Source: Actinomycetes bacterium
GTDB taxonomy: Bacteria; Actinomycetota; Actinomycetes; Actinomycetales; Dermatophilaceae
Assembly (NCBI GenBank): GCA_029778715.1
Contig: JAKOPT010000027.1
Location: 20,223 to 84,222 of the forward strand
DNA length: 64,000 bases
Direction of reading: 5' to 3'
The translations under genes and the position numbers were made by a program. Below, one piece after another: positions 1 to 64,000 of this stretch. Positions within the stretch are counted from its first letter, which is position 1. Every line of letters begins with the position of its first letter. The notes below the pieces were generated by a model. It had not been told where the DNA came from, ran no database searches, and saw only the letters and a list, made by a program, of their open reading frames with translations.

Positions 1-665
1 GCGAGGCGTTCGAGGGCCTCAACCTCGGAAAGTTCCTCGATTTGGTGAGCTGCTGGGTTTCGAAAGGCGGCATACCACCCGTCTCCAAGTGAGCGCATGC
101 CCTTCAGTCGGCTCGCCCTCGACTTCTCGTCGCCAGGCCACGGGTGTCTCAGTCGCGGTTTTCCTGGTTGTGGATCGTCGTCGCTAAGGATCTGTCGGAT
201 GAGATCGCCGTCGCGGATATCGCGACGGCTGACCTTGTTCTGGGTCTCGGCGTTAACCTTCTTGGCCGCCGCGGAGACCGCCTCCGCGTAGTGGTGGCTT
301 TGCCAGAGGGGGCGTGCGCCTTCCCAGACCCACGGGTGGAGGGACGCGGCGTTGAGGTCGGGGGCGCTGTCCCCGAGGTTTGCGCGAATCTCACGACCAC
401 GTCTTATTGTCTCCTGGCAGCGGATCGCCCACTCCCGATCTGGGCGAAGTCGATCCCTGCTATCGCGCCTCACGGTTGGCATGGTTCCGATGACTCGCTC
501 CCAGATGGCTTCGGCGACAACCCGTTGGGCGGCGATCCTGTCGTCGCTGCCGACGTACGTGGCGGCGTACAGGCCGGGCGGATCCCGGTAGTCGATCAGT
601 TCTACGAACTTCGCGAGTTCGTTGAGTGCCCACTCCTCATTCACTCGTGACACGGTCCTTCCCAT
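1..665 (-). CDS. TIGR02391 family protein, 3' end cut by window edge
   Basis: This gene is missing from the ORF track because it has no stop inside the window. I read it by hand on the minus strand. Visible landmarks are LHPWVWEGARPLWQSHHYAEA, then VSAAAKKVNAETQNKVSRRD, then NPAAHQIEELSEVEALERL at the edge. This is the C-terminal core I associate with the TIGR02391 (Ymh-like) family, whose function is unknown and whose members are often near phage or restriction genes. The start is uncertain: ATG at 665, GTG at 653 and GTG at 644 are in frame, and a GGGAAGGA stretch lies just before the GTG codons. It is divergent from the next two genes, separated by about 60 bp. Confidence 0.75.
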   Translation of the reverse strand, partial: MGRTVSRVNEEWALNELAKFVELIDYRDPPGLYAATYVGSDDRIAAQRVVAEAIWERVIGTMPTVRRDSRDRLRPDREWAIRCQETIRRGREIRANLGDSAPDLNAASLHPWVWEGARPLWQSHHYAEAVSAAAKKVNAETQNKVSRRDIRDGDLIRQILSDDDPQPGKPRLRHPWPGDEKSRASRLKGMRSLGDGWYAAFRNPAAHQIEELSEVEALERL

Positions 666-726
666 CACGCTTGCTGGCTTGCAATCATGGTACAAATATA
701 ACCACAACTACTGGGAAGGCTCGATC
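666..726. promoter_or_regulatory. Divergent promoter/operator region, AT-rich pocket
   Basis: This short divergent intergenic region holds the AT-rich pocket TACAAATATAACC (691-703), unusual in such GC-rich DNA. A loose dyad TGGT...ACCA surrounds it. TTGCTG at 671 and TATAAC at 697 could be -35 and -10 for the rightward pair, although the 20-bp spacing is long. An autoregulatory operator for the HTH-ImmA protein would fit here (inference). Confidence 0.35.
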
Positions 727-1386
727 ATGACGCGTGAAGACGTCCGCCGTGCCGTGAAGGGCTACGCGGACTCCGCCTCGGTGGCGCTTTGGGAAGGCCT
801 GGCCGCCGGCATCGCCGAGGCGGAAGCCACACTGCGGGGACTGCCGCACCGCAGCGACTATCCGTTCGCACTCCCCTTGTTGGCTCGCATGCACATGCGC
901 AACTACTGGATCGACGGCGGCGCGCCCGCCGGATGGGTGGTAGGCGGGAACCCGCGCCTCATGGGGCAGACTCTTCTTCTCCACAAGGAGGCAAATATCG
1001 AGATGCGGTTGCTCAAAGAGCGGAGGCGAACCTACCCGGGCGGCGTCCCTGTGGCCGGAACCAACGCCGAACGGCGGCAATACTGGCAGGCAATGTTGCC
1101 TTTCAATTCGGTGTTCCCTAACGAAAGCCTCGTGGAGGATCGCCTCAGGCTGCTGCTTCTTTGGGACCGTGTCATGAGCGGGGGCGAGGGGCGATTGACC
1201 TTACGCATCGTGCGGACCCTCGGCCCAGGAATCTACGGTCAACGGGTGCCCCTCGACATGAATTACGAGATCAAACAGCACGGTGGCATCTTCGACCACC
1301 TGCGCTTCCCCGGGGACCCACAAGATGATGACCTCTTCGCCGATATTGATTGGCAGGAGAACGAGGGCGATGATCTGGCCCAGTGA
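727..1386 (+). CDS. Hypothetical protein, partner of ImmA/IrrE-type regulator
   Basis: A 219-aa soluble-looking protein that I do not recognise. I chose ATG 727 (MTREDVRRAVKGYADS) over the longer ORF from 622 because GGGAAGG sits about 9 nt upstream and the extension overlaps the divergent gene. It has no signal peptide or membrane segment. The N-terminal half is helical and Ala/Leu-rich, the middle is basic (KERRRTYPGG), and the C-terminus is acidic (PGDPQDDDLFADIDWQENEGDDL). Its last 17 bp overlap the start of the HTH-ImmA gene, so the two are translationally coupled. That arrangement is typical of toxin-antitoxin or repressor-protease pairs, so it may be the regulated effector. No catalytic motif is obvious. 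Confidence 0.7.
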   Translation: MTREDVRRAVKGYADSASVALWEGLAAGIAEAEATLRGLPHRSDYPFALPLLARMHMRNYWIDGGAPAGWVVGGNPRLMGQTLLLHKEANIEMRLLKERRRTYPGGVPVAGTNAERRQYWQAMLPFNSVFPNESLVEDRLRLLLLWDRVMSGGEGRLTLRIVRTLGPGIYGQRVPLDMNYEIKQHGGIFDHLRFPGDPQDDDLFADIDWQENEGDDLAQ

Positions 1387-2479
1387 GGTCGCGACCCGCG
1401 GGTCTCGGCTCCTTACCCTTCGTCACTTATTCGTGTTGACTCAAGGCGAACTGGCCGACCGCCTTGCGGTTTCCCAGGGCTTCGTGTCCCAAGTGGAGAA
1501 AGACACCAAGGCATTGCCTCGGGAGGTCGCGGACCGAGCATGCCGCGAGTTCGATCTCCCAGGGTCCTTCTTCGCTGTGGGATCAGATGTTGAAGAGTTG
1601 GGCGTTGCCACGTTTCGCAAATCGGCCAAGGCCAGCATCCGGGACGAGCAGCACGTTAAGGCTCTTCATTCGGAGGCCTCCCGCTTGTTCCGCCTTGCCT
1701 CTCAGGCCTCCGGCTATCACCACTTCGACCTCTCTGGGCTTGCCATGGACGATGAGGAGGATGCGGCGTCCAAGGTTCGTGCGCTTCTCGGAATCGGCCC
1801 TGTCGATCCGATCCCGAACGTCACCCGTGCTCTCGAAAGACTCGGTGTTGGCGTCATTCACGTGCTCGACCCCCTAGATGATGAGAAGCGCGAACACAAC
1901 GGGATTTCCCGGCCACACCGATTGAACGACCGCCCCGTTATTGCCACCGTGGGTGACCAGCCACCCGCGGTCCTGCGAATGACGCTGCTGCACGAATTGG
2001 GTCACCTCATCTACGACAGCGATTTGTCAACGCCTATTCGGAGCACCCGCGCGCCCGAGGAGGCTCGAGCATTCCGCTTCGCCGGCGCAATGCTGGTTCC
2101 TGGTTCCGTTATTCGGCAGCGCATTACTGAGACCCTCAGGCTGCACGGATATCTTCGTGTCAAGGCTGACTACGGCATCACCGCAAGCGCCCTCATTCAC
2201 CGTGCCCGTGACATCGGTGCCATCTCGCCTGCGCGTCAACGGAGCCTATATATCCAGCACTCCTCTCAAGGCTGGCGGCACAACGAGCCCGTCGATGTCG
2301 CCGCCGAGCAACCACGACTCCTAGCACAAGCCGCCCACCGCGCCCTCGCGGACACTCCTGGACGCATCGCCGTGGAGACTGGGGTCCCTGAGGCCCTGGT
2401 CCGCCACTGGCTCGGAGTACCACCGAGGCGGCCCGCGCTCGCGCCCGTGATCACCCTCGCCCGCAGGGCCCCGAAGTAG
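1370..2479 (+). CDS. HTH-XRE / ImmA-IrrE zinc metallopeptidase
   Basis: A 369-aa two-domain protein. The N-terminus carries an XRE-type helix-turn-helix (TQGELADRLAVSQGFVSQVE, about residues 25-45). The second half has the zincin motif HELGH at about residues 208-212, with a downstream Glu-rich helix (APEEARAFRFAGAMLVP) typical of IrrE/ImmA peptidases (COG2856). Family members cleave repressors or antitoxins, or act as sensors. I start at ATG 1370, inside the end of the previous gene with GAGGG just upstream. The ORF-track start at 1283 would add 29 non-homologous residues and lie deep in the upstream gene. With its partner it looks like a regulatory or TA-like module. Confidence 0.85.
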   Translation: MIWPSEVATRGSRLLTLRHLFVLTQGELADRLAVSQGFVSQVEKDTKALPREVADRACREFDLPGSFFAVGSDVEELGVATFRKSAKASIRDEQHVKALHSEASRLFRLASQASGYHHFDLSGLAMDDEEDAASKVRALLGIGPVDPIPNVTRALERLGVGVIHVLDPLDDEKREHNGISRPHRLNDRPVIATVGDQPPAVLRMTLLHELGHLIYDSDLSTPIRSTRAPEEARAFRFAGAMLVPGSVIRQRITETLRLHGYLRVKADYGITASALIHRARDIGAISPARQRSLYIQHSSQGWRHNEPVDVAAEQPRLLAQAAHRALADTPGRIAVETGVPEALVRHWLGVPPRRPALAPVITLARRAPK

Positions 2480-2586
2480 TGCTTCAGACAGACCACACTA
2501 CGGTCCTCGCCGCCAGAACACGTGACGCCCTTGAAGTGGTGATGTTCCTTCGTTGGGAGTGCGTCCTCGCGGCATACCCATCGCGT

Positions 2587-2618
2587 GTCAACAATCGATC
2601 AATAGGTGGGTTGTTGAC
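2587..2618. repeat. Inverted-repeat family B, single copy
   Basis: A 32-bp element with perfect 8-bp arms GTCAACAA/TTGTTGAC around the core TCGATCAATAGGTGGG. The same element recurs at 28913, 28985 and 29057. A stem-altered version forms a head-to-head pair at 18188-18251. It lies about 110 bp past the ImmA stop and before the DUF3151 gene, so a terminator role is possible. Confidence 0.85.
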
Positions 2619-2674
2619 TCGCGACCGGTGGCAGAGCCGCAGGCCGGGCGGGGCGTCGTGGCACAGTGGCGGGT

Positions 2675-3082
2675 ATGACGAACGACCTCATGGGAATTGC
2701 CCCCACGTACCTGCCCGAGGACCCGGCGGCGGCCGCGCTCGCCGCGAGCAAGGAACCACCCGAGCGCATCGCCGCGGCATACCCGGCGTCGTCGCTGGCG
2801 TGGGCGACGCTGGCCGAGGCGGCGTTGGCGGCCGAGCAGCCGGTGCAGGCCTACGCCTATGCGCGCACGGGCTACCACCGCGGACTGGACGCCCTTCGCC
2901 GGGCCGGGTGGCGCGGGCAGGGCCCGATCCCGTGGGAGCACGAGCCCAACCGCGGGTTCCTGCGTGCCCTCGCCGCCCTGGCCAGGGCCGCCGGCGCCAT
3001 CGAAGAGGAGGACGAGCGGGCCCGCTGCACCGAGTTCCTCCGGGCCTCATCCAGGACGGCAGCCCTCGCCCTCGGGGTGTGA
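2675..3082 (+). CDS. DUF3151 domain protein
   Basis: A 135-aa protein of the actinobacterial DUF3151 family, whose function is unknown. Supporting stretches are TYLPEDPAAAALAASKEPP near the start and WEHEPNRGFLRALAALARA in the second half. I prefer ATG 2675 (MTNDLMGIAP) to the in-frame GTG at 2666. ATG 2690 is another candidate because it gives a start closer to the conserved block. It is predicted cytoplasmic with no transmembrane segment. It sits just upstream of purA in the same direction with 110 bp between them, so cotranscription is possible but not shown. Confidence 0.85.
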   Translation: MTNDLMGIAPTYLPEDPAAAALAASKEPPERIAAAYPASSLAWATLAEAALAAEQPVQAYAYARTGYHRGLDALRRAGWRGQGPIPWEHEPNRGFLRALAALARAAGAIEEEDERARCTEFLRASSRTAALALGV

Positions 3083-3108
3083 GGGCGCCCGCAGCGGTGG
3101 TGCGCTGA

Positions 3109-4494
<1,386 letters not shown>

Positions 4495-4519
4495 CCTGCC
4501 AACCCAGCGCCGCGCCAAC

Positions 4520-6781
4520 CTACGCCGGGTGGATCACCGTCATCCGGTGGGCCGCACGGGTCAACACGACATAGAGCACCCGCGCACCGCCTGGGGCTTC
4601 GGCGGTGATGGCCTCCGGGTCGACCACGACGGTGGCGTCCCATTCCAGGCCCTTGGAGGACAGGGGGTCGATGACCGACACCCGCCCGGCGAGCGGAAGC
4701 GCAGCACCCGACGCGGAGCCCTCTTCCGGCCCGTCCCAGGTCACCGCGGCCAGCCGCTCGCGCCACCGGGTCGCCGGGATCACGGCAATCGACCCGTCGA
4801 CCTCCTCCGCCAGCGAACGCACCGCCGCCACCGTCGCGGACACGACGTCCGCGGCATACACCGGCACCGGCAACACCCCGGTCTCGCGGACCGCCTCCGG
4901 GATGTCGGCGTCGGGCACGACCGGCAGGATGACATCCCGGGCGTAATCGAAAATCTCGCGCGCATTCCGGTAGTTCGTCGCCATGTGGAAGGACCGCACC
5001 GGCTGCCCGGCATACGCCTCGCGGCGCGCCGCCGCGGCCTCGGCCACCTCACCCCACGACGACTGAGCCGCATCGCCGACGACCGTCCAGGACGCCGACC
5101 GGCCTCGCCGGCCCAGCATCCGCCACTGCATCGGCGACACGTCCTGGGCCTCGTCGACGAGGACGTGAGCATAGGACGCGGGTCGCTCGATGCGGCCGGC
5201 GAGCAACCGTTCGCGCGCATCCGCGGGCGTCACCACGGACGTCCGATGCTCCCGCGCCGACGACCCGAGCCCGGCCCGCACGTCGCGCACCCCGTAGGCC
5301 GCGAGGTCGTCCAGTTCCTCGATGTCGTAGAACCCGACCTCCTCCACGGGGGCCTCCTGCACCGGGCCGAGCACCGCCGCGAGATCGTCGATGAGCGCCA
5401 CGTCGGCCACCGTCCACGAGCCGAGGAGCAGCGTCTCGCGGTAACTGCCCGCCAACGCCGCCGCCTCGTCGTGGGTGAGCACCCCACCGGCGAGGCGCGA
5501 CACCTCGTCGGTGTCCGTCAGGCGCAGCAACACCGAGCGCGGGTCGACCTGGGGCCACCACGCCTCCATGAAGGCGTCGACGTCGCGCGAGCTGTCGAAG
5601 GCGTCGAGGAACTCGGCGCGCTCCTGACCCCGAGCCTGACGCCACGCGGCCGCCGCCAACGCCTCTCGTGCCGCGTCGGTGGCCAAGTTGTGCTGGTGGT
5701 TGCGCAGCACCCGGCGGCGCAGGTCCCGCAGCGCGCCCGCCTCGAGGCGCACGGCATACCCGGCAACGAAGGCGCGGAAACTCTCCGGCGCCCCTTCCGG
5801 AGCCAGCGCCGCGGCCCGGGTGAGCAGCCGCCGGATCCGCAGCGCCCCCTTGAGCGCGGCGACCTCCGGTTGGTCGGTGCGCACCGCCGTCACCCCGTCG
5901 ACGAGGTCGCCGAGCGCGCGCAACGCCACCGACTCCTCGCCGAGGCTGGGCAACACCCGCTCGATATAGGCCGTGTATGCCGCCGACGGCCCGACGACGA
6001 GCACCCCGCCGGTTTCGAAGCGGCGGCGCTCCGAATAGAGCAGGTATGCCGCCCGGTGCAGCGCGACGACCGTCTTGCCGGTGCCGGGGCCGCCGGTGAT
6101 TTCGGTGACGCCCCGGGAGGAAGCCCGGATCGCCTCGTCCTGGTGGCGCTGGATGGTGGCGACGATGTCGCGCATCTGCGATCCGCGCGAGCGCGTCAAC
6201 GCCGCCATGAGCGCGCCGTCCCCGACGACGACGAGGTCATCCGGGGCTTCGGGAACCATGAGGTCGTCCTCGACGCCGATGACCGTTTCGCCGCGGCTGC
6301 GGAGCACGCGCCGGCGGACGACGCCCATCGGCTCGACCGGGGTAGCCCGGTAGAAGGCAGCAGCCGCGGGAGCGCGCCAGTCGACGACGAGGGGTTCGTA
6401 GTCGTCGTCGCGGACACCGAGGCGGCCGATGTAGCGGACCTCACGGTCTTGGGCCCGGGGTGGGTGGCCGTTGGGCGGTGAGGGGCACAGGTCGAGCCGT
6501 CCGAAAACGAGCCCGTCGTATTGGGTGTCGAGGGCAGCGCGCCGGCGCGCCGCGGCATACACCAAAGCGTCGCGTTCGAAGAGGCCGGTCAACTCCTCGT
6601 CGCGGACGTCACCGGTGCGGTCGGTGCGGCCCCGCGCCAAACCGTCGGCCTCGACGGTGGCGGCGCGCTCGTCGGCCTTGGCCAACTCGGCATACACACG
6701 GTCGACGTGGCGCTGTTCGCGGGCCACTTCGGCCGCCACGATGTCGTTGACCTCGTGCCGCGGGGGTGACGCAGTGCTCAC
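4520..6781 (-). CDS. helR: HelD/HelR-type UvrD-like ATPase (RNA polymerase recycling)
   Basis: A 754-aa superfamily-1 helicase-like ATPase of the actinobacterial HelD/HelR group. Family members bind RNA polymerase, release stalled complexes, and in some species protect against rifamycins. Seen here: a helical N-terminal region (EQRHVDRVYAEL), Walker A GGPGTGKTVVALHRAAYLLY, Walker B-like HVLVDEAQDVSPMQWRMLG, and C-terminal SSKGLEWDATVVVDPE plus YVVLTRAAHRMTV. I shortened the 830-aa ORF to GTG 6781 (VSTASPPRHEVNDIVAAEV). CAGGAG lies upstream of it, and the extra 77 residues are low-complexity and not family-like. Which HelD class it belongs to would need a tree. Confidence 0.85.
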   Translation of the reverse strand: MSTASPPRHEVNDIVAAEVAREQRHVDRVYAELAKADERAATVEADGLARGRTDRTGDVRDEELTGLFERDALVYAAARRRAALDTQYDGLVFGRLDLCPSPPNGHPPRAQDREVRYIGRLGVRDDDYEPLVVDWRAPAAAAFYRATPVEPMGVVRRRVLRSRGETVIGVEDDLMVPEAPDDLVVVGDGALMAALTRSRGSQMRDIVATIQRHQDEAIRASSRGVTEITGGPGTGKTVVALHRAAYLLYSERRRFETGGVLVVGPSAAYTAYIERVLPSLGEESVALRALGDLVDGVTAVRTDQPEVAALKGALRIRRLLTRAAALAPEGAPESFRAFVAGYAVRLEAGALRDLRRRVLRNHQHNLATDAAREALAAAAWRQARGQERAEFLDAFDSSRDVDAFMEAWWPQVDPRSVLLRLTDTDEVSRLAGGVLTHDEAAALAGSYRETLLLGSWTVADVALIDDLAAVLGPVQEAPVEEVGFYDIEELDDLAAYGVRDVRAGLGSSAREHRTSVVTPADARERLLAGRIERPASYAHVLVDEAQDVSPMQWRMLGRRGRSASWTVVGDAAQSSWGEVAEAAAARREAYAGQPVRSFHMATNYRNAREIFDYARDVILPVVPDADIPEAVRETGVLPVPVYAADVVSATVAAVRSLAEEVDGSIAVIPATRWRERLAAVTWDGPEEGSASGAALPLAGRVSVIDPLSSKGLEWDATVVVDPEAITAEAPGGARVLYVVLTRAAHRMTVIHPA

Positions 6782-6962
6782 GAAGCGTTGGCTCCTGGTG
6801 CTCGAGTGGCCAATGGGCGGGTCGGGCGGCGGCGCGCCTCGACCGGGGGAACGTCCCAGTCTAAACCTCGGCCATGAAAATGGACCTTCTCGCCACCCGT
6901 CGGGCTCGACATTCCTCCCCCCACAGGCCGGTCTGGGAGGCTCCGACACGGCGCTGACGTGG

Positions 6963-6997
6963 TTGAACTTTACATTGAACGGCGCACGCCTTACATT
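6963..6997. promoter_or_regulatory. Candidate operator: spaced direct repeats between helR and purD
   Basis: The 405-bp gap 6782-7186 between helR (-) and purD (+) has no convincing gene. Its most distinctive part is a T-rich patch with TTGAAC at 6963 and 6975, and TTACATT at 6970 and 6991. The two TTACATT copies are exactly 21 bp apart, two helical turns, as expected for a dimeric regulator or activator site. No rifamycin-associated element was recognised. The rest of the gap is GC-rich with no obvious structure. Confidence 0.35.
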
Positions 6998-7173
6998 CGT
7001 TTCATCGACCACGTCGATGTCTGCGCAGAGCGCCGGTTAGCCCCCCAACGACCGTGAGCGCCACGCAGACGGACGCGGCGGCCCCGGGGATTACCCCCCT
7101 GCTCCCCGGGCCCGCCGCGTCCTCGGTTTTCCGGCCCCCCTGGGTGGAGGGGCGTGGCGTCAGCCGGACCCCG

Positions 7174-7179
7174 TAGGGT
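7174..7179 (+). promoter_or_regulatory. -10 box TAGGGT for probably leaderless purD
   Basis: TAGGGT is followed by 7 nt and then GTG 7187. This TANNNT-N7-start layout is the usual mark of leaderless transcripts in Actinobacteria. No Shine-Dalgarno is present, which supports the chosen start. Confidence 0.6.
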
Positions 7180-7186
7180 CGTGTCC

Positions 7187-8509
7187 GTGAAGGTTCTCGT
7201 CGTCGGTTCCGGTGCCCGTGAGCACGCCCTTGTCCGCGCCTTGGCCGCCGATCCGCAGGTGGATGCCGTGATCGCCACCCCGGGCAACCCGGGCATCGCC
7301 GACCTTGCGCTCTGCGTCAGCACCGAGGGAGGCGCCACCGACCCGGCCGGGGTGCTTGCCGTGGCCCAGCGGTATGCCGTGGAGCTCGTCGTCGTGGGTC
7401 CGGAGGCCCCGCTCGTGGCGGGGGTGGCAGACGAGTTGCGCGCGCACGGCATACCGGTGTTCGGCCCGAGTGCGGCGGCGGCGCGCCTGGAGGGGAGCAA
7501 GGCGTTCGCCAAGGAGGTCATGTCGGCGGCCGATGTGCCGACCGGGCTGGCCCACGTGTGCGCGAACCTCGCCGAGGTGGAGCAGCCGCTCGATGCGTTC
7601 GGGGCGCCCTACGTCGTCAAGGAGGACGGCCTGGCGGCGGGCAAGGGGGTTGTCGTGACCGCCGACCGGGAGGCCGCGCTCGCCCATGCGGGTGCGGTGC
7701 TGGCCAAACCCGGGGGCCTCATCGTCGTCGAGGAGTTCCTCGACGGGCCGGAGGTGTCGCTGTTCTGCCTCTGCGACGGGTCGACCGCCGTCGCGTTAGC
7801 GCCAGCTCAGGACTTCAAGCGGGTCGGCGAGGGCGACACCGGTCCCAACACCGGCGGCATGGGGGCCTACAGCCCCTTGGCCTGGGCCCCGCCCGGGCTC
7901 GCCGATGAGGTGATCGAGCGGATTGCTCTGCCCGTATTGGCGCAGATGCGCCGTCGCGGCACGCCCTTTGTCGGGACCTTGTTCGTGGGGCTGGCCCTCA
8001 CCGCCCGGGGCCCGCGGGTCATCGAGTTCAACGTCCGCTTCGGGGACCCCGAGACCCAGGTGGTGCTGGCCCGGTTGCGGACGCCGCTGGCCCAGGTGCT
8101 GCTGGCCGCCGCGAACGGCCGGTTGGCGGCGGTCGAGCCCCTGCGCTGGGATGCCGGGTCGGCCGTCACGGTCGTCGTCGCGGCCAAGGACTATCCCGCG
8201 ACCCCGCGCACCGGCGACCCGATCACGCTGCCCGACCTCGCGGGGGGTGGCGCGGCGGGTGCCGACGGGGCGGCATACGTGCTGCACGCCGGCACCGCCC
8301 TGGGTGAGGACGGCACCCTCGTTTCGGCGGGCGGGCGGGTGCTGTCGGTCGTGGGCACCGGGCCCGATCTGCGCGTGGCCCGGGAGCAGGCGTATGCCGC
8401 GGTCGCGGAGGTCGCGCTCGACGGGTCGCACTACCGGCGCGACATCGGGCTGGCCGCCGAGCGGGGCGAGGTGTCGGTTCCGTCCGGGCCGGGGCAGGGG
8501 CCGGCGTGA
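7187..8509 (+). CDS. purD: Phosphoribosylamine-glycine ligase (GARS)
   Basis: A 440-aa ATP-grasp enzyme that joins glycine to phosphoribosylamine using ATP, step 2 of IMP synthesis. Signatures are [13 protein letters not shown] at the N-terminus, [38 protein letters not shown] in the ATP-grasp core, and [18 protein letters not shown] trimmed the 451-aa ORF to GTG 7187 because homologues begin with a (M)KVLVxGSG strand and a leaderless -10 sits right before it. GTG 7181 is the alternative. The stop overlaps the next start (GTGA, 4 bp), linking purD to the GNAT and menC-like genes. Confidence 0.95.
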
Positions 8510-9384
8510 CCGCCGCTGACGGGGTGACCGGGCGCTCGGCGACCGCGGGCGGGGCAGGTGCCTCGGTGAGCGTCGGCGCGCCGGAGGGAGTGCGGATCGG
8601 CGTGATCGACACCCACGTTGGCCGGGCTCAGGTGACGGAGTTGTTCGGGGCGATCTGGGGGATGACAGCGACCGCGCTGCCCGTCAACGGAGACCTCCTC
8701 GTCGCCTTGACCCACAGCGGGGCCTGCGTTTTGGGTGCCTGGCGGGGCGACCGGCTGATCGGGGCGGCAGTCGCCGCGGCCGGCGCGCCGCACGCCGACA
8801 CGCTCTACTCGATCGTCGCCGGGGTCGCCGCCGACGAGGCCGGCAGTGGGGTGGGGCGGGCGCTCAAGTTGGCCCAGCGCCACTGGGGCTTGGCCCGTAG
8901 GGTGCGGGCGATCGAGTGGAGTTACGACCCGCTCGTGCGCCGCAACGCCCATTTCAACCTCAACCGGCTCGGCGCCGGGGTGCGGGCCTTCGTCCCCGAC
9001 TATTACCCACCGATGGACGACGAGGTCAACCGGGGCGACCTGCCCGACCGGTTCGTCTGCGAGTGGATCTTGGCCGACAAGCCGGGCCCGCGCGCGGTGC
9101 CGGCCGGGACGCTTCAGGCGCAGCCCGCGCTGGGAGCCACGCCCAGCGGCGAACCGGTGCGGACGGCATACGACCTCACCGGGGCGACGATGGTCACGGT
9201 GGCAACCCCGGCCGATGTCGAGACCCTGCGCCGCACCGACCACGCCTGCGCGCTGCGGTGGCGCAGCCTGATGCGGGTGGTGGCGACCGAGTTGTTCGAG
9301 AGCGGGTGGCGACCGGTCGCCGTCGACGCCGGGGGGCGTTATGTGTTCGTGCCGGCGGCGCTCGCGGCCCGCGCGCCCCGATAG
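8506..9384 (+). CDS. GNAT acyltransferase (COG3375-like), partner of OSBS/NSAR
   Basis: A 292-aa N-acyltransferase-like protein. The first about 30 residues are low-complexity (Ala/Gly), followed by a GNAT fold with the acyl-CoA loop region VAADEAGSGVGRALKLAQR and EWSYDPLVRRNAHFNLNRLGA, which is typical of the COG3375 group. That group is often encoded next to o-succinylbenzoate synthase/N-succinylamino acid racemase genes, where it may act as a succinyltransferase. Its GTG start overlaps the purD stop by 4 bp, and menC follows 13 bp later, so the three genes form an operon. The substrate cannot be read from sequence. Confidence 0.8.
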   Translation: MTAADGVTGRSATAGGAGASVSVGAPEGVRIGVIDTHVGRAQVTELFGAIWGMTATALPVNGDLLVALTHSGACVLGAWRGDRLIGAAVAAAGAPHADTLYSIVAGVAADEAGSGVGRALKLAQRHWGLARRVRAIEWSYDPLVRRNAHFNLNRLGAGVRAFVPDYYPPMDDEVNRGDLPDRFVCEWILADKPGPRAVPAGTLQAQPALGATPSGEPVRTAYDLTGATMVTVATPADVETLRRTDHACALRWRSLMRVVATELFESGWRPVAVDAGGRYVFVPAALAARAPR

Positions 9385-9397
9385 GAAAAGGTGAGCC

Positions 9398-10534
9398 ATG
9401 ACCCGCATCGACATCGAACTGCGCCGGCTGGAGTTGCCGCTCGTGCGGCCGTTCCGCACGAGCAAGGGCGAGGAAACCGCGCGGGACGTGCTCATGGCGC
9501 GCTGGCGCGAGGAGGGACCCGACGGCGTGATCGAGGGCTGGGCCGAGTGCGCCGCCGACGCCGAACCGACCTATTTCCCCGAGACGATCAACGACGTGAC
9601 GTCTTGTGTCACCGAGGTTCTCGTGCCGCGGCTGGCGGGTTTGGCCGCCGCGGGGCCGCTGACGGTGGGTGGGCTGCGGGCGGCGTTCGCGTCGGTGCCC
9701 GGTCACCCGATCGCCCGAGGTCTGCTCGAGTCCGCGCTCCTCGACGCCCAGTTGCGCCGCCACGGTATGTCGCTCGTCGACTTCCTCGGCTCGGCTCGTC
9801 GCCCGATCGCCGTCGGGGTCTCCGTGGGGATCCCGGGGGACATCGACACGCTGTTGTCGTGGGTCGAGGGCTATCTGCGCGACGGCTATCGCCGGGTCAA
9901 GCTCAAGATCGAGCCCGGCTGGGACGTCGCGCCGGTGCGGGCGGTGCGCGAGGCATTCGGCGACGACCTGCCGCTCCAGGTGGACGCCAACCAGGCCTAT
10001 TCGGCCGCCGACATCCCGCTGCTGTCGCGGCTGGACGCCTTCGGGCTGCTCCTCATCGAGCAACCCTTCGCCCGCCACGAACTCCTCGCCCACGCCGCGC
10101 TCGCGGCCCGTCACGGCACGCCCGTGTGTCTGGACGAGTCGATCCTGTCGCTGGACGACGCGATGACGGCGATCCGGCTCGGGGCGGCCGACATCGTCAA
10201 CATCAAGCCGAGCCGGGTCGGGGGCTACCTCACGGCGCGCTCCATCCACGACGTGTGCCTGGCCAACGGCATACCCGTCTTCTGCGGCGGCACCCTCGAA
10301 ACGGCGGTCGGGCGGGCAAGCAACCTGGCCCTGGCGACGCTTCCCGGTTTCACCCTCCCCGGCGACATCTCGGCGACCAGCCGCTACTTCGCGCGCGACA
10401 TCGGGGCGTCCTTCGAGTTGGTCGACGGGGCGCTCGTCGCGCCGAGCGGGCCGGGCACCGGAGTCGACGTCGACCTCGACGCGGTCGAGGACTTCACGAC
10501 GTCGGCCCAGTGGGTGAGCGTGGGCTCGGCCTGA
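9398..10534 (+). CDS. menC: o-Succinylbenzoate synthase / N-succinylamino acid racemase family
   Basis: A 378-aa enolase-superfamily enzyme. The N-terminal capping domain begins with RLELPLVRPFRTSKGEE. The barrel carries the catalytic KLKIEPG (KxK), the metal ligands DAN (LQVDANQAYS), IEQPF and CLDESI, and the second lysine in VNIKPSRVGG. Members make o-succinylbenzoate for menaquinone, racemise N-succinylamino acids, or do both. No other menaquinone genes are nearby, while the GNAT partner directly upstream favours the racemase or dual role. AAAGGTGAG precedes ATG 9398. The symbol menC is by family, not proven function. Confidence 0.85.
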   Translation: MTRIDIELRRLELPLVRPFRTSKGEETARDVLMARWREEGPDGVIEGWAECAADAEPTYFPETINDVTSCVTEVLVPRLAGLAAAGPLTVGGLRAAFASVPGHPIARGLLESALLDAQLRRHGMSLVDFLGSARRPIAVGVSVGIPGDIDTLLSWVEGYLRDGYRRVKLKIEPGWDVAPVRAVREAFGDDLPLQVDANQAYSAADIPLLSRLDAFGLLLIEQPFARHELLAHAALAARHGTPVCLDESILSLDDAMTAIRLGAADIVNIKPSRVGGYLTARSIHDVCLANGIPVFCGGTLETAVGRASNLALATLPGFTLPGDISATSRYFARDIGASFELVDGALVAPSGPGTGVDVDLDAVEDFTTSAQWVSVGSA

Positions 10535-10564
10535 CCGGGCGGGGTTCTCTGGGAGGATCGTCGT

Positions 10565-11488
10565 ATGCCGCCCGCTCCCGCTTCGCCGCCCGCCGCACCA
10601 CCCACCCTGCCCGGGTTTGCCCACATCTACTCCGGCAAGGTCCGTGACCTCTACGCGCCGATCGGAGCGGACGGCATACCGCGCGAGGATGCCCTGCTCC
10701 TCGTCGCCTCGGACCGGATCAGCGCCTTCGACCACGTCCTCGGGCCGGCGATTCCCGACAAGGGGGTCGTGCTCACCCGGCTCTCGCTCTGGTGGTTCGA
10801 GCAGTTGGCCGACCTGGTGCCCAACCACATCATCTCCGCCGAGGCGCCGGCGGTGCCCGAATCGGTCGCCGGGCGGGCGGTGCTGGTCCGGCGCCTGCCG
10901 ATGCTCCCCGTCGAATGCGTCGCCCGCGCCTACCTCACCGGCGGCGGTTTGCGGGAGTATGCCGCGGACGGGCACGTGAGCGGCATACCGTTGCCGCCGG
11001 GACTCGTCGACGGGTCGCGCTTTCCCGCGCCCATCTTCACGCCGTCCACGAAGGCGCCCGCCGGTGAGCACGACCAACCGATGTCGTATGCCGCGGTCGA
11101 GGCCGAGTTGGGCGTCGACCTGGCCGCGCGGGTGCGGGATCTGACGGTCGCTATCCTGCAGCGCGGCAACGAGATCGCAGCCGGGCGCGGCATCCTCATC
11201 GCGGATACCAAGGTGGAGTTCGGGCGGGGGTCCGACGGTGAGTTGGTGCTGGCCGACGAGGTGCTGACGCCGGATTCGTCGCGGTTCTGGCCGGCGGATC
11301 AGTGGCAGCCGGGCCGGGCGCAGCCCAGTTTCGACAAGGAGTATGTGCGGGCCTGGCTGCGTTCGCCGGCGAGCGGGTGGGATGCGGACTCGGGGGAGGC
11401 GCTGCCGGCGTTGCCCGCCGAGGTGGTCGAGCGGACCCGGGCGACGTACATCGAGGCCTACGAGCGCCTCACCGGCCTCTCCTTCTGA
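10565..11488 (+). CDS. purC: SAICAR synthetase
   Basis: A 307-aa phosphoribosylaminoimidazole-succinocarboxamide synthase. It joins CAIR with aspartate using ATP, in the middle of IMP synthesis. The glycine-rich ATP-binding start IYSGKVRDLY, the ASDRISAFDHVL motif, VECVARAYLTGGG, and LADEVLTPDSSRFWP are all present. A Pro/Ala-rich leader of about 15 residues precedes the fold. GGGAGG lies 8 nt before ATG 10565. It is 30 bp after the menC-like gene, so it is probably the last gene of the purD-GNAT-menC-purC run, which ends at a strong 18-bp-arm hairpin. Confidence 0.97.
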   Translation: MPPAPASPPAAPPTLPGFAHIYSGKVRDLYAPIGADGIPREDALLLVASDRISAFDHVLGPAIPDKGVVLTRLSLWWFEQLADLVPNHIISAEAPAVPESVAGRAVLVRRLPMLPVECVARAYLTGGGLREYAADGHVSGIPLPPGLVDGSRFPAPIFTPSTKAPAGEHDQPMSYAAVEAELGVDLAARVRDLTVAILQRGNEIAAGRGILIADTKVEFGRGSDGELVLADEVLTPDSSRFWPADQWQPGRAQPSFDKEYVRAWLRSPASGWDADSGEALPALPAEVVERTRATYIEAYERLTGLSF

Positions 11489-11503
11489 GCCCTCCCTCTC
11501 CGC

Positions 11504-11553
11504 TGATTCGAGGTAAAAACGCCGCTGGATCCGCGCGTTTTTACCTCGAATCA
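11504..11553. repeat. Inverted-repeat family A, copy 1 (bidirectional terminator-like)
   Basis: A perfect 18-bp inverted repeat (TGATTCGAGGTAAAAACG / CGTTTTTACCTCGAATCA) with a 14-nt loop that is itself partly palindromic. The A-tract and T-tract lie inside the stem, so it could stop transcription from both sides. It sits 15 bp after the purC stop. Near-identical copies follow purF (25571) and the gene at 25692-26618 (26634). Confidence 0.9.
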
Positions 11554-11601
11554 GGGGTGTGCGGAGTGGTCGAATCCCGAGACGGGTGACACCCTGGGAT
11601 G

Positions 11602-11607
11602 TAGATT
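11602..11607 (+). promoter_or_regulatory. -10 box TAGATT for leaderless mazE
   Basis: TAGATT, then 7 nt, then ATG 11615. There is no Shine-Dalgarno. This decides ATG 11615 over the upstream TTG 11606 used by the ORF track. Confidence 0.55.
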
Positions 11608-11614
11608 GGGATCC

Positions 11615-11854
11615 ATGAGTACTCAGGTGTCGTTGCGGCTCGATGATCGGTTGCTGGCCGAGGTCGACCAGTTGGTGCGGGACGGCGAAGTGAAGAGCCG
11701 AGCCGCCCTCGTCGAGAGCGCCCTCGAACGCGAACTCCGCCGCCGCATCTACGCGAAGGAGGCGGAGATCTATGCCAGGGAGGGTGAGGATCCCGAACTG
11801 ACTCCGATGTTCGAGTGGATGCAGCAGCGTGGCTACCCACGACTGGACGACTGA
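11615..11854 (+). CDS. mazE: Ribbon-helix-helix antitoxin (MazE-like)
   Basis: A 79-aa antitoxin. The N-terminal half STQVSLRLDDRLLAEVDQLV with SRAALVESALEREL is a ribbon-helix-helix DNA-binding fold. The C-terminus is acidic with aromatics (EIYAREGEDPELTPMFEWMQQ), as expected for the toxin-neutralising tail. It overlaps the toxin gene by one base (TGATG). Type II antitoxins of this kind bind MazF and autorepress the operon, and the -10 box directly before the gene is a likely operator position. The exact subfamily (MazE versus other RHH antitoxins) is assigned from the partner. Confidence 0.85.
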   Translation: MSTQVSLRLDDRLLAEVDQLVRDGEVKSRAALVESALERELRRRIYAKEAEIYAREGEDPELTPMFEWMQQRGYPRLDD

Positions 11855-12156
11855 TGCGAGCGATCCACCTTGCCCGGCTGGACAAGGTGCGGCCTGTGCT
11901 GGTGCTGACTCGCGAACCTGTTCGTGCCACTAGGGGCCGAGTCACCGTCGCACCCCTCACGTCTCACCGAAGGGGGCTGGTGTCCGAGGTGCCCCTCGGG
12001 GTGGCCAATGGGCTCGACGGCGACTCCGTTGCCAATATCGATGACACCGTGACCATCGACGTCGACGATCTTGGTCCGTGGATTGGCTCATTGCAGGAAC
12101 ATCAAGAGCCAATGCTCGCCGCGGCGGTCTTCGCAGCCTTCGACCTGCGCTGGTGA
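11854..12156 (+). CDS. mazF: MazF-family endoribonuclease toxin
   Basis: A 100-aa PemK/MazF toxin. The fold is marked by RPVLVLTREPVRATRGRVTVAPLT near the N-terminus, the SEVPLG strand, and DGDSVANIDDTVTIDVDDLG. Such toxins cut single-stranded RNA at short specific sequences and halt translation until the antitoxin is restored. I start at ATG 11854 (MRAIHLARLDKVRPV), which overlaps the antitoxin stop. The ORF-track start at 11815 would lie in the antitoxin. Together with 11615-11854 it forms a complete TA module directly downstream of the purC terminator. Confidence 0.9.
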   Translation: MRAIHLARLDKVRPVLVLTREPVRATRGRVTVAPLTSHRRGLVSEVPLGVANGLDGDSVANIDDTVTIDVDDLGPWIGSLQEHQEPMLAAAVFAAFDLRW

Positions 12157-12339
12157 CGGCCGCTACCCGGCGAGGTTGCCCGCGCTCGCGAGGTGCTGGA
12201 GGGGGTCGACCTCGACGCCCTCGTTGACATGCCTGGAGGGTCCATGGAACTGCGGGACTTCGTGGTGCGCATGATCGAGGAATACGCCCGGCACAGCGGG
12301 CACGCCGACTACTCCGGGCGCATCGATGGCTGGACTGGC
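12157..12339 (+). pseudogene. Remnant of a DinB/DUF664 family gene (C-terminal part only)
   Basis: Reading on from the mazF stop gives GEVARAREVLEG, then ELRDFVVRMIEEYARHSGHAD and RIDGWTGQ. This matches the C-terminal helix and the metal-binding end (H...H) of DUF664/DinB thiol-dependent hydrolases. The N-terminal two thirds are missing and the frame then runs into unrelated sequence. I read it as a decayed fragment left beside the TA module. The rest of the gap to 12560 shows no gene. Confidence 0.6.
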
Positions 12340-12560
12340 CAGCAGCCTCCGATTCGCCACACAGCAGACCGTCGCGAGACTGTCAGGCGGCCTGCGCATC
12401 CAGCGCGAGCGGTCCGCCACATCGGACGCTGTCCTACATGTTGCAGTGACAGCCATCCGTGTCGGACAATGGTTCCGTCGGGAGCGCTGCCAGCGCGGCG
12501 TGCTCGGCCGGGTGGGACTGCCAACGCGGTGCCCACATCGTCGGCCCGACACGGATTCTG

Positions 12561-12588
12561 ATGGGGCGCATCGCAAGATGTGCCCCAT
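12561..12588 (+). other. Stem-loop with GCAA tetraloop upstream of DUF3800
   Basis: ATGGGGCGCATC-GCAA-GATGTGCCCCAT forms a 12-bp stem with one G-A mismatch and a GNRA-type tetraloop. It ends about 10 nt before the Shine-Dalgarno AGGGGGG of the DUF3800 gene. If transcribed it would be a stable 5'-UTR hairpin. It could also be a protein-binding dyad. Confidence 0.55.
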
Positions 12589-12611
12589 CGGCCTATCAGG
12601 GGGGTGTGCGC

Positions 12612-13427
12612 ATGTATCTTCTGTTTGTCGATGAGTCTGGCACTCATGGTGACGAGTCCCATGCCTTTGTGCTGGGAGGGCTGGCGATCCACGAGGACGA
12701 CGCAACTCGACTTCAGCGGGACCTTGACAACGTCGTTATCAAGCACTTGGAACGGGTCCCTGTCAATCTCGAAGAGTATGAAATCCACGCGGGTGAACTG
12801 AGAAACGCACGTAAGCCCAAAGGGGCCAGCGCAGGACGGATCAGCGTCTGGGCGGCGATCCCCCGCGCGGAAAGATTGCGGCTGCTAGAAGCCGCCTATG
12901 ACCTTGTGTGCGAATTTCAGCCGACGGATTCGCGGCTCCCCGTCTGGTCGTTCGGAGTGGTGCTGGACTCGCACTTCCGCAGGGGCGATGCTCTGATCAA
13001 GCGAGAGCAGTTCGCCTACGAAGTCCTCTTGAACAAATTCGATGTCATGCTCAAGCGGCAACGTGACGAGCAAGGGGTGCGCAACCGCGGGCTCGTCATA
13101 CATGATCGACGAGTCGTGGCTGAGCGTGATATTCAGTCGTGGGTGACTCAATGGCGTGCGGCGGCTGGCGACGTCGGACAACTTCGGAACATGGCCGACG
13201 TTCCGCTCTTCACGGACTCACGAGCCACCAGATTGCTCCAGGCGGCGGACTTGGTGGCATACGCCCTCTACCGACGGTATGCAGTGCCGGGCGATCCTCA
13301 GTATCTCAACCGGATCTGGCCCCGGTTCCACCGAGACGCGGCGGGGCAACTTCATGGGCTTGTTCATTACACCCCCGAGTTTGGGCGAGGCGCATGTGAC
13401 TGTGAGTCGTGCCTCTCGCGGGTATAG
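12612..13427 (+). CDS. DUF3800 domain protein
   Basis: A 271-aa protein of the DUF3800 family. It begins with the family hallmark LFVDESGTHGDESHAFVLGG, an RNase H-like first strand with catalytic-type Asp. The later ADVPLFTDSRATRLLQAADLVAYAL carries the conserved DS...QxAD motif. The Cys-rich end CDCESCLSRV could bind metal. DUF3800 genes are frequent in phage and defence islands and their biochemical role is unresolved. I start at ATG 12612, preceded by AGGGGGG. The ORF-track extension to 12459 covers the hairpin and lacks homology. It lies next to mazEF and a gene remnant, suggesting an acquired patch. Confidence 0.88.
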   Translation: MYLLFVDESGTHGDESHAFVLGGLAIHEDDATRLQRDLDNVVIKHLERVPVNLEEYEIHAGELRNARKPKGASAGRISVWAAIPRAERLRLLEAAYDLVCEFQPTDSRLPVWSFGVVLDSHFRRGDALIKREQFAYEVLLNKFDVMLKRQRDEQGVRNRGLVIHDRRVVAERDIQSWVTQWRAAAGDVGQLRNMADVPLFTDSRATRLLQAADLVAYALYRRYAVPGDPQYLNRIWPRFHRDAAGQLHGLVHYTPEFGRGACDCESCLSRV

Positions 13428-13513
13428 CTGGAACCGTCCTATTCGTCCACTACCGCCCAGCCCGCACATATGGTTATTGGTGGCGCTGGTGCCCCGTTTG
13501 AGGAGTAGGGCGG

Positions 13514-14074
13514 TCAACCAGACGCCCTCGGCCGCACGGCCGCGAAGAGGCACATGTCCACTCGCTGGCCGCCGATCGCTTGGTGGCTCCGCAGCAGTCC
13601 CTCTCGGCTGAAGCCCGCGCGCTCCGCGGCTTTGATAGAGGCGGCGTTCCAGGGCTCGATGTACAACTCGACGCGCTCGACCTCAGCGACAGTCCAGGCG
13701 AAGGTGGTCAACGCGGTCAGGGACCGGGCAGCAAACCCGTGTCCTCGCGCCGCTGGCGCCACGTAATACCCGGCAGTGGCCCGGCCCTCGTCGATGGAAC
13801 GCAGCCACAGCCCCGCCTGACCGATCGCCTCGTCGGTGGCTTCGACGGCGGCGCAGAAGGAGTATCCCGCTCCGGTGACGAGCCGATCCCGCTGCCGTTC
13901 GATGTACGCCAGCGCCTCCTCGGGAGTCGCGTTCGCGGGCAGCGAACCGGTCGCGGGGACATAGGGGTCCGTGGAGAGGTCGAGCAGCATGGGCACGTCG
14001 GTGTCCCGGAACGCGCGCAACCTGACCCCGTCGAAGGTGGGGCACTCGTCCGGCAGTTCCAGGGGAAGGTCCAT
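13514..14074 (-). CDS. GNAT N-acetyltransferase, RimJ/RimL type
   Basis: A 186-aa acetyltransferase. GVRLRAFRDTDVPMLLDLSTDP opens the fold, RATAGYYVAPAARGHGFAARSL carries the acetyl-CoA pyrophosphate loop (R-G-x-G-F-A), and ELYIEPWNAASIKAAERAGFSREG is the closing RimJ-like signature. Substrates in this group range from ribosomal protein N-termini to small amines and cannot be told apart here. A CATAAT box 5 nt before ATG 14074 suggests a leaderless message. It is convergent with the DUF3800 gene and divergent from purL. Confidence 0.9.
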   Translation of the reverse strand: MDLPLELPDECPTFDGVRLRAFRDTDVPMLLDLSTDPYVPATGSLPANATPEEALAYIERQRDRLVTGAGYSFCAAVEATDEAIGQAGLWLRSIDEGRATAGYYVAPAARGHGFAARSLTALTTFAWTVAEVERVELYIEPWNAASIKAAERAGFSREGLLRSHQAIGGQRVDMCLFAAVRPRASG

Positions 14075-14207
14075 GCCGCATTATGCGCCGCATCGACAGG
14101 GGCGCCCGCCGAGTCGACCAGGCCCTGCGGGCGGGCCGGATTAGACTGACGGGTGGCGCCCGGCATACCGGGGCGCGCCCCATCCGCCCCGTCTCCGGGA
14201 GTCCCGC

Positions 14208-17200
14208 ATGACCGCGCCGCACGCCCACGTGCTCACGACGTTCGAGGGCGGGGCCGCCCTCTCCGACTTCCGCACCGCGGCCCTCCTCACCCGTCTCCAG
14301 GCGGCGGTGCCGGGCGTCGTCGCGGTGAGTGCGCGGCATACCCATTGGGTCGCAACCAACGCCCCGCTCGGCGACGCCGACCACGCCACCCTCGCCCGCT
14401 TGCTCACCTACGGCGACCCGTATGCCGCCCCCGCGGCCGAGGTGGCCGCCCTCCCCGCCGCGACCGTCGTCGTTGCCCCCCGTCTCGGCACGATCTCGCC
14501 GTGGTCGAGCAAGGCCACCGACATCGCGCACAACGCGGGCCTGGCGATCCAGCGGGTCGAGCGCGTCACCCACGTCACCCTCCACGGTGCCACCCTCACC
14601 GACGAGCAGTGGCAGGCGTGCGCGGCAGTCCTGCACGACCCGATGACCGAGTCGGCCCTGCGTCACCCCGAAGACGCCGCGCACCTCTTCGACGAGCGCG
14701 ACCCCGAACCCCTCGAGCACGTCGATGTCCTCGGCGCCGGCCGCGCCGCCCTCGAGACCGCCAACGCCTCCTACGGGCTGGCCCTATCCGACGACGAGAT
14801 CGACTACCTCGTCGACGCCTTCACGACCATCGGCCGCAACCCGACCGATGTCGAACTCATGATGTTCGCCCAGGCCAACAGCGAGCACTGCCGGCACAAG
14901 ATCTTCAACGCCGAGTTCGTTGTCGACGGCCAACCCCAACCTCACAGCCTCTTCGGGATGATCCGCCACACCGAGGCCGTCGCCGGCGCGGGCACCGTCG
15001 TCGCCTACAAGGACAACGCCTCGATCATGGTCGGCGGCGAACGCACCCGCTGGCTGCCGACGAACCCCGACGCGCCGAGTCCGTATGCCGCCCGCCCCGG
15101 CGAGGTCCACGTGCTCATGAAGGTCGAGACCCATAACCATCCGACGGCGATCAGCCCCTTCCCGGGCGCGGCGACCGGCGCCGGGGGCGAGATCCGCGAC
15201 GAGGGCGCGACCGGGCGCGGCAGCGCCCCCAAGGCCGGTCTGACCGGGTTCGCGGTCTCCAACCTCCACCTGCCCGGTGCGGTCGAGCCTTGGGAGAGCG
15301 GCGATTTCGAGGCGCCGGGCCATCTCGCGAGCCCGCTCGACATCATGATCGACGGTCCCCTGGGCGCAGCGGCCTTCAACAACGAGTTCGGCCGCCCGGC
15401 CCTCGGCGGCTTCTTCCGCGTCTACGAGCAGACCGTCGACGGTGTCCACCGCGGCTACCACAAGCCGATCATGAGCGCCGGCGGTCTCGGCACGATCGAC
15501 GCCGACCTCACCGAGAAGATCACGTTCCCGCCCGGCACCTTGCTCATCCAACTCGGCGGCCCCGGCATGCGGATCGGCATGGGCGGCGGAGCGGCCTCCT
15601 CACTGGCCGCCGGCGCCAACACCGCGGACCTCGACTTCGACTCGGTCCAGCGCGGCAACCCGGAGATCGAGCGCCGCGCCCAAGAGGTCATCAACCACTG
15701 CTGGAGCCTGGGCGCCGACAACCCGATCCTCGCCATCCACGACGTCGGCGCCGGCGGCCTGTCCAACGCCTTCCCCGAGCTCGTCGACGGTGCCGGTCTC
15801 GGCGCCCGCTTCGACCTGCGCGCCGTCCCGCTCGAGGAAAGTGGCCTGGCGCCCAAGGAAATCTGGTGCAACGAAAGCCAGGAGCGGTACGTGCTGGCGA
15901 TCGCGCCGGAGTCGCTGCCGCGATTTGCCGCGCTGGCCGGCCGGGAGCGATGCCCGTATGCCGTGGTCGGCGTCGCGCGCGCCGACGGCCGCCTCGTCGT
16001 GGCCGAGGCCGACCCCGACACCTCGGGCGCGGAGGTCACGGCGGGCACTGAGGGCATGGAGGGCGGCGTGGCCGCCGAGGGCGGCGCCCCCATCGACATG
16101 CCGATGGAGGTGCTCCTCGGCAAGCCGCCGAAGATGCGCCGCGACGTCACCTCGGTCTCCCGGACGGGCGACGCCTTCGACGCGGCCACCCTCGCCGCGC
16201 GCGGGCCCGACGGGCTCAAGGACACGGCATACGCGATCCTGCGCCACCCCAGCGTCGCCTCGAAACGGTTCCTCATCACCATCGGCGACCGCACCGTCGG
16301 CGGCCTCACCCACCGCGACCAGATGGTCGGGCCCTGGCAGGTGCCGGTCGCCGATGTCGCTGTCACGCTCGCCGACTTCCACGGGTTCGCGGGCGAGGCG
16401 ATGGCCTCCGGGGAGCGGATGCCGCTGGCCGCCGTCGACGCGCCGGCCTCGGGCCGGATGGCGGTCGGGGAGGCGCTCACCAACCTGCTGGCAGCGCCGC
16501 TGCCGGCCCTGACGAGCGTCAAACTCTCGTGCAACTGGATGGCCGCGGCCGGCGAACCCGGGGAGGACGCCGCTCTCTACGCCACCGTGCAGGCGGTCGC
16601 GCTCGACGTCTGCCCGGCGCTCGGGATCTCGATCCCGGTGGGCAAGGACTCGCTGTCGATGCGCACCACCTGGACCGACGAGGCGGGTGCCCGTCGCACG
16701 GTCGTGTCGCCGGTCTCGCTGGTGGTGACGGCCTTCGCCTCCCTGTCCGACGTGCGCGGCACGTGGACCCCTGCATTGCAGGGCAATTCCATCCTCGTGC
16801 TGATCGACCTCGGCGGTGGACGGGACCGGCTCGGGGGCTCGATCGCCGCGCAGGTCTCCGGCGCCTTCGGGGGTGCGGTCCCCGATCTCGACGACCCGGC
16901 TGGGCTCACCCGCCTGGCCGCAGCGCTCGCCGAGTTGCGCGCGAACGGCCTGGTCACGGCATACCACGACCGCTCCGACGGCGGGTTGTGGGCGGCGGCC
17001 TGCGAGATGGCGTTCGCGGGCGGGTTGGGTCTCGACCTCGACGTCCCCACCGTCGGCCGGCTCGTCAGCGAGGAACTCGGTGTGCTCCTGGAGATTCCCG
17101 CCGACCGCATCCACGAAGCCCGCGGGGTGCTCCAAGCCCACGACCTGCTCCCGCACGCCTGGCGGATCGGCGTCCCCAACCGCGAGCGCCGGATGCGGGT

Positions 17201-18179
17201 GCGCATCGGCGACGAGCTCGTCCTCGACGAGTCGGTGCGCGATCTGGCCCAGGCCTGGGACGAGGTCGCCTGGCGGATCGCCCGGCTGCGCGACAACCCC
17301 GCCTGTGCCGACGAGGAACACGAGGCCGTCGGGGCCTACGAGGGTGCCGGTCTCACCGTCGAGGTCCCTTTCGACCCGCGCGAGGACATCGCCGCGCCCT
17401 ACCTCTCGCTTGGGGCGCGGCCCAAGGTCGCCATCCTGCGCGAGCAGGGCGTCAACTCGCACGTCGAGACCGCGTATGCCGTCGACCGCGCCGGTTTCGA
17501 GGCCTGGGACGTCCACATGACCGACCTGCAGGCGGGGCGGTTCGACCTGCGCGATGCCGTGGGCTTGGTGGCCTGCGGCGGGTTCTCCTACGGCGACACC
17601 CTCGGCGCGGGGGAGGGCTGGGCCCGTTCGATCCTCTTCCACGACGACCTCACCGACGCGTTCCATGAGTTCTTCCACCGGCCCGACACGTTCGGGTTGG
17701 GCATCTGCAACGGGTGCCAGATGTTCGCCGCTCTGGCCGACCACATCCCCGGGGCGCAGGCGTGGCCGCGCTTCACGCGCAACCGTTCCGAGCAGTATGA
17801 AGCGCGGCTTTCCCAGGTCGAGATCCTCGACTCGCCGTCGCTCTTCTTCGCCGGGATGGCCGGGGCGCGGGTGCCGATCGCCGTCGCCCACGGCGAGGGT
17901 TTCGCCAACTTCGCCGCCCGCGGCGATGCGGGCGCGGTCGTGCGCGCGGCCAGGTTCGTCGACGCCGCGGGGGCGCCGGCCACGGCATACCCGTTGAACC
18001 CCAACGGTTCACCGGACGGTTTGACGGCGGTGACCACCCCGGATGGCCGGTTCACGGCGATGATGCCGCACCCGGAGCGGGTCTCGCGCAACGTCCAGAT
18101 GTCGTGGACGAGCGGGCCGGTCGGCGACGAGAGCCCGTGGCTGCGGATGTTCCGCAACGCCCGCGTCTGGGTCGGCTAG
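14208..18179 (+). CDS. purL: FGAM synthase, large single-chain type
   Basis: A 1323-aa phosphoribosylformylglycinamidine synthase that converts FGAR and glutamine to FGAM. It is the long fused form: an N-terminal PurS-like part, tandem AIRS-type ATPase halves ([72 protein letters not shown]) and a C-terminal class I glutaminase ([24 protein letters not shown] with nucleophile Cys about 1167, and MMPHPERV). Most actinobacteria instead use separate PurS, PurQ and small PurL, and no purS or purQ is seen in this window. GGGAG precedes ATG 14208, and TAGACT at 14142 may be the -10. A large inverted repeat follows the stop. Confidence 0.97.
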
Positions 18180-18187
18180 CCCAGCCC

Positions 18188-18251
18188 GTGTACACAATCG
18201 ACCAATTGGTGGGTTGTGTACACACAACCCACCAATTGGTCGATTGTGCAC
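18188..18251. repeat. Inverted-repeat family B, head-to-head pair
   Basis: Two copies of the family B core (TCGACCAATTGGTGGG) lie face to face, making a near-perfect inverted repeat with about 30-bp arms between the convergent purL and the gene at 18276. Each copy also folds alone around the palindrome ACCAATTGGT. The outer arms are GTGTACACAA/TTGTGTACAC, not GTCAACAA/TTGTTGAC, so pairing is kept while sequence differs. Confidence 0.9.
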
Positions 18252-18275
18252 GCGGGGGAGTCAGTTCAACCCAAC

Positions 18276-19088
18276 TCAGCGCAGCCGCCAGCGGCCGGGG
18301 TCGGGTGGCGCCGGTGAGGGTTGTGCGCTCGCCTCGGTGAAGGGCGGTCCGTATGCCGCGGGCCGGCCGCGCCGGACCCCCGCCGGGAGTATGCCGCGGG
18401 CCACGGCCCGGGCCAGGTCGTCGTGGTCGAACACTCCCGCGCGGCGGGCGACGAGCACGAGGTTGCCGAAGCGGCGGCCCTTGAGCACATCGTGCGTGCC
18501 GACGAGGTCGATGTCGGTGAGGCCAGCGGCGGCGACCCCGCCGAGGACCCGAGCGGTCCACCGCCGGGACGGTTCGTCGGCAAGGTTGGCCAGGAGCAGC
18601 CCATCGGGGCGAAGCACCCGGGTCACCTGGGCCCACCACGACGACGTGGTGAGCGTGGCCGGGACCTGGCCCGCGGCATACGCATCGACGACGACAACCG
18701 AGGCCGACCCGTCCGCCAACGCGCCGATCCCACGGGCGCCGTCGACGGCGCGGACCCGGATGCGATGGCCGCGGGGCAGGGGGAGGCCGCGGCGGACCAG
18801 GTCGGTGAGGTGAGCGTCGGGTTCGAGGACGATCTGCGGCGTTCCGGGCCAGCGGTGTTGGACCCAGCGCGGCAGCGTCAGGCCCCCGCCGCCGACATGG
18901 GTGAGGGTGCGCGGCACGGCGACCTCGGCGGCATACGCCTCAAGAGCAGTGGCCATGAGTGCGACGTATTCGAACCCCAAATCCGAAGGATCGGCGAGGT
19001 TGACGTGCGACTGCGGCTGGCCGTCCAACCAGACGATGGCGGCGCCGTGGCCGTCCGGGACGATCACGGCTGGGCGCTCGTCAGTCAC
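18276..19088 (-). CDS. Spermidine synthase-like methyltransferase-fold protein
   Basis: A 270-aa protein with the Rossmann fold of the spermidine/spermine synthase group. VGGGGLTLPRWVQHRWP is the glycine-rich nucleotide-binding strand. PQIVLEPDAHLTDLVRR gives the acidic residue after the second strand. DGSASVVVVDAYAAGQVPATL corresponds to the D-(A/S)-Y active-site region. Many actinobacterial members are fused-type proteins with no proven polyamine role. I use GTG 19088 (VTDERPAVIVPDGHG). The 326-aa ORF start would overlap the promoter of the next gene. It is convergent with purL across the family B repeat. Confidence 0.75.
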   Translation of the reverse strand: MTDERPAVIVPDGHGAAIVWLDGQPQSHVNLADPSDLGFEYVALMATALEAYAAEVAVPRTLTHVGGGGLTLPRWVQHRWPGTPQIVLEPDAHLTDLVRRGLPLPRGHRIRVRAVDGARGIGALADGSASVVVVDAYAAGQVPATLTTSSWWAQVTRVLRPDGLLLANLADEPSRRWTARVLGGVAAAGLTDIDLVGTHDVLKGRRFGNLVLVARRAGVFDHDDLARAVARGILPAGVRRGRPAAYGPPFTEASAQPSPAPPDPGRWRLR

Positions 19089-19246
19089 GACCCCAGCCTG
19101 GCACGGGCGATCTCCCCGGCTGAACCGGCCGCGGCCGACAGTCCCCATCCCAGCGACCAGCTGCAGTTGCGACGGTCCTCGCGCGCTGCTTACGCTCAAC
19201 GATGACGGGCCGCGCAGGGGTGGCCCTTGGCGCCTGAGGGGTGCAA

Positions 19247-19918
19247 ATGACAACAACTCGTATCAACCGACGTCAGGTCGCGGGCGGAGCCGCCTGGGCG
19301 CTCCCCGTTCTGGCCGTCGCCGCAGCAGCCCCCGCGCTGGCCGCGTCCGCGACCGGTATCCAGGGGAACAATTTCGTCGACTATGGCGTCACCTCCGCCT
19401 GCGGGCAGAACGCCTACGCCCCGCCACCCCAGGTCGTCGTGTCGAGCACCTCGAATGGGAACTGCGGCTTCCTGCCACGCCCGGTGACGACATCGACCTG
19501 GGGCTACATCTCCAACGTCGTCGTCACCGTGTGGTTCTCCAGCAGCGGGCTCACCTTCACCAATTCGAGCGCCTCCGACGCCGCCGGAGGAACCTGGTCC
19601 AACCTCGTGCGCGACACCACGGTGAGCAACATGACGTCTGCAAACGGCATCGTCTACTACGCCTACCGGACCACCTACCTGGGCAGCGCGACGACGCCGA
19701 CGATGTGCTGCGGCCCCTACTTCCTCGACCCCAACCAGCCGGGGTCGTGCGGCCCCACGTACTCGTTCAGCGCGACCAACGCCACCACCGTGACGTGGGG
19801 GGTGATGAAGACCGGGCCGAACAACAAGTGCTGGCTCAAGGGCAACTACTTCCAGATTTCGGCGACGATGAACGGCACGGTCGTGACCAACCCCGTTGTC
19901 ACCGTCGGCACCGTTTGA
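19247..19918 (+). CDS. Tat-exported Cys-containing protein of unknown function
   Basis: A 223-aa secreted protein. The N-terminus NRRQVAGGAAWALPVLAVAAAAPALAAS has a twin-arginine, a hydrophobic core and an AxA cleavage site, so Tat export is likely. The mature part is rich in Ser, Thr, Asn, Tyr and Val, with Cys in pairs (ACG, GNCGF, MCCGPYF, SCGP, KCW) suggesting disulfides and a beta-sandwich surface protein. It starts at ATG 19247 with GAGGGG upstream. The GTG at 19241 is less likely. Base use is visibly less GC-biased than in neighbouring genes and the CGGCATAC word is absent. No function is recognised. Confidence 0.8.
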   Translation: MTTTRINRRQVAGGAAWALPVLAVAAAAPALAASATGIQGNNFVDYGVTSACGQNAYAPPPQVVVSSTSNGNCGFLPRPVTTSTWGYISNVVVTVWFSSSGLTFTNSSASDAAGGTWSNLVRDTTVSNMTSANGIVYYAYRTTYLGSATTPTMCCGPYFLDPNQPGSCGPTYSFSATNATTVTWGVMKTGPNNKCWLKGNYFQISATMNGTVVTNPVVTVGTV

Positions 19919-19977
19919 TCGCGCGGTCGTCGTCGGCTGGCTGGGAGGTATGCCGGCCGGTCAGGTTGCTCGCGTGG

Positions 19978-20021
19978 CCGTCTCCGGCACCAGCACGCGA
20001 GCGCGCTGGTGCCGGAGACGG
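19978..20021. terminator. 17-bp perfect hairpin between convergent genes
   Basis: CCGTCTCCGGCACCAGC and its exact reverse complement flank a 10-nt loop. It lies between the stops of the secreted-protein gene (+) and the 5'-nucleotidase gene (-). There is no T-tract. It may work as a bidirectional terminator or RNA stabiliser. Confidence 0.7.
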
Positions 20022-20056
20022 CGGCCAGTTCGCCGGATGGATCCCGGCGTTCGGCC

Positions 20057-22054
20057 TCAGCGGGCGAACACGACGGGGATCGTGATGCGCGTGCCCGAGG
20101 GTTGGGCGACCAAGGTCAGTGACGACGTCGAGGGCTTGATGCTCTTGGCCGTCACGTGCAAGGTCACCGCGGCTCGCCCGTCCTTGGTCGGGACGCCGGC
20201 CAACCGGACGGTCTCGATCGGGTAGGTCCCGACGACCTTGCCGTTCGCCATGACCTGGAGGGTGGTGTTCGCTGGGGCGCCCAGGCTGGTGAGGTCGACG
20301 CCCTGGACGGTCAGGTTGAGGGTGTCGACGCCCATCCGCACCGTGCTCGGCATCCCGAGGACCTCGACCCCGTTCTTGGCGAACGAGGGGGACACCGGGC
20401 TGTGGGACTTGATGTAGTTGATGAAGACGTCGGTGTCGATGAGCCCGGAATCCTTGAGGTTGGTGCCCTCGGCGAAGGCGGTGAAGTTGTCGCCGCCGGC
20501 CATCAAGAACGAGCCAGCGGTCACCCGATAGGTTGCGGCCAAGTCCATGGGGGCACCGTTGTAGGTGATCGACGTGATCCGATCCCCGGCGGCGCGGGTC
20601 GCGTCGTAGGTGTAGGTCACGTTCGAGGACAGCCCCAGTTTGAGGAAGGGCCGGGCCGCGCCCGCCGGCTGCCACTGCTGCTCGAGGGCCTTCTTGAACT
20701 GGGCCCCGGTGAGTTCGCGGGTTTGCATGGTGTTGGCGAACGGGTGGATGGCCGCCGCCTCGGCGTAGGTGATCTCACCGGGCTTCTCGCCCGCGGCGCT
20801 GTTGTTGAAGCGCAACTCGGAGCGCAGCCCGCCGGGGTTCATCACGCCGATGTCGGCACCGGGACGGCCGGGCACGTTCATCGCGTCCTTCCAGGCTTCT
20901 GCGCTCAGGTTGCCCAGCGCGGACTCGCGTTGACGGTCGTCACGGGTGGCGCCGGCATACACGCCGTTGACCGGCTTGGCGTCGGCGAACGCGGTGGTGA
21001 TGTCGGCCGTGATCGAACCGATGACCGTGCCACCGAGGATCTTGGCCTGCGCTTCGGCGGTTTGCACGATGCCCTTGACTGCGGCGAACTGGGGGTTGGA
21101 CTCGCAGGCCGGCGTGACGTCGGCCGGCTTGAGGTTGGTCGCGGTGTACTGCTTGACCTGCTTGGTCACCGGGTCGATGCCGAGTTGGACCCGGCCGAGG
21201 AGGGTGCCGTAGGACGCGGACTGGATGATCGGGCGGGTGCCCGGGGTCGTGGGTCCGTCGTAGAGGTAACTCTGATGGGTGTGGCCGGTGAAGATGGCGC
21301 CGACGAGCGGGGAGGTGTCGGCGACGATGTGGTTGAAGGCGGTGCTCGCGGCGGTTTCGGTGGCGAGCGGGCCGTTGCTCGGCGCGCCTTCGTGGTACTC
21401 GGCGACGATGACGTCGGCGGCGTCGCTCGCCTTGAGTTGGGTGGCGACCCGGTTGACGGCGGCGACCGGGTCCCCGAAGTCGAGTCCGCTTACCCCGGTG
21501 GGTGCGACCATCGAGGGGGTCTGCTGGGTGACGGCGCCGATGATGGCCACCCGCAGCCCGCTGACCGGCACGACGACGTACTCCTTGAGGACCGGGGTGG
21601 TCGTGCCGCGCTGGTAGACGTTGGCGCCGAGGTAGTCGAAACTGGCCCGCGGCAGGATTCGACCGCTGAGGTCGCCCCAGCCCCGGTCGAACTCGTGGTT
21701 GCCGACCGCCGAGGCCCGCAACCCCAAGGTGTTGAGGTAGGCGAGTGTCGGGTTGTCCTCCTGGCTGGAGGAGATGAAGGGCGTGGCACCGACGTTGTCG
21801 CCGGCCGATAAGAAGACGCTTTGGTCGGCGCCGAGGGCGGCCCGTTGGGTCACCACGGTGCAGGCGAGTTTGAGCCCGCCATCGGCGGTGGCGATCCGCC
21901 CGTGGAAGTCGTTGATGTTGAGCAGGTTGACGGTGGTCAAGCCGGCGCCGATGCCCGACACCGGGTCCGCCGCCTGGGCCGGGCCGGCGGTCAGCACACC
22001 GGTGGCCAGAGCTACGCCGGCGGCAACCGCACCGGCCAGCAGATGATGTTTCAT
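20057..22054 (-). CDS. Secreted 5'-nucleotidase / metallophosphatase
   Basis: A 665-aa exported bifunctional metallophosphatase/5'-nucleotidase. A signal peptide (HHLLAGAVAAGVALATGVLT, then AGPAQA) precedes the calcineurin-like domain with NINDFHGR, SAGDNVGATPF, GNHEFDRG and FTGHTHQSYLY metal-binding motifs. The 5'-nucleotidase C-terminal domain has MNPGGLRSEL and GSFLMAGGDNFTAFAEG. A beta-rich tail of about 90 residues follows, with no LPXTG sorting signal seen. It would scavenge extracellular nucleotides. ATG 22054 is fixed by GGAGG 4 nt upstream, while the ORF-track start 22111 adds 19 residues before the signal. Confidence 0.95.
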   Translation of the reverse strand: MKHHLLAGAVAAGVALATGVLTAGPAQAADPVSGIGAGLTTVNLLNINDFHGRIATADGGLKLACTVVTQRAALGADQSVFLSAGDNVGATPFISSSQEDNPTLAYLNTLGLRASAVGNHEFDRGWGDLSGRILPRASFDYLGANVYQRGTTTPVLKEYVVVPVSGLRVAIIGAVTQQTPSMVAPTGVSGLDFGDPVAAVNRVATQLKASDAADVIVAEYHEGAPSNGPLATETAASTAFNHIVADTSPLVGAIFTGHTHQSYLYDGPTTPGTRPIIQSASYGTLLGRVQLGIDPVTKQVKQYTATNLKPADVTPACESNPQFAAVKGIVQTAEAQAKILGGTVIGSITADITTAFADAKPVNGVYAGATRDDRQRESALGNLSAEAWKDAMNVPGRPGADIGVMNPGGLRSELRFNNSAAGEKPGEITYAEAAAIHPFANTMQTRELTGAQFKKALEQQWQPAGAARPFLKLGLSSNVTYTYDATRAAGDRITSITYNGAPMDLAATYRVTAGSFLMAGGDNFTAFAEGTNLKDSGLIDTDVFINYIKSHSPVSPSFAKNGVEVLGMPSTVRMGVDTLNLTVQGVDLTSLGAPANTTLQVMANGKVVGTYPIETVRLAGVPTKDGRAAVTLHVTAKSIKPSTSSLTLVAQPSGTRITIPVVFAR

Positions 22055-22234
22055 GGATCCTCCGTGACATGGTGAGTGGGCACTCCTCCGCGGTTGCGCA
22101 GGAACCCGCATCTACTGTGCCGCAGGTCAAGGGTCCTCGGGGCGGCCGGCTCCGACGTCTCCGGCCAACGGAACCGGTGCTCGCCGCTGTCGCCTGGGGC
22201 GCGTTCCGTCCGCCTCCCTGGTTGAATCGACGGT

Positions 22235-22642
22235 ATGCCGCCCCGCCGCCGTACCAGCCCCGCCGACGGTCTCGCGGCGGTGCAGGACTGGCGGCGCGAT
22301 CCCGAGGGGGCGCCGCGGCATACGGTGGCGACGGCGGTCCGCTACACGCTCGAGGAACTGGCGGCCCGGGCCCCGGGGCGCAGCACCGAGGTGCGGGTGC
22401 CCCCTCACGGGGCCGTGCAGTGCCTCTCCGGGCTCACCCATCGCCGCGGCACCCCACCCAACGTCGTCGAAACCGACGCCGCGACCTGGCTCAGGCTCGC
22501 CACCGGCGCCCTGACCTGGGACGATGCCTGGGAATCCGGCACGCTGCGGGTGAGCGGCACCCGCGCCGACCTCACGGCATACCTGCCGCTGGTGACCGAC
22601 CCGGAAGGAAGCGCGCCATGCGCCACGGCATCGTCCTCCTGA
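22235..22642 (+). CDS. Sterol-carrier-like family protein
   Basis: A 135-aa protein resembling the short actinobacterial SCP-like family that commonly sits upstream of purF. GLAAVQDWRRDPEG, then TVATAVRYTLEELAARAPGRSTEVRVPPHGAVQCL, and the ending WDDAWESGTLRVSGTRADLTAYLPLV are consistent with the SCP2-like fold (last strand S-G-x-R-A-D-L). A substrate is not known. The end overlaps the next gene by 25 bp, so the two are cotranscribed. ATG 22235 has no clear Shine-Dalgarno. Confidence 0.8.
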   Translation: MPPRRRTSPADGLAAVQDWRRDPEGAPRHTVATAVRYTLEELAARAPGRSTEVRVPPHGAVQCLSGLTHRRGTPPNVVETDAATWLRLATGALTWDDAWESGTLRVSGTRADLTAYLPLVTDPEGSAPCATASSS

Positions 22643-23481
22643 CCGACCTGCCTTGGCGGGAGGCCCGGCCCCGCTGGGAGGCCGCCGAGGCGCTCGGGTT
22701 CGACCACGCGTGGACCTACGACCACCTCATCTGGAGCGGGCTGCCGGAGAGCCCGTGGACCGGTGCGTTCCCGACGCTGGCCGCGGCGGCGGCGGTGACC
22801 GAGCGGATCGGGCTCGGGACCTTCGTCGCCTCCCCGAACTACCGGCACCCCTACGTCCTGCTCCGTGACGCTGTCGGGCTCGCCGACATCTCCGGCGACC
22901 GCTTCCTCCTCGGGCTGGGCACCGGTGGGGACGGGGATGCGCAGCGGCTCGGGCTCGACCTCACGCTCAAGGAGCGCGTCGACCGGTTCCACGAGTACGT
23001 CGGGCTCCTCGACCGGCTCCTCCGCGAGGACCATGTCGACCATGCCGGGCGCTGGTATGCCGTTCGCGCCGCCCGGACCCTGCCCGGCCCGGCGCGTTCG
23101 CGGGTGCCGTTGTGGCTGGCCGGCAACGGTCCGCGGGCGGTGCGCCTGGCGGCCACGGTCGGGGATGCGTGGATCACCTATGGCGGGGTGGGGTCGACGC
23201 TCGCGGAGTGGTTCGCGCATGTGGGGGAGTTGGCGCAGCGGTTCGCGCAGGCCGAGGCGGCGGCCGGGCGGCAGGGGGTCCGCCGGGTGCTCTCGCTCGA
23301 CTCCTCGCCGCAGTTCTCGCTCGCCTCGGTCGAGGTGTATGCCGAGATGGCCGGGCGGGCGGCCGAGTTGGGGTTCACCGATGTGGTCGCGCATTGGCCC
23401 CGTCCCGACGGCCCGTATGCCGGGTCCGCGGCGGTTCTCGAGGCGGTGGCGTCGGACATCCTGTCCCCAGCCGCTCCCTGA
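22618..23481 (+). CDS. LLM-class flavin/F420-dependent oxidoreductase
   Basis: A 287-aa luciferase-like TIM-barrel oxidoreductase. WEAAEALGFDHAWTYDHLIW, TERIGLGTFVASPNYRHPYVLLRDAV, SGDRFLLGLGTG and VPLWLAGNGPRAVRLAATVGDAW are standard strands of the family. The cofactor is FMN or F420, and an F420 enzyme (fgd) elsewhere in the window shows the cell makes F420. I use ATG 22618, preceded by GGAAGGAA. The 470-aa ORF from 22069 is an artefact of an open upstream frame. The substrate is unknown. The gene ends shortly before the family C inverted repeat. Confidence 0.88.
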   Translation: MRHGIVLLTDLPWREARPRWEAAEALGFDHAWTYDHLIWSGLPESPWTGAFPTLAAAAAVTERIGLGTFVASPNYRHPYVLLRDAVGLADISGDRFLLGLGTGGDGDAQRLGLDLTLKERVDRFHEYVGLLDRLLREDHVDHAGRWYAVRAARTLPGPARSRVPLWLAGNGPRAVRLAATVGDAWITYGGVGSTLAEWFAHVGELAQRFAQAEAAAGRQGVRRVLSLDSSPQFSLASVEVYAEMAGRAAELGFTDVVAHWPRPDGPYAGSAAVLEAVASDILSPAAP

Positions 23482-23493
23482 CGCGCCTCGTTG

Positions 23494-23565
23494 AGACAGT
23501 CGAGTGAGGAGTTTTTGTCGCCTCCGCGCGGGTGCAGGCGACAAAAGCTCCTCACTCGACTGTCT
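23494..23565. repeat. Inverted-repeat family C, copy 1
   Basis: 30-bp arms (start AGACAGTCGAGTGAGGAG, and its complement at the right end) with one mismatch and a 12-nt loop, 12 bp after the luciferase-like gene. The same arm core GTCGAGTGAGGAG...TTGTCGCCT recurs at 63033-63093. A terminator or mobile hairpin is possible. Confidence 0.9.
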
Positions 23566-23628
23566 GGGAGGGAGGGCCAGGGCGGCCGGATGCCGGGCGC
23601 GCTCCCCGCGGGTGCGTACCCTGGGGGA

Positions 23629-23883
23629 GTGAGTGACGTGACCCCGCGCCGGACCCCGAACTTCTTCCGCTTCATCGTCACCGGCGCCATCGTCGGGTTC
23701 CTGATCGGGGCCCTCATCGCGTGGACGGGGATCTTCGAGGACCAGAGCGCGGCCGCCGCACGCAGTTACGTCCATGGCACGTCGTCCGGCGTCGGCCTCA
23801 TGGGCCTGTTCGGGGCCGGGCTCGGGGCCATGCTGGCCGCCGTCGTTGCCGTTCTCCTCGACCGCACCAAGGACGCCGGCTAG
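23629..23883 (+). CDS. Small two-helix membrane protein
   Basis: An 84-aa protein with two predicted membrane helices (FFRFIVTGAIVGFLIGALIA and GLMGLFGAGLGAMLAAVVAVLL) separated by a short polar stretch. It starts at GTG 23629. TACCCT, then exactly 6 nt, precedes it, which fits a leaderless start and rules out the ORF-track start at 23491 inside the inverted repeat. Small proteins of this type are often encoded just upstream of purF in actinobacteria. The role is unknown. Confidence 0.75.
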   Translation: MSDVTPRRTPNFFRFIVTGAIVGFLIGALIAWTGIFEDQSAAAARSYVHGTSSGVGLMGLFGAGLGAMLAAVVAVLLDRTKDAG

Positions 23884-24016
23884 AGCCCTGGAGCGGTTTG
23901 GGGGTGCCGCCGGCGAGGTGACGTGAGCCGCGGCATACGCTCACCGGGCGGAAGCGGGGGAGAGGTCCACGAAAGGTGAGCACGCGGCATACCCGGGGGC
24001 ATGGGAGAATGGCCCG

Positions 24017-25546
24017 GTGCCTCGCGGAGACGGACGCCTGACCCACGACCTTTTGCCCGGTGAGAAGGGCCCCCAGGACGCGTGCGGCGTGTTCGGGGTG
24101 TGGGCGCCGGGGGAGGACGTCGCCAAACTCGCCTACTACGGGCTCTACGCGCTGCAGCACCGCGGGCAGGAGTCGGCCGGCATCGCGACCAGCGACGGGC
24201 ACCGGCTGCTCGTCTACAAGGACATGGGGCTGGTCTCGCAGGTGTTCGACGAGCGCTCGCTCGCCTCCCTGACCGGGCACTTGGCCGTCGGGCACTGCCG
24301 CTACTCGACCACCGGTGGCTCCACCTGGGAGAACGCGCAGCCCACCCTCGGCGGTCACGACGAGGGCACCGTCGCGCTCGCCCACAACGGCAACCTCATC
24401 AACTCCGCCGAGTTGCGGGCGCTCGTCGAGGAACGCACCGGCGAGGACGGCCACCGCGGCGAGTTGCGCTACGGCAACACGACCGACACCGCCCTGGTCA
24501 CCGCGCTGCTCGCCGACCACCCCGGCCGCACCCTGGAATCGGCGGCCCTGGAGTTGTTGCCGCTGCTGCGGGGGGCCTTTTGTTTCGTCTTCATGAGTGA
24601 GGACACCCTGTATGCCGCGCGCGACCCGCAGGGGATCCGCCCGTTGGTCTTGGGCCGCCTCGACCGCGGCTGGGTCGTGGCGTCCGAGACGGCGGCGCTC
24701 GACATCGTCGGGGCATCCTTCGTGCGCGAGATCCAGCCGGGGGAGTTGCTCGCCATCGACGCCAGCGGGTTGCGCTCGCGCCGGTTCGCCCCGCAGGACC
24801 CCAAGGGGTGCGTGTTCGAGTACGTCTACCTGGCCCGGCCGGACACGACCATCAACGAGCGGGCCGTCCATGAGGCCCGGGTCGAGATGGGTCGCATCCT
24901 CGCGCGTGAGCACCCGGTCGAGGCCGACCTCGTCATCCCGACGCCCGAGTCGGGCACGCCAGCCGCGATCGGCTATGCCCAGGAGTCGGGCATCCCCTAC
25001 GGGCAGGGGTTGGTCAAGAACGCCTACGTGGGGCGCACGTTCATCCAACCCTCGCAGACGATCCGCCAGTTGGGCATCCGGTTGAAGCTCAACCCGCTCA
25101 AGGAAGTCATCAAGGGCAAACGTCTTGTCGTCGTGGATGATTCGATCGTGCGCGGCAACACCCAGCGGGCCCTGGTACGGATGCTGCGCGAAGCGGGCGC
25201 GGTCGAGGTGCATGTGCGGATTTCGTCGCCGCCGGTGCGCTGGCCGTGCTTCTACGGGATCGACTTCGCGACCCGGGCCGAGTTGATCGCCACCGGGATC
25301 GGGGTCGAGGAGGTATGCCGCTCCATCGGCGCCGACACCCTTGGCTACATCTCCGAGGAGGGCATGATCGAGGCGACGTGCCAGCCGGCGGACCGGTTGT
25401 GCACGGCCTGCTTCACCGGGGTCTATCCGGTCGAGTTGCCCCCCGAGGACCAGTTGGGCAAGGACTTGCTGGAACTGGAGTTCGCCGGCGGCACGCCCCT
25501 GGATCGCCCGATCGACGTCGTCGCCCAGGCCCTCGCCCGCCCCTGA
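24017..25546 (+). CDS. purF: Amidophosphoribosyltransferase
   Basis: A 509-aa enzyme that makes phosphoribosylamine from PRPP and glutamine, the first committed step of purine synthesis. After a 22-residue propeptide, Cys23 (DACGVFGVWAP) is the N-terminal glutaminase nucleophile. ALQHRGQESAGIA, LAVGHCRYSTTG and LAHNGNLINSAELR follow. The phosphoribosyltransferase half has VVVDDSIVRGNTQRALV. The cysteines in PPVRWPCFYGIDF and RLCTACFTG match the 4Fe-4S-binding Bacillus-type subgroup. GTG 24017 has GAGAAT 6 nt upstream, possibly a leaderless -10. A family A inverted repeat follows the stop by 24 bp. Confidence 0.97.
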   Translation: MPRGDGRLTHDLLPGEKGPQDACGVFGVWAPGEDVAKLAYYGLYALQHRGQESAGIATSDGHRLLVYKDMGLVSQVFDERSLASLTGHLAVGHCRYSTTGGSTWENAQPTLGGHDEGTVALAHNGNLINSAELRALVEERTGEDGHRGELRYGNTTDTALVTALLADHPGRTLESAALELLPLLRGAFCFVFMSEDTLYAARDPQGIRPLVLGRLDRGWVVASETAALDIVGASFVREIQPGELLAIDASGLRSRRFAPQDPKGCVFEYVYLARPDTTINERAVHEARVEMGRILAREHPVEADLVIPTPESGTPAAIGYAQESGIPYGQGLVKNAYVGRTFIQPSQTIRQLGIRLKLNPLKEVIKGKRLVVVDDSIVRGNTQRALVRMLREAGAVEVHVRISSPPVRWPCFYGIDFATRAELIATGIGVEEVCRSIGADTLGYISEEGMIEATCQPADRLCTACFTGVYPVELPPEDQLGKDLLELEFAGGTPLDRPIDVVAQALARP

Positions 25547-25570
25547 CGCCCCCTCTCCCCTCTCTCCCTC

Positions 25571-25630
25571 TCCATCCATTCGAGGTAAAAACGCCGCGGA
25601 ATCCGCGCGTTTTTACCTCGAATGGATGGA
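25571..25630. repeat. Inverted-repeat family A, copy 2
   Basis: 23-bp perfect arms (TCCATCCATTCGAGGTAAAA...) around a 14-nt loop, directly after purF. The inner part is the same as copy 1. The outer arm bases differ from copy 1 but remain fully paired. Confidence 0.9.
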
Positions 25631-25691
25631 GAGCGCTGGGGCCTGTGGAAAACGCCGGCACCTCGTCGCCGCGAGTCGGCACGATCGATGC

Positions 25692-26618
25692 ATGAATGAC
25701 GAGCGCCTTCCTCGACGGCAGTTGCGTGACCTCGCCCCGCACGGGGTGATGTCCCGGGCCGAGTTGCATCACCATGGGTGGGACCGCGGCGCGGTCGCCC
25801 GGCAAGTCGCTGGTGACCGATGGGCAATGCACGGTCGGCAAACCGTCGCCCTGCACACCGGCGACCTCAGCGTCGAGGCGAATCGGTGGCGGGCGATCTG
25901 GGAAGTGGGCGAAGGGATCGCCGCACTCGATGGGGTGACCGCCCTGCAGGCCGCCGGACTGGAACGCTTCAACGACGACCGGGTGCATGTCTCGGTGCTG
26001 CACACCGCCTCGATCGAGGCTGTCGAGGGCGTGGTCATCCACAAGGTGATTCGCCGGTCCCCCGGGGAAGTCATGGCGCACGGCATACCGAGGGTTCGAC
26101 CCCCGATGGCGGCCATCCGGGCGGCGCGGTGGGCGGTGAGTGACCGCCAGGCGGCCCTCCTCCTCGTGATGCCGGTGCAGCAGGGCCTGGCAACGGGGGA
26201 GCAACTGATCCGATCCGCGCGGGCCTATCGAGGGCGACGCCGACGGGCGTTCGTGGGGACCGTGTGCCGCGACATTGCCGATGGGGCACAGGCCCTGGGG
26301 GAACTGGATTTCGCGGCCCTGTGCCGGGCTTGGGGTCTGCCGGAGCCGACGCGACAGGTTGTGCGCCAGTTCGGGTCGCGGCGCTGCTACCTGGACGCGG
26401 CCTGGGAGGACATTGGGTATGCCGTGGAGATCGACGGCTCACAGCACCAGTGGGGGATCGCCGACACCGACGACAGTTTCCGGCAGAACGACGTGGTTCT
26501 TGGCGGTGATCGGGTGCTGCGGATGACGCTCATGGGGCTGCGCTTGCAGCCGGTGCGGTTCATGGAGCAGGTGGTTCGTGGTTACCGCCTGTTCTCGGCT
26601 CATCGTCGGGCGAGTTGA
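25692..26618 (+). CDS. AbiEi-like N-terminus with DUF559-type endonuclease-like C-terminus
   Basis: A 308-aa protein. The N-terminal part (LRDLAPHGVMSRAELHHHGW, then VARQVAGDRWAMHGRQTVAL) resembles the winged-helix start of AbiEi-type antitoxins. The C-terminal part (RCYLDAAWEDIGYAVEIDGSQHQW, then NDVVLGGDRVLRMTLMGLRLQP) resembles the DUF559/Vsr-like PD-(D/E)XK fold. The acidic pair is present, but the usual lysine of the core appears to be replaced. Such proteins are common as single genes in actinobacteria with no known function. I use ATG 25692 because the ORF-track start lies in the repeat. It is flanked on both sides by family A repeats, between purF and purM. Confidence 0.7.
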   Translation: MNDERLPRRQLRDLAPHGVMSRAELHHHGWDRGAVARQVAGDRWAMHGRQTVALHTGDLSVEANRWRAIWEVGEGIAALDGVTALQAAGLERFNDDRVHVSVLHTASIEAVEGVVIHKVIRRSPGEVMAHGIPRVRPPMAAIRAARWAVSDRQAALLLVMPVQQGLATGEQLIRSARAYRGRRRRAFVGTVCRDIADGAQALGELDFAALCRAWGLPEPTRQVVRQFGSRRCYLDAAWEDIGYAVEIDGSQHQWGIADTDDSFRQNDVVLGGDRVLRMTLMGLRLQPVRFMEQVVRGYRLFSAHRRAS

Positions 26619-26633
26619 CCGCCCTCGTGTCCG

Positions 26634-26685
26634 CCGATTCGAGGTAATAGCGCACGGATTCCGCGGCGTTTTTACCTCGAATCGG
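26634..26685. repeat. Inverted-repeat family A, copy 3 (partly decayed)
   Basis: The right arm is intact (CGTTTTTACCTCGAATCGG). The left arm CCGATTCGAGGTAATAGCGC carries changes in the A-tract. The terminal CCG/CGG pairs differ from copies 1 and 2 yet still match each other. It lies 15 bp after the preceding stop. Confidence 0.85.
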
Positions 26686-26717
26686 TGAGGGGCGAGGGGA
26701 GAGGGGAGGACGCGCCG

Positions 26718-26723
26718 TAGGCT
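26718..26723 (+). promoter_or_regulatory. -10 box TAGGCT for leaderless purM
   Basis: TAGGCT, 7 nt, then GTG 26731. There is no Shine-Dalgarno. The spacing is the same as for purD and mazE. Confidence 0.6.
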
Positions 26724-26730
26724 GGCGCAC

Positions 26731-27873
26731 GTGACTGAACCCACTGCGCCCGCCCCCATCACGTATGCCGCGGCCGGGGTGGACGTCGAGGCCGGCGACA
26801 AGGCCGTCGAACTCATGAAGGCCTCCGTGCGGGCCGCGACCCGCCCCGAGGTCCTCGGCGGGCTCGGCGGCTTCGCCGGGATGTTCGACGCCCGCGGGCT
26901 CGCGGCATACGACCACCCGGTCCTCGCGACGAGCACCGACGGGGTGGGCACCAAGGTCGCCATCGCGCAGGCACTGGACCGGCACGACACCATCGGTTTC
27001 GACCTTGTCGGGATGGTCGTCGACGACATCGTCGTCTGCGGCGCCGAACCGCTCTTCATGACCGACTACATCGCCTGCGGCAAGGTCGTGCCCGAGCGGA
27101 TCGCGGCCATCGTCGGCGGCATCGCGGCCGCCTGCGCCCAGGCCCGGGTCGCGCTCATCGGCGGCGAAACGGCCGAACACCCAGGGCTCCTCGGCGTCGA
27201 CGACTATGACGTCGCCGGGGCTGCTACCGGGGTCGTGGAGTATGCCGCGGTGCTCGGCCCCGCTCGGGTCCGCGCCGGTGACGTCGTGCTCGGCTTGGCC
27301 TCCTCGGGTCTGCACTCGAACGGTTTCTCGCTGGTGCGCAAGGTCATTGCCTCGGCTGGGTGGGCGCTGGACCGGGAGGTGCCGGAGTTCGGGCGCACTC
27401 TCGGGGAGGAGTTGCTCACCCCTACGCGCGTGTATGCCGCGGACCTCGTCGACCTGTTCGCCAACCCCGCCGTCGGGAAAGCCGGCGGGGTGCATGCCCT
27501 TTCGCACGTCACCGGCGGGGGGCTCGCGGCCAACCTGGCCCGCGTGCTGCCCGAAGGCGTTCACGCCAGGGTCGACCGCTCGACGTGGACTCCGCCGGCG
27601 GTCTTCGATGTCGTCGCCGGCCTCGGCCGGGTGCCCCAGTCCGACGTCGAACGCACCCTCAACCAGGGCGTGGGGTTCGTCGCCGTGCTCTCCGCGGACG
27701 CAGTGGCGGCGACGAGCGCCTTCCTGGAGGCGCGCGGCATACCGACCTGGGTGATGGGCGAGGTATATGCCTCCGCCGACGCCCCGATCGCCGACGGCAT
27801 CGAGGTCGTCCGGGGCGCCAAGGGCGTCGACGGCGGTTCGGTCCAATTGGTGGGCCGCCACCCCCGGCCGTAG
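26731..27873 (+). CDS. purM: AIR synthetase
   Basis: A 380-aa phosphoribosylformylglycinamidine cyclo-ligase (FGAM to AIR with ATP). Signatures are ITYAAAGVDVEAGDKAVELM at the start, VLATSTDGVGTKVAIA, DLVGMVVDDIVVCGAEPLFMTDYIA, ALIGGETAEHPG, VLGLASSGLHSNGFSLVRK and HVTGGGLAANLARVLP. Length and order match the family. It lies 1.2 kb downstream of purF, whereas purF-purM are usually adjacent in actinobacteria. Here they are separated by the AbiEi/DUF559-like gene and two family A repeats, which looks like an insertion. Confidence 0.97.
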   Translation: MTEPTAPAPITYAAAGVDVEAGDKAVELMKASVRAATRPEVLGGLGGFAGMFDARGLAAYDHPVLATSTDGVGTKVAIAQALDRHDTIGFDLVGMVVDDIVVCGAEPLFMTDYIACGKVVPERIAAIVGGIAAACAQARVALIGGETAEHPGLLGVDDYDVAGAATGVVEYAAVLGPARVRAGDVVLGLASSGLHSNGFSLVRKVIASAGWALDREVPEFGRTLGEELLTPTRVYAADLVDLFANPAVGKAGGVHALSHVTGGGLAANLARVLPEGVHARVDRSTWTPPAVFDVVAGLGRVPQSDVERTLNQGVGFVAVLSADAVAATSAFLEARGIPTWVMGEVYASADAPIADGIEVVRGAKGVDGGSVQLVGRHPRP

Positions 27874-27965
27874 GGTCGCACGGGCCCTGGCGCCGCCGCT
27901 GCGGCCCGGTCCCGGACGGGGGGAGCGAGCCCCGGTCGGCGCCCACGGGCGGGTACCGTCGGGTC

Positions 27966-28886
27966 ATGCGCGCCATCACCATCGTTCCGGTCCCCGGCCC
28001 CGGTGCCGAGGACGTCCTCATCGGTCATGACGGCACGGTCTACACCGGCACCGACGACGGCTCCGTGTTCTCCGTCAGCCCCGACGGCAACCACATCCGC
28101 CGGATCGGCAACACCGGCGGCCGGCCGCTGGGTCTGGAGTGGCTCCCCGACGGTCGGCTGCTCGTCTGTGACGCCAAACGGGGGCTGCTCGCCATGGCGC
28201 TGGCCGACGGCCGCATCGAGACTCTCACCGACTCCGTCGCGGGCAAGCGGATGCTCTTTTGCAACAACGCGGCCGTGACCGACGACGGGACCATCTGGTT
28301 CACCGACACGAGCACCCGGTGGGGCATCGAGGAGTGGAAGTCCGACCTCATCGAGAACACGCGCACCGGCCGCCTGCTCCGATTGAGCCCCGGCAGCACC
28401 GAGCCCGAGGTCATCGTCGGCGGATTGAGTTTCGCCAATGGCGTGGCCAAGGCCCCGGACAGCAGTTTCGTCGTCGTCGCCGAGACCGGCGCCCGTGCCC
28501 TGCGCCGCCACTGGATCACCGGCGAGCAGGCGGGCCGCACCGAGAAGTTCGTCACCGATCTGCCCGCTCACCCCGACAACATCGCGCTCGGGTCCGATGG
28601 GCTCATCTGGGTCACGTACGCCTCGCCCACCGACGCCGCGCTCACGTTCCTCCACACCAAGGCTAAGCCGTGGGTCAAGGCCGCGGTGCTGCGCGCCCCC
28701 GACTACCTCAAACCGCAACCCAAGCGCACCGCCCGGGTCGCGGCATACGACCTGACCGGCACCCTCGTCCACGACGTGACCTGCGACGCGGCGAAGTGGT
28801 ACATGGCCACCGGCGTGCGCGAACACCACGGGCGGGTGTGGATGGGCAGCCTCATCCAACCGGCACTGGCCTGCTTCGACCTCTGA
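27966..28886 (+). CDS. SMP-30/strictosidine-synthase-like beta-propeller protein
   Basis: A 306-aa six-bladed beta-propeller type protein: DGTVYTGTDDGSVFSVSPDG, RPLGLEWLPDGRLLVCDAKRGLLAM, CNNAAVTDDGTIWFTDTST and GLSFANGVAKAPDSSFVVVAETGARALRRHWI. The last matches the strictosidine-synthase-like family conserved site. Bacterial members are lactonases or esterases of unknown substrate. I trimmed the ORF to ATG 27966, which has TACCGT exactly 6 nt upstream (leaderless). The track start at 27360 lies inside purM. The tandem family B array follows the stop. Confidence 0.85.
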   Translation: MRAITIVPVPGPGAEDVLIGHDGTVYTGTDDGSVFSVSPDGNHIRRIGNTGGRPLGLEWLPDGRLLVCDAKRGLLAMALADGRIETLTDSVAGKRMLFCNNAAVTDDGTIWFTDTSTRWGIEEWKSDLIENTRTGRLLRLSPGSTEPEVIVGGLSFANGVAKAPDSSFVVVAETGARALRRHWITGEQAGRTEKFVTDLPAHPDNIALGSDGLIWVTYASPTDAALTFLHTKAKPWVKAAVLRAPDYLKPQPKRTARVAAYDLTGTLVHDVTCDAAKWYMATGVREHHGRVWMGSLIQPALACFDL

Positions 28887-28912
28887 CCTCCGACCTGACA
28901 CTGTCGCCGCGC

Positions 28913-29088
28913 GTCAACAATCGACCAATAGGTGGGTTGTTGACAGCGGCACTGGCGTTGAGAACCTCGGCGCGCCAACGGTGTGTCAACAATCGACCAA
29001 TAGGTGGGTTGTTGACAGCGGCACTGGCGTTGACACCCACGGCGCGCCAACGGTCTGTCAACAATCGACCAATAGGTGGGTTGTTGAC
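28913..29088. repeat. Tandem array of three family B repeats, 72-bp period
   Basis: Three identical 32-bp family B hairpins start at 28913, 28985 and 29057. The two 40-bp intervals between them are themselves near-identical (both start AGCGGCACTGGCGTTGA and end GGCGCGCCAACGG). The true unit is therefore 72 bp, repeated about 2.4 times. It lies between the SMP-30-like gene (+) and the GNAT gene (-), which are convergent. Confidence 0.95.
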
Positions 29089-29143
29089 GCGACGGACGCA
29101 GATGGTGAGCGGCAACGTCGTCGGGGTGCGGCTGCGCCGCGCG

Positions 29144-29902
29144 TCAGGCCGGCTGCAGGCTGCCGCTGACCAGGTCGTGGACCCGGCGGAACCCCATCGC
29201 TGCATAGAGAGCGGCGGCGGTCGGGTTGTCGTCGTCCACGCCGAGGACGACGGCGGGTGCGTGCGCACCGATATCCACGAGGGCCTGGGTGAGCGCTCGG
29301 CCCAACCCGCGTCCCCGCTGCGCCGCTGCAATCGTGATGGAGGACAGTCGGATTGCTCCCGTCGGGGTGTATGCCGCGAGCCCGGTGCCCAGCACCGTTC
29401 CCCTCTCGTCGCGCAGGGCGACCCAGACCTCGCCGTCGGTTTCGGGCGGCAGCCACCGCGTGGTGTACTCGACGTCCACGAACGCCGCGGCGTGGGCCCG
29501 GGGCAGGCCGGCCTCGACACTCACCCCGTCGGGCAGCGGTCGGCGGCGCACCTCGTCGGGCACGACGAACAGCCATGACCACTCGCCGACGGCGCGCGCC
29601 CCCAGGGCAGCGAGCGCGTCCTGGCACTCGGTGCGCACCGTCATCGACCGTTCAGCCGCCCACGCGGGGTGCGTGCGCCACGGGCCGGCGAGGAGCCGAG
29701 CGACGTCGTCCGCCGGTCCGAGGCACATCCCACCGGCCCACCCCAACTGGGTCATCCGCCGGAACAGCACCGCGTCGCCGACCCGCAGCGGGGGTGCGAG
29801 CAACTCCGGCCCGACCTCGAACACCACGACCGGGTCACGGTCGACGGCAGCGAGCAGCGCGGCATACGAGTCGAGTTCGACCCAGGGGACGGATGAACTC
29901 AC
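29144..29902 (-). CDS. GNAT N-acetyltransferase
   Basis: A 252-aa protein whose C-terminal half is a GNAT domain. TGAIRLSSITIAAAQRGRGLGRALTQALVDIG has the R-G-x-G-L-G CoA loop, and DDDNPTAAALYAAMGFRRVHD is the final helix-strand. The N-terminal about 110 residues are a second, degenerate domain (possibly a second GNAT fold). The GTG start overlaps the stop of the cysteine hydrolase by 4 bp, so it is the last gene of the permease-hydrolase-GNAT operon. The substrate is unknown. Confidence 0.87.
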   Translation of the reverse strand: MSSSVPWVELDSYAALLAAVDRDPVVVFEVGPELLAPPLRVGDAVLFRRMTQLGWAGGMCLGPADDVARLLAGPWRTHPAWAAERSMTVRTECQDALAALGARAVGEWSWLFVVPDEVRRRPLPDGVSVEAGLPRAHAAAFVDVEYTTRWLPPETDGEVWVALRDERGTVLGTGLAAYTPTGAIRLSSITIAAAQRGRGLGRALTQALVDIGAHAPAVVLGVDDDNPTAAALYAAMGFRRVHDLVSGSLQPA

Positions 29903-30534
29903 GAGATGACGATCTGCGGCCCAAAGAGGGCCATCGCGCCGAGGGCCCGCTCATGGTTGGCGACGCTGGAACCGGCGCACGCCTGCGCGATGACCCGCAC
30001 GCTCGCCCCGGCATCGGCGGCCGGGAGTGCGGTCGAGAGGACGCAGCAGTCGGTCGACACCCCGGTGAGCGCGATCTTGGCGCGCGCCCCGACCAGCGGC
30101 TCCAGCACCCCCCACTTGCCGAACGTGCCGGCCGTCACCGTCTGCCGCGCGACCCCGGCAAGCGCGGGCACGACGGCATAGAGCGGGTCGGTGTCGGGGA
30201 CGAGCGCGAACGGCCACTCGCGGTAGTACGGCGTCCACGACCCGCCAAGGCCGGGGTCGGCGACGAACCGGGTGACGATCGTGCGGTCCGGCCCGTATGC
30301 CGCCGCGAGTGCGGCGATCCGCGGCTCGACACCCGCCCACAGCGGCGAGCCCCACGGGGAGGTCGCCGGGGAGGCGAAGATCGCCTGCGGGTCAATGATG
30401 ACGAGCCATTCGTCGTCATCGACCGGCCCGTATGCCGCCGCCGGCCCCCCGCTGAGGCCCGGGGCCGCGTCGGGGGAGGGGGCCGGGGACTCGGGGAAGC
30501 CGGTCGGGGACTCGGGGGAGTCGGTCGGGCTCAC
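29899..30534 (-). CDS. Isochorismatase-like cysteine hydrolase
   Basis: A 211-aa hydrolase in the isochorismatase/nicotinamidase superfamily. Catalytic Asp lies in WLVIIDPQAIFASP, and the nucleophilic Cys in LTGVSTDCCVLSTALPAADAG. A Pro/Ser-rich leader of about 30 residues (SPTDSPESPTGFPESPAPSP) precedes the fold. The GTG start 30534 overlaps the permease stop by 4 bp. I reject the 671-aa ORF, which runs through the permease in another frame. With an NCS1 permease upstream, hydrolysis of an imported amide or ureido compound from purine/pyrimidine breakdown is plausible (inference). Confidence 0.88.
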   Translation of the reverse strand: MSPTDSPESPTGFPESPAPSPDAAPGLSGGPAAAYGPVDDDEWLVIIDPQAIFASPATSPWGSPLWAGVEPRIAALAAAYGPDRTIVTRFVADPGLGGSWTPYYREWPFALVPDTDPLYAVVPALAGVARQTVTAGTFGKWGVLEPLVGARAKIALTGVSTDCCVLSTALPAADAGASVRVIAQACAGSSVANHERALGAMALFGPQIVIS

Positions 30535-32054
30535 GCGCGGCCCTCCTGACGGGCCACGGTGCCGCGGCGCGCGGCATACGTGACCAGGAACGACAGCGCG
30601 AGGGCGAGCAGCACGCCGAGGTTGGCGTAGGCGAACGTGCCCTCCCAGTAGGGGGCGCCATCGCCCTCGGTGACGTAATGCCCGAGGCCGAGGGGCTCGA
30701 GGAGGAAGCCCTGCCAGTTGTTCCACGAGGCGTCGGCGGCGAAGTTGTTGACGACCAGGCCCCAGCCGAGGATCGAGGTGACTATCATCGTGGCGATCGA
30801 GGTCCAGTCCCAGGCGCCGTAGCGGCCCGCGGGGTCGAAGAGCGCCTCCTCGTCGTAGTCGCGCCGCCGTAGGGCGATGTCGGCGATCATGATGCCCGCC
30901 CACGAGGCGAGCGGCACGCCCAAGGTGATGAGGAAGGACTGGAACGGGTTGATGAAGTTCTGGGCGACGAAGACGACATAGAACGTGCCGAGCGTGAGGA
31001 TGACGCCGTCGACGAGGGCGGCCATCGGGCGGGGGACGCGCAGCCCGAGGGAGAGTAGGGTCAGCCCGGAGGAGTAGATGCCGAGAACCGCGCCGGACAC
31101 CAGGGCCAGGATCGCGGCGATGAGGAAGGGCACGAGGACCCAGGTGGGGAGCAGAGTGGCGAGCGTCCCGATGGGGTCGGCGCCGATCCCCTCCTTGACC
31201 TTGTCGTCGGAGCCGGCCAGGGCCAGGCCGTAACAGACGAGGAGCGACGGGGCCAGCGCCCCGCCGAAGGTGTTCCACCCGACGATGGCCGCCCCGCTGG
31301 CGTCCCGGTGCTGGTATCGCGACCAGTCGGCGGCGATGTTGATCCAGCCCAGGCCGAAACCGGTCATCACCATGACCAACGCCCCGATCATCGCGCCGAT
31401 GCTGCCCGAGGGGATTGCGGCCAGCTTGGCGCCGTCGATGTGGCTCACGGTCAAGGCGACGTAGAGGATGGTGATCGCCCCGGTGATCCAGGTCAGCCAC
31501 GACTGCATCCGCATGATGATGTGGTAGCCCGCGACCGAGGCCGAGACGATGAGGGCGGCGACGAGGATGGCCGCGACGATCTTGGTCGCCGTTCCCCCGC
31601 CCCACCCGAGGCGCTCGAAGATCGTCGCCGTCGCGAGCACGGCCATGATGGCGAGGAACGTCTCCCAGCCGATGGAGACCAGCCAGGAGATGACGCCGGG
31701 CACCTTCTGCCCGCGCACCCCGAATGCCGCCCGCGAGAGGATCATCGTCGGGGCCGACCCGCGCTTGCCGGCGATGGCGATCACCCCGCACAGGGCGAAC
31801 GACACGACGACGCCGATGACGGTGACGACGAGCGCCTGGGCGAGGGAGATGCCGAAGCCGAGGACGAACGCGGCATACGAAATGCCGAACACCGAGACGT
31901 TGGCGGCAAACCACGGCCAGAACAGGTCGCGGGGGCGAGCGGTGCGCTCGGCTTCGTCGATGATCTCGATGCCGGTGGTCTCGACGCCGAGGCGACGCAC
32001 TTCACGCGCCGTGGGTGCCGAGGGTGAACCGGATGGAGCGGGTGGCGTGCTCAT
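30531..32054 (-). CDS. NCS1-family purine/cytosine permease
   Basis: A 507-aa integral membrane transporter with about 12 hydrophobic segments. The first block WPWFAANVSVFGISYAAFVLGFGIS and the GKRGSAPTMILSRAAFGVRGQKVPG motif are diagnostic for nucleobase:cation symporter-1 proteins such as CodB. GLGWINIAADWSRYQ is also conserved. It should import a nucleobase, hydantoin or related compound with H+ or Na+. I start at ATG 32054 (MSTPPAPSGSPSAPTAREV). It heads an operon with the cysteine hydrolase and GNAT genes, joined by 4-bp overlaps. Confidence 0.93.
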   Translation of the reverse strand: MSTPPAPSGSPSAPTAREVRRLGVETTGIEIIDEAERTARPRDLFWPWFAANVSVFGISYAAFVLGFGISLAQALVVTVIGVVVSFALCGVIAIAGKRGSAPTMILSRAAFGVRGQKVPGVISWLVSIGWETFLAIMAVLATATIFERLGWGGGTATKIVAAILVAALIVSASVAGYHIIMRMQSWLTWITGAITILYVALTVSHIDGAKLAAIPSGSIGAMIGALVMVMTGFGLGWINIAADWSRYQHRDASGAAIVGWNTFGGALAPSLLVCYGLALAGSDDKVKEGIGADPIGTLATLLPTWVLVPFLIAAILALVSGAVLGIYSSGLTLLSLGLRVPRPMAALVDGVILTLGTFYVVFVAQNFINPFQSFLITLGVPLASWAGIMIADIALRRRDYDEEALFDPAGRYGAWDWTSIATMIVTSILGWGLVVNNFAADASWNNWQGFLLEPLGLGHYVTEGDGAPYWEGTFAYANLGVLLALALSFLVTYAARRGTVARQEGRA

Positions 32055-32132
32055 ATGGCGAGCATGGCAGATGCCACCGACAACGTCACTGACCCGGGGA
32101 TGCTCCACTGGGACAGCGGCGCGGAACCACGG

Positions 32133-32324
32133 TCACCGTCGACCGGTCGCCCACTGCTCGTAGTCGTCCTCGTCCTCGTCCTCGTCGAACGGCTCGGACC
32201 AGGTCCGTCCGCCGGTCTGCGAGTGCAGTTCGCGCTCAAGCGCACTGAGGTCGGTGTTCGGGCTGTAGTACTTCAGCTCGCGAGCGACCTTCGTCTGCTT
32301 GGCCTTGGCTCGGCCGCGCCCCAT
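32133..32324 (-). CDS. DUF3073 domain protein
   Basis: A 63-aa actinobacterial protein of unknown function. GRGRAKAKQTKVARELKYYS is the hallmark start, followed by DLSALERELHSQ and an acidic tail (DEDEDEDDYEQW). ATG 32324 is preceded by AAGGGGG 7 nt upstream, so the 91-aa ORF start is rejected. The basic head and acidic tail suggest nucleic-acid or protein binding. Family members are widespread, single-copy and often located near purine genes in actinobacteria. Confidence 0.92.
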   Translation of the reverse strand: MGRGRAKAKQTKVARELKYYSPNTDLSALERELHSQTGGRTWSEPFDEDEDEDDYEQWATGRR

Positions 32325-32547
32325 GGCGTGACCCCCTTGGGGAATCTGCCGGTGGCGCATCGTGAGCATCGAGCGACCCGTCGAGATCCGGGGCCGGCTC
32401 GACTCCACGGAGGCCCCGGGAATCGTGTGTATGTCGTGGGGTCAACGCTACATCAGCCGCGCAACTTCCGTGACCCACGCGCTCAGGACCTGGACGTATG
32501 CCGCGCCGCCGCCTCCCAGCCGCGGGCTCGCTCTCGCAGACGACCGG

Positions 32548-33198
32548 TCAGCCGGCCATGCCGGCGATCAGGTTGATCGTCGCCGCGACGATGACGGTGC
32601 CGAACAGGTAGGACAACCAGCTCTGCCGCAGCGCAATCCGGCGCACGGCCGTGGTGCGCAGGTCGGTGTCGGAGATGGCGAAGGACACACCGACGGCGAA
32701 GGCCATATAGAGGAAGTCGCTGTAGGCCGGCGGCCCGGGCATGTGAAAGTCGATACAGCCCTCTTCGGCGTTGTGCCAGTGCCGGGCATAGCGCAACCCG
32801 AACACCGTGTGGACGAGCACCCAGGCCGAGAACACCGTCGCCACCGCGACCCCCGCCTCGACCACGCTCGCCGTCTGGCTTGTGCCTTTGGTGAGCAGCA
32901 TGAGCCCGACCCCGGCCAGGCTCGCCAGGGCCGAGGTGCCGAGCACGATGTCGGTGACCGAACGCCCCGGGTCGAGCCCGTCGGCATACGCCTCGGTCTG
33001 TTCGGGAGTGGCGCGCATCATGAGCCGGATCAGCGGCACGGCGAATCCCAGCGCGGTCACCGAGAACCCGACGAGGACATGCGCCACCCGTGACACCCCC
33101 GCGGGCAGTGGGACGAGTGCGGCGGCGATGCCGACGACGAGCGCGAGGCCGAGGCGCTTGGCCTTGTGCCAATCGTGGTGCGGAGTGAGGTGGGCCAC
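32548..33198 (-). CDS. DUF1345 membrane protein
   Basis: A 216-aa protein with about five membrane helices (GLALVVGIAAALVPLP, VLVGFSVTALGFAVPLIRLM, SALASLAGVGLMLL, VFSAWVLVHTVFGLRYA, LFGTVIVAATINLIAGM). The conserved loop GCIDFHMPGPPAYSDFLYMAF is the DUF1345 signature. GTG 33198 is chosen because TACGCT lies exactly 6 nt before it on the minus strand (leaderless) and the extension has no homology. The function is unknown. It is divergent from fgd, with 59 bp between the starts. Confidence 0.9.
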   Translation of the reverse strand: MAHLTPHHDWHKAKRLGLALVVGIAAALVPLPAGVSRVAHVLVGFSVTALGFAVPLIRLMMRATPEQTEAYADGLDPGRSVTDIVLGTSALASLAGVGLMLLTKGTSQTASVVEAGVAVATVFSAWVLVHTVFGLRYARHWHNAEEGCIDFHMPGPPAYSDFLYMAFAVGVSFAISDTDLRTTAVRRIALRQSWLSYLFGTVIVAATINLIAGMAG

Positions 33199-33257
33199 GT
33201 CGGCAGCGTATGCCGTCGCGTCCCTGGGTGCGGCCGGCGCACCGGTAGCGTCGGGCC

Positions 33258-34283
33258 ATGGCTCTCTCGATCGGCTACAAAGCGAGCGCCGAGCAGTTCG
33301 CGCCCGCCGAGCTCGCGGCATACGCCATCCTCGCCGAGGAGGTCGGGCTGGATTGCGTCACCATCTCCGACCACTTCCAACCGTGGCGCCTGACCGGGGG
33401 GCACGCCCCGAGCGCCCTGACCTGGCTGCCTTTTGTTGCGGCCCGCACCGAGCGGGTCATGCTCGGCACCTCGGTGGTGACGCCGACGTTCCGCTACAAC
33501 CCGGCGGTGATCGCCCAGGCGTTCGCGACGTTGGCGTTGCTCGCGCCGGGGCGGGTGTTCCTCGGGGTCGGGTCGGGGGAGGCGCTCAACGAGGCGGCGG
33601 TCGGAGCCTTGCCCGAGGGGGAGTGGCCGGCGTTCAAGGAGCGGTTCGCCCGGCTGCGGGAGGCGGTTTCGCTGATGCGGGCGCTGTGGACCCAGGAGTC
33701 GGTGACGTTCGAGGGCGAGTATTACCGCACGGTGGACGCGCGGGTCTTCGACCGCCCGCTCGACCCGGTGCCCGTCTACGTCGCTGCCGGCGGCCCGATG
33801 GTGGCCCGGTATGCCGGTCGCGTGGGCGACGGGTTCATCTGCACCTCGGGCAAGGGACGGGAGCTGTATGCCGACCAGTTGCTGCCCGCGGTCGCCGAGG
33901 GCCGCGCTCGTTCCGGGCGGGTCGGCGAACCGATCGCGCGCATGATCGAGATCAAACTGTCGTGGGACCCGGACCCCGAGTTGGCGTTGGCGAACACGCG
34001 CTTCTGGGCGCCGCTGTCGTTGAGCGCCGAGCAGAAGCACTCAATCCATTCGCCGCGCGAGATGGAACAGGCCGCCGATGCCCTGCCGATCGAGACGGTG
34101 GCGCGGCGCTGGATCGTGGCGTCGCGGCCCGAGGAGGTGGTGGAGGCCGTGCGCTTCTACACCGATCTGGGGTTCGACCACCTGGTGTTGCACGGGCCCG
34201 GGCACGACCAGGAGCGGTTCCTGCGGACCCTGGCCGAACAGGTGCTGCCCGGCCTGCGCGAACTGGTCCCGGCCGCCGGGTGA
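33258..34283 (+). CDS. fgd: F420-dependent glucose-6-phosphate dehydrogenase
   Basis: A 341-aa luciferase-fold enzyme that oxidises glucose 6-phosphate and reduces coenzyme F420. [20 protein letters not shown] at the start, [44 protein letters not shown] and [22 protein letters not shown] are characteristic of Fgd. [10 protein letters not shown] and [11 protein letters not shown] also fit. It supplies F420H2 for other enzymes, possibly including the luciferase-like protein at 22618. ATG 33258 has TAGCGT 6 nt upstream (leaderless). A perfect 24-bp hairpin follows the stop. Confidence 0.93.
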
Positions 34284-34286
34284 GCG

Positions 34287-34336
34287 CTTGGCTGCAGCGT
34301 GGTGGTCGTCGGGACGACCACCACGCTGCAGCCAAG
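34287..34336. terminator. Very stable 24-bp-arm hairpin after fgd
   Basis: CTTGGCTGCAGCGTGGTGGT... and its exact complement are separated by just GG, starting 4 bp past the fgd stop. There is no T-tract. It is probably a terminator or 3'-end stabiliser for the fgd message. Confidence 0.75.
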
Positions 34337-34548
34337 GCCGCTCAGCCCTGCTGCCCTGTGCCGCCTGGCTAGCGCGCTGGGTGTTGTAGGTCGGCTTCCG
34401 GCGCGGGACTCGGGTACGTGTCTGCGTTCGATCGTGTTCGTGGGTCCTGCCGAGTGAGCCTTGTGCAGGGTGGGACGCAGGTGGTCTCTGGGGCGTGCCC
34501 TCGAGGGCCAGTGCCACACCTCATGCAGGCTCCCCTGCCAAAGGTGTT

Positions 34549-34662
34549 GTGATCACCCCGCCTATTGCACGGTAGGCCGCGGTATCTCGGGTGCTCACGC
34601 CACTCGCGTCGGCCCTCGGTGATCGCCCCCCGCGTACTGCACGGTAGCCCGCGGCATACGCC
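34549..34662. repeat. Pair of diverged direct repeats, 70 bp apart
   Basis: GTGATCACCCC...TTGCACGGTAGGCCGCGG (from 34549) and GTGATCGCCCC...CTGCACGGTAGCCCGCGG (from 34619) are about 42 bp each and clearly related. They lie in the 390-bp gap between fgd and the YceI gene, where I see no convincing coding region. The weak minus ORF at 34369-34704 looks like chance. The origin is unknown. Confidence 0.55.
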
Positions 34663-34729
34663 GTCGGGACGTCTCACGGAGCGGAGCAAGCCGCCGCGTG
34701 CCACCTGGCCGACGGCAGTTGCACCTGGG

Positions 34730-35275
34730 TCAAGACTGCTTGACGGCGCTGAGGTCGAGGATCAGTTTGATCTTTTTGGACACGAGCACCCCGCCGGTCT
34801 CGAGAGCGGCGTTCCACGTCAAGCCCCACTCCCCGCGCTCGACATCGGTCGAGGCGGAGAAGCCGATCCGGTCATGACCGAACGGGTCGGTTGCCGCACC
34901 CTCGAACTCGACATCCAGGCTCACCGGGCGGGTGATGCCCTTGATCGTCAGATGCCCATCGAGGACGAACTCGTGCCCGTCGACGTCCCGCAGGCCGGTC
35001 GAGACGAACGCGATGTCGGGGTAGGTGTCGGCGTCGAAGAAGTCGCCGGAGCGCAGGTGCTCGTCGCGGTCGGCGCTGCCGGTGTCCACCGAGGCGACAG
35101 CCATAGTCGCGCTCGCCGTCGAGTCGGCGAAGTCCTCGGCGACCGTGATCGTGCCCGCGAGGCCCCGGAAGTAGCCGCGGACCTTGGTCACCATCGCGTG
35201 CCGAGCGACGAACCCGACCTCGGAGTGGCTCGGGTCGAGGGCGTAGGTGCCGGGAGTGATGTCGATGCTGCTCAT
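34730..35275 (-). CDS. YceI family lipocalin-like protein
   Basis: A 181-aa YceI-like beta-barrel protein that binds polyisoprenoid-type lipids in characterised homologues. GTYALDPSHSEVGFVARHAMVTKVRG opens the fold. Further along come ASVDTGSADRDEHLRSGDFFDADTYPDIAFVST, GHLTIKGITRPVSLDVEFEG and RIGFSASTDVERGEWGLTWN. No signal peptide is visible, so it is probably cytoplasmic, as in many actinobacterial members. AGGAGG sits 6 nt before ATG 35275. The gene is convergent with fgd. Confidence 0.95.
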   Translation of the reverse strand: MSSIDITPGTYALDPSHSEVGFVARHAMVTKVRGYFRGLAGTITVAEDFADSTASATMAVASVDTGSADRDEHLRSGDFFDADTYPDIAFVSTGLRDVDGHEFVLDGHLTIKGITRPVSLDVEFEGAATDPFGHDRIGFSASTDVERGEWGLTWNAALETGGVLVSKKIKLILDLSAVKQS

Positions 35276-35482
35276 GAGGTGCCTCCTGAGTCGGGGTAGG
35301 TCAGCCAGTCAGTCGCTGAGTCCAGTGTGCCGCTGAGTTCGGGATGTCGCTCGGCCCAAGAGAGCAGGAGATTCAATGGGAAGGAGCCTGGGGTCATCGC
35401 CAGCGGACGTCGGCCGGGCCCGCGCGTGTGAGAGTGCCGACGAATCGCCGCCGTCGCCCGTCCCGACAGTTATCGTCCGCCT

Positions 35483-36625
35483 ATGGGTGTACCCGCAGGC
35501 CCCTTGGCCGGTCTTCGTGTCGTCGAACTCGCCGGGATCGGCCCGGCCCCGTATGCCGCGCTGCTCCTCGCCGAACTCGGTGCCGACGTCGTGCGCATCG
35601 ACCGACCACCCTCGGCCCCCGGAGCGCTCGTCGGCGTCACCGGCCTGGACCGTTCCCGCCCGAGTGTGGCGGTCGACCTCAAGCACCCCGACGGGCCGGA
35701 GGTCGTGGCCCGCCTCACCGACGGGGCCGACGTCTTCCTGGAGGGTTTCCGTCCCGGCGTCGCCGAGCGCCTCGGCCTCGGTCCCGACGTCTTGTGCGCC
35801 CGCAACCCCCGCCTCATCTACGGCCGGATGACCGGCTGGGGTCAGGACGGGCCGTGGGCGCCGCGCGCTGGGCACGACATTGCGTATGCCGCGGTCACCG
35901 GTGCGCTCCACCTCGTCGGCCCGCCGAGCCACCCGACGATCCCCGTCAACGTCCTCGCCGACATGGGCGGCGGGACCCTCTTCCTCCTCGTCGGGGTGCT
36001 CGCGGCCTTGCAAGCGCGGCATACGACCGGGGAAGGCCAAGTGGTCGACGCGGCCATGGTCGACGGGGCAGCTTCCCTCGTCACCATGATCTACGGCATG
36101 CTCAACGCCGGCATCTGGCGGGACGAGCGCGGCGTCAACCTCCTCGACGGGGGCGCCCCCTTCTACGACACCTACCCGTGCGCCGACGGGAAGTTCCTCG
36201 CCGTCGGGTGCCTCGAACCCCAGTTCTACGCGCAGTTCCAGCGCATCGCCGGCGTCGAACTCGAAGGTGGCGAGTACGACGAGGAGCACTGGCCCGCCCA
36301 CCGCGAGACCATCGCCGCGGCCCTGGCCACCCGGACCCGCGACGAATGGGCCGCCCTCTTCGACGGCACCGACGCGTGCGTGGCCCCCGTCCTGTCCCTC
36401 GCCGAGGCCCCGCACCACCGGCACCTGCAGGCCCGCGGCACCTTCGTCGACACCCCGACCGGGCCGGTGCCCCGGGTGGCGCCGCGCTTCTCGGCCACTC
36501 CCGGGCTCGACCCGACGCCGGGACGCAGCGCGGGCGCCGACACCACGGCATACCTCACCACTCACGGGTTCACCCAGGCCGAGGTCGAGGCGTTCCTCGG
36601 CAGCGGCGCCATCGCCCAAGGCTGA
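35483..36625 (+). CDS. CaiB/BaiF family CoA-transferase (AMACR-like)
   Basis: A 380-aa class III CoA-transferase. GLRVVELAGIGPAPYAALLLAELGADVVRID, SRPSVAVDLKHPDG, EGFRPGVAERLGLGPD, RNPRLIYGRMTGWGQDGPWAPRAGHDIAYAA and GEGQVVDAAMVDG are the standard blocks. The G-HD segment (AGHDIAYAA) and MTGWGQ.GP favour the alpha-methylacyl-CoA racemase branch over a true transferase. That would epimerise 2-methyl-branched acyl-CoA for beta-oxidation. ATG 35483 has TATCGT exactly 6 nt upstream. It is followed by the lipid acyltransferase genes. Confidence 0.92.
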   Translation: MGVPAGPLAGLRVVELAGIGPAPYAALLLAELGADVVRIDRPPSAPGALVGVTGLDRSRPSVAVDLKHPDGPEVVARLTDGADVFLEGFRPGVAERLGLGPDVLCARNPRLIYGRMTGWGQDGPWAPRAGHDIAYAAVTGALHLVGPPSHPTIPVNVLADMGGGTLFLLVGVLAALQARHTTGEGQVVDAAMVDGAASLVTMIYGMLNAGIWRDERGVNLLDGGAPFYDTYPCADGKFLAVGCLEPQFYAQFQRIAGVELEGGEYDEEHWPAHRETIAAALATRTRDEWAALFDGTDACVAPVLSLAEAPHHRHLQARGTFVDTPTGPVPRVAPRFSATPGLDPTPGRSAGADTTAYLTTHGFTQAEVEAFLGSGAIAQG

Positions 36626-36719
36626 CCCGATCGGGCGCAGCGGCGGTCGGGGGCTGGGCAGAGCGCGGCCGGGGCATTAGGGTCGGGATTCCCAAGCCCC
36701 CACCGACGCGAGCCTGCCG

Positions 36720-37967
36720 ATGCCTCCCACCCGCCTGACCCCCGAGGACCGCGTCCTGCTGCGCAGCGACCGAGACCCGCGCGCCCGGGTGACGACCGGT
36801 GGGATCGCGCTGCTCAGCGGCCCGGCCGACGCCGCGCTGCTCCGCAGCCGGCTCGACCGGGCCAGCCGCACCCTCCCGATCCTGCGGGCCCGGGTCGTCG
36901 AGCCGGTCCTCGCCACGACCGAGCCGCGCTGGATCATCGACCCGGACTTCGACCTCGACCACCACGTGCGCCGGATCGCCCTCCCGGCGCCCGCCGACCA
37001 CGCCCAACTCCTCACCCTCGCCGAACAGATCATCGGCGCCGCCCTCGACCCCTCACGCCCCCTGTGGACCCTCACCCTCATCGAGGGGGTCGGTTCGGGT
37101 GCGGCGCTCGTCGCGGCGGCCTCGCCGTTGCTGCGGACGGAGACTGGGCCGATCGACCTGCTCGACCTGGCCCTGGACCGGTCCGCCGATGGGCGTCCGC
37201 TGCCGGCTCGCCCGGTGCCGACCGACCTCCAACCCCTCGAACTGGCCCAGATCGGCCTCCACGAGTTGCCGCTGCGCATGCTTGCCCTGGCCGCCGGTGG
37301 GGTGCAGAGCGCGGCCGGGCTGGCGATCCGGGTCGCCACCAACCCGGGCCGGGTCGTTGACGAGGCCGCCGCCGTCGTCGCGCCCCCGCCGCCGCGGCGG
37401 GGTTCGCCGTTGCTGGCCCGCCGGAGCGCGTCCCGGGCCCTGATCACCCTCCGGTTGCCGTGGCCGGGCACCGAGCCCGGTGCCGCGCGCAGCGCCGAAC
37501 GCGCCCACATCTCATGCGTGCGCGCCGGGCTGTTGCGCTACCACGACGAACTCGGGCTGCCGCGACGCTCGCTCGAATTCGTCGCGGCCCGCACCCCCGC
37601 CGGCATCGCTCGCGCCCTCGCCCCGGCCCACGACCGGGTCGCCATGCTCGGCCGGCTCGTCCCGTTGCTCCCCGACGGGGTCATCGATGCGGTCGCCCGG
37701 CCGGCGCGCGGGGCCGACGTCGCCGTCAGTCACCGCAGCGGCACGCTCGCCGGGTCCCTCGGCCGGGCCAGGGTGCGGGAGCGGTATGCCGTGGGGCCGG
37801 TTCCCGGCAACGCCGTCACCTCGGTGGCGCTCTCGACGGAGAGCACCCTGTTCGTCGCGGTGCGTTACGACACGGCGGCGGTGCGCGACGGCATACGGTT
37901 GGCACGTTGTCTCACCGAAGGGTTCGCGGACGTGGTGGATTCGACATCGACGAGGACGTCGGCATGA
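36720..37967 (+). CDS. WS/DGAT-like acyltransferase lacking the HHxxxDG motif
   Basis: A 415-aa protein with the overall layout of the wax ester synthase/diacylglycerol acyltransferase family and the position of Mycobacterium Rv2484c. LRSRLDRASRTLPILRARVV, DPDFDLDHHVRRIALP, DPSRPLWTLTLIEG and the C-terminal VAVSHRSGTLAGS, VGPVPGNAVTSVALSTE are typical. Where the catalytic HHxxxDG should follow (about residues 135-141) the sequence reads AASPLLRTETGPIDLLDL, so both histidines are missing and it may be inactive or work differently. The stop overlaps plsC (ATGA). There is no strong ribosome binding site for ATG 36720. Confidence 0.75.
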   Translation: MPPTRLTPEDRVLLRSDRDPRARVTTGGIALLSGPADAALLRSRLDRASRTLPILRARVVEPVLATTEPRWIIDPDFDLDHHVRRIALPAPADHAQLLTLAEQIIGAALDPSRPLWTLTLIEGVGSGAALVAAASPLLRTETGPIDLLDLALDRSADGRPLPARPVPTDLQPLELAQIGLHELPLRMLALAAGGVQSAAGLAIRVATNPGRVVDEAAAVVAPPPPRRGSPLLARRSASRALITLRLPWPGTEPGAARSAERAHISCVRAGLLRYHDELGLPRRSLEFVAARTPAGIARALAPAHDRVAMLGRLVPLLPDGVIDAVARPARGADVAVSHRSGTLAGSLGRARVRERYAVGPVPGNAVTSVALSTESTLFVAVRYDTAAVRDGIRLARCLTEGFADVVDSTSTRTSA

Positions 37968-39484
37968 GCGGCGAGCGGGTGCGCAGCGGCCGGGGATCGC
38001 AGTCTGCGGGTTCGATCGCCGAGGTGCTCGCCTCCCCGGCGGGCCCCCAGGTGGCGGCTTACTTCGACCTTGACGGCACCCTCGTCGCGGGGTTCACCGC
38101 CCTCGTCCACTCCAAACACCAACTCCTGTCCCGCGAGGTGGGGGCCGCGGAGGCGTTGCGGCTGATCTCGACGGCCATCGACTTCCAACTGGGCCGCGCC
38201 GGGTTCGACAAACTCATCACCGGCGGCGCCATGGCTCTTCAGGGCCAGTTGTTGAGCGACCTCGACGCGTTGGGGGAGAAGATCTTTCGCGCCGACATCG
38301 CCGACCTGCTCTACCCCGAGACCCGCGCGCTCGTGCGCGCCCACCAGGCCCGCGACCACACGGTCGTCCTGTGCAGTTCGGCGACCTCGATCCAGGTCGA
38401 GCCGGTCGCGGCCTACCTCGGGGTCGAGGAAGTCGTCTGCAACCGGTTCGTCACCGACGACGAGGGACGGGTCACCGGCGAGGTCGTCGCCCCCATCATC
38501 TGGGGCGAAGGCAAGGCCACTGCGGCCCAGCGCTATTCGGATGAGCACGGGCTCGACCTGGAGCACGCCTGGTTCTACGCCGACGGCGACGAGGACGTCG
38601 CCTTGATGCACCTCGTCGGGCATCCACGGCCCACCAACCCGGGCCCGCACATGACCAAGGTCGCCCAGCGCCGGGGCTGGCCGATCGCGCGCTATTCGAG
38701 CCGGGGCGGCTCAAGCGTCGGGGGGCTGGTGCGGGCCGCGATGGGGCTCGGGGTCCTCGGCCCGATCACCGCCCTGGGCACCGCCCGGGCCATGTTGAGC
38801 CGCGACAAGCGCAAGGGCCTCAACGTCCTCACCGCGACCTGGCCGGGGCTCTACCTCGAGATGCACGGCGTCCGCGTCTACGTCATCGGCGGCGCCAACG
38901 CCGACGCCCAACGCCCCGCCGTGTTCCTCTTCAACCACCGCAACCAGTTCGACGCCTTCATGGCCGCCGCTGTCGTCCGCGACAACTTCACCGCGGTGGC
39001 GAAGAAGGAACTGAAGATGCACCCGCTCTTCGGCACGTTCGGGCGGCTCATGGACATGGCCTTCATCGACCGCGCCGACAGCGCCTCAGCGGTGGACTCG
39101 ATGCGCGAGATCGAGGCCCTGGCGGCCCAGGGGTTGTCGATCATCATCGCCCCCGAGGGCACCCGCCTGGACACCCACGAGGTCGGCGAGTTCAAGAAGG
39201 GCGCCTTCATCATGGCGATGTCGGCCGGGCTGCCGGTCGTGCCCATCGTCATCCGCAACGCCGACGACGTCGCCGGCCGCGACTCCCTGACGCTGCACTC
39301 CGGTGACATCGACGTCGCCGTGCTCCCGCCCATCGACGTGTCGGCCTGGGACCGGGACGCCCTCGACGACCACATCGAGCAGGTGCGGGCGGCATATCTC
39401 GACCTGCTCGCCGACTGGCCCGAGAGCGAGGACGACCCGCGGTTGCAACCCGCCGATCCGGCCGACGAGGAGGCGGGCCGGTGA
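37964..39484 (+). CDS. plsC: Fused HAD-IB hydrolase / 1-acylglycerol-3-phosphate acyltransferase
   Basis: A 506-aa two-domain protein like Mycobacterium Rv2483c. Residues about 25-240 form an HAD-IB phosphatase (AAYFDLDGTLVAGF with DxDGT, VLCSSATS, WFYADGDEDVALM). After a membrane-associated linker, residues about 290-470 are PlsC-like: FLFNHRNQFDAF (HxxxxD), KKELKMHPLFGTFGRLMDMAFIDR, IIAPEGTRLDTHEVGEFKKGAFIMA and LPVVPIVIRN. It should acylate lysophosphatidic acid to phosphatidic acid, with the HAD part perhaps removing phosphate. ATG 37964 overlaps the previous stop. The ORF-track start at 37460 is wrong. Confidence 0.92.
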   Translation: MSGERVRSGRGSQSAGSIAEVLASPAGPQVAAYFDLDGTLVAGFTALVHSKHQLLSREVGAAEALRLISTAIDFQLGRAGFDKLITGGAMALQGQLLSDLDALGEKIFRADIADLLYPETRALVRAHQARDHTVVLCSSATSIQVEPVAAYLGVEEVVCNRFVTDDEGRVTGEVVAPIIWGEGKATAAQRYSDEHGLDLEHAWFYADGDEDVALMHLVGHPRPTNPGPHMTKVAQRRGWPIARYSSRGGSSVGGLVRAAMGLGVLGPITALGTARAMLSRDKRKGLNVLTATWPGLYLEMHGVRVYVIGGANADAQRPAVFLFNHRNQFDAFMAAAVVRDNFTAVAKKELKMHPLFGTFGRLMDMAFIDRADSASAVDSMREIEALAAQGLSIIIAPEGTRLDTHEVGEFKKGAFIMAMSAGLPVVPIVIRNADDVAGRDSLTLHSGDIDVAVLPPIDVSAWDRDALDDHIEQVRAAYLDLLADWPESEDDPRLQPADPADEEAGR

Positions 39485-41826
39485 CCGGCGGCATCGACGT
39501 CCTCGTGCTCGCTGCCACCCGCACCCCCGTCGAGGAATCCCTCGTCCGTGACTGGGTGCGCCGCGAGGTCGAGCCGCGCTACGGCTCGACCCGGATCGTG
39601 ACGCTGCCGGCCCTCGCCGCCCCGCCCGCGGCATACGCCGACTTGGGGGCCGCGCTCACCGACCCCGACCTCCTGCTCATGCCGGCCCATGTCGTCTGGC
39701 GGCCCGGCGAGAAGGACGGGCATCGGCGGGTGCCGCTCACCGACCTACTCCGCGCCCGCAACCCCTACCACCCGGCGGCCCGGCACCAGCGCGCCATCGC
39801 CGACGGCGACCCAGACCGGGCTCCCGTCATCGCGGGCGTGCCCGCCACCGCCGGCTTCCTCCGGCAGCGGTATGCCGAGACTCACCATGGCGCCGCCGCC
39901 GGTGACGAGCAGCTGGGCCGGTTCGTCGCCCGGCGCGCCCGGCTGGGGTTGGAGCGGGCCGACCGGACCGTGCTCGGGCCGCAATTCCGCTCCCCGGGGT
40001 TCCTCACCGAGGAGATCCTGCACTCGGGGCGGTTCCGGGCCGGGCTGTCGGCGCTTGCGGCGCGGCTCGGGCCCGACGTCGCCTCGGAGGCCAAGGCGCA
40101 GGAGATCCTCGACGAACTCGCGACGGGGTGGGGGCGCCTCGCCGTCGACCTCGTGCCCCGGATCGACCGGATGGTGTTCCAGCGCGGCTTCGACCCCAAC
40201 ATCGACGTCGTGCCCGGCGAACTCGACCGGTTGCGCACGACCGTCGCGGGCCTGCCCGTCATCTTCTTGTGGTCGCACCGCTCCAACCTCGACACCCGGG
40301 TGCTCAACGTCGCGCTCTACGAGAACGGGCTGCCGCTGCCGCACCTGTTCGCCGGCATCAACATGGCCTTCGGTCCCATGGGGCCGATCTTGCGCCGGGC
40401 CGGCACCATCTTCATCCGGCGCAGTTTCGGCGGAGACGAGCTCTACAAGTACGTCCTCAAGGAGTTCGTCGGCTACCTCACCGAGAAGCGGTTCAACCTC
40501 TCGTGGTCGATCGAGGGCACCCGCTCCCGCACCGGCAAGATGCTGCCGCCCAAACTCGGCCTCCTCGGCTACACCGCCGAGGCCTATCTCGCCGGCCGGG
40601 CCGACGACATCATGCTCCAGCCGGTGTCCATCACTTTCGACCAGTTGCACGAAATCGGGGAGTATGCCGCGTACGCCCGCGGGGGACGCAAGGCGGCCGA
40701 GGGGATGGCCTGGCTCCTCGGGTTCATCAAGGCCCAGGGGGAACGGCATTTCGGCAAGATCTACGTCCGGTTCCCCGAGCCGGTGTCGATGCGCTCGTTG
40801 CTCGGGGCACCTGGCGGGGTGACGACGACCGACCCGCAAGCGCGGCAGTTGGCGTTGCAGAAGACCGCCTTCGAGGTCGCCTGGCGGATCAACGAGGCGA
40901 CGCCGGTGACGTCGGTGGCGCTCGTGACGTCGGCGTTGCTCGCGGCGCGGGGGATGGCGTTGACGACGAGCCAGGTCCACACGGCGCTGCGAGGCAACCT
41001 CGACTATCTGGAGCAGCGCGGCATACCGGTCGTCGAATCGGTCGCCGGGTTGCGCGACCTCGACGGCGTCGAGGCGACCCTGCAAACCCTCGCCGGCCCC
41101 GGCGGCATCGTCACCCGCGTCGACGGCGCCCGCGACGTCGTCTGGCACATCACCACCGACGACCAACTCGCAGCGACCTTCTACCGCAACTCGATCATCC
41201 ACGTGTTCTTGAACTCGGGCTTGTGCGAGATCGCGCTCGTCCTCGCCGCTCAGGAACCGCCCGGGCCTGGCCGAATCGAGGCGTTCTGGCGGTGGGTTAT
41301 GGAGCTGCGGGATGTGCTCAAGTTCGAGTTCTATTTCAAGGATCGAGCCGAGTTCCGCCGCCAGATCGAGAGCGAAGTGGCGCGCTCCGGGGCGGACTGG
41401 GAGGAACGCCTGGCCGCCGACCCGGTCGACGTGCGCGCGCTGCTCGTCCCCCGGGCACCGCTCACGGCGGCGTTCATGCTGCGGCCCTTCATCGAGGCCT
41501 ACCTCATCGTCGCCGATGTCGTCTCGCGCCTCGACGGCGAGATCGACAAGGCCGCGACGATCACGGAGGCGCTGGCCCTGGGCGAGCAGTTCCTTGCCCA
41601 GAAGCGGATCCAGTCCGCCGAACCGGTGTCGGCGCTGCTCTTCGAAACCGGTCTGAAGGTCATGGCCAACCGGGGCTTGCTCGCCGCCGCCCCCGATCGT
41701 GAGGCGCGCGTCAATGCCTTCGAGGATGAGCTGGAGGGGCGGGTGCTGGCCGCGATCATCACCATCGAGGACCTGATGTTCTCCCTGTTCGTCCGGGATC
41801 GGCAACGGCTCTCCCCGTCGGGGTGA
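39481..41826 (+). CDS. plsB: Glycerol-3-phosphate 1-O-acyltransferase
   Basis: A 781-aa PlsB-type membrane-associated acyltransferase, the first step of phospholipid synthesis and the counterpart of Mycobacterium Rv2482c. The four catalytic motifs are visible: FLWSHRSNLDTRVLN (HxxxxD), AGTIFIRRSFGGDELYKYVLKEF, SIEGTRSRTGKMLPPKLG and LQPVSITFDQ. Length fits the family. GTG 39481 overlaps the plsC stop by 4 bp, so 36720-41826 is one operon covering both acylations of glycerol phosphate. Confidence 0.95.
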   Translation: MTGGIDVLVLAATRTPVEESLVRDWVRREVEPRYGSTRIVTLPALAAPPAAYADLGAALTDPDLLLMPAHVVWRPGEKDGHRRVPLTDLLRARNPYHPAARHQRAIADGDPDRAPVIAGVPATAGFLRQRYAETHHGAAAGDEQLGRFVARRARLGLERADRTVLGPQFRSPGFLTEEILHSGRFRAGLSALAARLGPDVASEAKAQEILDELATGWGRLAVDLVPRIDRMVFQRGFDPNIDVVPGELDRLRTTVAGLPVIFLWSHRSNLDTRVLNVALYENGLPLPHLFAGINMAFGPMGPILRRAGTIFIRRSFGGDELYKYVLKEFVGYLTEKRFNLSWSIEGTRSRTGKMLPPKLGLLGYTAEAYLAGRADDIMLQPVSITFDQLHEIGEYAAYARGGRKAAEGMAWLLGFIKAQGERHFGKIYVRFPEPVSMRSLLGAPGGVTTTDPQARQLALQKTAFEVAWRINEATPVTSVALVTSALLAARGMALTTSQVHTALRGNLDYLEQRGIPVVESVAGLRDLDGVEATLQTLAGPGGIVTRVDGARDVVWHITTDDQLAATFYRNSIIHVFLNSGLCEIALVLAAQEPPGPGRIEAFWRWVMELRDVLKFEFYFKDRAEFRRQIESEVARSGADWEERLAADPVDVRALLVPRAPLTAAFMLRPFIEAYLIVADVVSRLDGEIDKAATITEALALGEQFLAQKRIQSAEPVSALLFETGLKVMANRGLLAAAPDREARVNAFEDELEGRVLAAIITIEDLMFSLFVRDRQRLSPSG

Positions 41827-41946
41827 ACGCCGACCACGGCTGCGGTTGGGGGACGGCTCCCCAATCGGGCCGGTGTCAATCCCACTGAGCGGGTTTGGCC
41901 CGGTGCACTCGCTTCTCCACGGCGGGGCAGATGCGAGAGTAAGGCC

Positions 41947-42846
41947 ATGGAACTGAGCAGGGACGCAATTTCAGTGATTGTCGAGGAAGGGATCGCCCGG
42001 ATCACGCTCGACGCTCCGCAGCGGCTCAACGCCGTCGATCCGCCGATGCTCGCGGCCTTTCACTTCGTACTCGACACGTTGGACCGAGACCCCCTGGTGC
42101 GGGTGATTGCCGTCGCCGGGGCCGGCCGGGGATTCTGTGCCGGCGCTGATATCGGCTCGGGTGATGTCGGCCGAGCTGGCCCTGGCCCCGGGCCGCAGTC
42201 AGGGACCGACGAGGACGAGCAAGAGCATCCCGATGGGCCGGATATGAGCGGGACGGGCAGCCCGCTTGACGGCACCCTCTTCGGGTTGGGGAAGGTGATT
42301 CGCCGGATGGCTCAAGCCCGCACGCCGATCGTGGCCCTCGTCGACGGGGTCGCGGCGGGTGCGGGGGTCTCCGTGGCCCTCGCCTGCGACTACATCTTGG
42401 CCAGTGAGGCGGCATCCTTCGTCTTGGCCTTCGCCAAGATCGGGCTCATGCCCGACGGTGGGGCGACCGCGCTGGTGGCCGCCAACATCGGGCGGGCGCG
42501 GGCGATGCGGCTGGCCCTCACCGGGGAACGGCTGGACGCGGCGACGGCCGAGCGCTGGGGGCTCGTCTCCGAACTGGTATCGGTGGAACAGTTCGAGGCC
42601 CGCGCCCAAAAGTTGCTCTACTTCTTGGCCGCAGGCGCGCCCGCGGCGATGGCCGCGACCCGGCAAGCGATCAATGCCGCCACGCTCGATATCGAGGCCA
42701 CCCTTACCCGTGAAGAGCAGGACCAGTCCGCGTTGCTGCGCACCGACGACTTCGCCGAGGGCGTCACGGCCTTCCGGGAGCGCCGCCCCGCGCGCTTCGC
42801 CAGCGCCCGACCCCTCGCGTCACCTTTTCCCGCCGCAACCACCTAA
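41947..42846 (+). CDS. Enoyl-CoA hydratase/isomerase
   Basis: A 299-aa crotonase-fold protein. RITLDAPQRLNAVDPPMLAAFHFVLD, VAGAGRGFCAGADIG (first oxyanion-hole strand), VDGVAAGAGVSVALACDYILASEAASFVLAFAKIGLMPDGGAT with the catalytic-region acidic residues, and a C-terminal acyl-binding helix are present. An unusual acidic insert (GPGPQSGTDEDEQEHPDGPD) of about 40 residues follows the first oxyanion loop. In mycobacteria echA14 lies near the same plsB-plsC genes. The last codons overlap a family D repeat that also occurs at 60535, so the C-terminus SPFPAATT may derive from it. Confidence 0.9.
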   Translation: MELSRDAISVIVEEGIARITLDAPQRLNAVDPPMLAAFHFVLDTLDRDPLVRVIAVAGAGRGFCAGADIGSGDVGRAGPGPGPQSGTDEDEQEHPDGPDMSGTGSPLDGTLFGLGKVIRRMAQARTPIVALVDGVAAGAGVSVALACDYILASEAASFVLAFAKIGLMPDGGATALVAANIGRARAMRLALTGERLDAATAERWGLVSELVSVEQFEARAQKLLYFLAAGAPAAMAATRQAINAATLDIEATLTREEQDQSALLRTDDFAEGVTAFRERRPARFASARPLASPFPAATT

Positions 42847-42896
42847 CGTCCACTTCGCCCCCCAACAGTCGGGGGGCGAAGTGCCCCTTTCCCACC
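42819..42896. repeat. Inverted-repeat family D, copy 1, overlapping a gene end
   Basis: A 78-bp element containing perfect 13-bp arms CACTTCGCCCCCC/GGGGGGCGAAGTG (42851-42883), flanked by GTCACC(T)TTTCCCGCCG on the left and CCCCTTTCCC on the right. Both flanks and the stem recur at 60535-60613. Its left end lies inside the last codons of the enoyl-CoA hydratase gene. Confidence 0.85.
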
Positions 42897-43018
42897 TGAA
42901 CCTCGACCGCCACGGGCCCGCGAACGACGCCGCACGGCATACCGGCCCGACGGTGAAGGCACTCGCCAAAGGGGAACACTCCTGACGAATCGGGGGCGAC
43001 TCGGGTTACGTTGGACCG

Positions 43019-44035
43019 GTGCCCGACCGAGCGAACCCGCCCGCGCCTCGCCATGACGCGTGGTCGCCGGCCGATCTGCGCGTGTCCAAGGCCGCCGCGG
43101 GGCTGCGCATCAGCGTCGTCATCCCCGCCCGCGACGAAGAGGACACCGTCGGGGACGTCGTCGCCGCCGTCAAGGCCGCCTGGCTCGACGAGGTCCCCCT
43201 CATCGACGAGATCGTCGTCATCGACTCCGACTCCGCCGACGCCACGGCGAACCGGGCCCGGCGAGCCGGCGCGCGGGTGTATGCCGCGGCCCAGGTGCGC
43301 CCCGACCTCGGCCCGGCGCAGGGCAAAGGCGAGGCGCTGTGGAAGGCGCTGCACGTGACGGTCGGCGACATTCTCGTCTTCCTCGACGCCGACCTCATCG
43401 AGTGGGGACCCCACTTCGTGCCGGGCCTGCTCGGGCCGCTCCTCACCGAGCCGACGACTCAGTTGGTCAAGGCGCTCTACCACCGCCCGCTCCTCGACGC
43501 CGACGGCCACGAAGCCGAAACCGGCGGCCGGGTCACCGAACTCGTCGCCCGCCCGCTCCTCGCCCTCGATGCCCCCGAACTCGCCGGCGTCGTCCAACCC
43601 CTCGCCGGCGAGTGGGCGATCCGCCGACGACTCTTCGAATCCCTCTGGGTGCCCGTCGGATACGGCGTCGAGATCGCCGCGCTCCTCGACACCTACCGGG
43701 GCCACGGGGCCGGCGCCATCGCCCAGGTCGACCTGGGGCGGCGGGCCCACCGCCACCACCGGCACGACACCCTCGGGCCGATGGCGGTGCAGGTCATGGC
43801 CGCGGCCCGGCGCCGGCTCGCCACCTCCCCCGAACCTCGCGCCGACGTCGTCCGGTTGCGTCAGTTCGACCCGGTCGCCGGGGGTTTCGCGGCCCGGGAC
43901 CGTCGCGTCGATGTCGTCGAACGCCCGCCCGCCGTTTCCATCGACGGGTATGCCGCGGGGCTGGCCGCCCGCGTCGAGAGACTCGCTGGCCTCGCTGCCG
44001 ACCTGGGCCGCCACGGGTCACGGGGGGCGTCATGA
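43019..44035 (+). CDS. gpgS: Glucosyl-3-phosphoglycerate synthase
   Basis: A 338-aa GT81 family glycosyltransferase. In mycobacteria it makes glucosyl-3-phosphoglycerate from NDP-glucose and 3-phosphoglycerate for methylglucose lipopolysaccharide. SVVIPARDEEDTVGDVVAAV, EIVVIDSDSADATANRARRAGARV, GKGEALWKALHVTVGDILVFLDADL (metal-binding DAD) and FVPGLLGPLL are diagnostic, as is GYGVEIAALLDTYRGHGAGAIAQVDLGRRAHRHH. GTG 43019 has TACGTT exactly 6 nt upstream (leaderless). It overlaps folP by 4 bp, as in Rv1208-Rv1207 of Mycobacterium. Confidence 0.94.
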   Translation: MPDRANPPAPRHDAWSPADLRVSKAAAGLRISVVIPARDEEDTVGDVVAAVKAAWLDEVPLIDEIVVIDSDSADATANRARRAGARVYAAAQVRPDLGPAQGKGEALWKALHVTVGDILVFLDADLIEWGPHFVPGLLGPLLTEPTTQLVKALYHRPLLDADGHEAETGGRVTELVARPLLALDAPELAGVVQPLAGEWAIRRRLFESLWVPVGYGVEIAALLDTYRGHGAGAIAQVDLGRRAHRHHRHDTLGPMAVQVMAAARRRLATSPEPRADVVRLRQFDPVAGGFAARDRRVDVVERPPAVSIDGYAAGLAARVERLAGLAADLGRHGSRGAS

Positions 44036-44895
44036 GGTTCCGGCTCGGACGGCATACGTATGCCGCGCACGACCGCCTCGTCATGGCGATCGTCAACCGC
44101 ACGACCGATTCCTTCTACGACCGGGGGGCCACCTGGGAGGACGACGCGGCCTACGCCCGGGTCCGGCAGGTGATTGCCGAAGGGGCCGACCTCGTCGACA
44201 TCGGTGGGATCAAGGCGGCCCCGGGCGCGGAGGTGCCGGTGGCCGAGGAGTTGCGCCGGGTGGTGCCGTTCGTTGAGGGGGTGCGGGCCGAGCATCCCGA
44301 CCTGACGATTTCGGTCGACACGTATCGCGCCGAGGTGGCCGACGCCGTGCTCGCCGCGGGGGCCGATGTCGTCAACGACGCCTGGGGCGGGGCCGACCCC
44401 GACCTGCCCGCCGTCGTCGCCGCTCACGGTGCCGGGTTGGTGCTCACCCACACCGGCGGGCAGCGGGTGCGCACCCGCCCGCACCGGATCGAGTACGACG
44501 ACGTCGTCGCCGCGGTCGCCGAGTCGCTGCTCATGCAGGCGGAGGCGGCGGTGGCTGCCGGGGTCGAGCGCGAGCGCATCGTCATCGACCCGGCGCACGA
44601 TTTCGGCAAGAACACCTGGCACTCCCTCGAGTGCACCCGCCGTCTCGACGAGTTGGTCGGGCTCGGCTGGCCGGTGCTGGTCTCCTTGTCCAACAAGGAT
44701 TTCGTCGGCGAGTCGCTCGGCCGTGAGGTCGGTGAGCGGGTCATCGGCACGCTGGCGACGACGGCGGTGTCGGCGTGGCTGGGCGCCCACATCTACCGGG
44801 TGCACGAGGTCCGCGAGACCCGGGACGTGCTCGACATGGTGTCGGTCATCCGCGGCGATCTGCCGCCGATGCGCGTGACCCGGGGGTTGGCATGA
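44032..44895 (+). CDS. folP2: Dihydropteroate synthase-like protein, FolP2 type
   Basis: A 287-aa TIM-barrel protein of the dihydropteroate synthase family. The first block reads MAIVNRTTDSFYDRGATWED, matching the FolP2 subgroup (NRTxDSFYD) and not the true DHPS ILNVTPDSFSDGG. LVDIGGIKAAPGA replaces the usual DIGGESTRPGA, so a pterin-binding segment is altered. IVIDPAHDFGKNTWHSLECTRRL and SLSNKDFVGESL follow. Mycobacterial FolP2 next to gpgS lacks detectable DHPS activity, so its substrate may differ. ATG 44032 overlaps the gpgS stop. The track start at 43060 is inside gpgS. Confidence 0.88.
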   Translation: MRFRLGRHTYAAHDRLVMAIVNRTTDSFYDRGATWEDDAAYARVRQVIAEGADLVDIGGIKAAPGAEVPVAEELRRVVPFVEGVRAEHPDLTISVDTYRAEVADAVLAAGADVVNDAWGGADPDLPAVVAAHGAGLVLTHTGGQRVRTRPHRIEYDDVVAAVAESLLMQAEAAVAAGVERERIVIDPAHDFGKNTWHSLECTRRLDELVGLGWPVLVSLSNKDFVGESLGREVGERVIGTLATTAVSAWLGAHIYRVHEVRETRDVLDMVSVIRGDLPPMRVTRGLA

Positions 44896-45572
44896 GCGCC
44901 AGTTCGCGCATCGTCGCTGCGGCCGTCGTGCCGGGCACCTTGCTGCTCTTGCCCGAGTATGCCGGCCGCATCGACCCGATTCCGGCCATCCGGACCGCGG
45001 CGCTCGCGGCCGTCGACGCCGTGGTCACGGCGGCCGACCGGGTCGTCGTGGTCACCGCGGGCGACCGGGAACCGCGGCATACGAAGGGGCCGGCCGGCGC
45101 CCGGGTCGCCGCGACCCTCCTCGGCGAGGCTCCGGCCGAGGTCGTTGTCGTCCCGTGGGATGCCCCGGTGGTCGTATGCCGCGCCCTCGGGGCCGCGATC
45201 ACCGGCGCCGAGGCGAGCGGCGAGGGCGAGGCGGACCAAGCGGGCGGCCGTTGGGGTCTCATCATCGTCGCGGACGGCAGTGCGACGCGCACCGAGAAGG
45301 CGCCGGGGCATTACGACCCGCGGGCGCACGCCTACGACGAGGTGTGGCTCACGGCGTTGCGGGGAGTCGATGTCGACGCGCTCCTGGCTCTCGATGCCGC
45401 GGTCGCCGAGGGCGTGCTGGCCCTGGGCCGCGCCCCGCTCCAGGTGCTCGCCGGAGCGTTCGGCGACGGCGCGGCATACACCTGCGGGGACATCACGACC
45501 GACGATGCGTACGGCGTCCAGCACGCGGTGGCCCTCATCCGCCAGCGACGAAACTCACTCGATTGCTGTTGA
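44892..45572 (+). CDS. Class III extradiol dioxygenase-like protein, function unknown
   Basis: A 226-aa protein resembling the actinobacterial LigB-like (class III extradiol dioxygenase subunit B-like) family. AAAVVPGTLLLLPEYAGRIDPIPAIRTAAL opens the fold, VVVTAGDREPRHTKGPAG contains a possible metal-binding His, and LIIVADGSATRTEKAPGHYDPRAHAYDEVW matches the conserved D-G-S and His regions. A dioxygenase reaction has not been shown for this subgroup. ATG 44892 overlaps the folP2 stop (ATGA). Its 3' end overlaps the convergent deaminase gene by 18 bp. Confidence 0.75.
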   Translation: MSASSRIVAAAVVPGTLLLLPEYAGRIDPIPAIRTAALAAVDAVVTAADRVVVVTAGDREPRHTKGPAGARVAATLLGEAPAEVVVVPWDAPVVVCRALGAAITGAEASGEGEADQAGGRWGLIIVADGSATRTEKAPGHYDPRAHAYDEVWLTALRGVDVDALLALDAAVAEGVLALGRAPLQVLAGAFGDGAAYTCGDITTDDAYGVQHAVALIRQRRNSLDCC

Positions 45573-46064
45573 GGCGGACAACGGGTCGGCGATGGCGTCC
45601 GGGTCGTGCAGGTCGAGCCAGACCAGCGGGCTGTGCCAGTTCGCCTGGTCCTGGGGGAACACGACCCGTGCCAGACCGGCCCCGGCGAGGAGTTTGGCGC
45701 ACGTCGGGCACGGTTGGCAGGTGACGTATGCCGTGCAGCCGCGCAGGTCTCGCCGGGCGTAGAGGAGCGCGTTGGCTTCGGCGTGGACGCTGATGCACCG
45801 ACCGGGCCCCGAGTCGTAGGCGGTGAACTCCTTGAGTTCGTCGTAGGTCAGCAGGCCGCGCGGGCAGGCGCCCTCGAGGCACCCGGGATGCCCGGAGGGG
45901 GCGCCGGTGTAGCCCGTGCCGACGATCCGGTGTCCCTGGTCGACGAGGACGGCGCCGACCTTGCGGCGGCGGCAGTCGCTGCGTTCGGCCACGGCCCGGG
46001 CAATGGCGACGAAGTAGTCGTCCCAGTCCGGGCGCGGGGGGACGGCGGCAGGCGGCATACTCAC
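45555..46064 (-). CDS. Deoxycytidylate deaminase-like zinc deaminase
   Basis: A 169-aa cytidine/dCMP deaminase family protein. DWDDYFVAIARAVAERSDCRRRKVGAVLVDQGHRIVGTGYTG is the N-terminal block. Zinc and catalysis come from CISVHAEANALLYARRDLRG (HAE) and TAYVTCQPCPTCAKLLAGAGLARVVFPQD (PCxxC). This is the ComEB/dCMP deaminase layout, which makes dUMP from dCMP. GTG 46064 (with GACAAT 6 nt upstream) or ATG 46058 are the plausible starts. The ORF-track start at 46172 adds an unrelated leader. Its 3' end overlaps the convergent dioxygenase-like gene. Confidence 0.9.
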   Translation of the reverse strand: MSMPPAAVPPRPDWDDYFVAIARAVAERSDCRRRKVGAVLVDQGHRIVGTGYTGAPSGHPGCLEGACPRGLLTYDELKEFTAYDSGPGRCISVHAEANALLYARRDLRGCTAYVTCQPCPTCAKLLAGAGLARVVFPQDQANWHSPLVWLDLHDPDAIADPLSASTAIE

Positions 46065-46208
46065 GCCGCCATTGTCACGCAGCGACCATGGCAGAACGAA
46101 GGCCCGGGTGGGCGTGGAGCCGCGCCGAGGTGGCCCGGGCGCCGACGGCCTCGGGTCCGCTCGGGACGCCAATTGCGCGGCGAGGGCCCACGTGGACCAC
46201 CGGCGGGG

Positions 46209-47762
46209 TCAGACCGGAAACGGTTGCGACTCGGCCCTCATCCGCTTCTTGTCGAGTTTCCCGACCGAGGTCAGGGGGAGTTGGGCAACGATGTCGACCC
46301 GCTTGGGCACCTTGTACTTGGCCAGGCGCGAGCGACACGCTGCGATGACGTCCGTGCGGACCGTGTCGCCGTCACTCTCGGCCGCGATGGTGACGACAGC
46401 GACGACGGCCTCGCCCCAGTCCGGGTGCGGCACTCCGACGACCGAGGCGGTGACCACCCCGGGCACGGACATGACCACCTGTTCCACTTCGGTGGTGTAG
46501 ACGTTCATGCCGCCGGTGATGATCATGTCCTTCTTGCGATCGAGGAGATAGACGTAGCCGTCGTCGTCCATCCGCCCGATATCGCCGGTACGTAACCACC
46601 CGTCCACGATGGTTTCGGCCGTGGCTTCCGGCAGCCCCAGATAGCCGATCATCGTGTAGGGCGAGGAGGCAACAATTTCGCCCACTTCACCGACCGGAAC
46701 CTCCCGCAACTCGGCCGCATCCGGGGCGACGACCTTGATCCGGCTCATCGCCACCGCCCGCCCGCAACTCTTGAGCCGGGCGCCGTCGTCATCGGCGACG
46801 AGGTGATCGCCCTTGGTGAGCCGAGTCAGGAAGTTGGGCGCCTCCGACTGCCCGTAGAGCTGGGAGAACACCGGACCGAACACGGCCAGCCCCTGCCGAA
46901 GCCGATCCTCGGTGATCGGTGCCGCCCCGTAGACAAGGGTCCGCAGACTGCCGAGATCCAGGGACGATGCCTCGGCGGCGTCGAGGAGCCGGTAGATCAT
47001 CGTGGGCACCATAAACGTGAAGGTGATCTTGTCGTCGGCGATCCGGCGCAGCACCTGCTGCGGGTCGAAGCCGGAGTCCAGCCAGATCGAGGCGCCCTTG
47101 GCCAGCCCGGCCTGTAGGTGGAAGCCCGCACTGTGCGGCAGAGGTGACATGAGGAGCATGCGCTCGTCCTCACCCAGCTCCAACTCGATGATGTGTGCGG
47201 CGATGTTGATCGCCAACCGTTCCTGGGTGTGCATCACGCCCTTGGGCCGGCCCGTGGTCCCTCCGGTGTAGATGACCAGGCCCAGGTCGTCGGGGGCGGG
47301 AGCTGCCGCTAGGCGTGTCTCCGGATGACCCTCGAGAAAGCGCTCCCAGGGAACAACACCGGTCGCGCCACAATGCACCCCGACCACCGTGGCCGCGGGA
47401 GGGGCACCGGCCGTGACGGAGCCCAACAGGCCCGGCCCGGTGAACACCACGGCAACACTGGAGTCGTTGAGGCAGTGGGCGATATCCGAGGGGGAGAGCA
47501 TTTCGTTGAGCGCCACCTTGACCAGCCCGAGGTCCAGAATCGCCAGATCGAGCGCGACGTACTCCACCCCGTTGGGGAGGCACAGCCCGACCCGGTCCCC
47601 CGGGGACAACCCGGCGGCGTGCAGCGCCTGCCCTACTTGGTTGCGCAACCGGGCCAGGGCGGCATACGTCGTGGCGCCCCGCGGGTCGACGATGGCGACC
47701 CGGTCGCCGAACCCGGCGATCTTGTCGCCGACCAGGGTGCGCAAGCTGAGGTGATGATTCAC
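46209..47762 (-). CDS. AMP-dependent acyl/acetoacetyl-CoA ligase
   Basis: A 517-aa ANL-superfamily CoA ligase. DLGLVIYTGGTTGRPKGVMHTQERL is the phosphate-binding A3 motif, QLYGQSEAPNFLTRL the A5 region, DGWLRTGDIGRMDDDGYVYLLDRKKDMIITGGMNVYTTEVE covers A7-A8, and PLTSVGKLDKKRM carries the C-terminal catalytic lysine. It lies last in the ketone-carboxylase operon, 10 bp after the alcohol dehydrogenase, with GAGGGG before GTG 47762. Activation of the carboxylase product (for acetone, acetoacetate to acetoacetyl-CoA) fits the context. Specificity is inferred. Confidence 0.88.
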   Translation of the reverse strand: MNHHLSLRTLVGDKIAGFGDRVAIVDPRGATTYAALARLRNQVGQALHAAGLSPGDRVGLCLPNGVEYVALDLAILDLGLVKVALNEMLSPSDIAHCLNDSSVAVVFTGPGLLGSVTAGAPPAATVVGVHCGATGVVPWERFLEGHPETRLAAAPAPDDLGLVIYTGGTTGRPKGVMHTQERLAINIAAHIIELELGEDERMLLMSPLPHSAGFHLQAGLAKGASIWLDSGFDPQQVLRRIADDKITFTFMVPTMIYRLLDAAEASSLDLGSLRTLVYGAAPITEDRLRQGLAVFGPVFSQLYGQSEAPNFLTRLTKGDHLVADDDGARLKSCGRAVAMSRIKVVAPDAAELREVPVGEVGEIVASSPYTMIGYLGLPEATAETIVDGWLRTGDIGRMDDDGYVYLLDRKKDMIITGGMNVYTTEVEQVVMSVPGVVTASVVGVPHPDWGEAVVAVVTIAAESDGDTVRTDVIAACRSRLAKYKVPKRVDIVAQLPLTSVGKLDKKRMRAESQPFPV

Positions 47763-47772
47763 GGCATACCCC

Positions 47773-48840
47773 TCAGGCGAAGGTGATGAGGGGTTTGACG
47801 ATGCCGTCCTCTTTGTCGGCCATCATCGTGAAGGCCCGCTGCACGTCGGCGAAGGCGAAGCGGTGCGTGGTCATCGGCGTCGGGTCGACCTTGCCGGTCT
47901 CGATGAGGGTGAAGATACGCCGCATCCGGTCGCTGCCTCCGGGGCACAGCCCGGTGCGGATCGTCTTCTCACCCATCCCCAGTCCGAAGGCCATGAGGTC
48001 GAGTTGCAGCGGAGCGGGATTCTCGCCGTGGTAGCCGACATTGGACAGCGTGCCGCCGGCCTTGAGGCAGGCCAGGGCCGCCTCGAAGGTGTGCGGTGCC
48101 CCCAGGGCTTCGATGGTCGCGTCCGCGCCCTGACCACTGGTGAGATCGAGGATCTGCTCCACCACGTCCCCATGGGTGTAGTCGACGACCTCGTCCGCCC
48201 CGAACCGCTTCGACAAGGCGACCCGCTCGGGGAGTGATTCGACGGTGATGATGCGGCCCGCGCCGAGTAGTCGCGCCCCGATCGTCGCCGCCAGGCCCAC
48301 CGCTCCTTGGGCGAACACGACGACCGTGTCCCCGAGAGTGATCTGGGCGTGCTCGGCTCCCATGAACCCGGTGCTCAGCATGTCGCAGGCGTAGACCGCG
48401 GCCTCGTCGGGCACCGAATCCGGGATGGGCGCCAGGTTGGCCTGCGCGGCGGGGACCAGGAAGTACTCGGCCATGTTCCCGTCGACCTGGGCGGTGTACT
48501 TGTAGCCGCCGAGCAACCCGCCGCACTGGGACGACAGACCCCGCTGGCAATAGCTGCACTGCCAACACGGGGTCACCGCGTTGACGGCCACGCGCTGCCC
48601 CTCGGTGAAGCCCGCGACCGCCGACCCCACCGCCGCGACGACCCCGACCGACTCATGTCCGAGGGTGCGCCCGGGCTCGACCGGAAGCGCGCCCCGCACC
48701 GTGTGCACATCGGAGGTGCAGATGAGGGCCGCGGTCGTCTTGACGAGGGCTTCGTTCGGGCCGGGGGTGGGGATCGGCTTGTCCACGATGCTCGTCTCGT
48801 TGAGGCCGAGCATGGTGAAGGTCTGCATCGAAGCGGACAT
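47773..48840 (-). CDS. Zinc-dependent secondary-alcohol dehydrogenase
   Basis: A 355-aa medium-chain dehydrogenase. Catalytic zinc ligands are in CTSDVHTVRG and TLGHESVGVV (GHE). CWQCSYCQRGLSSQCGG has the structural-zinc cysteines. VFAQGAVGLAATIGARLLGAGRIITVES is the NAD(P) Rossmann strand. The CTSDVH site and GYKYTAQVDGNMAEYFLVP are reminiscent of isopropanol/secondary alcohol dehydrogenases. In the operon it would oxidise a secondary alcohol to the ketone used by the carboxylase (inference). ATG 48840 has AAAGGA upstream. The ORF extension to 49068 lies in the thiolase gene. Confidence 0.9.
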   Translation of the reverse strand: MSASMQTFTMLGLNETSIVDKPIPTPGPNEALVKTTAALICTSDVHTVRGALPVEPGRTLGHESVGVVAAVGSAVAGFTEGQRVAVNAVTPCWQCSYCQRGLSSQCGGLLGGYKYTAQVDGNMAEYFLVPAAQANLAPIPDSVPDEAAVYACDMLSTGFMGAEHAQITLGDTVVVFAQGAVGLAATIGARLLGAGRIITVESLPERVALSKRFGADEVVDYTHGDVVEQILDLTSGQGADATIEALGAPHTFEAALACLKAGGTLSNVGYHGENPAPLQLDLMAFGLGMGEKTIRTGLCPGGSDRMRRIFTLIETGKVDPTPMTTHRFAFADVQRAFTMMADKEDGIVKPLITFA

Positions 48841-48941
48841 GGCGGTCGTCCTTTCGTGGTGGGTTGGCGGGGATGGGTATGCCGTCGGGCTGGCCGGCCG
48901 TTTGGACGGCGGGGTCGGGACGGCGGGGCCGGGACGGCGGG

Positions 48942-50108
48942 CTAGGCCACGGCCCCGAGGATGGTGGCGTGGTTGGCCACGGCCAACCCGCCCATGTTGA
49001 ACACCCCGGCCAACCGGGGATTGGGCAGTTGCATGGCACCGGCCGTGCCGGTCAGTTGCATCGCGCACAGGACGTGCTGACTGACGCCGGTAGCACCGAC
49101 GGGATGCCCCTTGGCCTTGAGCCCGCCGGAGCGGTTGACCGGAAGGGGGCCGTCGGCATACACCACGCCCTCGTCCAAGACGGAAACGCCGCGTCCGTTC
49201 GCAGCGAGACCGAGCGCCTCGTAGAGGACGAGTTCGGCGATGGTGAAGCAGTCGTGGAGTTCGATGAGATCGAGGTGGCGCGGGCTGCGCACACCGGCCT
49301 CGTCCAGGGCGCGGCCCCAGGCGGCCCGGGCCCCGGCGAACTCCAGGAGATCACGCCGCGAACGATCGAGGAAGTCACTGGCCTGCCCGATCCCGGCCAC
49401 CCGAACCTGACGCGGGCAGCGGGCGGGGACCGCGGCGTCGGCGGCCAGGACGACCGCGGCCGCGCCGTCACTGACGGGCGAGCAGTCGGTCCGGCGCAGG
49501 GGAGGCGCAACGACCGGATTGGCCGCACTGGTCGTGGCGCAGAACTCCACGGAGAGTTCCCGGTGCAACTGCGCCCACGGGTTGTCCAGGGCGTTGCGAT
49601 GGGCCTTGTGTGCGATCCGGGCCAGCGTGTCGTCGGCGAGACCGTATCGGCCGCGGTATTCGGCAGCGACCTGCCCGAACAGCCCGGCGAACCCCACTGT
49701 CGACTCGGAGCCGGCCAGCGCGAGGTCGGCCCCGAGCAGAGCGGCACCGATCTGCTGTGCCGGCCGGTCCGTCATCTTCTCGGCACCGATGACGAGGACT
49801 TGTCGGGCTCGCCCCGATTCGATGCTTCGGATGCCGTGATGGATCGCGGCGGTGCCGCTGGCGCAGGCGTTTTCGACCCGGATGCAGGGGACGCCGCGCA
49901 GCGTGGGCACGCGCTCCAGGGGCACCGAGGAGGGAAAGGCCAAGGGTTGTAGCCCGGCGTTGTAGGTGGCTACCACCACTTCGTCGATGTCGTGGCCGTC
50001 GAGTTCGGCATGGGTCAGGGCCGATTCGGCGGCGTGGCCGATGAGGTCGACCAGGGAGTCGTCGAGGCGACCGAAACGGGTGTGAGCCCAGCCCACGATG
50101 CTCGTCAT
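48942..50108 (-). CDS. Thiolase (SCP-x/acetyl-CoA acetyltransferase-like)
   Basis: A 388-aa thiolase-fold enzyme. RVENACASGTAAIHHGIRSIESG contains the nucleophilic Cys. IELHDCFTIAELVLYEALGL and GGLKAKGHPVGATGVSQ (GHPxGATG) are the other active-site blocks, and GVFNMGGLAVANHATILG closes the fold. It belongs to the sterol-carrier-x-like branch that includes acetyl-CoA acetyltransferases. In this operon it would cleave the beta-ketoacyl-CoA, giving two acetyl-CoA if the substrate is acetoacetyl-CoA. It starts at ATG 50108, 16 bp after the preceding stop. Confidence 0.92.
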   Translation of the reverse strand: MTSIVGWAHTRFGRLDDSLVDLIGHAAESALTHAELDGHDIDEVVVATYNAGLQPLAFPSSVPLERVPTLRGVPCIRVENACASGTAAIHHGIRSIESGRARQVLVIGAEKMTDRPAQQIGAALLGADLALAGSESTVGFAGLFGQVAAEYRGRYGLADDTLARIAHKAHRNALDNPWAQLHRELSVEFCATTSAANPVVAPPLRRTDCSPVSDGAAAVVLAADAAVPARCPRQVRVAGIGQASDFLDRSRRDLLEFAGARAAWGRALDEAGVRSPRHLDLIELHDCFTIAELVLYEALGLAANGRGVSVLDEGVVYADGPLPVNRSGGLKAKGHPVGATGVSQHVLCAMQLTGTAGAMQLPNPRLAGVFNMGGLAVANHATILGAVA

Positions 50109-50124
50109 CGCTGCGCCACCGGTC

Positions 50125-50922
50125 CTAGCCCAGGGCGGGGAGCCGCTCGAGGACCGACTCCGGGTGGGCATCGGCTGGGATGTGGGTGAGGCGCACGGTG
50201 GCGGCCGAGTCCAGGGTCGTCGCCTCCCCGTCCCAGAACCCGTCGGGCACGACCTGGCCGATCTCGCTGTCGGGCGGGAACTCGATCCCGGTCGAGGTGC
50301 GCAGCCCGATCGACCAGCCCAGGTGGGCCGCCACATTGGTCAGGGCGGTGTAGGTCTCGAGGCGTTCCTCGACCTCCACCTCGACGCCGGCCAGTGCGGC
50401 CGAGGCACGCGCGTCGAGGAGGACCATCTCGATCGGGCAGCCGCCGAGGCGGCCGAGCCACTCGGCCAGGTACAACGAGGCTGAGTCGGCATTGTCCTCG
50501 GAAACCTCGGCTCGTGCCGTCCCTGCCACCTCGTGTGCGCTAGCCAGGAACCGCACCGGGGAGGGCACCGCCAGGGCCACCCGTCGCCGTAGGACGTCGC
50601 CCACCGTCGTCACCGTGACTCGCACGAGGTCCAGTTCGGTCTCGTCGGCGAGCAAGGTCCGCAGCGCATACCCGGTGCGGGTGCGCTCGGCCATCGCCGC
50701 ACACAGTTCCGGGCGGGCCGCAAGCCCGCCGAGCATCATCGCCTCGACATCGACATAGGCCACGTCGGGGTCGAGGAGGGCCTGCACCTGGCGCAGATAG
50801 CCCGCCAATGCCGGCACCTCCCGCCAGGGCACGGGCTGGCCCTGGAGCAGGACGGCACGGCCGTAGTCGCCGTGGTCGATGACGAGTGGGACCGAACGAC
50901 CGCTTGGACTGCTGATGGTCAT
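50125..50922 (-). CDS. Unknown protein inside ketone-carboxylase operon
   Basis: A 265-aa soluble protein with no family I can name. Recognisable stretches are PDVAYVDVEAMMLGGLAARPELC, DLVRVTVTTVGDVLRRRVALAVPSPVRFLASAHEVAG and SASLYLAEWLGRLGGCPIEMVLLDARA. The alternating strand/helix pattern and PSPVRFLA suggest a TIM-barrel-like fold loosely recalling cobalamin-independent methionine synthase/UROD-type proteins, but no zinc triad is evident. ATG 50922 has GGGGAG 4 nt upstream. It follows the large carboxylase subunit and precedes thiolase by 16 bp, so it is in the operon. It could be an accessory subunit like the epsilon chain of acetophenone carboxylase. Confidence 0.7.
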   Translation of the reverse strand: MTISSPSGRSVPLVIDHGDYGRAVLLQGQPVPWREVPALAGYLRQVQALLDPDVAYVDVEAMMLGGLAARPELCAAMAERTRTGYALRTLLADETELDLVRVTVTTVGDVLRRRVALAVPSPVRFLASAHEVAGTARAEVSEDNADSASLYLAEWLGRLGGCPIEMVLLDARASAALAGVEVEVEERLETYTALTNVAAHLGWSIGLRTSTGIEFPPDSEIGQVVPDGFWDGEATTLDSAATVRLTHIPADAHPESVLERLPALG

Positions 50923-51013
50923 GAATCTCCCCAATCTGGGTGCCGGAAGGGTGTGGATGGCTCATCGAGGCCCTCGTGATGAGCGCCTCGTGAGGCAGGT
51001 GGTTGCGGTCACG

Positions 51014-51050
51014 CTGCCGGGCGGTGCTGCGTGGTCAGCCCGCCCGGCAG
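51014..51050. terminator. 11-bp-arm hairpin inside the operon gap
   Basis: CTGCCGGGCGG and CCGCCCGGCAG flank a 15-nt loop, just past the stop of the large carboxylase subunit (minus strand). The position, within the only 142-bp gap of the operon, suggests partial termination or RNA processing that separates carboxylase from downstream enzyme levels. Confidence 0.5.
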
Positions 51051-51064
51051 CCGTGCTCGGGGAC

Positions 51065-53359
51065 TCACGTGAGTCGCTGGACGTCCTCGCCGTACTTGGT
51101 CTCCAACTCGGCGATGCGGGCCTCCAGGGCCGCGATCTTCACCTCGCGCCGGTCGGGCACCATGATGATCGGCAGTTGCTTGAGCGGAGCGGTCACCCGC
51201 TTGGGTCCGTCGATGGTGAACTCGGTTGCGGTGATCTCTTCGACATCACCCCAGGAGCCGTAGTAGAGCAACTCCGCCGGAGGCTCCGGCGTGACGAACT
51301 CGGCGCAGAACTCCTCGAACGGCTTGCCGCGCTGCAACCGGGCCTGGCGGGCCGCCTGCCGGGCCGCCGTGGTGCCCTCCACATCGAGGCGGAAGGTGGC
51401 CGGGTCGTAGACGACCGCGAAGATGTCCTCGGCCACCTTCTGGCTGATCCGGCCCAGTTCGGCATCCCGGACCACCGCGACGGGGTCGCGCTCCAACGGG
51501 TCCCCGTAGCCGCCGCCGGCACCCTGGGAGATCATGTACAACTCGCCGTCCTTGGCGATGTCGAACTGCAACCCCATGTGGGCGGTCAGGTACTTCCCGT
51601 CCTCGAAGGGTCGCTCGTTCATGACCTTCTCGATGGACAGGTCGAACTTGCTGTTGTCGCGGCGGATGTGCTCGTAGACATTGGTGCCCTTGACCATGGC
51701 GAGGGGGTAGGCGCCACAGCCGTACCCGCCGTACATGCCGTAGATGGAGGAGAACTTCGCGCCGGAGGTGACCGTCATGAAGCCCCACTGCGGGGTGCCC
51801 TCGGCGGCCACGATCATCTCGTAGCCCATGCCACCGGTGAACTTCCCGAAGCCCATGTTGTCGCGCACGAGCCGCTTGGAGACCAGTTGCATGAAGGGCA
51901 CTTCCTCCTCCATGACCTCCTGCTCGGCGGTGTCGGCCATCGCGCAGAAGAGCGGCGAGACCGCGTCCTCACCGTCTTTGAACGGCTTGGCCCCACCGGG
52001 CATCCCGTTGAGGTCGGCGCAGAGGTTGCCCACCATGTCACCGTGCTGGGTGATGCCACCCCAGAGGAAGGTGTTGATCTGGTTGAACCAGTTCGCGACC
52101 ACGTTGGAGTACTTGTGCGGCGTCGAGAACGACATCCGCGAGTACATCGCCTGCATTGCCGAGAACCCTCGGAAACTCGCCTGCAGCGACTGACCCATCG
52201 GTGCGTCGTAGGAGGCATCGGCCCAGGTGCCCTCGTCGGAGATGATCTCGATGCAACTCATCGCACTCGTGCAACGCGGCAGGTCGGGCCACCAGAAGGC
52301 CAGGATGGCCTGCATGAACATCGACTTCACCGAACACAACGGGGAGTTGATGGCCCGGTTGAGGATCTCCGGGCCGGTGCCGCGCAGGTCGATGGTCATG
52401 TGGTCGCCCTTGACGGTGATCTTGCAGGCGAACTTGATGAGGATGTTCTCCTTGAGGGTGGAGTCCATGAACTGGTCCATCCGGTAGGTTCCGTCCGGCA
52501 ACTCCGAAATCCGGCGCCGCACCTCGACGTCGACGTCCTCGACCGTGGTCCGCAAGGCACCGACGAAGGTGTCGACGCCAACCTCGTCGATGACCTTGTC
52601 GATGCGCTCCATGATCTTGCGCACCGCAGTGATCTTGACCTTGAGGTCGGCCAACTGGAGTTTGGGGTCCCGCACCGAGTGCTGCAAGAAGGTGAGCAGG
52701 TCCCGGCGCAGGTGGCCGCGTTCGACGATTTTGAACGGGCTCATCCGCAGCCCGTCGTCGAACGGCGTCTCCGAGCCCGACGGCATACCGCCTGGTTCGC
52801 ACGCCCCGTTTTCGCCCTCGTGGATCGTGGCGGCCACCCAGGCGATGACCTGGCCGTCGCGGATGATCGGCATGATCATCGACTGGTCGGTGTTGTGGAT
52901 GTTGCCGAAGCGGGCGTCGTTGTGGATGAACCCGTCGCCCTCATGGATGCCGACGGTCGGCTCGTCCTTCCAGTACTTCATGATGTAGCGGATCGGGTGG
53001 TGAAGGATTGCGCTGAAGGCGATCACGCCATGGCAGGACAGGTAGGCCACGTCTCCGGCGGCGGTGTAGATGGCCGTGGTCAGGTCGCCCCACTTGGCCC
53101 CGGGCGCGGCGCCCTGGGCCTCGCACATCTCGTAGCCCTCGTCGAGAGCGCCGGCGATGCGCTTGCGGATTCGCTCCACCTGGAGCCGGTCCACCCCGGC
53201 GGCCAGGACGATCTCCTCGTGATCCGAGCGCGCCGAGATGGCGTGGTCACGCATGATCTCCGGGTCGGGGCCGAGGAAGAGGGTGGTTTCGTCCATGAAC
53301 TTGTCGACCCACTCCTGCTCCTGAGCAGTGAGGGCGCGGGTCTCGTCGATGGCAGTCAT
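51065..53359 (-). CDS. Acetone carboxylase-type alpha (HyuB-like) subunit
   Basis: A 764-aa subunit of the hydantoinase B/oxoprolinase C-terminal family, closest in layout to acetone carboxylase alpha. EGDGFIHNDARFGNIHNTDQSMIMPI, IAWVAATIHEGENGA, GDHMTIDLRGTGPEILNRAINSPL and GKFTGGMGYEMIVAAEGTPQWGFMTV are characteristic, with AGGGYGDPLERDP near the end. The C-terminus forms a coiled coil (KIAALEARIAELETKYGE). The complex uses ATP and bicarbonate to carboxylate a ketone. ATG 53359 has AAAGGAGAG upstream. It is the fourth gene of the operon. Confidence 0.9.
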   Translation of the reverse strand: MTAIDETRALTAQEQEWVDKFMDETTLFLGPDPEIMRDHAISARSDHEEIVLAAGVDRLQVERIRKRIAGALDEGYEMCEAQGAAPGAKWGDLTTAIYTAAGDVAYLSCHGVIAFSAILHHPIRYIMKYWKDEPTVGIHEGDGFIHNDARFGNIHNTDQSMIMPIIRDGQVIAWVAATIHEGENGACEPGGMPSGSETPFDDGLRMSPFKIVERGHLRRDLLTFLQHSVRDPKLQLADLKVKITAVRKIMERIDKVIDEVGVDTFVGALRTTVEDVDVEVRRRISELPDGTYRMDQFMDSTLKENILIKFACKITVKGDHMTIDLRGTGPEILNRAINSPLCSVKSMFMQAILAFWWPDLPRCTSAMSCIEIISDEGTWADASYDAPMGQSLQASFRGFSAMQAMYSRMSFSTPHKYSNVVANWFNQINTFLWGGITQHGDMVGNLCADLNGMPGGAKPFKDGEDAVSPLFCAMADTAEQEVMEEEVPFMQLVSKRLVRDNMGFGKFTGGMGYEMIVAAEGTPQWGFMTVTSGAKFSSIYGMYGGYGCGAYPLAMVKGTNVYEHIRRDNSKFDLSIEKVMNERPFEDGKYLTAHMGLQFDIAKDGELYMISQGAGGGYGDPLERDPVAVVRDAELGRISQKVAEDIFAVVYDPATFRLDVEGTTAARQAARQARLQRGKPFEEFCAEFVTPEPPAELLYYGSWGDVEEITATEFTIDGPKRVTAPLKQLPIIMVPDRREVKIAALEARIAELETKYGEDVQRLT

Positions 53360-53402
53360 GTCGGTTCTCTCCTTTGAGAATTGGGTATGCCGCGTGGTCC
53401 GG

Positions 53403-55532
53403 TCAGTCCTGCAGGAACCAGACGGCACCCTGCGACGTCGGCTCGAGGCGCCAGCCCGGCTCGACCAGGAAGGTGGTGTTTTCGGTGGTGACGATGGCCG
53501 GGCCGGGGATGACGGCGTCGACGGTGAGGGCGTGGTGGTCGTACACCGGGGTGAGCAGCGGGGCGTCGTGGCCGATGAAGTGCACCTTGCGCTCGCTGAC
53601 CTGGGCCGGGGTATGCCGTTCCCCGCCCCCGTCGAGGGAGTCGAAGTTCACGACGTCCCCTTCGACATACGAGGCGACGCGGATGGTGTTGCACCGGATG
53701 CCGGCCTCGGGGGCCGCGCTGCTCGCCCCGAACCGGTGGCTGTAGACGTCGCCGAAGGTCTTGATCATCGCGAGCACGTCGCCCACCCCGGACATCCGGG
53801 TGAGGTCCTCCAGGGCCACGGCCTGGGTGAGGAGCTGGTTGCCGTAGCGCATGTCCAGTTCGAGGCGGTACTTGACGTCGGCCGGGTCGAATCCCTGCCG
53901 GACCAGGTCCTCACGACCCCGGGCCTCGAGGTCCTCGACGACGGCGTTGAACTCGTCGTAGCGGTCGTAGAGCGAACGGGTCGTGGCGTTGTACATGGTG
54001 ACGTGGACGCCGCGCTCGTGGAAGTGGAGTTGGCGCATGTTGCCGGCCCCGCACGCGGAGAACACCGAGGAGTAGGGCGGGGCGAGGACTCGCTTGATGC
54101 CGGCATGCCGGGCGATGCCGCAGGCGTGGAGCGGTCCGTTCCCGCCGTAGGCCAGCATGGTGAAGTCCTCGGGGAGGTAGCCGCGCACCCGCAACTCCTT
54201 GCCGATGCCGATGGCCATCTGCTCGTCGACCCCGTCCTTGATGGCTCGCGCCACGTCGATGACGTCGAGGTCGAGGTGGTCGCACAGGTGCTCCTCGATG
54301 GCGAACCGGGAGCGCTTGGGGTTGAGCTTGATGTATCCGTTGGCGTAGTTGTCCGGGTCGAGATAACCCAGAAGCAGGTCGGCGTCGGTGACCGTGGGGC
54401 GCAGGCCGCCGCGGTCGTAGCAGGCCGGACCCGGGTTGGACCCGGCCGATTCCGGGCCGATCTTGATCGCGTTGTGGATCCGGTCGTAGGAGGCGATCGA
54501 ACCGCCACCGGCACCAAGGGTGTCCAGGTGCACCATCGGCACCGACACCAGCCAGCGGTCGATGGTCGGGAGGAAGTCGTAGTGCTTGACTCCGCCCTCG
54601 GGCACCAGCCCGATGTCGAAGGAGGTCCCGCCCATGTCGGTGGAGATGACGTGTCCCAGGCCGGTCTCGGTGGACAGGTGCTCGGCGGCACTCACCCCGG
54701 CGATGGGCCCGGAGTGGATCGTCTGCAGGGCGTCGGTGCTGTTCATCTGCGCCATCCCACCGGAGTTGTGGATGACGAGCATCGGCTTGTCGTAGCCGTA
54801 GTCCCGCAGGTTCTGGGAGAGCTGGCTGAGCGCGTGGAACATGATCTCGTGGAGGAAACCGTCGATGATCGTCGACGTGGCCCGCACGTATTCGCCCTTG
54901 CGCCCGGAGACCTGGTGACCGAGCAGCACCGGGATGGCACCGAGCTCGTGCGGCGGGAACTCGTCGAGGATGATCTCCTGGATCGCGAGTTCGTGGGCCG
55001 GGTTTTCGGTCGCGTTGACCAGGGAGACGACCAGGGCCTCGGCCCCGGCGTCGACCAGTTCACGGACGACGCTGCGGACGTCCTCGGGGTCGAGGTGCGC
55101 GACGACCTTGCCGGCCGAGTTCATCCGCTCCTTGACCGAGCGGATCAGGGTGCGGGGAACGATGGCTTCGGGGCGTTCGGCGGCCGGCAGGTTCTGCTGC
55201 ATGGAGTAGTCCAGGCCCTCGCCGTACCCCCGTCCCCGGGACAGCGGGATGGTGTCCTCGAACCCGTGGGTGACGATGGCGCCCACCTTGGGGCCCTTGC
55301 GTTCGATGAGGGCGTTGGTGCCCAAGGTGGTGGCGTAGCGGACCGAGTCCACCTCGGAGAGCACGGTGGCCCGGTCGAGGTCGGCCCGCTTGCAGGCCAG
55401 GTCGAGGGCCTCGTTGAACCCGAGAGCCAGGTTGTGGTGGGTGGTGAGGGCCTTGGCCTCGACGTACTTCTCGTCCCACACGAAGAAGCAGTCGGTGAAC
55501 GTGCCGCCGATGTCGACGGAAATGCGCTTCAT
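53403..55532 (-). CDS. Acetone carboxylase-type beta (HyuA-like) subunit
   Basis: A 709-aa HyuA-family ATP-binding subunit. VDIGGTFTDCFFVWDEKY is the N-terminal phosphate loop of the actin-like ATPase fold. ATTLGTNALIERKGPKVGAIVTHGFED, HNSGGMAQMNSTDALQTIHSGPIAGVSAA, STDMGGTSFDIGLV, LGAGGGSIASYDRIHNAIKIGPESAGSNPGPACYDRGG and YGGNGPLHACGIA all match. It phosphorylates bicarbonate and/or the ketone enolate in characterised relatives. ATG 55532 is preceded by ACAGGA. It lies between the gamma subunit and the HyuB-like subunit. Confidence 0.92.
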   Translation of the reverse strand: MKRISVDIGGTFTDCFFVWDEKYVEAKALTTHHNLALGFNEALDLACKRADLDRATVLSEVDSVRYATTLGTNALIERKGPKVGAIVTHGFEDTIPLSRGRGYGEGLDYSMQQNLPAAERPEAIVPRTLIRSVKERMNSAGKVVAHLDPEDVRSVVRELVDAGAEALVVSLVNATENPAHELAIQEIILDEFPPHELGAIPVLLGHQVSGRKGEYVRATSTIIDGFLHEIMFHALSQLSQNLRDYGYDKPMLVIHNSGGMAQMNSTDALQTIHSGPIAGVSAAEHLSTETGLGHVISTDMGGTSFDIGLVPEGGVKHYDFLPTIDRWLVSVPMVHLDTLGAGGGSIASYDRIHNAIKIGPESAGSNPGPACYDRGGLRPTVTDADLLLGYLDPDNYANGYIKLNPKRSRFAIEEHLCDHLDLDVIDVARAIKDGVDEQMAIGIGKELRVRGYLPEDFTMLAYGGNGPLHACGIARHAGIKRVLAPPYSSVFSACGAGNMRQLHFHERGVHVTMYNATTRSLYDRYDEFNAVVEDLEARGREDLVRQGFDPADVKYRLELDMRYGNQLLTQAVALEDLTRMSGVGDVLAMIKTFGDVYSHRFGASSAAPEAGIRCNTIRVASYVEGDVVNFDSLDGGGERHTPAQVSERKVHFIGHDAPLLTPVYDHHALTVDAVIPGPAIVTTENTTFLVEPGWRLEPTSQGAVWFLQD

Positions 55533-55558
55533 GTCGATAGTCCTGTCTCGTCGCGGGG

Positions 55559-55987
55559 TCAGCGGATGTGGCCAGTGGCCTTGTGCAGGGCGGTGTACTT
55601 CTGGGCGTCCTCGCCGGGGCCATAGATGTGGGCCTGTTCCGGGTCGACTCCGCGTTCTTGCCACTGGCGCCGCAGGGCATCGACGTCGATGAGCAGGTCG
55701 ATCGTCGGGGGGTGGCCCGGGGGCAGGTACTCGGTCTCGATCTGGGTGCCGCAGCCGGGGCAGTAGTACTCGACGATCCGGCAGTAGGTCGGGTCCGGGG
55801 AGAAGGTGTACTCGTACCGGGTGGGGTCGATGATCGGCTGGTGGATCTCCCGGGGGTCACGGTCGTAGGCGAGCGTGCCCTTCTTGTAGGAGTCGTGGGC
55901 ATCGCCCATGTCGCCGTCGCACACCCGGCAGGTCCAGCGCTCGGTATCGAGGTCGATGACCAGGTACTCGGTCATGGGAACTCGCAT
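55559..55987 (-). CDS. Acetone carboxylase gamma-type zinc-ribbon subunit
   Basis: A 142-aa protein matching the acetone carboxylase gamma family (Acetone_carb_G). TEYLVIDLDTERWTCRVCDGDMG has one CxxC, RDPREIHQPIIDP follows, and CRIVEYYCPGCGTQIETEYLPPGHPP holds the second CxxC, so a bound zinc is likely. Gamma subunits are small structural or catalytic parts of the acetone and acetophenone carboxylase complexes. ATG 55987 has AAAGGAA upstream. ATG 55975 (MTEYLVIDL) is equally possible. It lies between the two HyuA-like genes. Confidence 0.87.
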   Translation of the reverse strand: MRVPMTEYLVIDLDTERWTCRVCDGDMGDAHDSYKKGTLAYDRDPREIHQPIIDPTRYEYTFSPDPTYCRIVEYYCPGCGTQIETEYLPPGHPPTIDLLIDVDALRRQWQERGVDPEQAHIYGPGEDAQKYTALHKATGHIR

Positions 55988-56025
55988 CGTCGGGGTTCCT
56001 TTCTTTCTGTTCTGCGCCTGCGGCG

Positions 56026-57941
56026 TCAGTGGTTGTCGGTGAGGAGCAGGTCGCCGGAGGCGGTCACCCGGAAGTCCCAGCCGGACAGGACTCGCCCGGT
56101 GAAGAAGGGGCCTTCGACAATGGCCGGCCCGTGACCGTGCGCCCCTGGCGCCTGGTCGTCAAGGACATAGACCGGTATGCCGTCCACCTGGGTTGCCGAG
56201 GACCGCACCTGCCGCGTTCCGCTGGGGACCGCAGGTGTGGGGACGACGTCCTGATCGGTGATCAGTTCGGGATGCGGAAGTGCTGCGGTCACGGTCAGCC
56301 GCAACGACGCTTGCTCGCCGGGAGCGTCCACCGGGTCGCCCGCGGCATACGGGCGAATGGTGACGGGGGAGCCGTCCTGGTGCTCGACGGCGAGAAGCCA
56401 GTGCTGGTCACAGTCGGCCAGCACGTAGCCCTCCTGGTACATGTCGCGAGCGGCCCGGGCGAGGAGTTCGGCGCGGACCTCCTCGGCGGCCGCGGCGGTC
56501 GGCTCGGGCAACCCGACTTCGTACGTCTTCCCGATGTCGGAGAAGGAAATACCGAATGCCGAGAAGACGGCCGCCATCCGCGGGATGAGCACGGTGTGCA
56601 CCCCGGCGAGGCGGGCCGCCCCGGCGGCGCTCATCGGGCCGGCACCCCCGAAGGCGGCCAGGGTGGTGCCGTCCTCGACGAGGTCGGCGAAGGCGGCAGC
56701 GAGGGCCGCGAAGTAGGCCTGCTCCATCCGCACCAGCGCTTCCTCGAGCGAGATGCCCAGCGGTTGGGCGATGGTCGCGGTGATGACCTGGCGGGAGCGC
56801 TCGGCGTCGAGGGTGAAGGTGCCGTCGAGGTAGGTGTCGGCGTCGAGGACGCCGAGGAGGAGGTTGACGTCGGTGATCGTGGCCTCTTTGCCGCCGAAGC
56901 CGAAACAGGCCGGGCCGGGGGCGGCCCCCACCGACCGGGGTCCGACGGTGATCGCCCCGTCCTTGACGGAGATGACCGAGGAACCGCCGACTCCCGAGGA
57001 GTGGACGTTGCTCATGGGGTAGGAGATGGGGACGCCCTTGATCGTGCCGCGTTCGTCGGCGTCGATCTGACCGTCGCGGACCACTCCGACATCGGTCGTA
57101 GTGCCGCCGATGTCCATCATGAGGATGTGGTCGAGGCCGTAGGTGCGGGCGAGCGCAGCGGTTCCCTCGAGCCCGCCGCGGGGGCCGGAGGAGTAGGTCT
57201 TGAGGGCCACCGACTTGGCCACCCGTGAAGAGGCGCCGTCGTTGCGGTAGACGAGCAGCGGGTTGACGACCCGGTAGGACTTGAGGCGTCGCTCCGCCCC
57301 GTAGAGGAAGCGCTCCATCGTCGGGTGCAGGAACGAGTTGATGACGCAGGACCAGGTCCGTCGCGGGTGGTCACGGTCACCGGCGAGGTCCCAGCTGTAG
57401 ATGATCGGGATCGAACCGAGGAGGTGGCGGGGAACTTGCGCAGCAGCACCGAACGGAGCCGGTGTTCCTCCGCCTTGGTCGCGCATGCGACGACGACCCG
57501 CGCGGCGCCCTGGGTCGTCAGCCGGTTGACGAGTTGCACGACCTCGAAGTCGACGTCGGTCCCGGACTCGGGGGAGAGGTCGATGTGCGCGTGCCGATCG
57601 TCGATGAGGGCCTCGAACAGGTGCTGCTCTTCCTCGTTGCTCTGGAGGTCGTCGATGAGGTCGGGCATCGAGGTGAGGATGCCGATCATGGGGCCGCGTC
57701 GCTCCACGAGGGCGTTGGTGCCCTGGGTCGTGGAGTAGCGCACGTGCTGGGTGGCGTGGAGGAGCCTCTCGGTGTTGGCCGCGCCATACAGCGCGGTGGA
57801 GGCGTTTTCGATGCCGTCGAACAGGCACTGCGAGAGGTCGTGCGGCGTGGTGAGGGTCTTGGTGAAGGTGAACTTCCCGCCGTCCCAGACGCAGATATCG
57901 GTCAGGGTGCCACCGTTGTCGATGTTGATCAGGGTGCTCAT
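56026..57941 (-). pseudogene. Second HyuA-like carboxylase subunit, interrupted by a 1-nt frameshift
   Basis: Read across two frames this encodes a 638-aa HyuA-like protein. The N-terminal part (STLINIDNGGTLTDICVWDGG, RYSTTQGTNALVERRGP, EEHRLRSVLLRKFP) is in one frame. The rest (RHLLGSIPIIYSWDLAGDRD, LHPTMERFLYGAERRLKSYR, MMDIGGTTTDVGVV, YPMSNVHSSGVGGSSVI, GPACFGFGGKEATITD) is in another. They join at a run of four G on the plus strand (57429-57432), where a fifth G would restore one frame with no other change. The two-frame length is one base short of a codon multiple. ATG 57941 has AAGGAAG upstream. It could be a true mutation, slippage-controlled expression, or a sequencing error. Confidence 0.88.
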
Positions 57942-58034
57942 GCCACTTCCTTGTGTCACGGGGAATCGGGTCGTCAGGCCCGTGCGGGGCGCCGTCGTGG
58001 GGATTACTCTGGGCGCTGTCTCAGGGGGGTCCGG

Positions 58035-58051
58035 TGTCCCAAAGTGGGACA
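58035..58051. promoter_or_regulatory. Palindromic operator TGTCCCA-AAG-TGGGACA
   Basis: A perfect 7-bp-arm inverted repeat with a 3-bp spacer sits midway between the divergent carboxylase operon and its Fis-type activator. A related half-site TGTCTCA lies 17 bp to the left (58018). This is the layout expected for an upstream activating site of an AcoR-like regulator. Confidence 0.6.
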
Positions 58052-58155
58052 GTTCGCGGGCTCCCCGTGGGTTGGTTGCGGGTGGCATGCTGAAACAGCC
58101 CTTTGATGGAGACCGTCCTTGGAGGGCCCGACAGACCCTCGCTGAGGAGGTGCCC

Positions 58156-59994
58156 GTGCCGTACACCGACCGTTTGCTGCGCGTGGCCGCGGCCCGGGCC
58201 GACTTCCTCGAAAGCGGTCGCGCCGGGGCGGTGGGGGTGTCCGACGCGTTGGCAGCGTCCTGGGAACGCTCCCAGTCGGCCGGGGTCGACAGCGAGCACC
58301 CGGCCCCCGACTACACCGATGTCGACACCGGGTCACGTCTGTTGCGCTGCGCGAGTCCGGTCATGGAACGCCTCAGGGTTGACACCGCCGACATTCCGCT
58401 GGTCATCGCCTTGACCGACGCGCAGGCGCGCCTCGTGCAGCGCTTGGATTCGTCGTCAGCGGTGGGTCGCCTCCTCGACCGGGTGGCCTTCGCTCCCGGC
58501 TTCTCGTATGCCGAGACGCAAGTAGGAACCAATGGCGTGGGGACGGTGTTGGAGTCGGGTCGCCCGTTCTCCGTCGTGGGACCCGAGCACTTCAGCGAGC
58601 ACCTGCACGCCTTTGCCTGCACCGGAGCGCCGATCATCGACCCGCTGACCGGCCGGGTCGAGGGTGTGCTCGACATTTCGTCGCTCACGCAGGCGTGGAG
58701 CCCGATCATGCACACGCTGGTCAAGTCGGCCGCCGTCGACATCGGCCGCAATCTGCTCCAGGACCGCAGTCAGGCGCAACAGGCCATCTTCGAAACGTAT
58801 ATCCGTGCCGATGCCCGCTCGGGGCGGCACGCAGTGCTGGCGTTCGGCGATCGGGTTTTCATGGGCAACGCCGCTGCGCAGGCCCTGTTCTCACCGGATG
58901 AGCAGTTGACGATCCGCGAGCACGCGACGTTTGTGATGACCCGCAGGACGCAAGCGACCGACACGCTGACGCTGCCGTCGGGACGAATCGTCCACCTCCG
59001 CGGGACCCGGATCCTCGCCGGCAGCCGGACGGTGGGGATGGTCGTCGTCGCCGAGTTGCTCGCGGCGGCCCTCAGCGAGGTGATCGACCGGGTGCCCGAC
59101 ACCCATCTGCCCAATCTCGCGGTGGCATCGCCGGCGACCACCCAGATCGCCAGTGATTTGCACTTGCCCCACGCCCCCATCGCCGAGGGGCAGTCGCCGG
59201 CGTGGGTGCGCACCTGTCAGGAACTGCACGAAGCGATCGGTGCGCGCGTCCCGACGCTGGTCATGGGCGAGACCGGGTCTGGAAAGTTCACCCTCGTCGC
59301 CGAGTTGTTTCACGCGGCCTTCCCCGGAGGACGGTCGGTGTCGGTGGATGCCGAACAGCTCATGCGGCAAAGCGAGGACGATCTTGCCGCCTTCTTGTCG
59401 GCCACGGACGAACCGACCCTCTACATCGTGCGCAACATCGACCAGGCGAGCACGGAAGGGGTCGACCAGATCGAGTTGCTCGTCCGGGCGCTCGGGGAGC
59501 GGACGGAGCACTTCTCGTTTGCCGCGACTCTCTCGGATTCCAGCCTGGACTCGGATCTGCCGTTCCATTCCTTGCTCGGCCATTTCGAGGTGGCCGTGAC
59601 GGTTCCTCCGTTGCGGTGTCGCACGGAGGATCTCACCGTGATCGTGCAACGGCTCTTGCGCGAAATCGCTCCGGGACGCTCGGTGCGGATCGCCCCCGAT
59701 GCGATGCGGACGATCGTGCGGTATTCGTGGCCGCGCAACGTCAGCCAACTGCGCGAGGCGCTTCAGCATGCCCTCAACCGGAGGCCGGTCGGGGAGGTGC
59801 AGGTGAGCGATCTTCCCAGTTACTGCAACACGACCGCGCGACGCACGCTGACCACGCTGGAATCAGCCGAACGGGATGCGATCGTCGCGGCGATCCGGCA
59901 AGCCGACGGAAACCGGCAACTCGCAGCCCAGCACCTCGGCATCGCGCGTTCCAGCCTCTACCGCAAGCTCAAGGCCTACGGCATCACGATCTAG
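58156..59994 (+). CDS. AcoR-like GAF/AAA/Fis activator without sigma-54 loop
   Basis: A 612-aa regulator divergent from the carboxylase operon. The N-terminal GAF-like sensor (DSSSAVGRLLDRVAFAPGFSYAETQVGTNGVGTVLESGRPFSVVGPEHFSEHLH) matches AcoR/MimR types. The AAA+ part has a Walker A-like GETGSGKFTLVAELFH and TLYIVRNIDQA in place of Walker B, but no GAFTGA loop, which is needed to contact sigma-54. WPRNVSQLREALQHAL follows, and the C-terminal Fis helix-turn-helix is RQLAAQHLGIARSSLYRKLKAYGI. It probably activates with a sigma-70-type polymerase. GTG 58156 is set by GAGGAGG 5 nt upstream. The track start at 57751 overlaps the operon. Confidence 0.88.
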   Translation: MPYTDRLLRVAAARADFLESGRAGAVGVSDALAASWERSQSAGVDSEHPAPDYTDVDTGSRLLRCASPVMERLRVDTADIPLVIALTDAQARLVQRLDSSSAVGRLLDRVAFAPGFSYAETQVGTNGVGTVLESGRPFSVVGPEHFSEHLHAFACTGAPIIDPLTGRVEGVLDISSLTQAWSPIMHTLVKSAAVDIGRNLLQDRSQAQQAIFETYIRADARSGRHAVLAFGDRVFMGNAAAQALFSPDEQLTIREHATFVMTRRTQATDTLTLPSGRIVHLRGTRILAGSRTVGMVVVAELLAAALSEVIDRVPDTHLPNLAVASPATTQIASDLHLPHAPIAEGQSPAWVRTCQELHEAIGARVPTLVMGETGSGKFTLVAELFHAAFPGGRSVSVDAEQLMRQSEDDLAAFLSATDEPTLYIVRNIDQASTEGVDQIELLVRALGERTEHFSFAATLSDSSLDSDLPFHSLLGHFEVAVTVPPLRCRTEDLTVIVQRLLREIAPGRSVRIAPDAMRTIVRYSWPRNVSQLREALQHALNRRPVGEVQVSDLPSYCNTTARRTLTTLESAERDAIVAAIRQADGNRQLAAQHLGIARSSLYRKLKAYGITI

Positions 59995-60111
59995 GCGCGG
60001 GCGCAGCCGGCGGCCGGAACACAGGCAGGCCGCCGTAGATCAGCCCGATGGACGTCTTCGGGGTGGCCGCAAGGACAGGTGCCCGGCCGAGCGGTGTGCC
60101 TCGGGGGTTCG

Positions 60112-60385
60112 TTAGTGGCCGGTGTCCAGGAACCCGTCCGTCGGGTCCCGAAGGGGTTCGCAGGTGGCTGGTGGCCAGGTGGCCAGGAAACCCGTCCGCC
60201 GGGGTGCCTAGGTGGGTAGCAAGTGGCTGGTGGCCGAGGGGACGGGAAACCCGCCGGTCGGGGATCACGCGGGCGTGCAAGTGGCTGGTGGCCGAGGGGA
60301 CAGGAAACCCGCCGGTCGGGGATCACGCGGGCGTGCAAGTGGCCCGTGGCCTACGGGACAGGAAACCCGCCGGTCGAAACTTCGA
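60112..60385. repeat. Degenerate 58-bp tandem repeats beside tRNA-Phe
   Basis: About five units. The three best start at 60221, 60279 and 60337 (AAGTGGC...), exactly 58 bp apart, and share GGAAACCCGCCGGTCG and GGATCACGCGGGCGTGC. Earlier units near 60112 and 60162 are more diverged. 58 is not a multiple of 3, so the repeat-like peptides in the ORF track are not real proteins. The last unit runs into the tRNA-Phe terminator. Confidence 0.9.
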
Positions 60386-60396
60386 CGGGCGGGCTT
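60363..60396 (-). terminator. Terminator hairpin downstream of tRNA-Phe
   Basis: On the minus strand AAGCCCGCCCGTCGAA and TTCGACCGGCGGGTTT form a 14-of-16 bp stem ending in TTT, starting 4 bp past the tRNA CCA end. Its 3' arm is the motif that is tandemly repeated further downstream. Confidence 0.75.
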
Positions 60397-60400
60397 GCGG

Positions 60401-60477
60401 TGGTGGCCAGAGGCGGGGTCGAACCGCCGACCTTCCGATTTTCAGTCGGACGCTCGTACCAACTGAGCTATCTGGCC
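60401..60477 (-). tRNA. tRNA-Phe (GAA)
   Basis: The minus strand reads GGCCAGATAGCTCAGTTGG at the 5' end, an anticodon loop ACTGAAAAT (anticodon GAA), GGTTCGACCCC in the T arm and TCTGGCCA at the 3' end. The 7-bp acceptor stem pairs perfectly, and CCA is encoded (TGG at 60401-60403 on the plus strand). Confidence 0.97.
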
Positions 60478-60534
60478 GTGCGCGAGGCGCGCCCCGAACG
60501 ATACCCCAGCCCGGCGGCATACCCCAAAGTGCCC

Positions 60535-60613
60535 GTCACCCCTTTCCCGCCGGAAGTGCCAAACGTCCACTTCGCACCCCAAATGTTCGGGTGCGAAGTG
60601 CCCCTTTCCCGCC
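60535..60613. repeat. Inverted-repeat family D, copy 2
   Basis: GTCACCCCTTTCCCGCCG, then arms CACTTCGCACCC/GGGTGCGAAGTG, then CCCCTTTCCCGCC. It is the same 79-bp design as at 42819, with paired changes in the stem (CACCC/GGGTG instead of CCCCC/GGGGG). It lies between SulP and tRNA-Phe. Confidence 0.85.
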
Positions 60614-60693
60614 GCAAGTCCCACGAGCACTTGCCGCTGCGCGCCACGCCGCCACACGTCGCAGCCCTCGACCCACGCCGGGAACACGGCAAC

Positions 60694-62895
60694 TCACACC
60701 GACGGCGATGACACCCGCGGGTGGGTTTCGGCCCAGGCGAGGTAGGCCGCCTCGGCCACCGGCAGCGTCGGGAACAGCATGTCCTCCCCGATCAGGTCCA
60801 CGACCCCGGCCCGACGCAGCGGCTCGTACAGCTCGCGCTTGATCCGGGTGAGCCCCAGCAAGATGCCCTGGGCCGCCAAATCGCCCTGCAACGCCCGCAA
60901 CCCGTCCGCCGCCGTGATGTCCACCTCGGTGTTGGCCTCGACGTTGAGGAGGAACCAGCGCGGCGGGTCGGCGGGATAGGCCTCGGTCTCCTTGTCGACG
61001 ATCTTCTGGACCCGGCTGCGCAACTCCCCGACATTGGCGAAGAACAGGGGCGCCTCGAACCGGTAGATGATGAGCCCGGGCAGGGTCTGCGCGTTGGGGT
61101 AGTCGGCGACGTCGTGCATGCCCGCGAGCCCGGGCACCCGCCCCAACACCGCGTCGTGCGGGCGCGCGAGCCGCACCCCCATCTCGGCGAGCGACAAGGC
61201 GATGGCGATCCCCACGCCGGCGAGGATCCCGTAGAACACCGTCCCGCCGAGCGTGATGAGCGCCAACGCGAACTCGCGCCGCCGGAACCGCCACAAGCGC
61301 CGGAACTGGCCGACCTGCACGAGCTTGGTCGCGGCATAAAGGACGACGGCCCCGAGCGCGGCCTGCGGCATCCACTTCATGATCGGCCCGGCGACGACGA
61401 GGACGAGCAGCACGACAGCCGCCGCGACCAGCGAATACACCTGAGTGCGCGCCCGACTCGCCAACGCCAGCGCCGTCCGCGAGCCCGACGACGACACCGG
61501 GAACCCGCCGATGAGCCCGACGGCGACGTGCACCCCGCCGAGGGCGACGAGTTCGGACTGCGGGTCGACCTCCTTCTCGGAGGGGCGCTCGCCGGGCAGC
61601 GAGGGCGCCGGGAAGCCGCGGGCGATGAGCATGTTGTCGCTGTACGCCATGACCGTGACGCCGAGCCCGACGATGAGGAGTTCCTTGAGGTCGCCAATGC
61701 TGATGGCGGGGATGGTGGGCGTCGGTATGCCGCTCGGCACCGCGCCGACGACCTTGACTCCCAGCCGTCCCCAGTCGAACGCCGCGTAGCACACCATGGC
61801 GGTGACGACCCCGATGAGGGCGGCCGGCCAGCGCGGGCGGATCCAGTGGACGAGCAGGATGAGGACGAACGTGCCCAGGGCCACCCAGAGCGTCATCAGG
61901 TGGGTGCCAAGGACGCGGTGGGTGAAGTCGACGATCTGGTCGGGGAGGGTGTCGCCCTTGACCGTGGTGCCGGTGATCTTGCCGAGTTGGCCGACGACCA
62001 TGAGGACGGCCGCCCCGGCGAGGTACCCGACGAGCAGCGGTTGGGAGAGCAGGTCGGCGACGACACCGAGCCGGAAGACCCGGCCCACCAGGCACCAGAG
62101 CGCGACGATGAGGCTGAGGGCGGCGCTCAAGGTGACGACCTTGGCGGGGTCGCCGCCGGCGAGCGGGGCGATCGCCACCCCGGCGAGCAGCGCGATGGTG
62201 CTCTCGGGACCGACGGACAGGACCCGGGAGCCGCCCATCACGGCATACACGATCATGGAGACGAACGCGGTCCACAACCCGGTCACCGGGGGGACGCCGA
62301 CGATCGCGGAGTACGCCATCACCTGCGGCACCAGGTATGCCGCGACCGCCAGTCCCGCGATCGAGTCCCGGCGCAGCCAGCGGCGTTGGAACTTCGTGGT
62401 GAGGAAGGTCAGGCCGGGCGTGGCGGCTTGGAACGCCTTGAGTGCCCAGCTGTCCTTGGTGCGGCGCAGTTCGTAGTCGATGGCGTCGTGGCGGGGGATG
62501 GCCGGGCTTTCCGGGGCCGGCTCGGGCAGCGGGAGGGTGCTGTCGGGGGAGACGTAGTGGGGCGCGGGGGCGCCGTCGGCGTAGCGGGCCTCGACCGGTT
62601 CGGGGGCGGGGGTGGGCTCGGCCTGGGGAGTGCCTTCCGTTTCCGGCCCGGCGGGTATGCCGTCCGCGCCCGCTGGCGGCGTAGCGGCCGCTGGTGGTGC
62701 GGGAGCGGAGGGTTCGGGAAGGGGTGTGACGTCGGGAGCGGCCGACGGCGGTGCCGGCGCGAGTGGTTCGCTGAGAGGCGTGCGCTCCTGGGCAGGCGGT
62801 GTCTGCGGCGCGGGAGCGGGGGGCGCGGTGTCGGTGACGGGCGTGGCAAGGGCTGGTTCGCTGTCCGCGTTCACGCCGCGTCCGCCTGCACCCAC
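60694..62895 (-). CDS. SulP-family anion transporter with STAS domain
   Basis: A 733-aa membrane transporter. RRDSIAGLAVAAYLVPQVMAYSAIVGVPPVTGLWTAFVSMIVYAVMGGSRVLSVGPESTIALLAG is the SulP signature region. About 12-14 helices follow, then a C-terminal STAS domain (IIYRFEAPLFFANVGELRSRV, FLLNVEANTEVDITAADGLRAL). An unusually long Pro/Ala/Glu-rich cytoplasmic leader of about 140 residues precedes the first helix. The substrate may be sulfate, bicarbonate or a dicarboxylate. I prefer GTG 62895, which has CAGGAG 8 nt upstream, to ATG 62967. Confidence 0.9.
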   Translation of the reverse strand: MGAGGRGVNADSEPALATPVTDTAPPAPAPQTPPAQERTPLSEPLAPAPPSAAPDVTPLPEPSAPAPPAAATPPAGADGIPAGPETEGTPQAEPTPAPEPVEARYADGAPAPHYVSPDSTLPLPEPAPESPAIPRHDAIDYELRRTKDSWALKAFQAATPGLTFLTTKFQRRWLRRDSIAGLAVAAYLVPQVMAYSAIVGVPPVTGLWTAFVSMIVYAVMGGSRVLSVGPESTIALLAGVAIAPLAGGDPAKVVTLSAALSLIVALWCLVGRVFRLGVVADLLSQPLLVGYLAGAAVLMVVGQLGKITGTTVKGDTLPDQIVDFTHRVLGTHLMTLWVALGTFVLILLVHWIRPRWPAALIGVVTAMVCYAAFDWGRLGVKVVGAVPSGIPTPTIPAISIGDLKELLIVGLGVTVMAYSDNMLIARGFPAPSLPGERPSEKEVDPQSELVALGGVHVAVGLIGGFPVSSSGSRTALALASRARTQVYSLVAAAVVLLVLVVAGPIMKWMPQAALGAVVLYAATKLVQVGQFRRLWRFRRREFALALITLGGTVFYGILAGVGIAIALSLAEMGVRLARPHDAVLGRVPGLAGMHDVADYPNAQTLPGLIIYRFEAPLFFANVGELRSRVQKIVDKETEAYPADPPRWFLLNVEANTEVDITAADGLRALQGDLAAQGILLGLTRIKRELYEPLRRAGVVDLIGEDMLFPTLPVAEAAYLAWAETHPRVSSPSV

Positions 62896-63032
62896 GAGTG
62901 TTTCTCCTGCGTTCACCGAATGTTCATCGGAGAATGTACCCGCTGGCGGGGATATGGCACAGAGCAACGTGCGCAGGCTGGTTTCGATGCCCCAGGAGAC
63001 ACGGGCACTTGAGCTGTTGTCCGTTGCCCCAG

Positions 63033-63093
63033 GTCGAGTGAGGAGTTCTTGTCGCCTCTGACCGTCCCAGGCGACAACAACTCCTCACTCGAC
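63033..63093. repeat. Inverted-repeat family C, copy 2
   Basis: 25-bp arms starting GTCGAGTGAGGAGTTCTTGT with one mismatch around an 11-nt loop. The arm core is shared with 23494-23565. It lies in the gap upstream of the SulP gene and downstream of tRNA-Asp. Confidence 0.9.
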
Positions 63094-63153
63094 GTGACAG
63101 CGCGCCGGCCTGCCCCCCGAGGCATCCACCAGGACCCCCGTCGTCCCGGACAC

Positions 63154-63202
63154 CAATGAGGAGAAGCCGAGACGCTGGGCGTCTCGGCTTCTCCTCATTG
63201 GC
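63154..63202 (-). terminator. 23-bp perfect hairpin at the tRNA-Asp 3' end
   Basis: CCAATGAGGAGAAGCCGAGA... and its exact complement have a 3-nt loop. The first bases of the stem on the minus strand are the CCA end of tRNA-Asp itself, so terminator and tRNA overlap by 3 nt. Confidence 0.85.
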
Positions 63203-63275
63203 GACCCCGACGGGACTCGAACCCGCGACCTCCGCCGTGACAGGGCGGCGCGCTAACCAACTGCGCTACGGGGCC
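63200..63275 (-). tRNA. tRNA-Asp (GTC)
   Basis: The minus strand reads GGCCCCGTAGCGCAGTTGGT at the 5' end, anticodon loop CTGTCAC (GTC), GGGTTCGAGTCCC in the T arm, and GGGGTCG plus an encoded CCA. The acceptor stem pairs with one G-U (first pair region GGCCCCG/CGGGGTC). Confidence 0.95.
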
Positions 63276-63301
63276 TTGCTGGTGCAAGACCATGACTTGC
63301 G

Positions 63302-63374
63302 TATCCCCAACGGGATTCGAACCCGTGCTGCCGCCGTGAAAGGGCGGAGTCCTAGGCCGCTAGACGATGGGGAC
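63302..63374 (-). tRNA. tRNA-Glu (TTC)
   Basis: The minus strand reads GTCCCCATCGTCTAGCGGCC at the 5' end, anticodon loop CTTTCAC (TTC), and GGGTTCGAATCCC in the T arm. It ends TTGGGGATA, with no encoded CCA. It lies 26 bp upstream of tRNA-Asp in the same direction, so the two are probably one transcript. Confidence 0.95.
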
Positions 63375-63473
63375 CGGTCAAACAGGACCCCTCGCGCTGG
63401 TGAGCCAGGCTCGGTTTCCGTTCGAGGACTAGGGAAGCATAGGCGAGCCACCCGCGCGACCCCAAATCGCCGT

Positions 63474-64000
63474 TCAACTCGTGCCGTCCGTGGGCGGCTC
63501 GGGTGGGTGGTCGAGGAGCCAGCGCAGGAGTTGTTGGGCCGGCTCGGAGGGGTCGAGGGCTGCCACTTTCCGGGCGATGTACAGTGCTTCCTCGTATGCC
63601 GTCCGCGCCGTGTCCCAGTGGCCGCGGGCTTGGGCGACGGTCCCGACGTTGTTCAACGAGATGGACAGGTCGCGCAGGGCTTCGGGGGTGGCTAACCGGT
63701 CGGCCAACTCCCGGCGCAGGGACAACGATTCGTCGTAGACGGTGGCGGCGGTGTCCCAGTGGCCGCGGGCTTGGGCGACGGTCCCGACGTTGTTCAAGGA
63801 CACGGACAGGTCGCGCAGGGCTTCGGGGGTGCCCAACCGGTCGGCCAACTCCCGGAGAATGCCGATCTGCTCGTCGTAGACGGTGGCGGCGGTGTCCCAG
63901 TGGCCGCGGGCTTGGGCGACGGTCCCGACGTTGTTCAAGGAGATGGACAGGTCGCGCAGGGCTTGGGGGGTGGCTAACCGGTCGGCCAACTCCCGGAGAA
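63474..64000 (-). CDS. Tetratricopeptide-repeat protein, N-terminal part outside window
   Basis: The visible C-terminal about 175 residues consist of three near-identical 47-aa units (ADRLATPQALRDLSISLNNV followed by GTVAQARGHWDTAATVYDE), then EEALYIARKVAALDPSEPAQQLLRWLLDHPPEPP and the stop. DNA copies are exactly 141 bp apart and almost unchanged, pointing to recent tandem expansion. This TPR type is common as the sensor end of actinobacterial STAND, CHAT or NB-ARC signalling and defence proteins. What precedes it is off the edge. The frame stays open to the window end, so TTG 63989 is not the start. Confidence 0.88.
   Translation of the reverse strand, partial: LRELADRLATPQALRDLSISLNNVGTVAQARGHWDTAATVYDEQIGILRELADRLGTPEALRDLSVSLNNVGTVAQARGHWDTAATVYDESLSLRRELADRLATPEALRDLSISLNNVGTVAQARGHWDTARTAYEEALYIARKVAALDPSEPAQQLLRWLLDHPPEPPTDGTS

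Follow-up and report, generated by a model that had tools for sequence, protein, structure and literature searches.

The window analysed here is a 64 kb stretch on contig C85 of a draft genome (162 contigs, 82.7% complete). It carries an operon with the gene order A-B-C-D-E (E a candidate by position), followed by genes for a thiolase, a zinc alcohol dehydrogenase and a CoA ligase, and a divergent regulator is encoded beside the apcA-like gene. The features in window coordinates are:

46040-60399, no strand: stretch of ~14 kb absent at the syntenic place in two genomes of the same genus, right edge at tRNA-Phe (synteny)
46209-47762, minus strand: acyl-CoA ligase, occupying the position that benzoylacetate-CoA ligase has in the known operon (family search)
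47773-49068, minus strand: zinc alcohol dehydrogenase, listed open reading frame (family match; domain from about residue 90, true start probably internal)
48942-50336, minus strand: thiolase, listed open reading frame (family match; domain from about residue 77, true start probably internal)
50125-50934, minus strand: gene in the apcE position, 269 aa, without family match (kept next to apcD in G059, G064, G080 and the Psychrobacter and Rhodococcus loci)
51065-53356, minus strand: apcD-like (Hydantoinase_B) subunit, intact (family matches; 90% identical to the homologue in G059)
53403-55532, minus strand: apcC-like alpha subunit, intact (family matches; KERMNSAG, matching the published R/KERiDsxG fingerprint, PMC5214803)
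55559-55987, minus strand: apcB-like small subunit (Acetone_carb_G), intact (PDB 5l9w_C, 2e-35, vs 2.2e-7 for acetone carboxylase gamma)
56026-57429, minus strand: 3' part of the apcA-like gene (Hydantoinase_A), 467 codons, free of internal stops, in the shifted frame (Pfam PF01968, 7.1e-57; NCBIfam ApcA, 4.4e-75; PDB 5l9w alpha subunit, 1.5e-61)
57429-57432, minus strand: frameshift point, CCCC on the coding strand, one base short vs all homologues (frame switch; 18 distinct uninterrupted homologues)
57432-57941, minus strand: 5' part of the apcA-like gene (Hydant_A_N), codons 1-170 (Pfam PF05378, 2.8e-17; NCBIfam ApcA best match, 2e-16; PDB 5l9w alpha subunit, gene apcA, 6.6e-12)
58156-59994, plus strand: divergent AcoR/DhaR-like regulator (GAF, AAA lid, Fis HTH), without GAFTGA (adjoins apcA in G069, G059, G064 and Rhodococcus too)

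The apcA-like gene occupies the minus strand from 57941 to 56026, with codons 1-170 and the last 467 codons in different frames. Translation in minus-strand frame 0 from the ATG at 57941 follows the family for 170 residues, as far as ...LLRKF at 57432. From 57429 the match to the family picks up again as RHLLGSIPIIYSW, in the -1 frame (RHLLGSIPIIYSWDLAGD), and this frame stays open until the stop at 56026. The zone in which the two frames meet is only four bases, CCCC on the coding strand at 57432-57429 (GGGG on the plus strand). Unshifted translation runs into a stop at 57117 and yields a product of 274 aa, the last 104 being out of frame. The joined reading of 638 aa gives uninterrupted alignments with its homologues in four same-family genomes (73, 71, 63 and 54% identity).

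Eighteen distinct homologues were read at the DNA level: four from the same family, three more from the same order, three each from Psychrobacter, Helicobacter and Rhodococcus plasmids, one from Neorhizobium and one from a Cupriavidus plasmid. All 18 are uninterrupted at the site and encode [F/Y]-P-[R/P]-[H/Q]-L-L-G in a single frame; the frame switch is therefore not a chance effect. The frameshift is thus confirmed as genuinely in the sequence, with one base missing relative to all homologues. A sequence-only reading of this DNA had placed a single-base frameshift at GGGG 57429-57432 and described the remainder of the gene as stop-free and intact. The sharp frame switch and the 18 uninterrupted homologues bear out the former, and the frame open to 56026 the latter; no second lesion was found in the apcA-like gene.

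The same reading had proposed that one extra G restores a protein of 638 aa. The length agrees with the joined reading, but G is only one of four possible bases. Any CCN between TTC and CGC that loses its third base leaves the identical window sequence, and the proline codon at this site is CCC in six homologues, CCT in five, CCG in four and CCA in three, so that any of the four bases could be the missing one. Proline codon use in the neighbouring genes of the same genome was CCG 87, CCC 65, CCA 5 and CCT 4. Comparison with the homologues places the missing base at the third position of a proline codon CCN, where N may be any base and homopolymer slippage is possible. The G4 run itself carries little information, since the window holds 763 G/C runs of at least four bases (584 of length 4, 150 of length 5 and 29 of length 6), among which it is unremarkable.

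For both halves of the apcA-like gene, the nearest named model and solved chain is the alpha subunit (gene apcA) of acetophenone carboxylase, and the best PDB match of both halves and of the B-like and C-like subunits is the corresponding chain of 5L9W. The C-like subunit contains KERMNSAG at residue 134, in agreement with the fingerprint, and scored 494 bits against the Apc gamma chain (5l9w_B) vs 282 against Acx beta. No R/KERiDsxG motif occurs in the N-terminal part of the A-like gene. Judged by the presence of the fingerprint in the C-like protein and its absence here, the broken gene is the alpha-prime subunit gene, in the naming of PMC5214803, of an acetophenone-carboxylase-type operon, and its subunit differs from that of the operon's other HyuA-like gene. 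It had earlier been called the second HyuA-like gene; the HyuA family holds and is narrowed to an apcA-type alpha-prime subunit of an ATP-dependent ketone carboxylase resembling acetophenone carboxylase, but in order it is the first gene of the operon.

The published Apc gene order is apcABCD(E), with E highly divergent and not always present (PMC5214803). The window shows this order, as well as two HyuA-like subunits with the motif in alpha (C) and not in alpha-prime (A). The core subunits are not all encoded as intact chains, the A-like gene being frameshifted. The operon thus appears to be of Apc type by descent, with a working enzyme only putative. All four of the ApcA-D subunits scored below the NCBIfam equivalog cut-offs (e.g., ApcA 253 vs 1250 bits), so acetophenone as the substrate is likewise only putative. 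Identity with acetone carboxylase (Acx) was considered and rejected, because four or five genes are present in the Apc order, vs the three-gene acxA-B-C arrangement without alpha-prime.

The 269-aa protein encoded in the apcE position matched no Pfam family and, with the cut-off relaxed to E = 10, no NCBIfam model either, and it is 31-47% identical to the proteins encoded beside apcD in related operons. It may represent a divergent E subunit family without a model. Neither this draft nor five related genomes yielded a sigma-54 DNA-binding domain; as the divergent regulator also lacks GAFTGA, it presumably works without sigma-54. In every pair of loci among L063-L065, L203 and the window, A (alpha-prime) was less conserved than C and D (59-75% vs 78-90% identity). 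This fits the published finding that alpha-prime makes no contact to the beta and gamma subunits.

By analogy with Aromatoleum aromaticum (PMC4729919), the gene set may be read as a route from a secondary alcohol to a ketone, which would be carboxylated to a 3-oxoacid, ligated to CoA and cleaved by thiolysis. The earlier description of an otherwise complete pathway is confirmed, the other operon genes being intact.

The operon lies in the ~14 kb stretch that is absent from two genomes of the same genus, G001 and G002. Both genomes match the window at 42322-46035 and, ~1.3 kb (G001) or 3.3 kb (G002) later, match it again at 60400-62584, and the syntenic right flank includes tRNA-Phe and a SulP-type transporter. 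G001 has an unrelated short stretch where the window has ~14 kb. The Apc-like operon was found at high similarity in only few members of the order and is absent from G001 and G002. This patchy distribution, together with the presence of the same operon on Rhodococcus plasmids, favours gain of the stretch here over loss in the relatives. For integration at tRNA-Phe, neither a second copy of the tRNA end nor att-like repeats were found, and the two edges had no 13-mers in common. A 58-bp tandem repeat (about four copies) occupies 60127-60376, at the margin of the accessory stretch, with the regulator on one side and tRNA-Phe on the other. Another tandem repeat of 141 bp (63610-64000; copies 92% alike), encoding 47-aa TPR-like repeats, runs off the end of the window.

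The age of the break was addressed by relative-rate counts against L063 with L065 as the outgroup. Window-specific changes numbered 12 vs 10 in the N-terminal part and 22 vs 34 in the C-terminal part, i.e., without an excess of window-specific substitutions in either part, and the intact apcC and apcD neighbours behaved similarly. The normal rate and the lack of a second lesion suggest that the break is either very recent or an error in the sequence. A DNA-level search found no close strain with the same locus among the genomes searched; the nearest homologue shares 75% of residues in the protein's 3' part.

The error rate of the draft was estimated by comparing ~370 kb of it (including a few short contigs reading as N) with open reading frames taken from G002 (1.74 Mb), G001 (120 kb) and the operon loci. 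Of the draft, 187,647 bases were covered by homologous proteins, and the apcA frameshift was recovered by the method. The other candidates comprised two degenerate insertion-sequence transposases, two weak short hits (C80, C90) and nadB-nadC, which was the only other strong one and is a gene fusion in the reference. Of all frameshift candidates raised elsewhere in the draft, most proved to be antisense shadow ORFs or neighbouring genes. Across the 187,647 comparable bases, non-mobile genes other than apcA held no confirmed isolated frameshift, which gives a 95% upper limit of ~1.6 per 100 kb (3/187,647). This argues against a draft that is generally indel-prone; a single local error may still have occurred.

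Recent loss, phase variation by slippage in a poly-G tract and assembly error had all been offered as origins of the break, and of these recent loss and assembly error survive. We consider it rather probable that the break is an unremarkable loss-of-function indel of very recent date in an accessory, dispensable apcA-type gene, and young pseudogenes are expected among accessory genes. The main competitor is a consensus error, in which the organism has an intact gene and the draft sequence lacks one of its bases. Apart from the break the gene is flawless and its rate of evolution is normal, the site sits in a GC-rich stretch of a fragmented draft, and the homologues L208 and L209 have a longer run at the site, with five C in frame. 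An error would leave just such a gene, with no further lesion and no change of rate, and this counts against a real deletion. These features make a consensus error a possible explanation; we regard it as the less likely one, given that no other isolated frameshift was confirmed in the ~188 kb of comparable sequence. Moreover, a run of four bases poses no difficulty for common short-read data.

Phase variation, a reversible change in tract length that switches the enzyme on and off, would agree with a frameshift falling on a G4/C4 run, but phase-variable tracts are normally much longer than four bases. The long, length-variable simple repeat of a phase-variable gene is not present: the tract is one of 584 G/C runs of its length in the window, and no fixed-length tract is kept in the relatives, where the proline codon varies. 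A metabolic subunit would also be an unusual target, and we hold this mechanism to be very improbable. Programmed -1 ribosomal frameshifting, by which a slip of CCC onto CCC would lead into the family sequence K-F-P-R-H-L-L-G and a full-length protein, is extremely unlikely. No X-XXY-YYZ heptamer was found, the 60 nt downstream are no more stable than shuffled sequences (-12.9 vs mean -15.2), and a shift is needed in none of the 18 homologues, so that it would be unique to this genome. Equally far-fetched is a gene fission with two separate working chains. Domains are retained in both parts, but no homologue split at this site was found, and the first ATG of the 3' part lies ~37 codons past the break (PTMERF), which would cost conserved residues. 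Since Acx functions without alpha-prime, residual alpha-beta-gamma activity is conceivable, and the lineage might have dropped alpha-prime to run the alpha-beta-gamma core, with the E-like protein, as a three-subunit enzyme resembling acetone carboxylase, at the start of a reduction from Apc to Acx. We consider such a reduction most improbable.

Under the favoured reading of a very recent indel, a single base at the third position of the Pro171 codon would have been deleted, shifting the frame of everything downstream in the gene. One of the two proposed ATP sites of the solved Apc core sits in alpha-prime, whose ASKHA parts comprise residues 1-80 and 215-465, and the published model uses both kinase subunits (PMC5214803). 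As the native sequence ends at residue 170, the second ASKHA part would be lost. The cell would make a 274-aa product without the second ATP-binding lobe, and the carboxylase would most likely be inactive, given that the model uses both kinase subunits; the remaining subunit and pathway genes would stay intact. Both the presence of the deletion in the cells themselves and the loss of carboxylase activity are inferences.

Decay of the operon was also seen elsewhere. On plasmid pR8L1 of Rhodococcus sp. 008 (L205, 2676-4858), the apcA homologue begins at about residue 99, only the last 38 residues of the neighbouring divergent regulator are matched, and apcB matches in two frames. To judge from these matches, this operon is decaying independently and by other lesions, indicating that erosion after acquisition is not unique to the window. 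A plasmid match from Rhodococcus sp. BH4 has a score equal to that of pR8L1 and may have the same decay. In Helicobacter sp. NHP21005 (L072, 12082-14340), the apcD homologue matches successively in frames 1, 2 and 1, as two indels would produce.

If the mutation is real, it represents one more accessory catabolic operon lost soon after its gain, and the break hits a subunit that simpler relatives (acetone carboxylase, hydantoinase) do without. It would also make gene content alone an unsafe predictor of ketone use by this organism. If it is an error, it is relevant to annotation only. For the gene itself, apcA-type is a better annotation than HyuA-like.

Among known systems, acetophenone carboxylase of A. 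aromaticum (ApcABCDE, PDB 5L9W, PMC5214803) has the A-B-C-D-E order in common with the operon described here, where E is a candidate by position, and in both a thiolase and a CoA ligase follow. The present operon differs from it in the frameshifted apcA, a D-like subunit of 763 aa (model 685) and an E-position gene without family match. Acetone carboxylase AcxABC shares the alpha, beta and gamma families (HyuA, HyuB, Acetone_carb_G), but it has neither alpha-prime nor an E subunit, and its order is A-B-C (PMC5214803), unlike the operon here. The operons of Rhodococcus plasmids (R. jostii RHA1 pRHL2, R. qingshengii J1-2), Psychrobacter and gastric Helicobacter display the same order, with 53-67% identity in the 3' part of A. 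The divergent regulator is also found in the Rhodococcus operons, and an E-like gene in those of Rhodococcus and Psychrobacter; the Helicobacter loci gave no E-like match. The A subunit of the Rhodococcus, Psychrobacter and Helicobacter operons is uninterrupted at the site, unlike that of the window.
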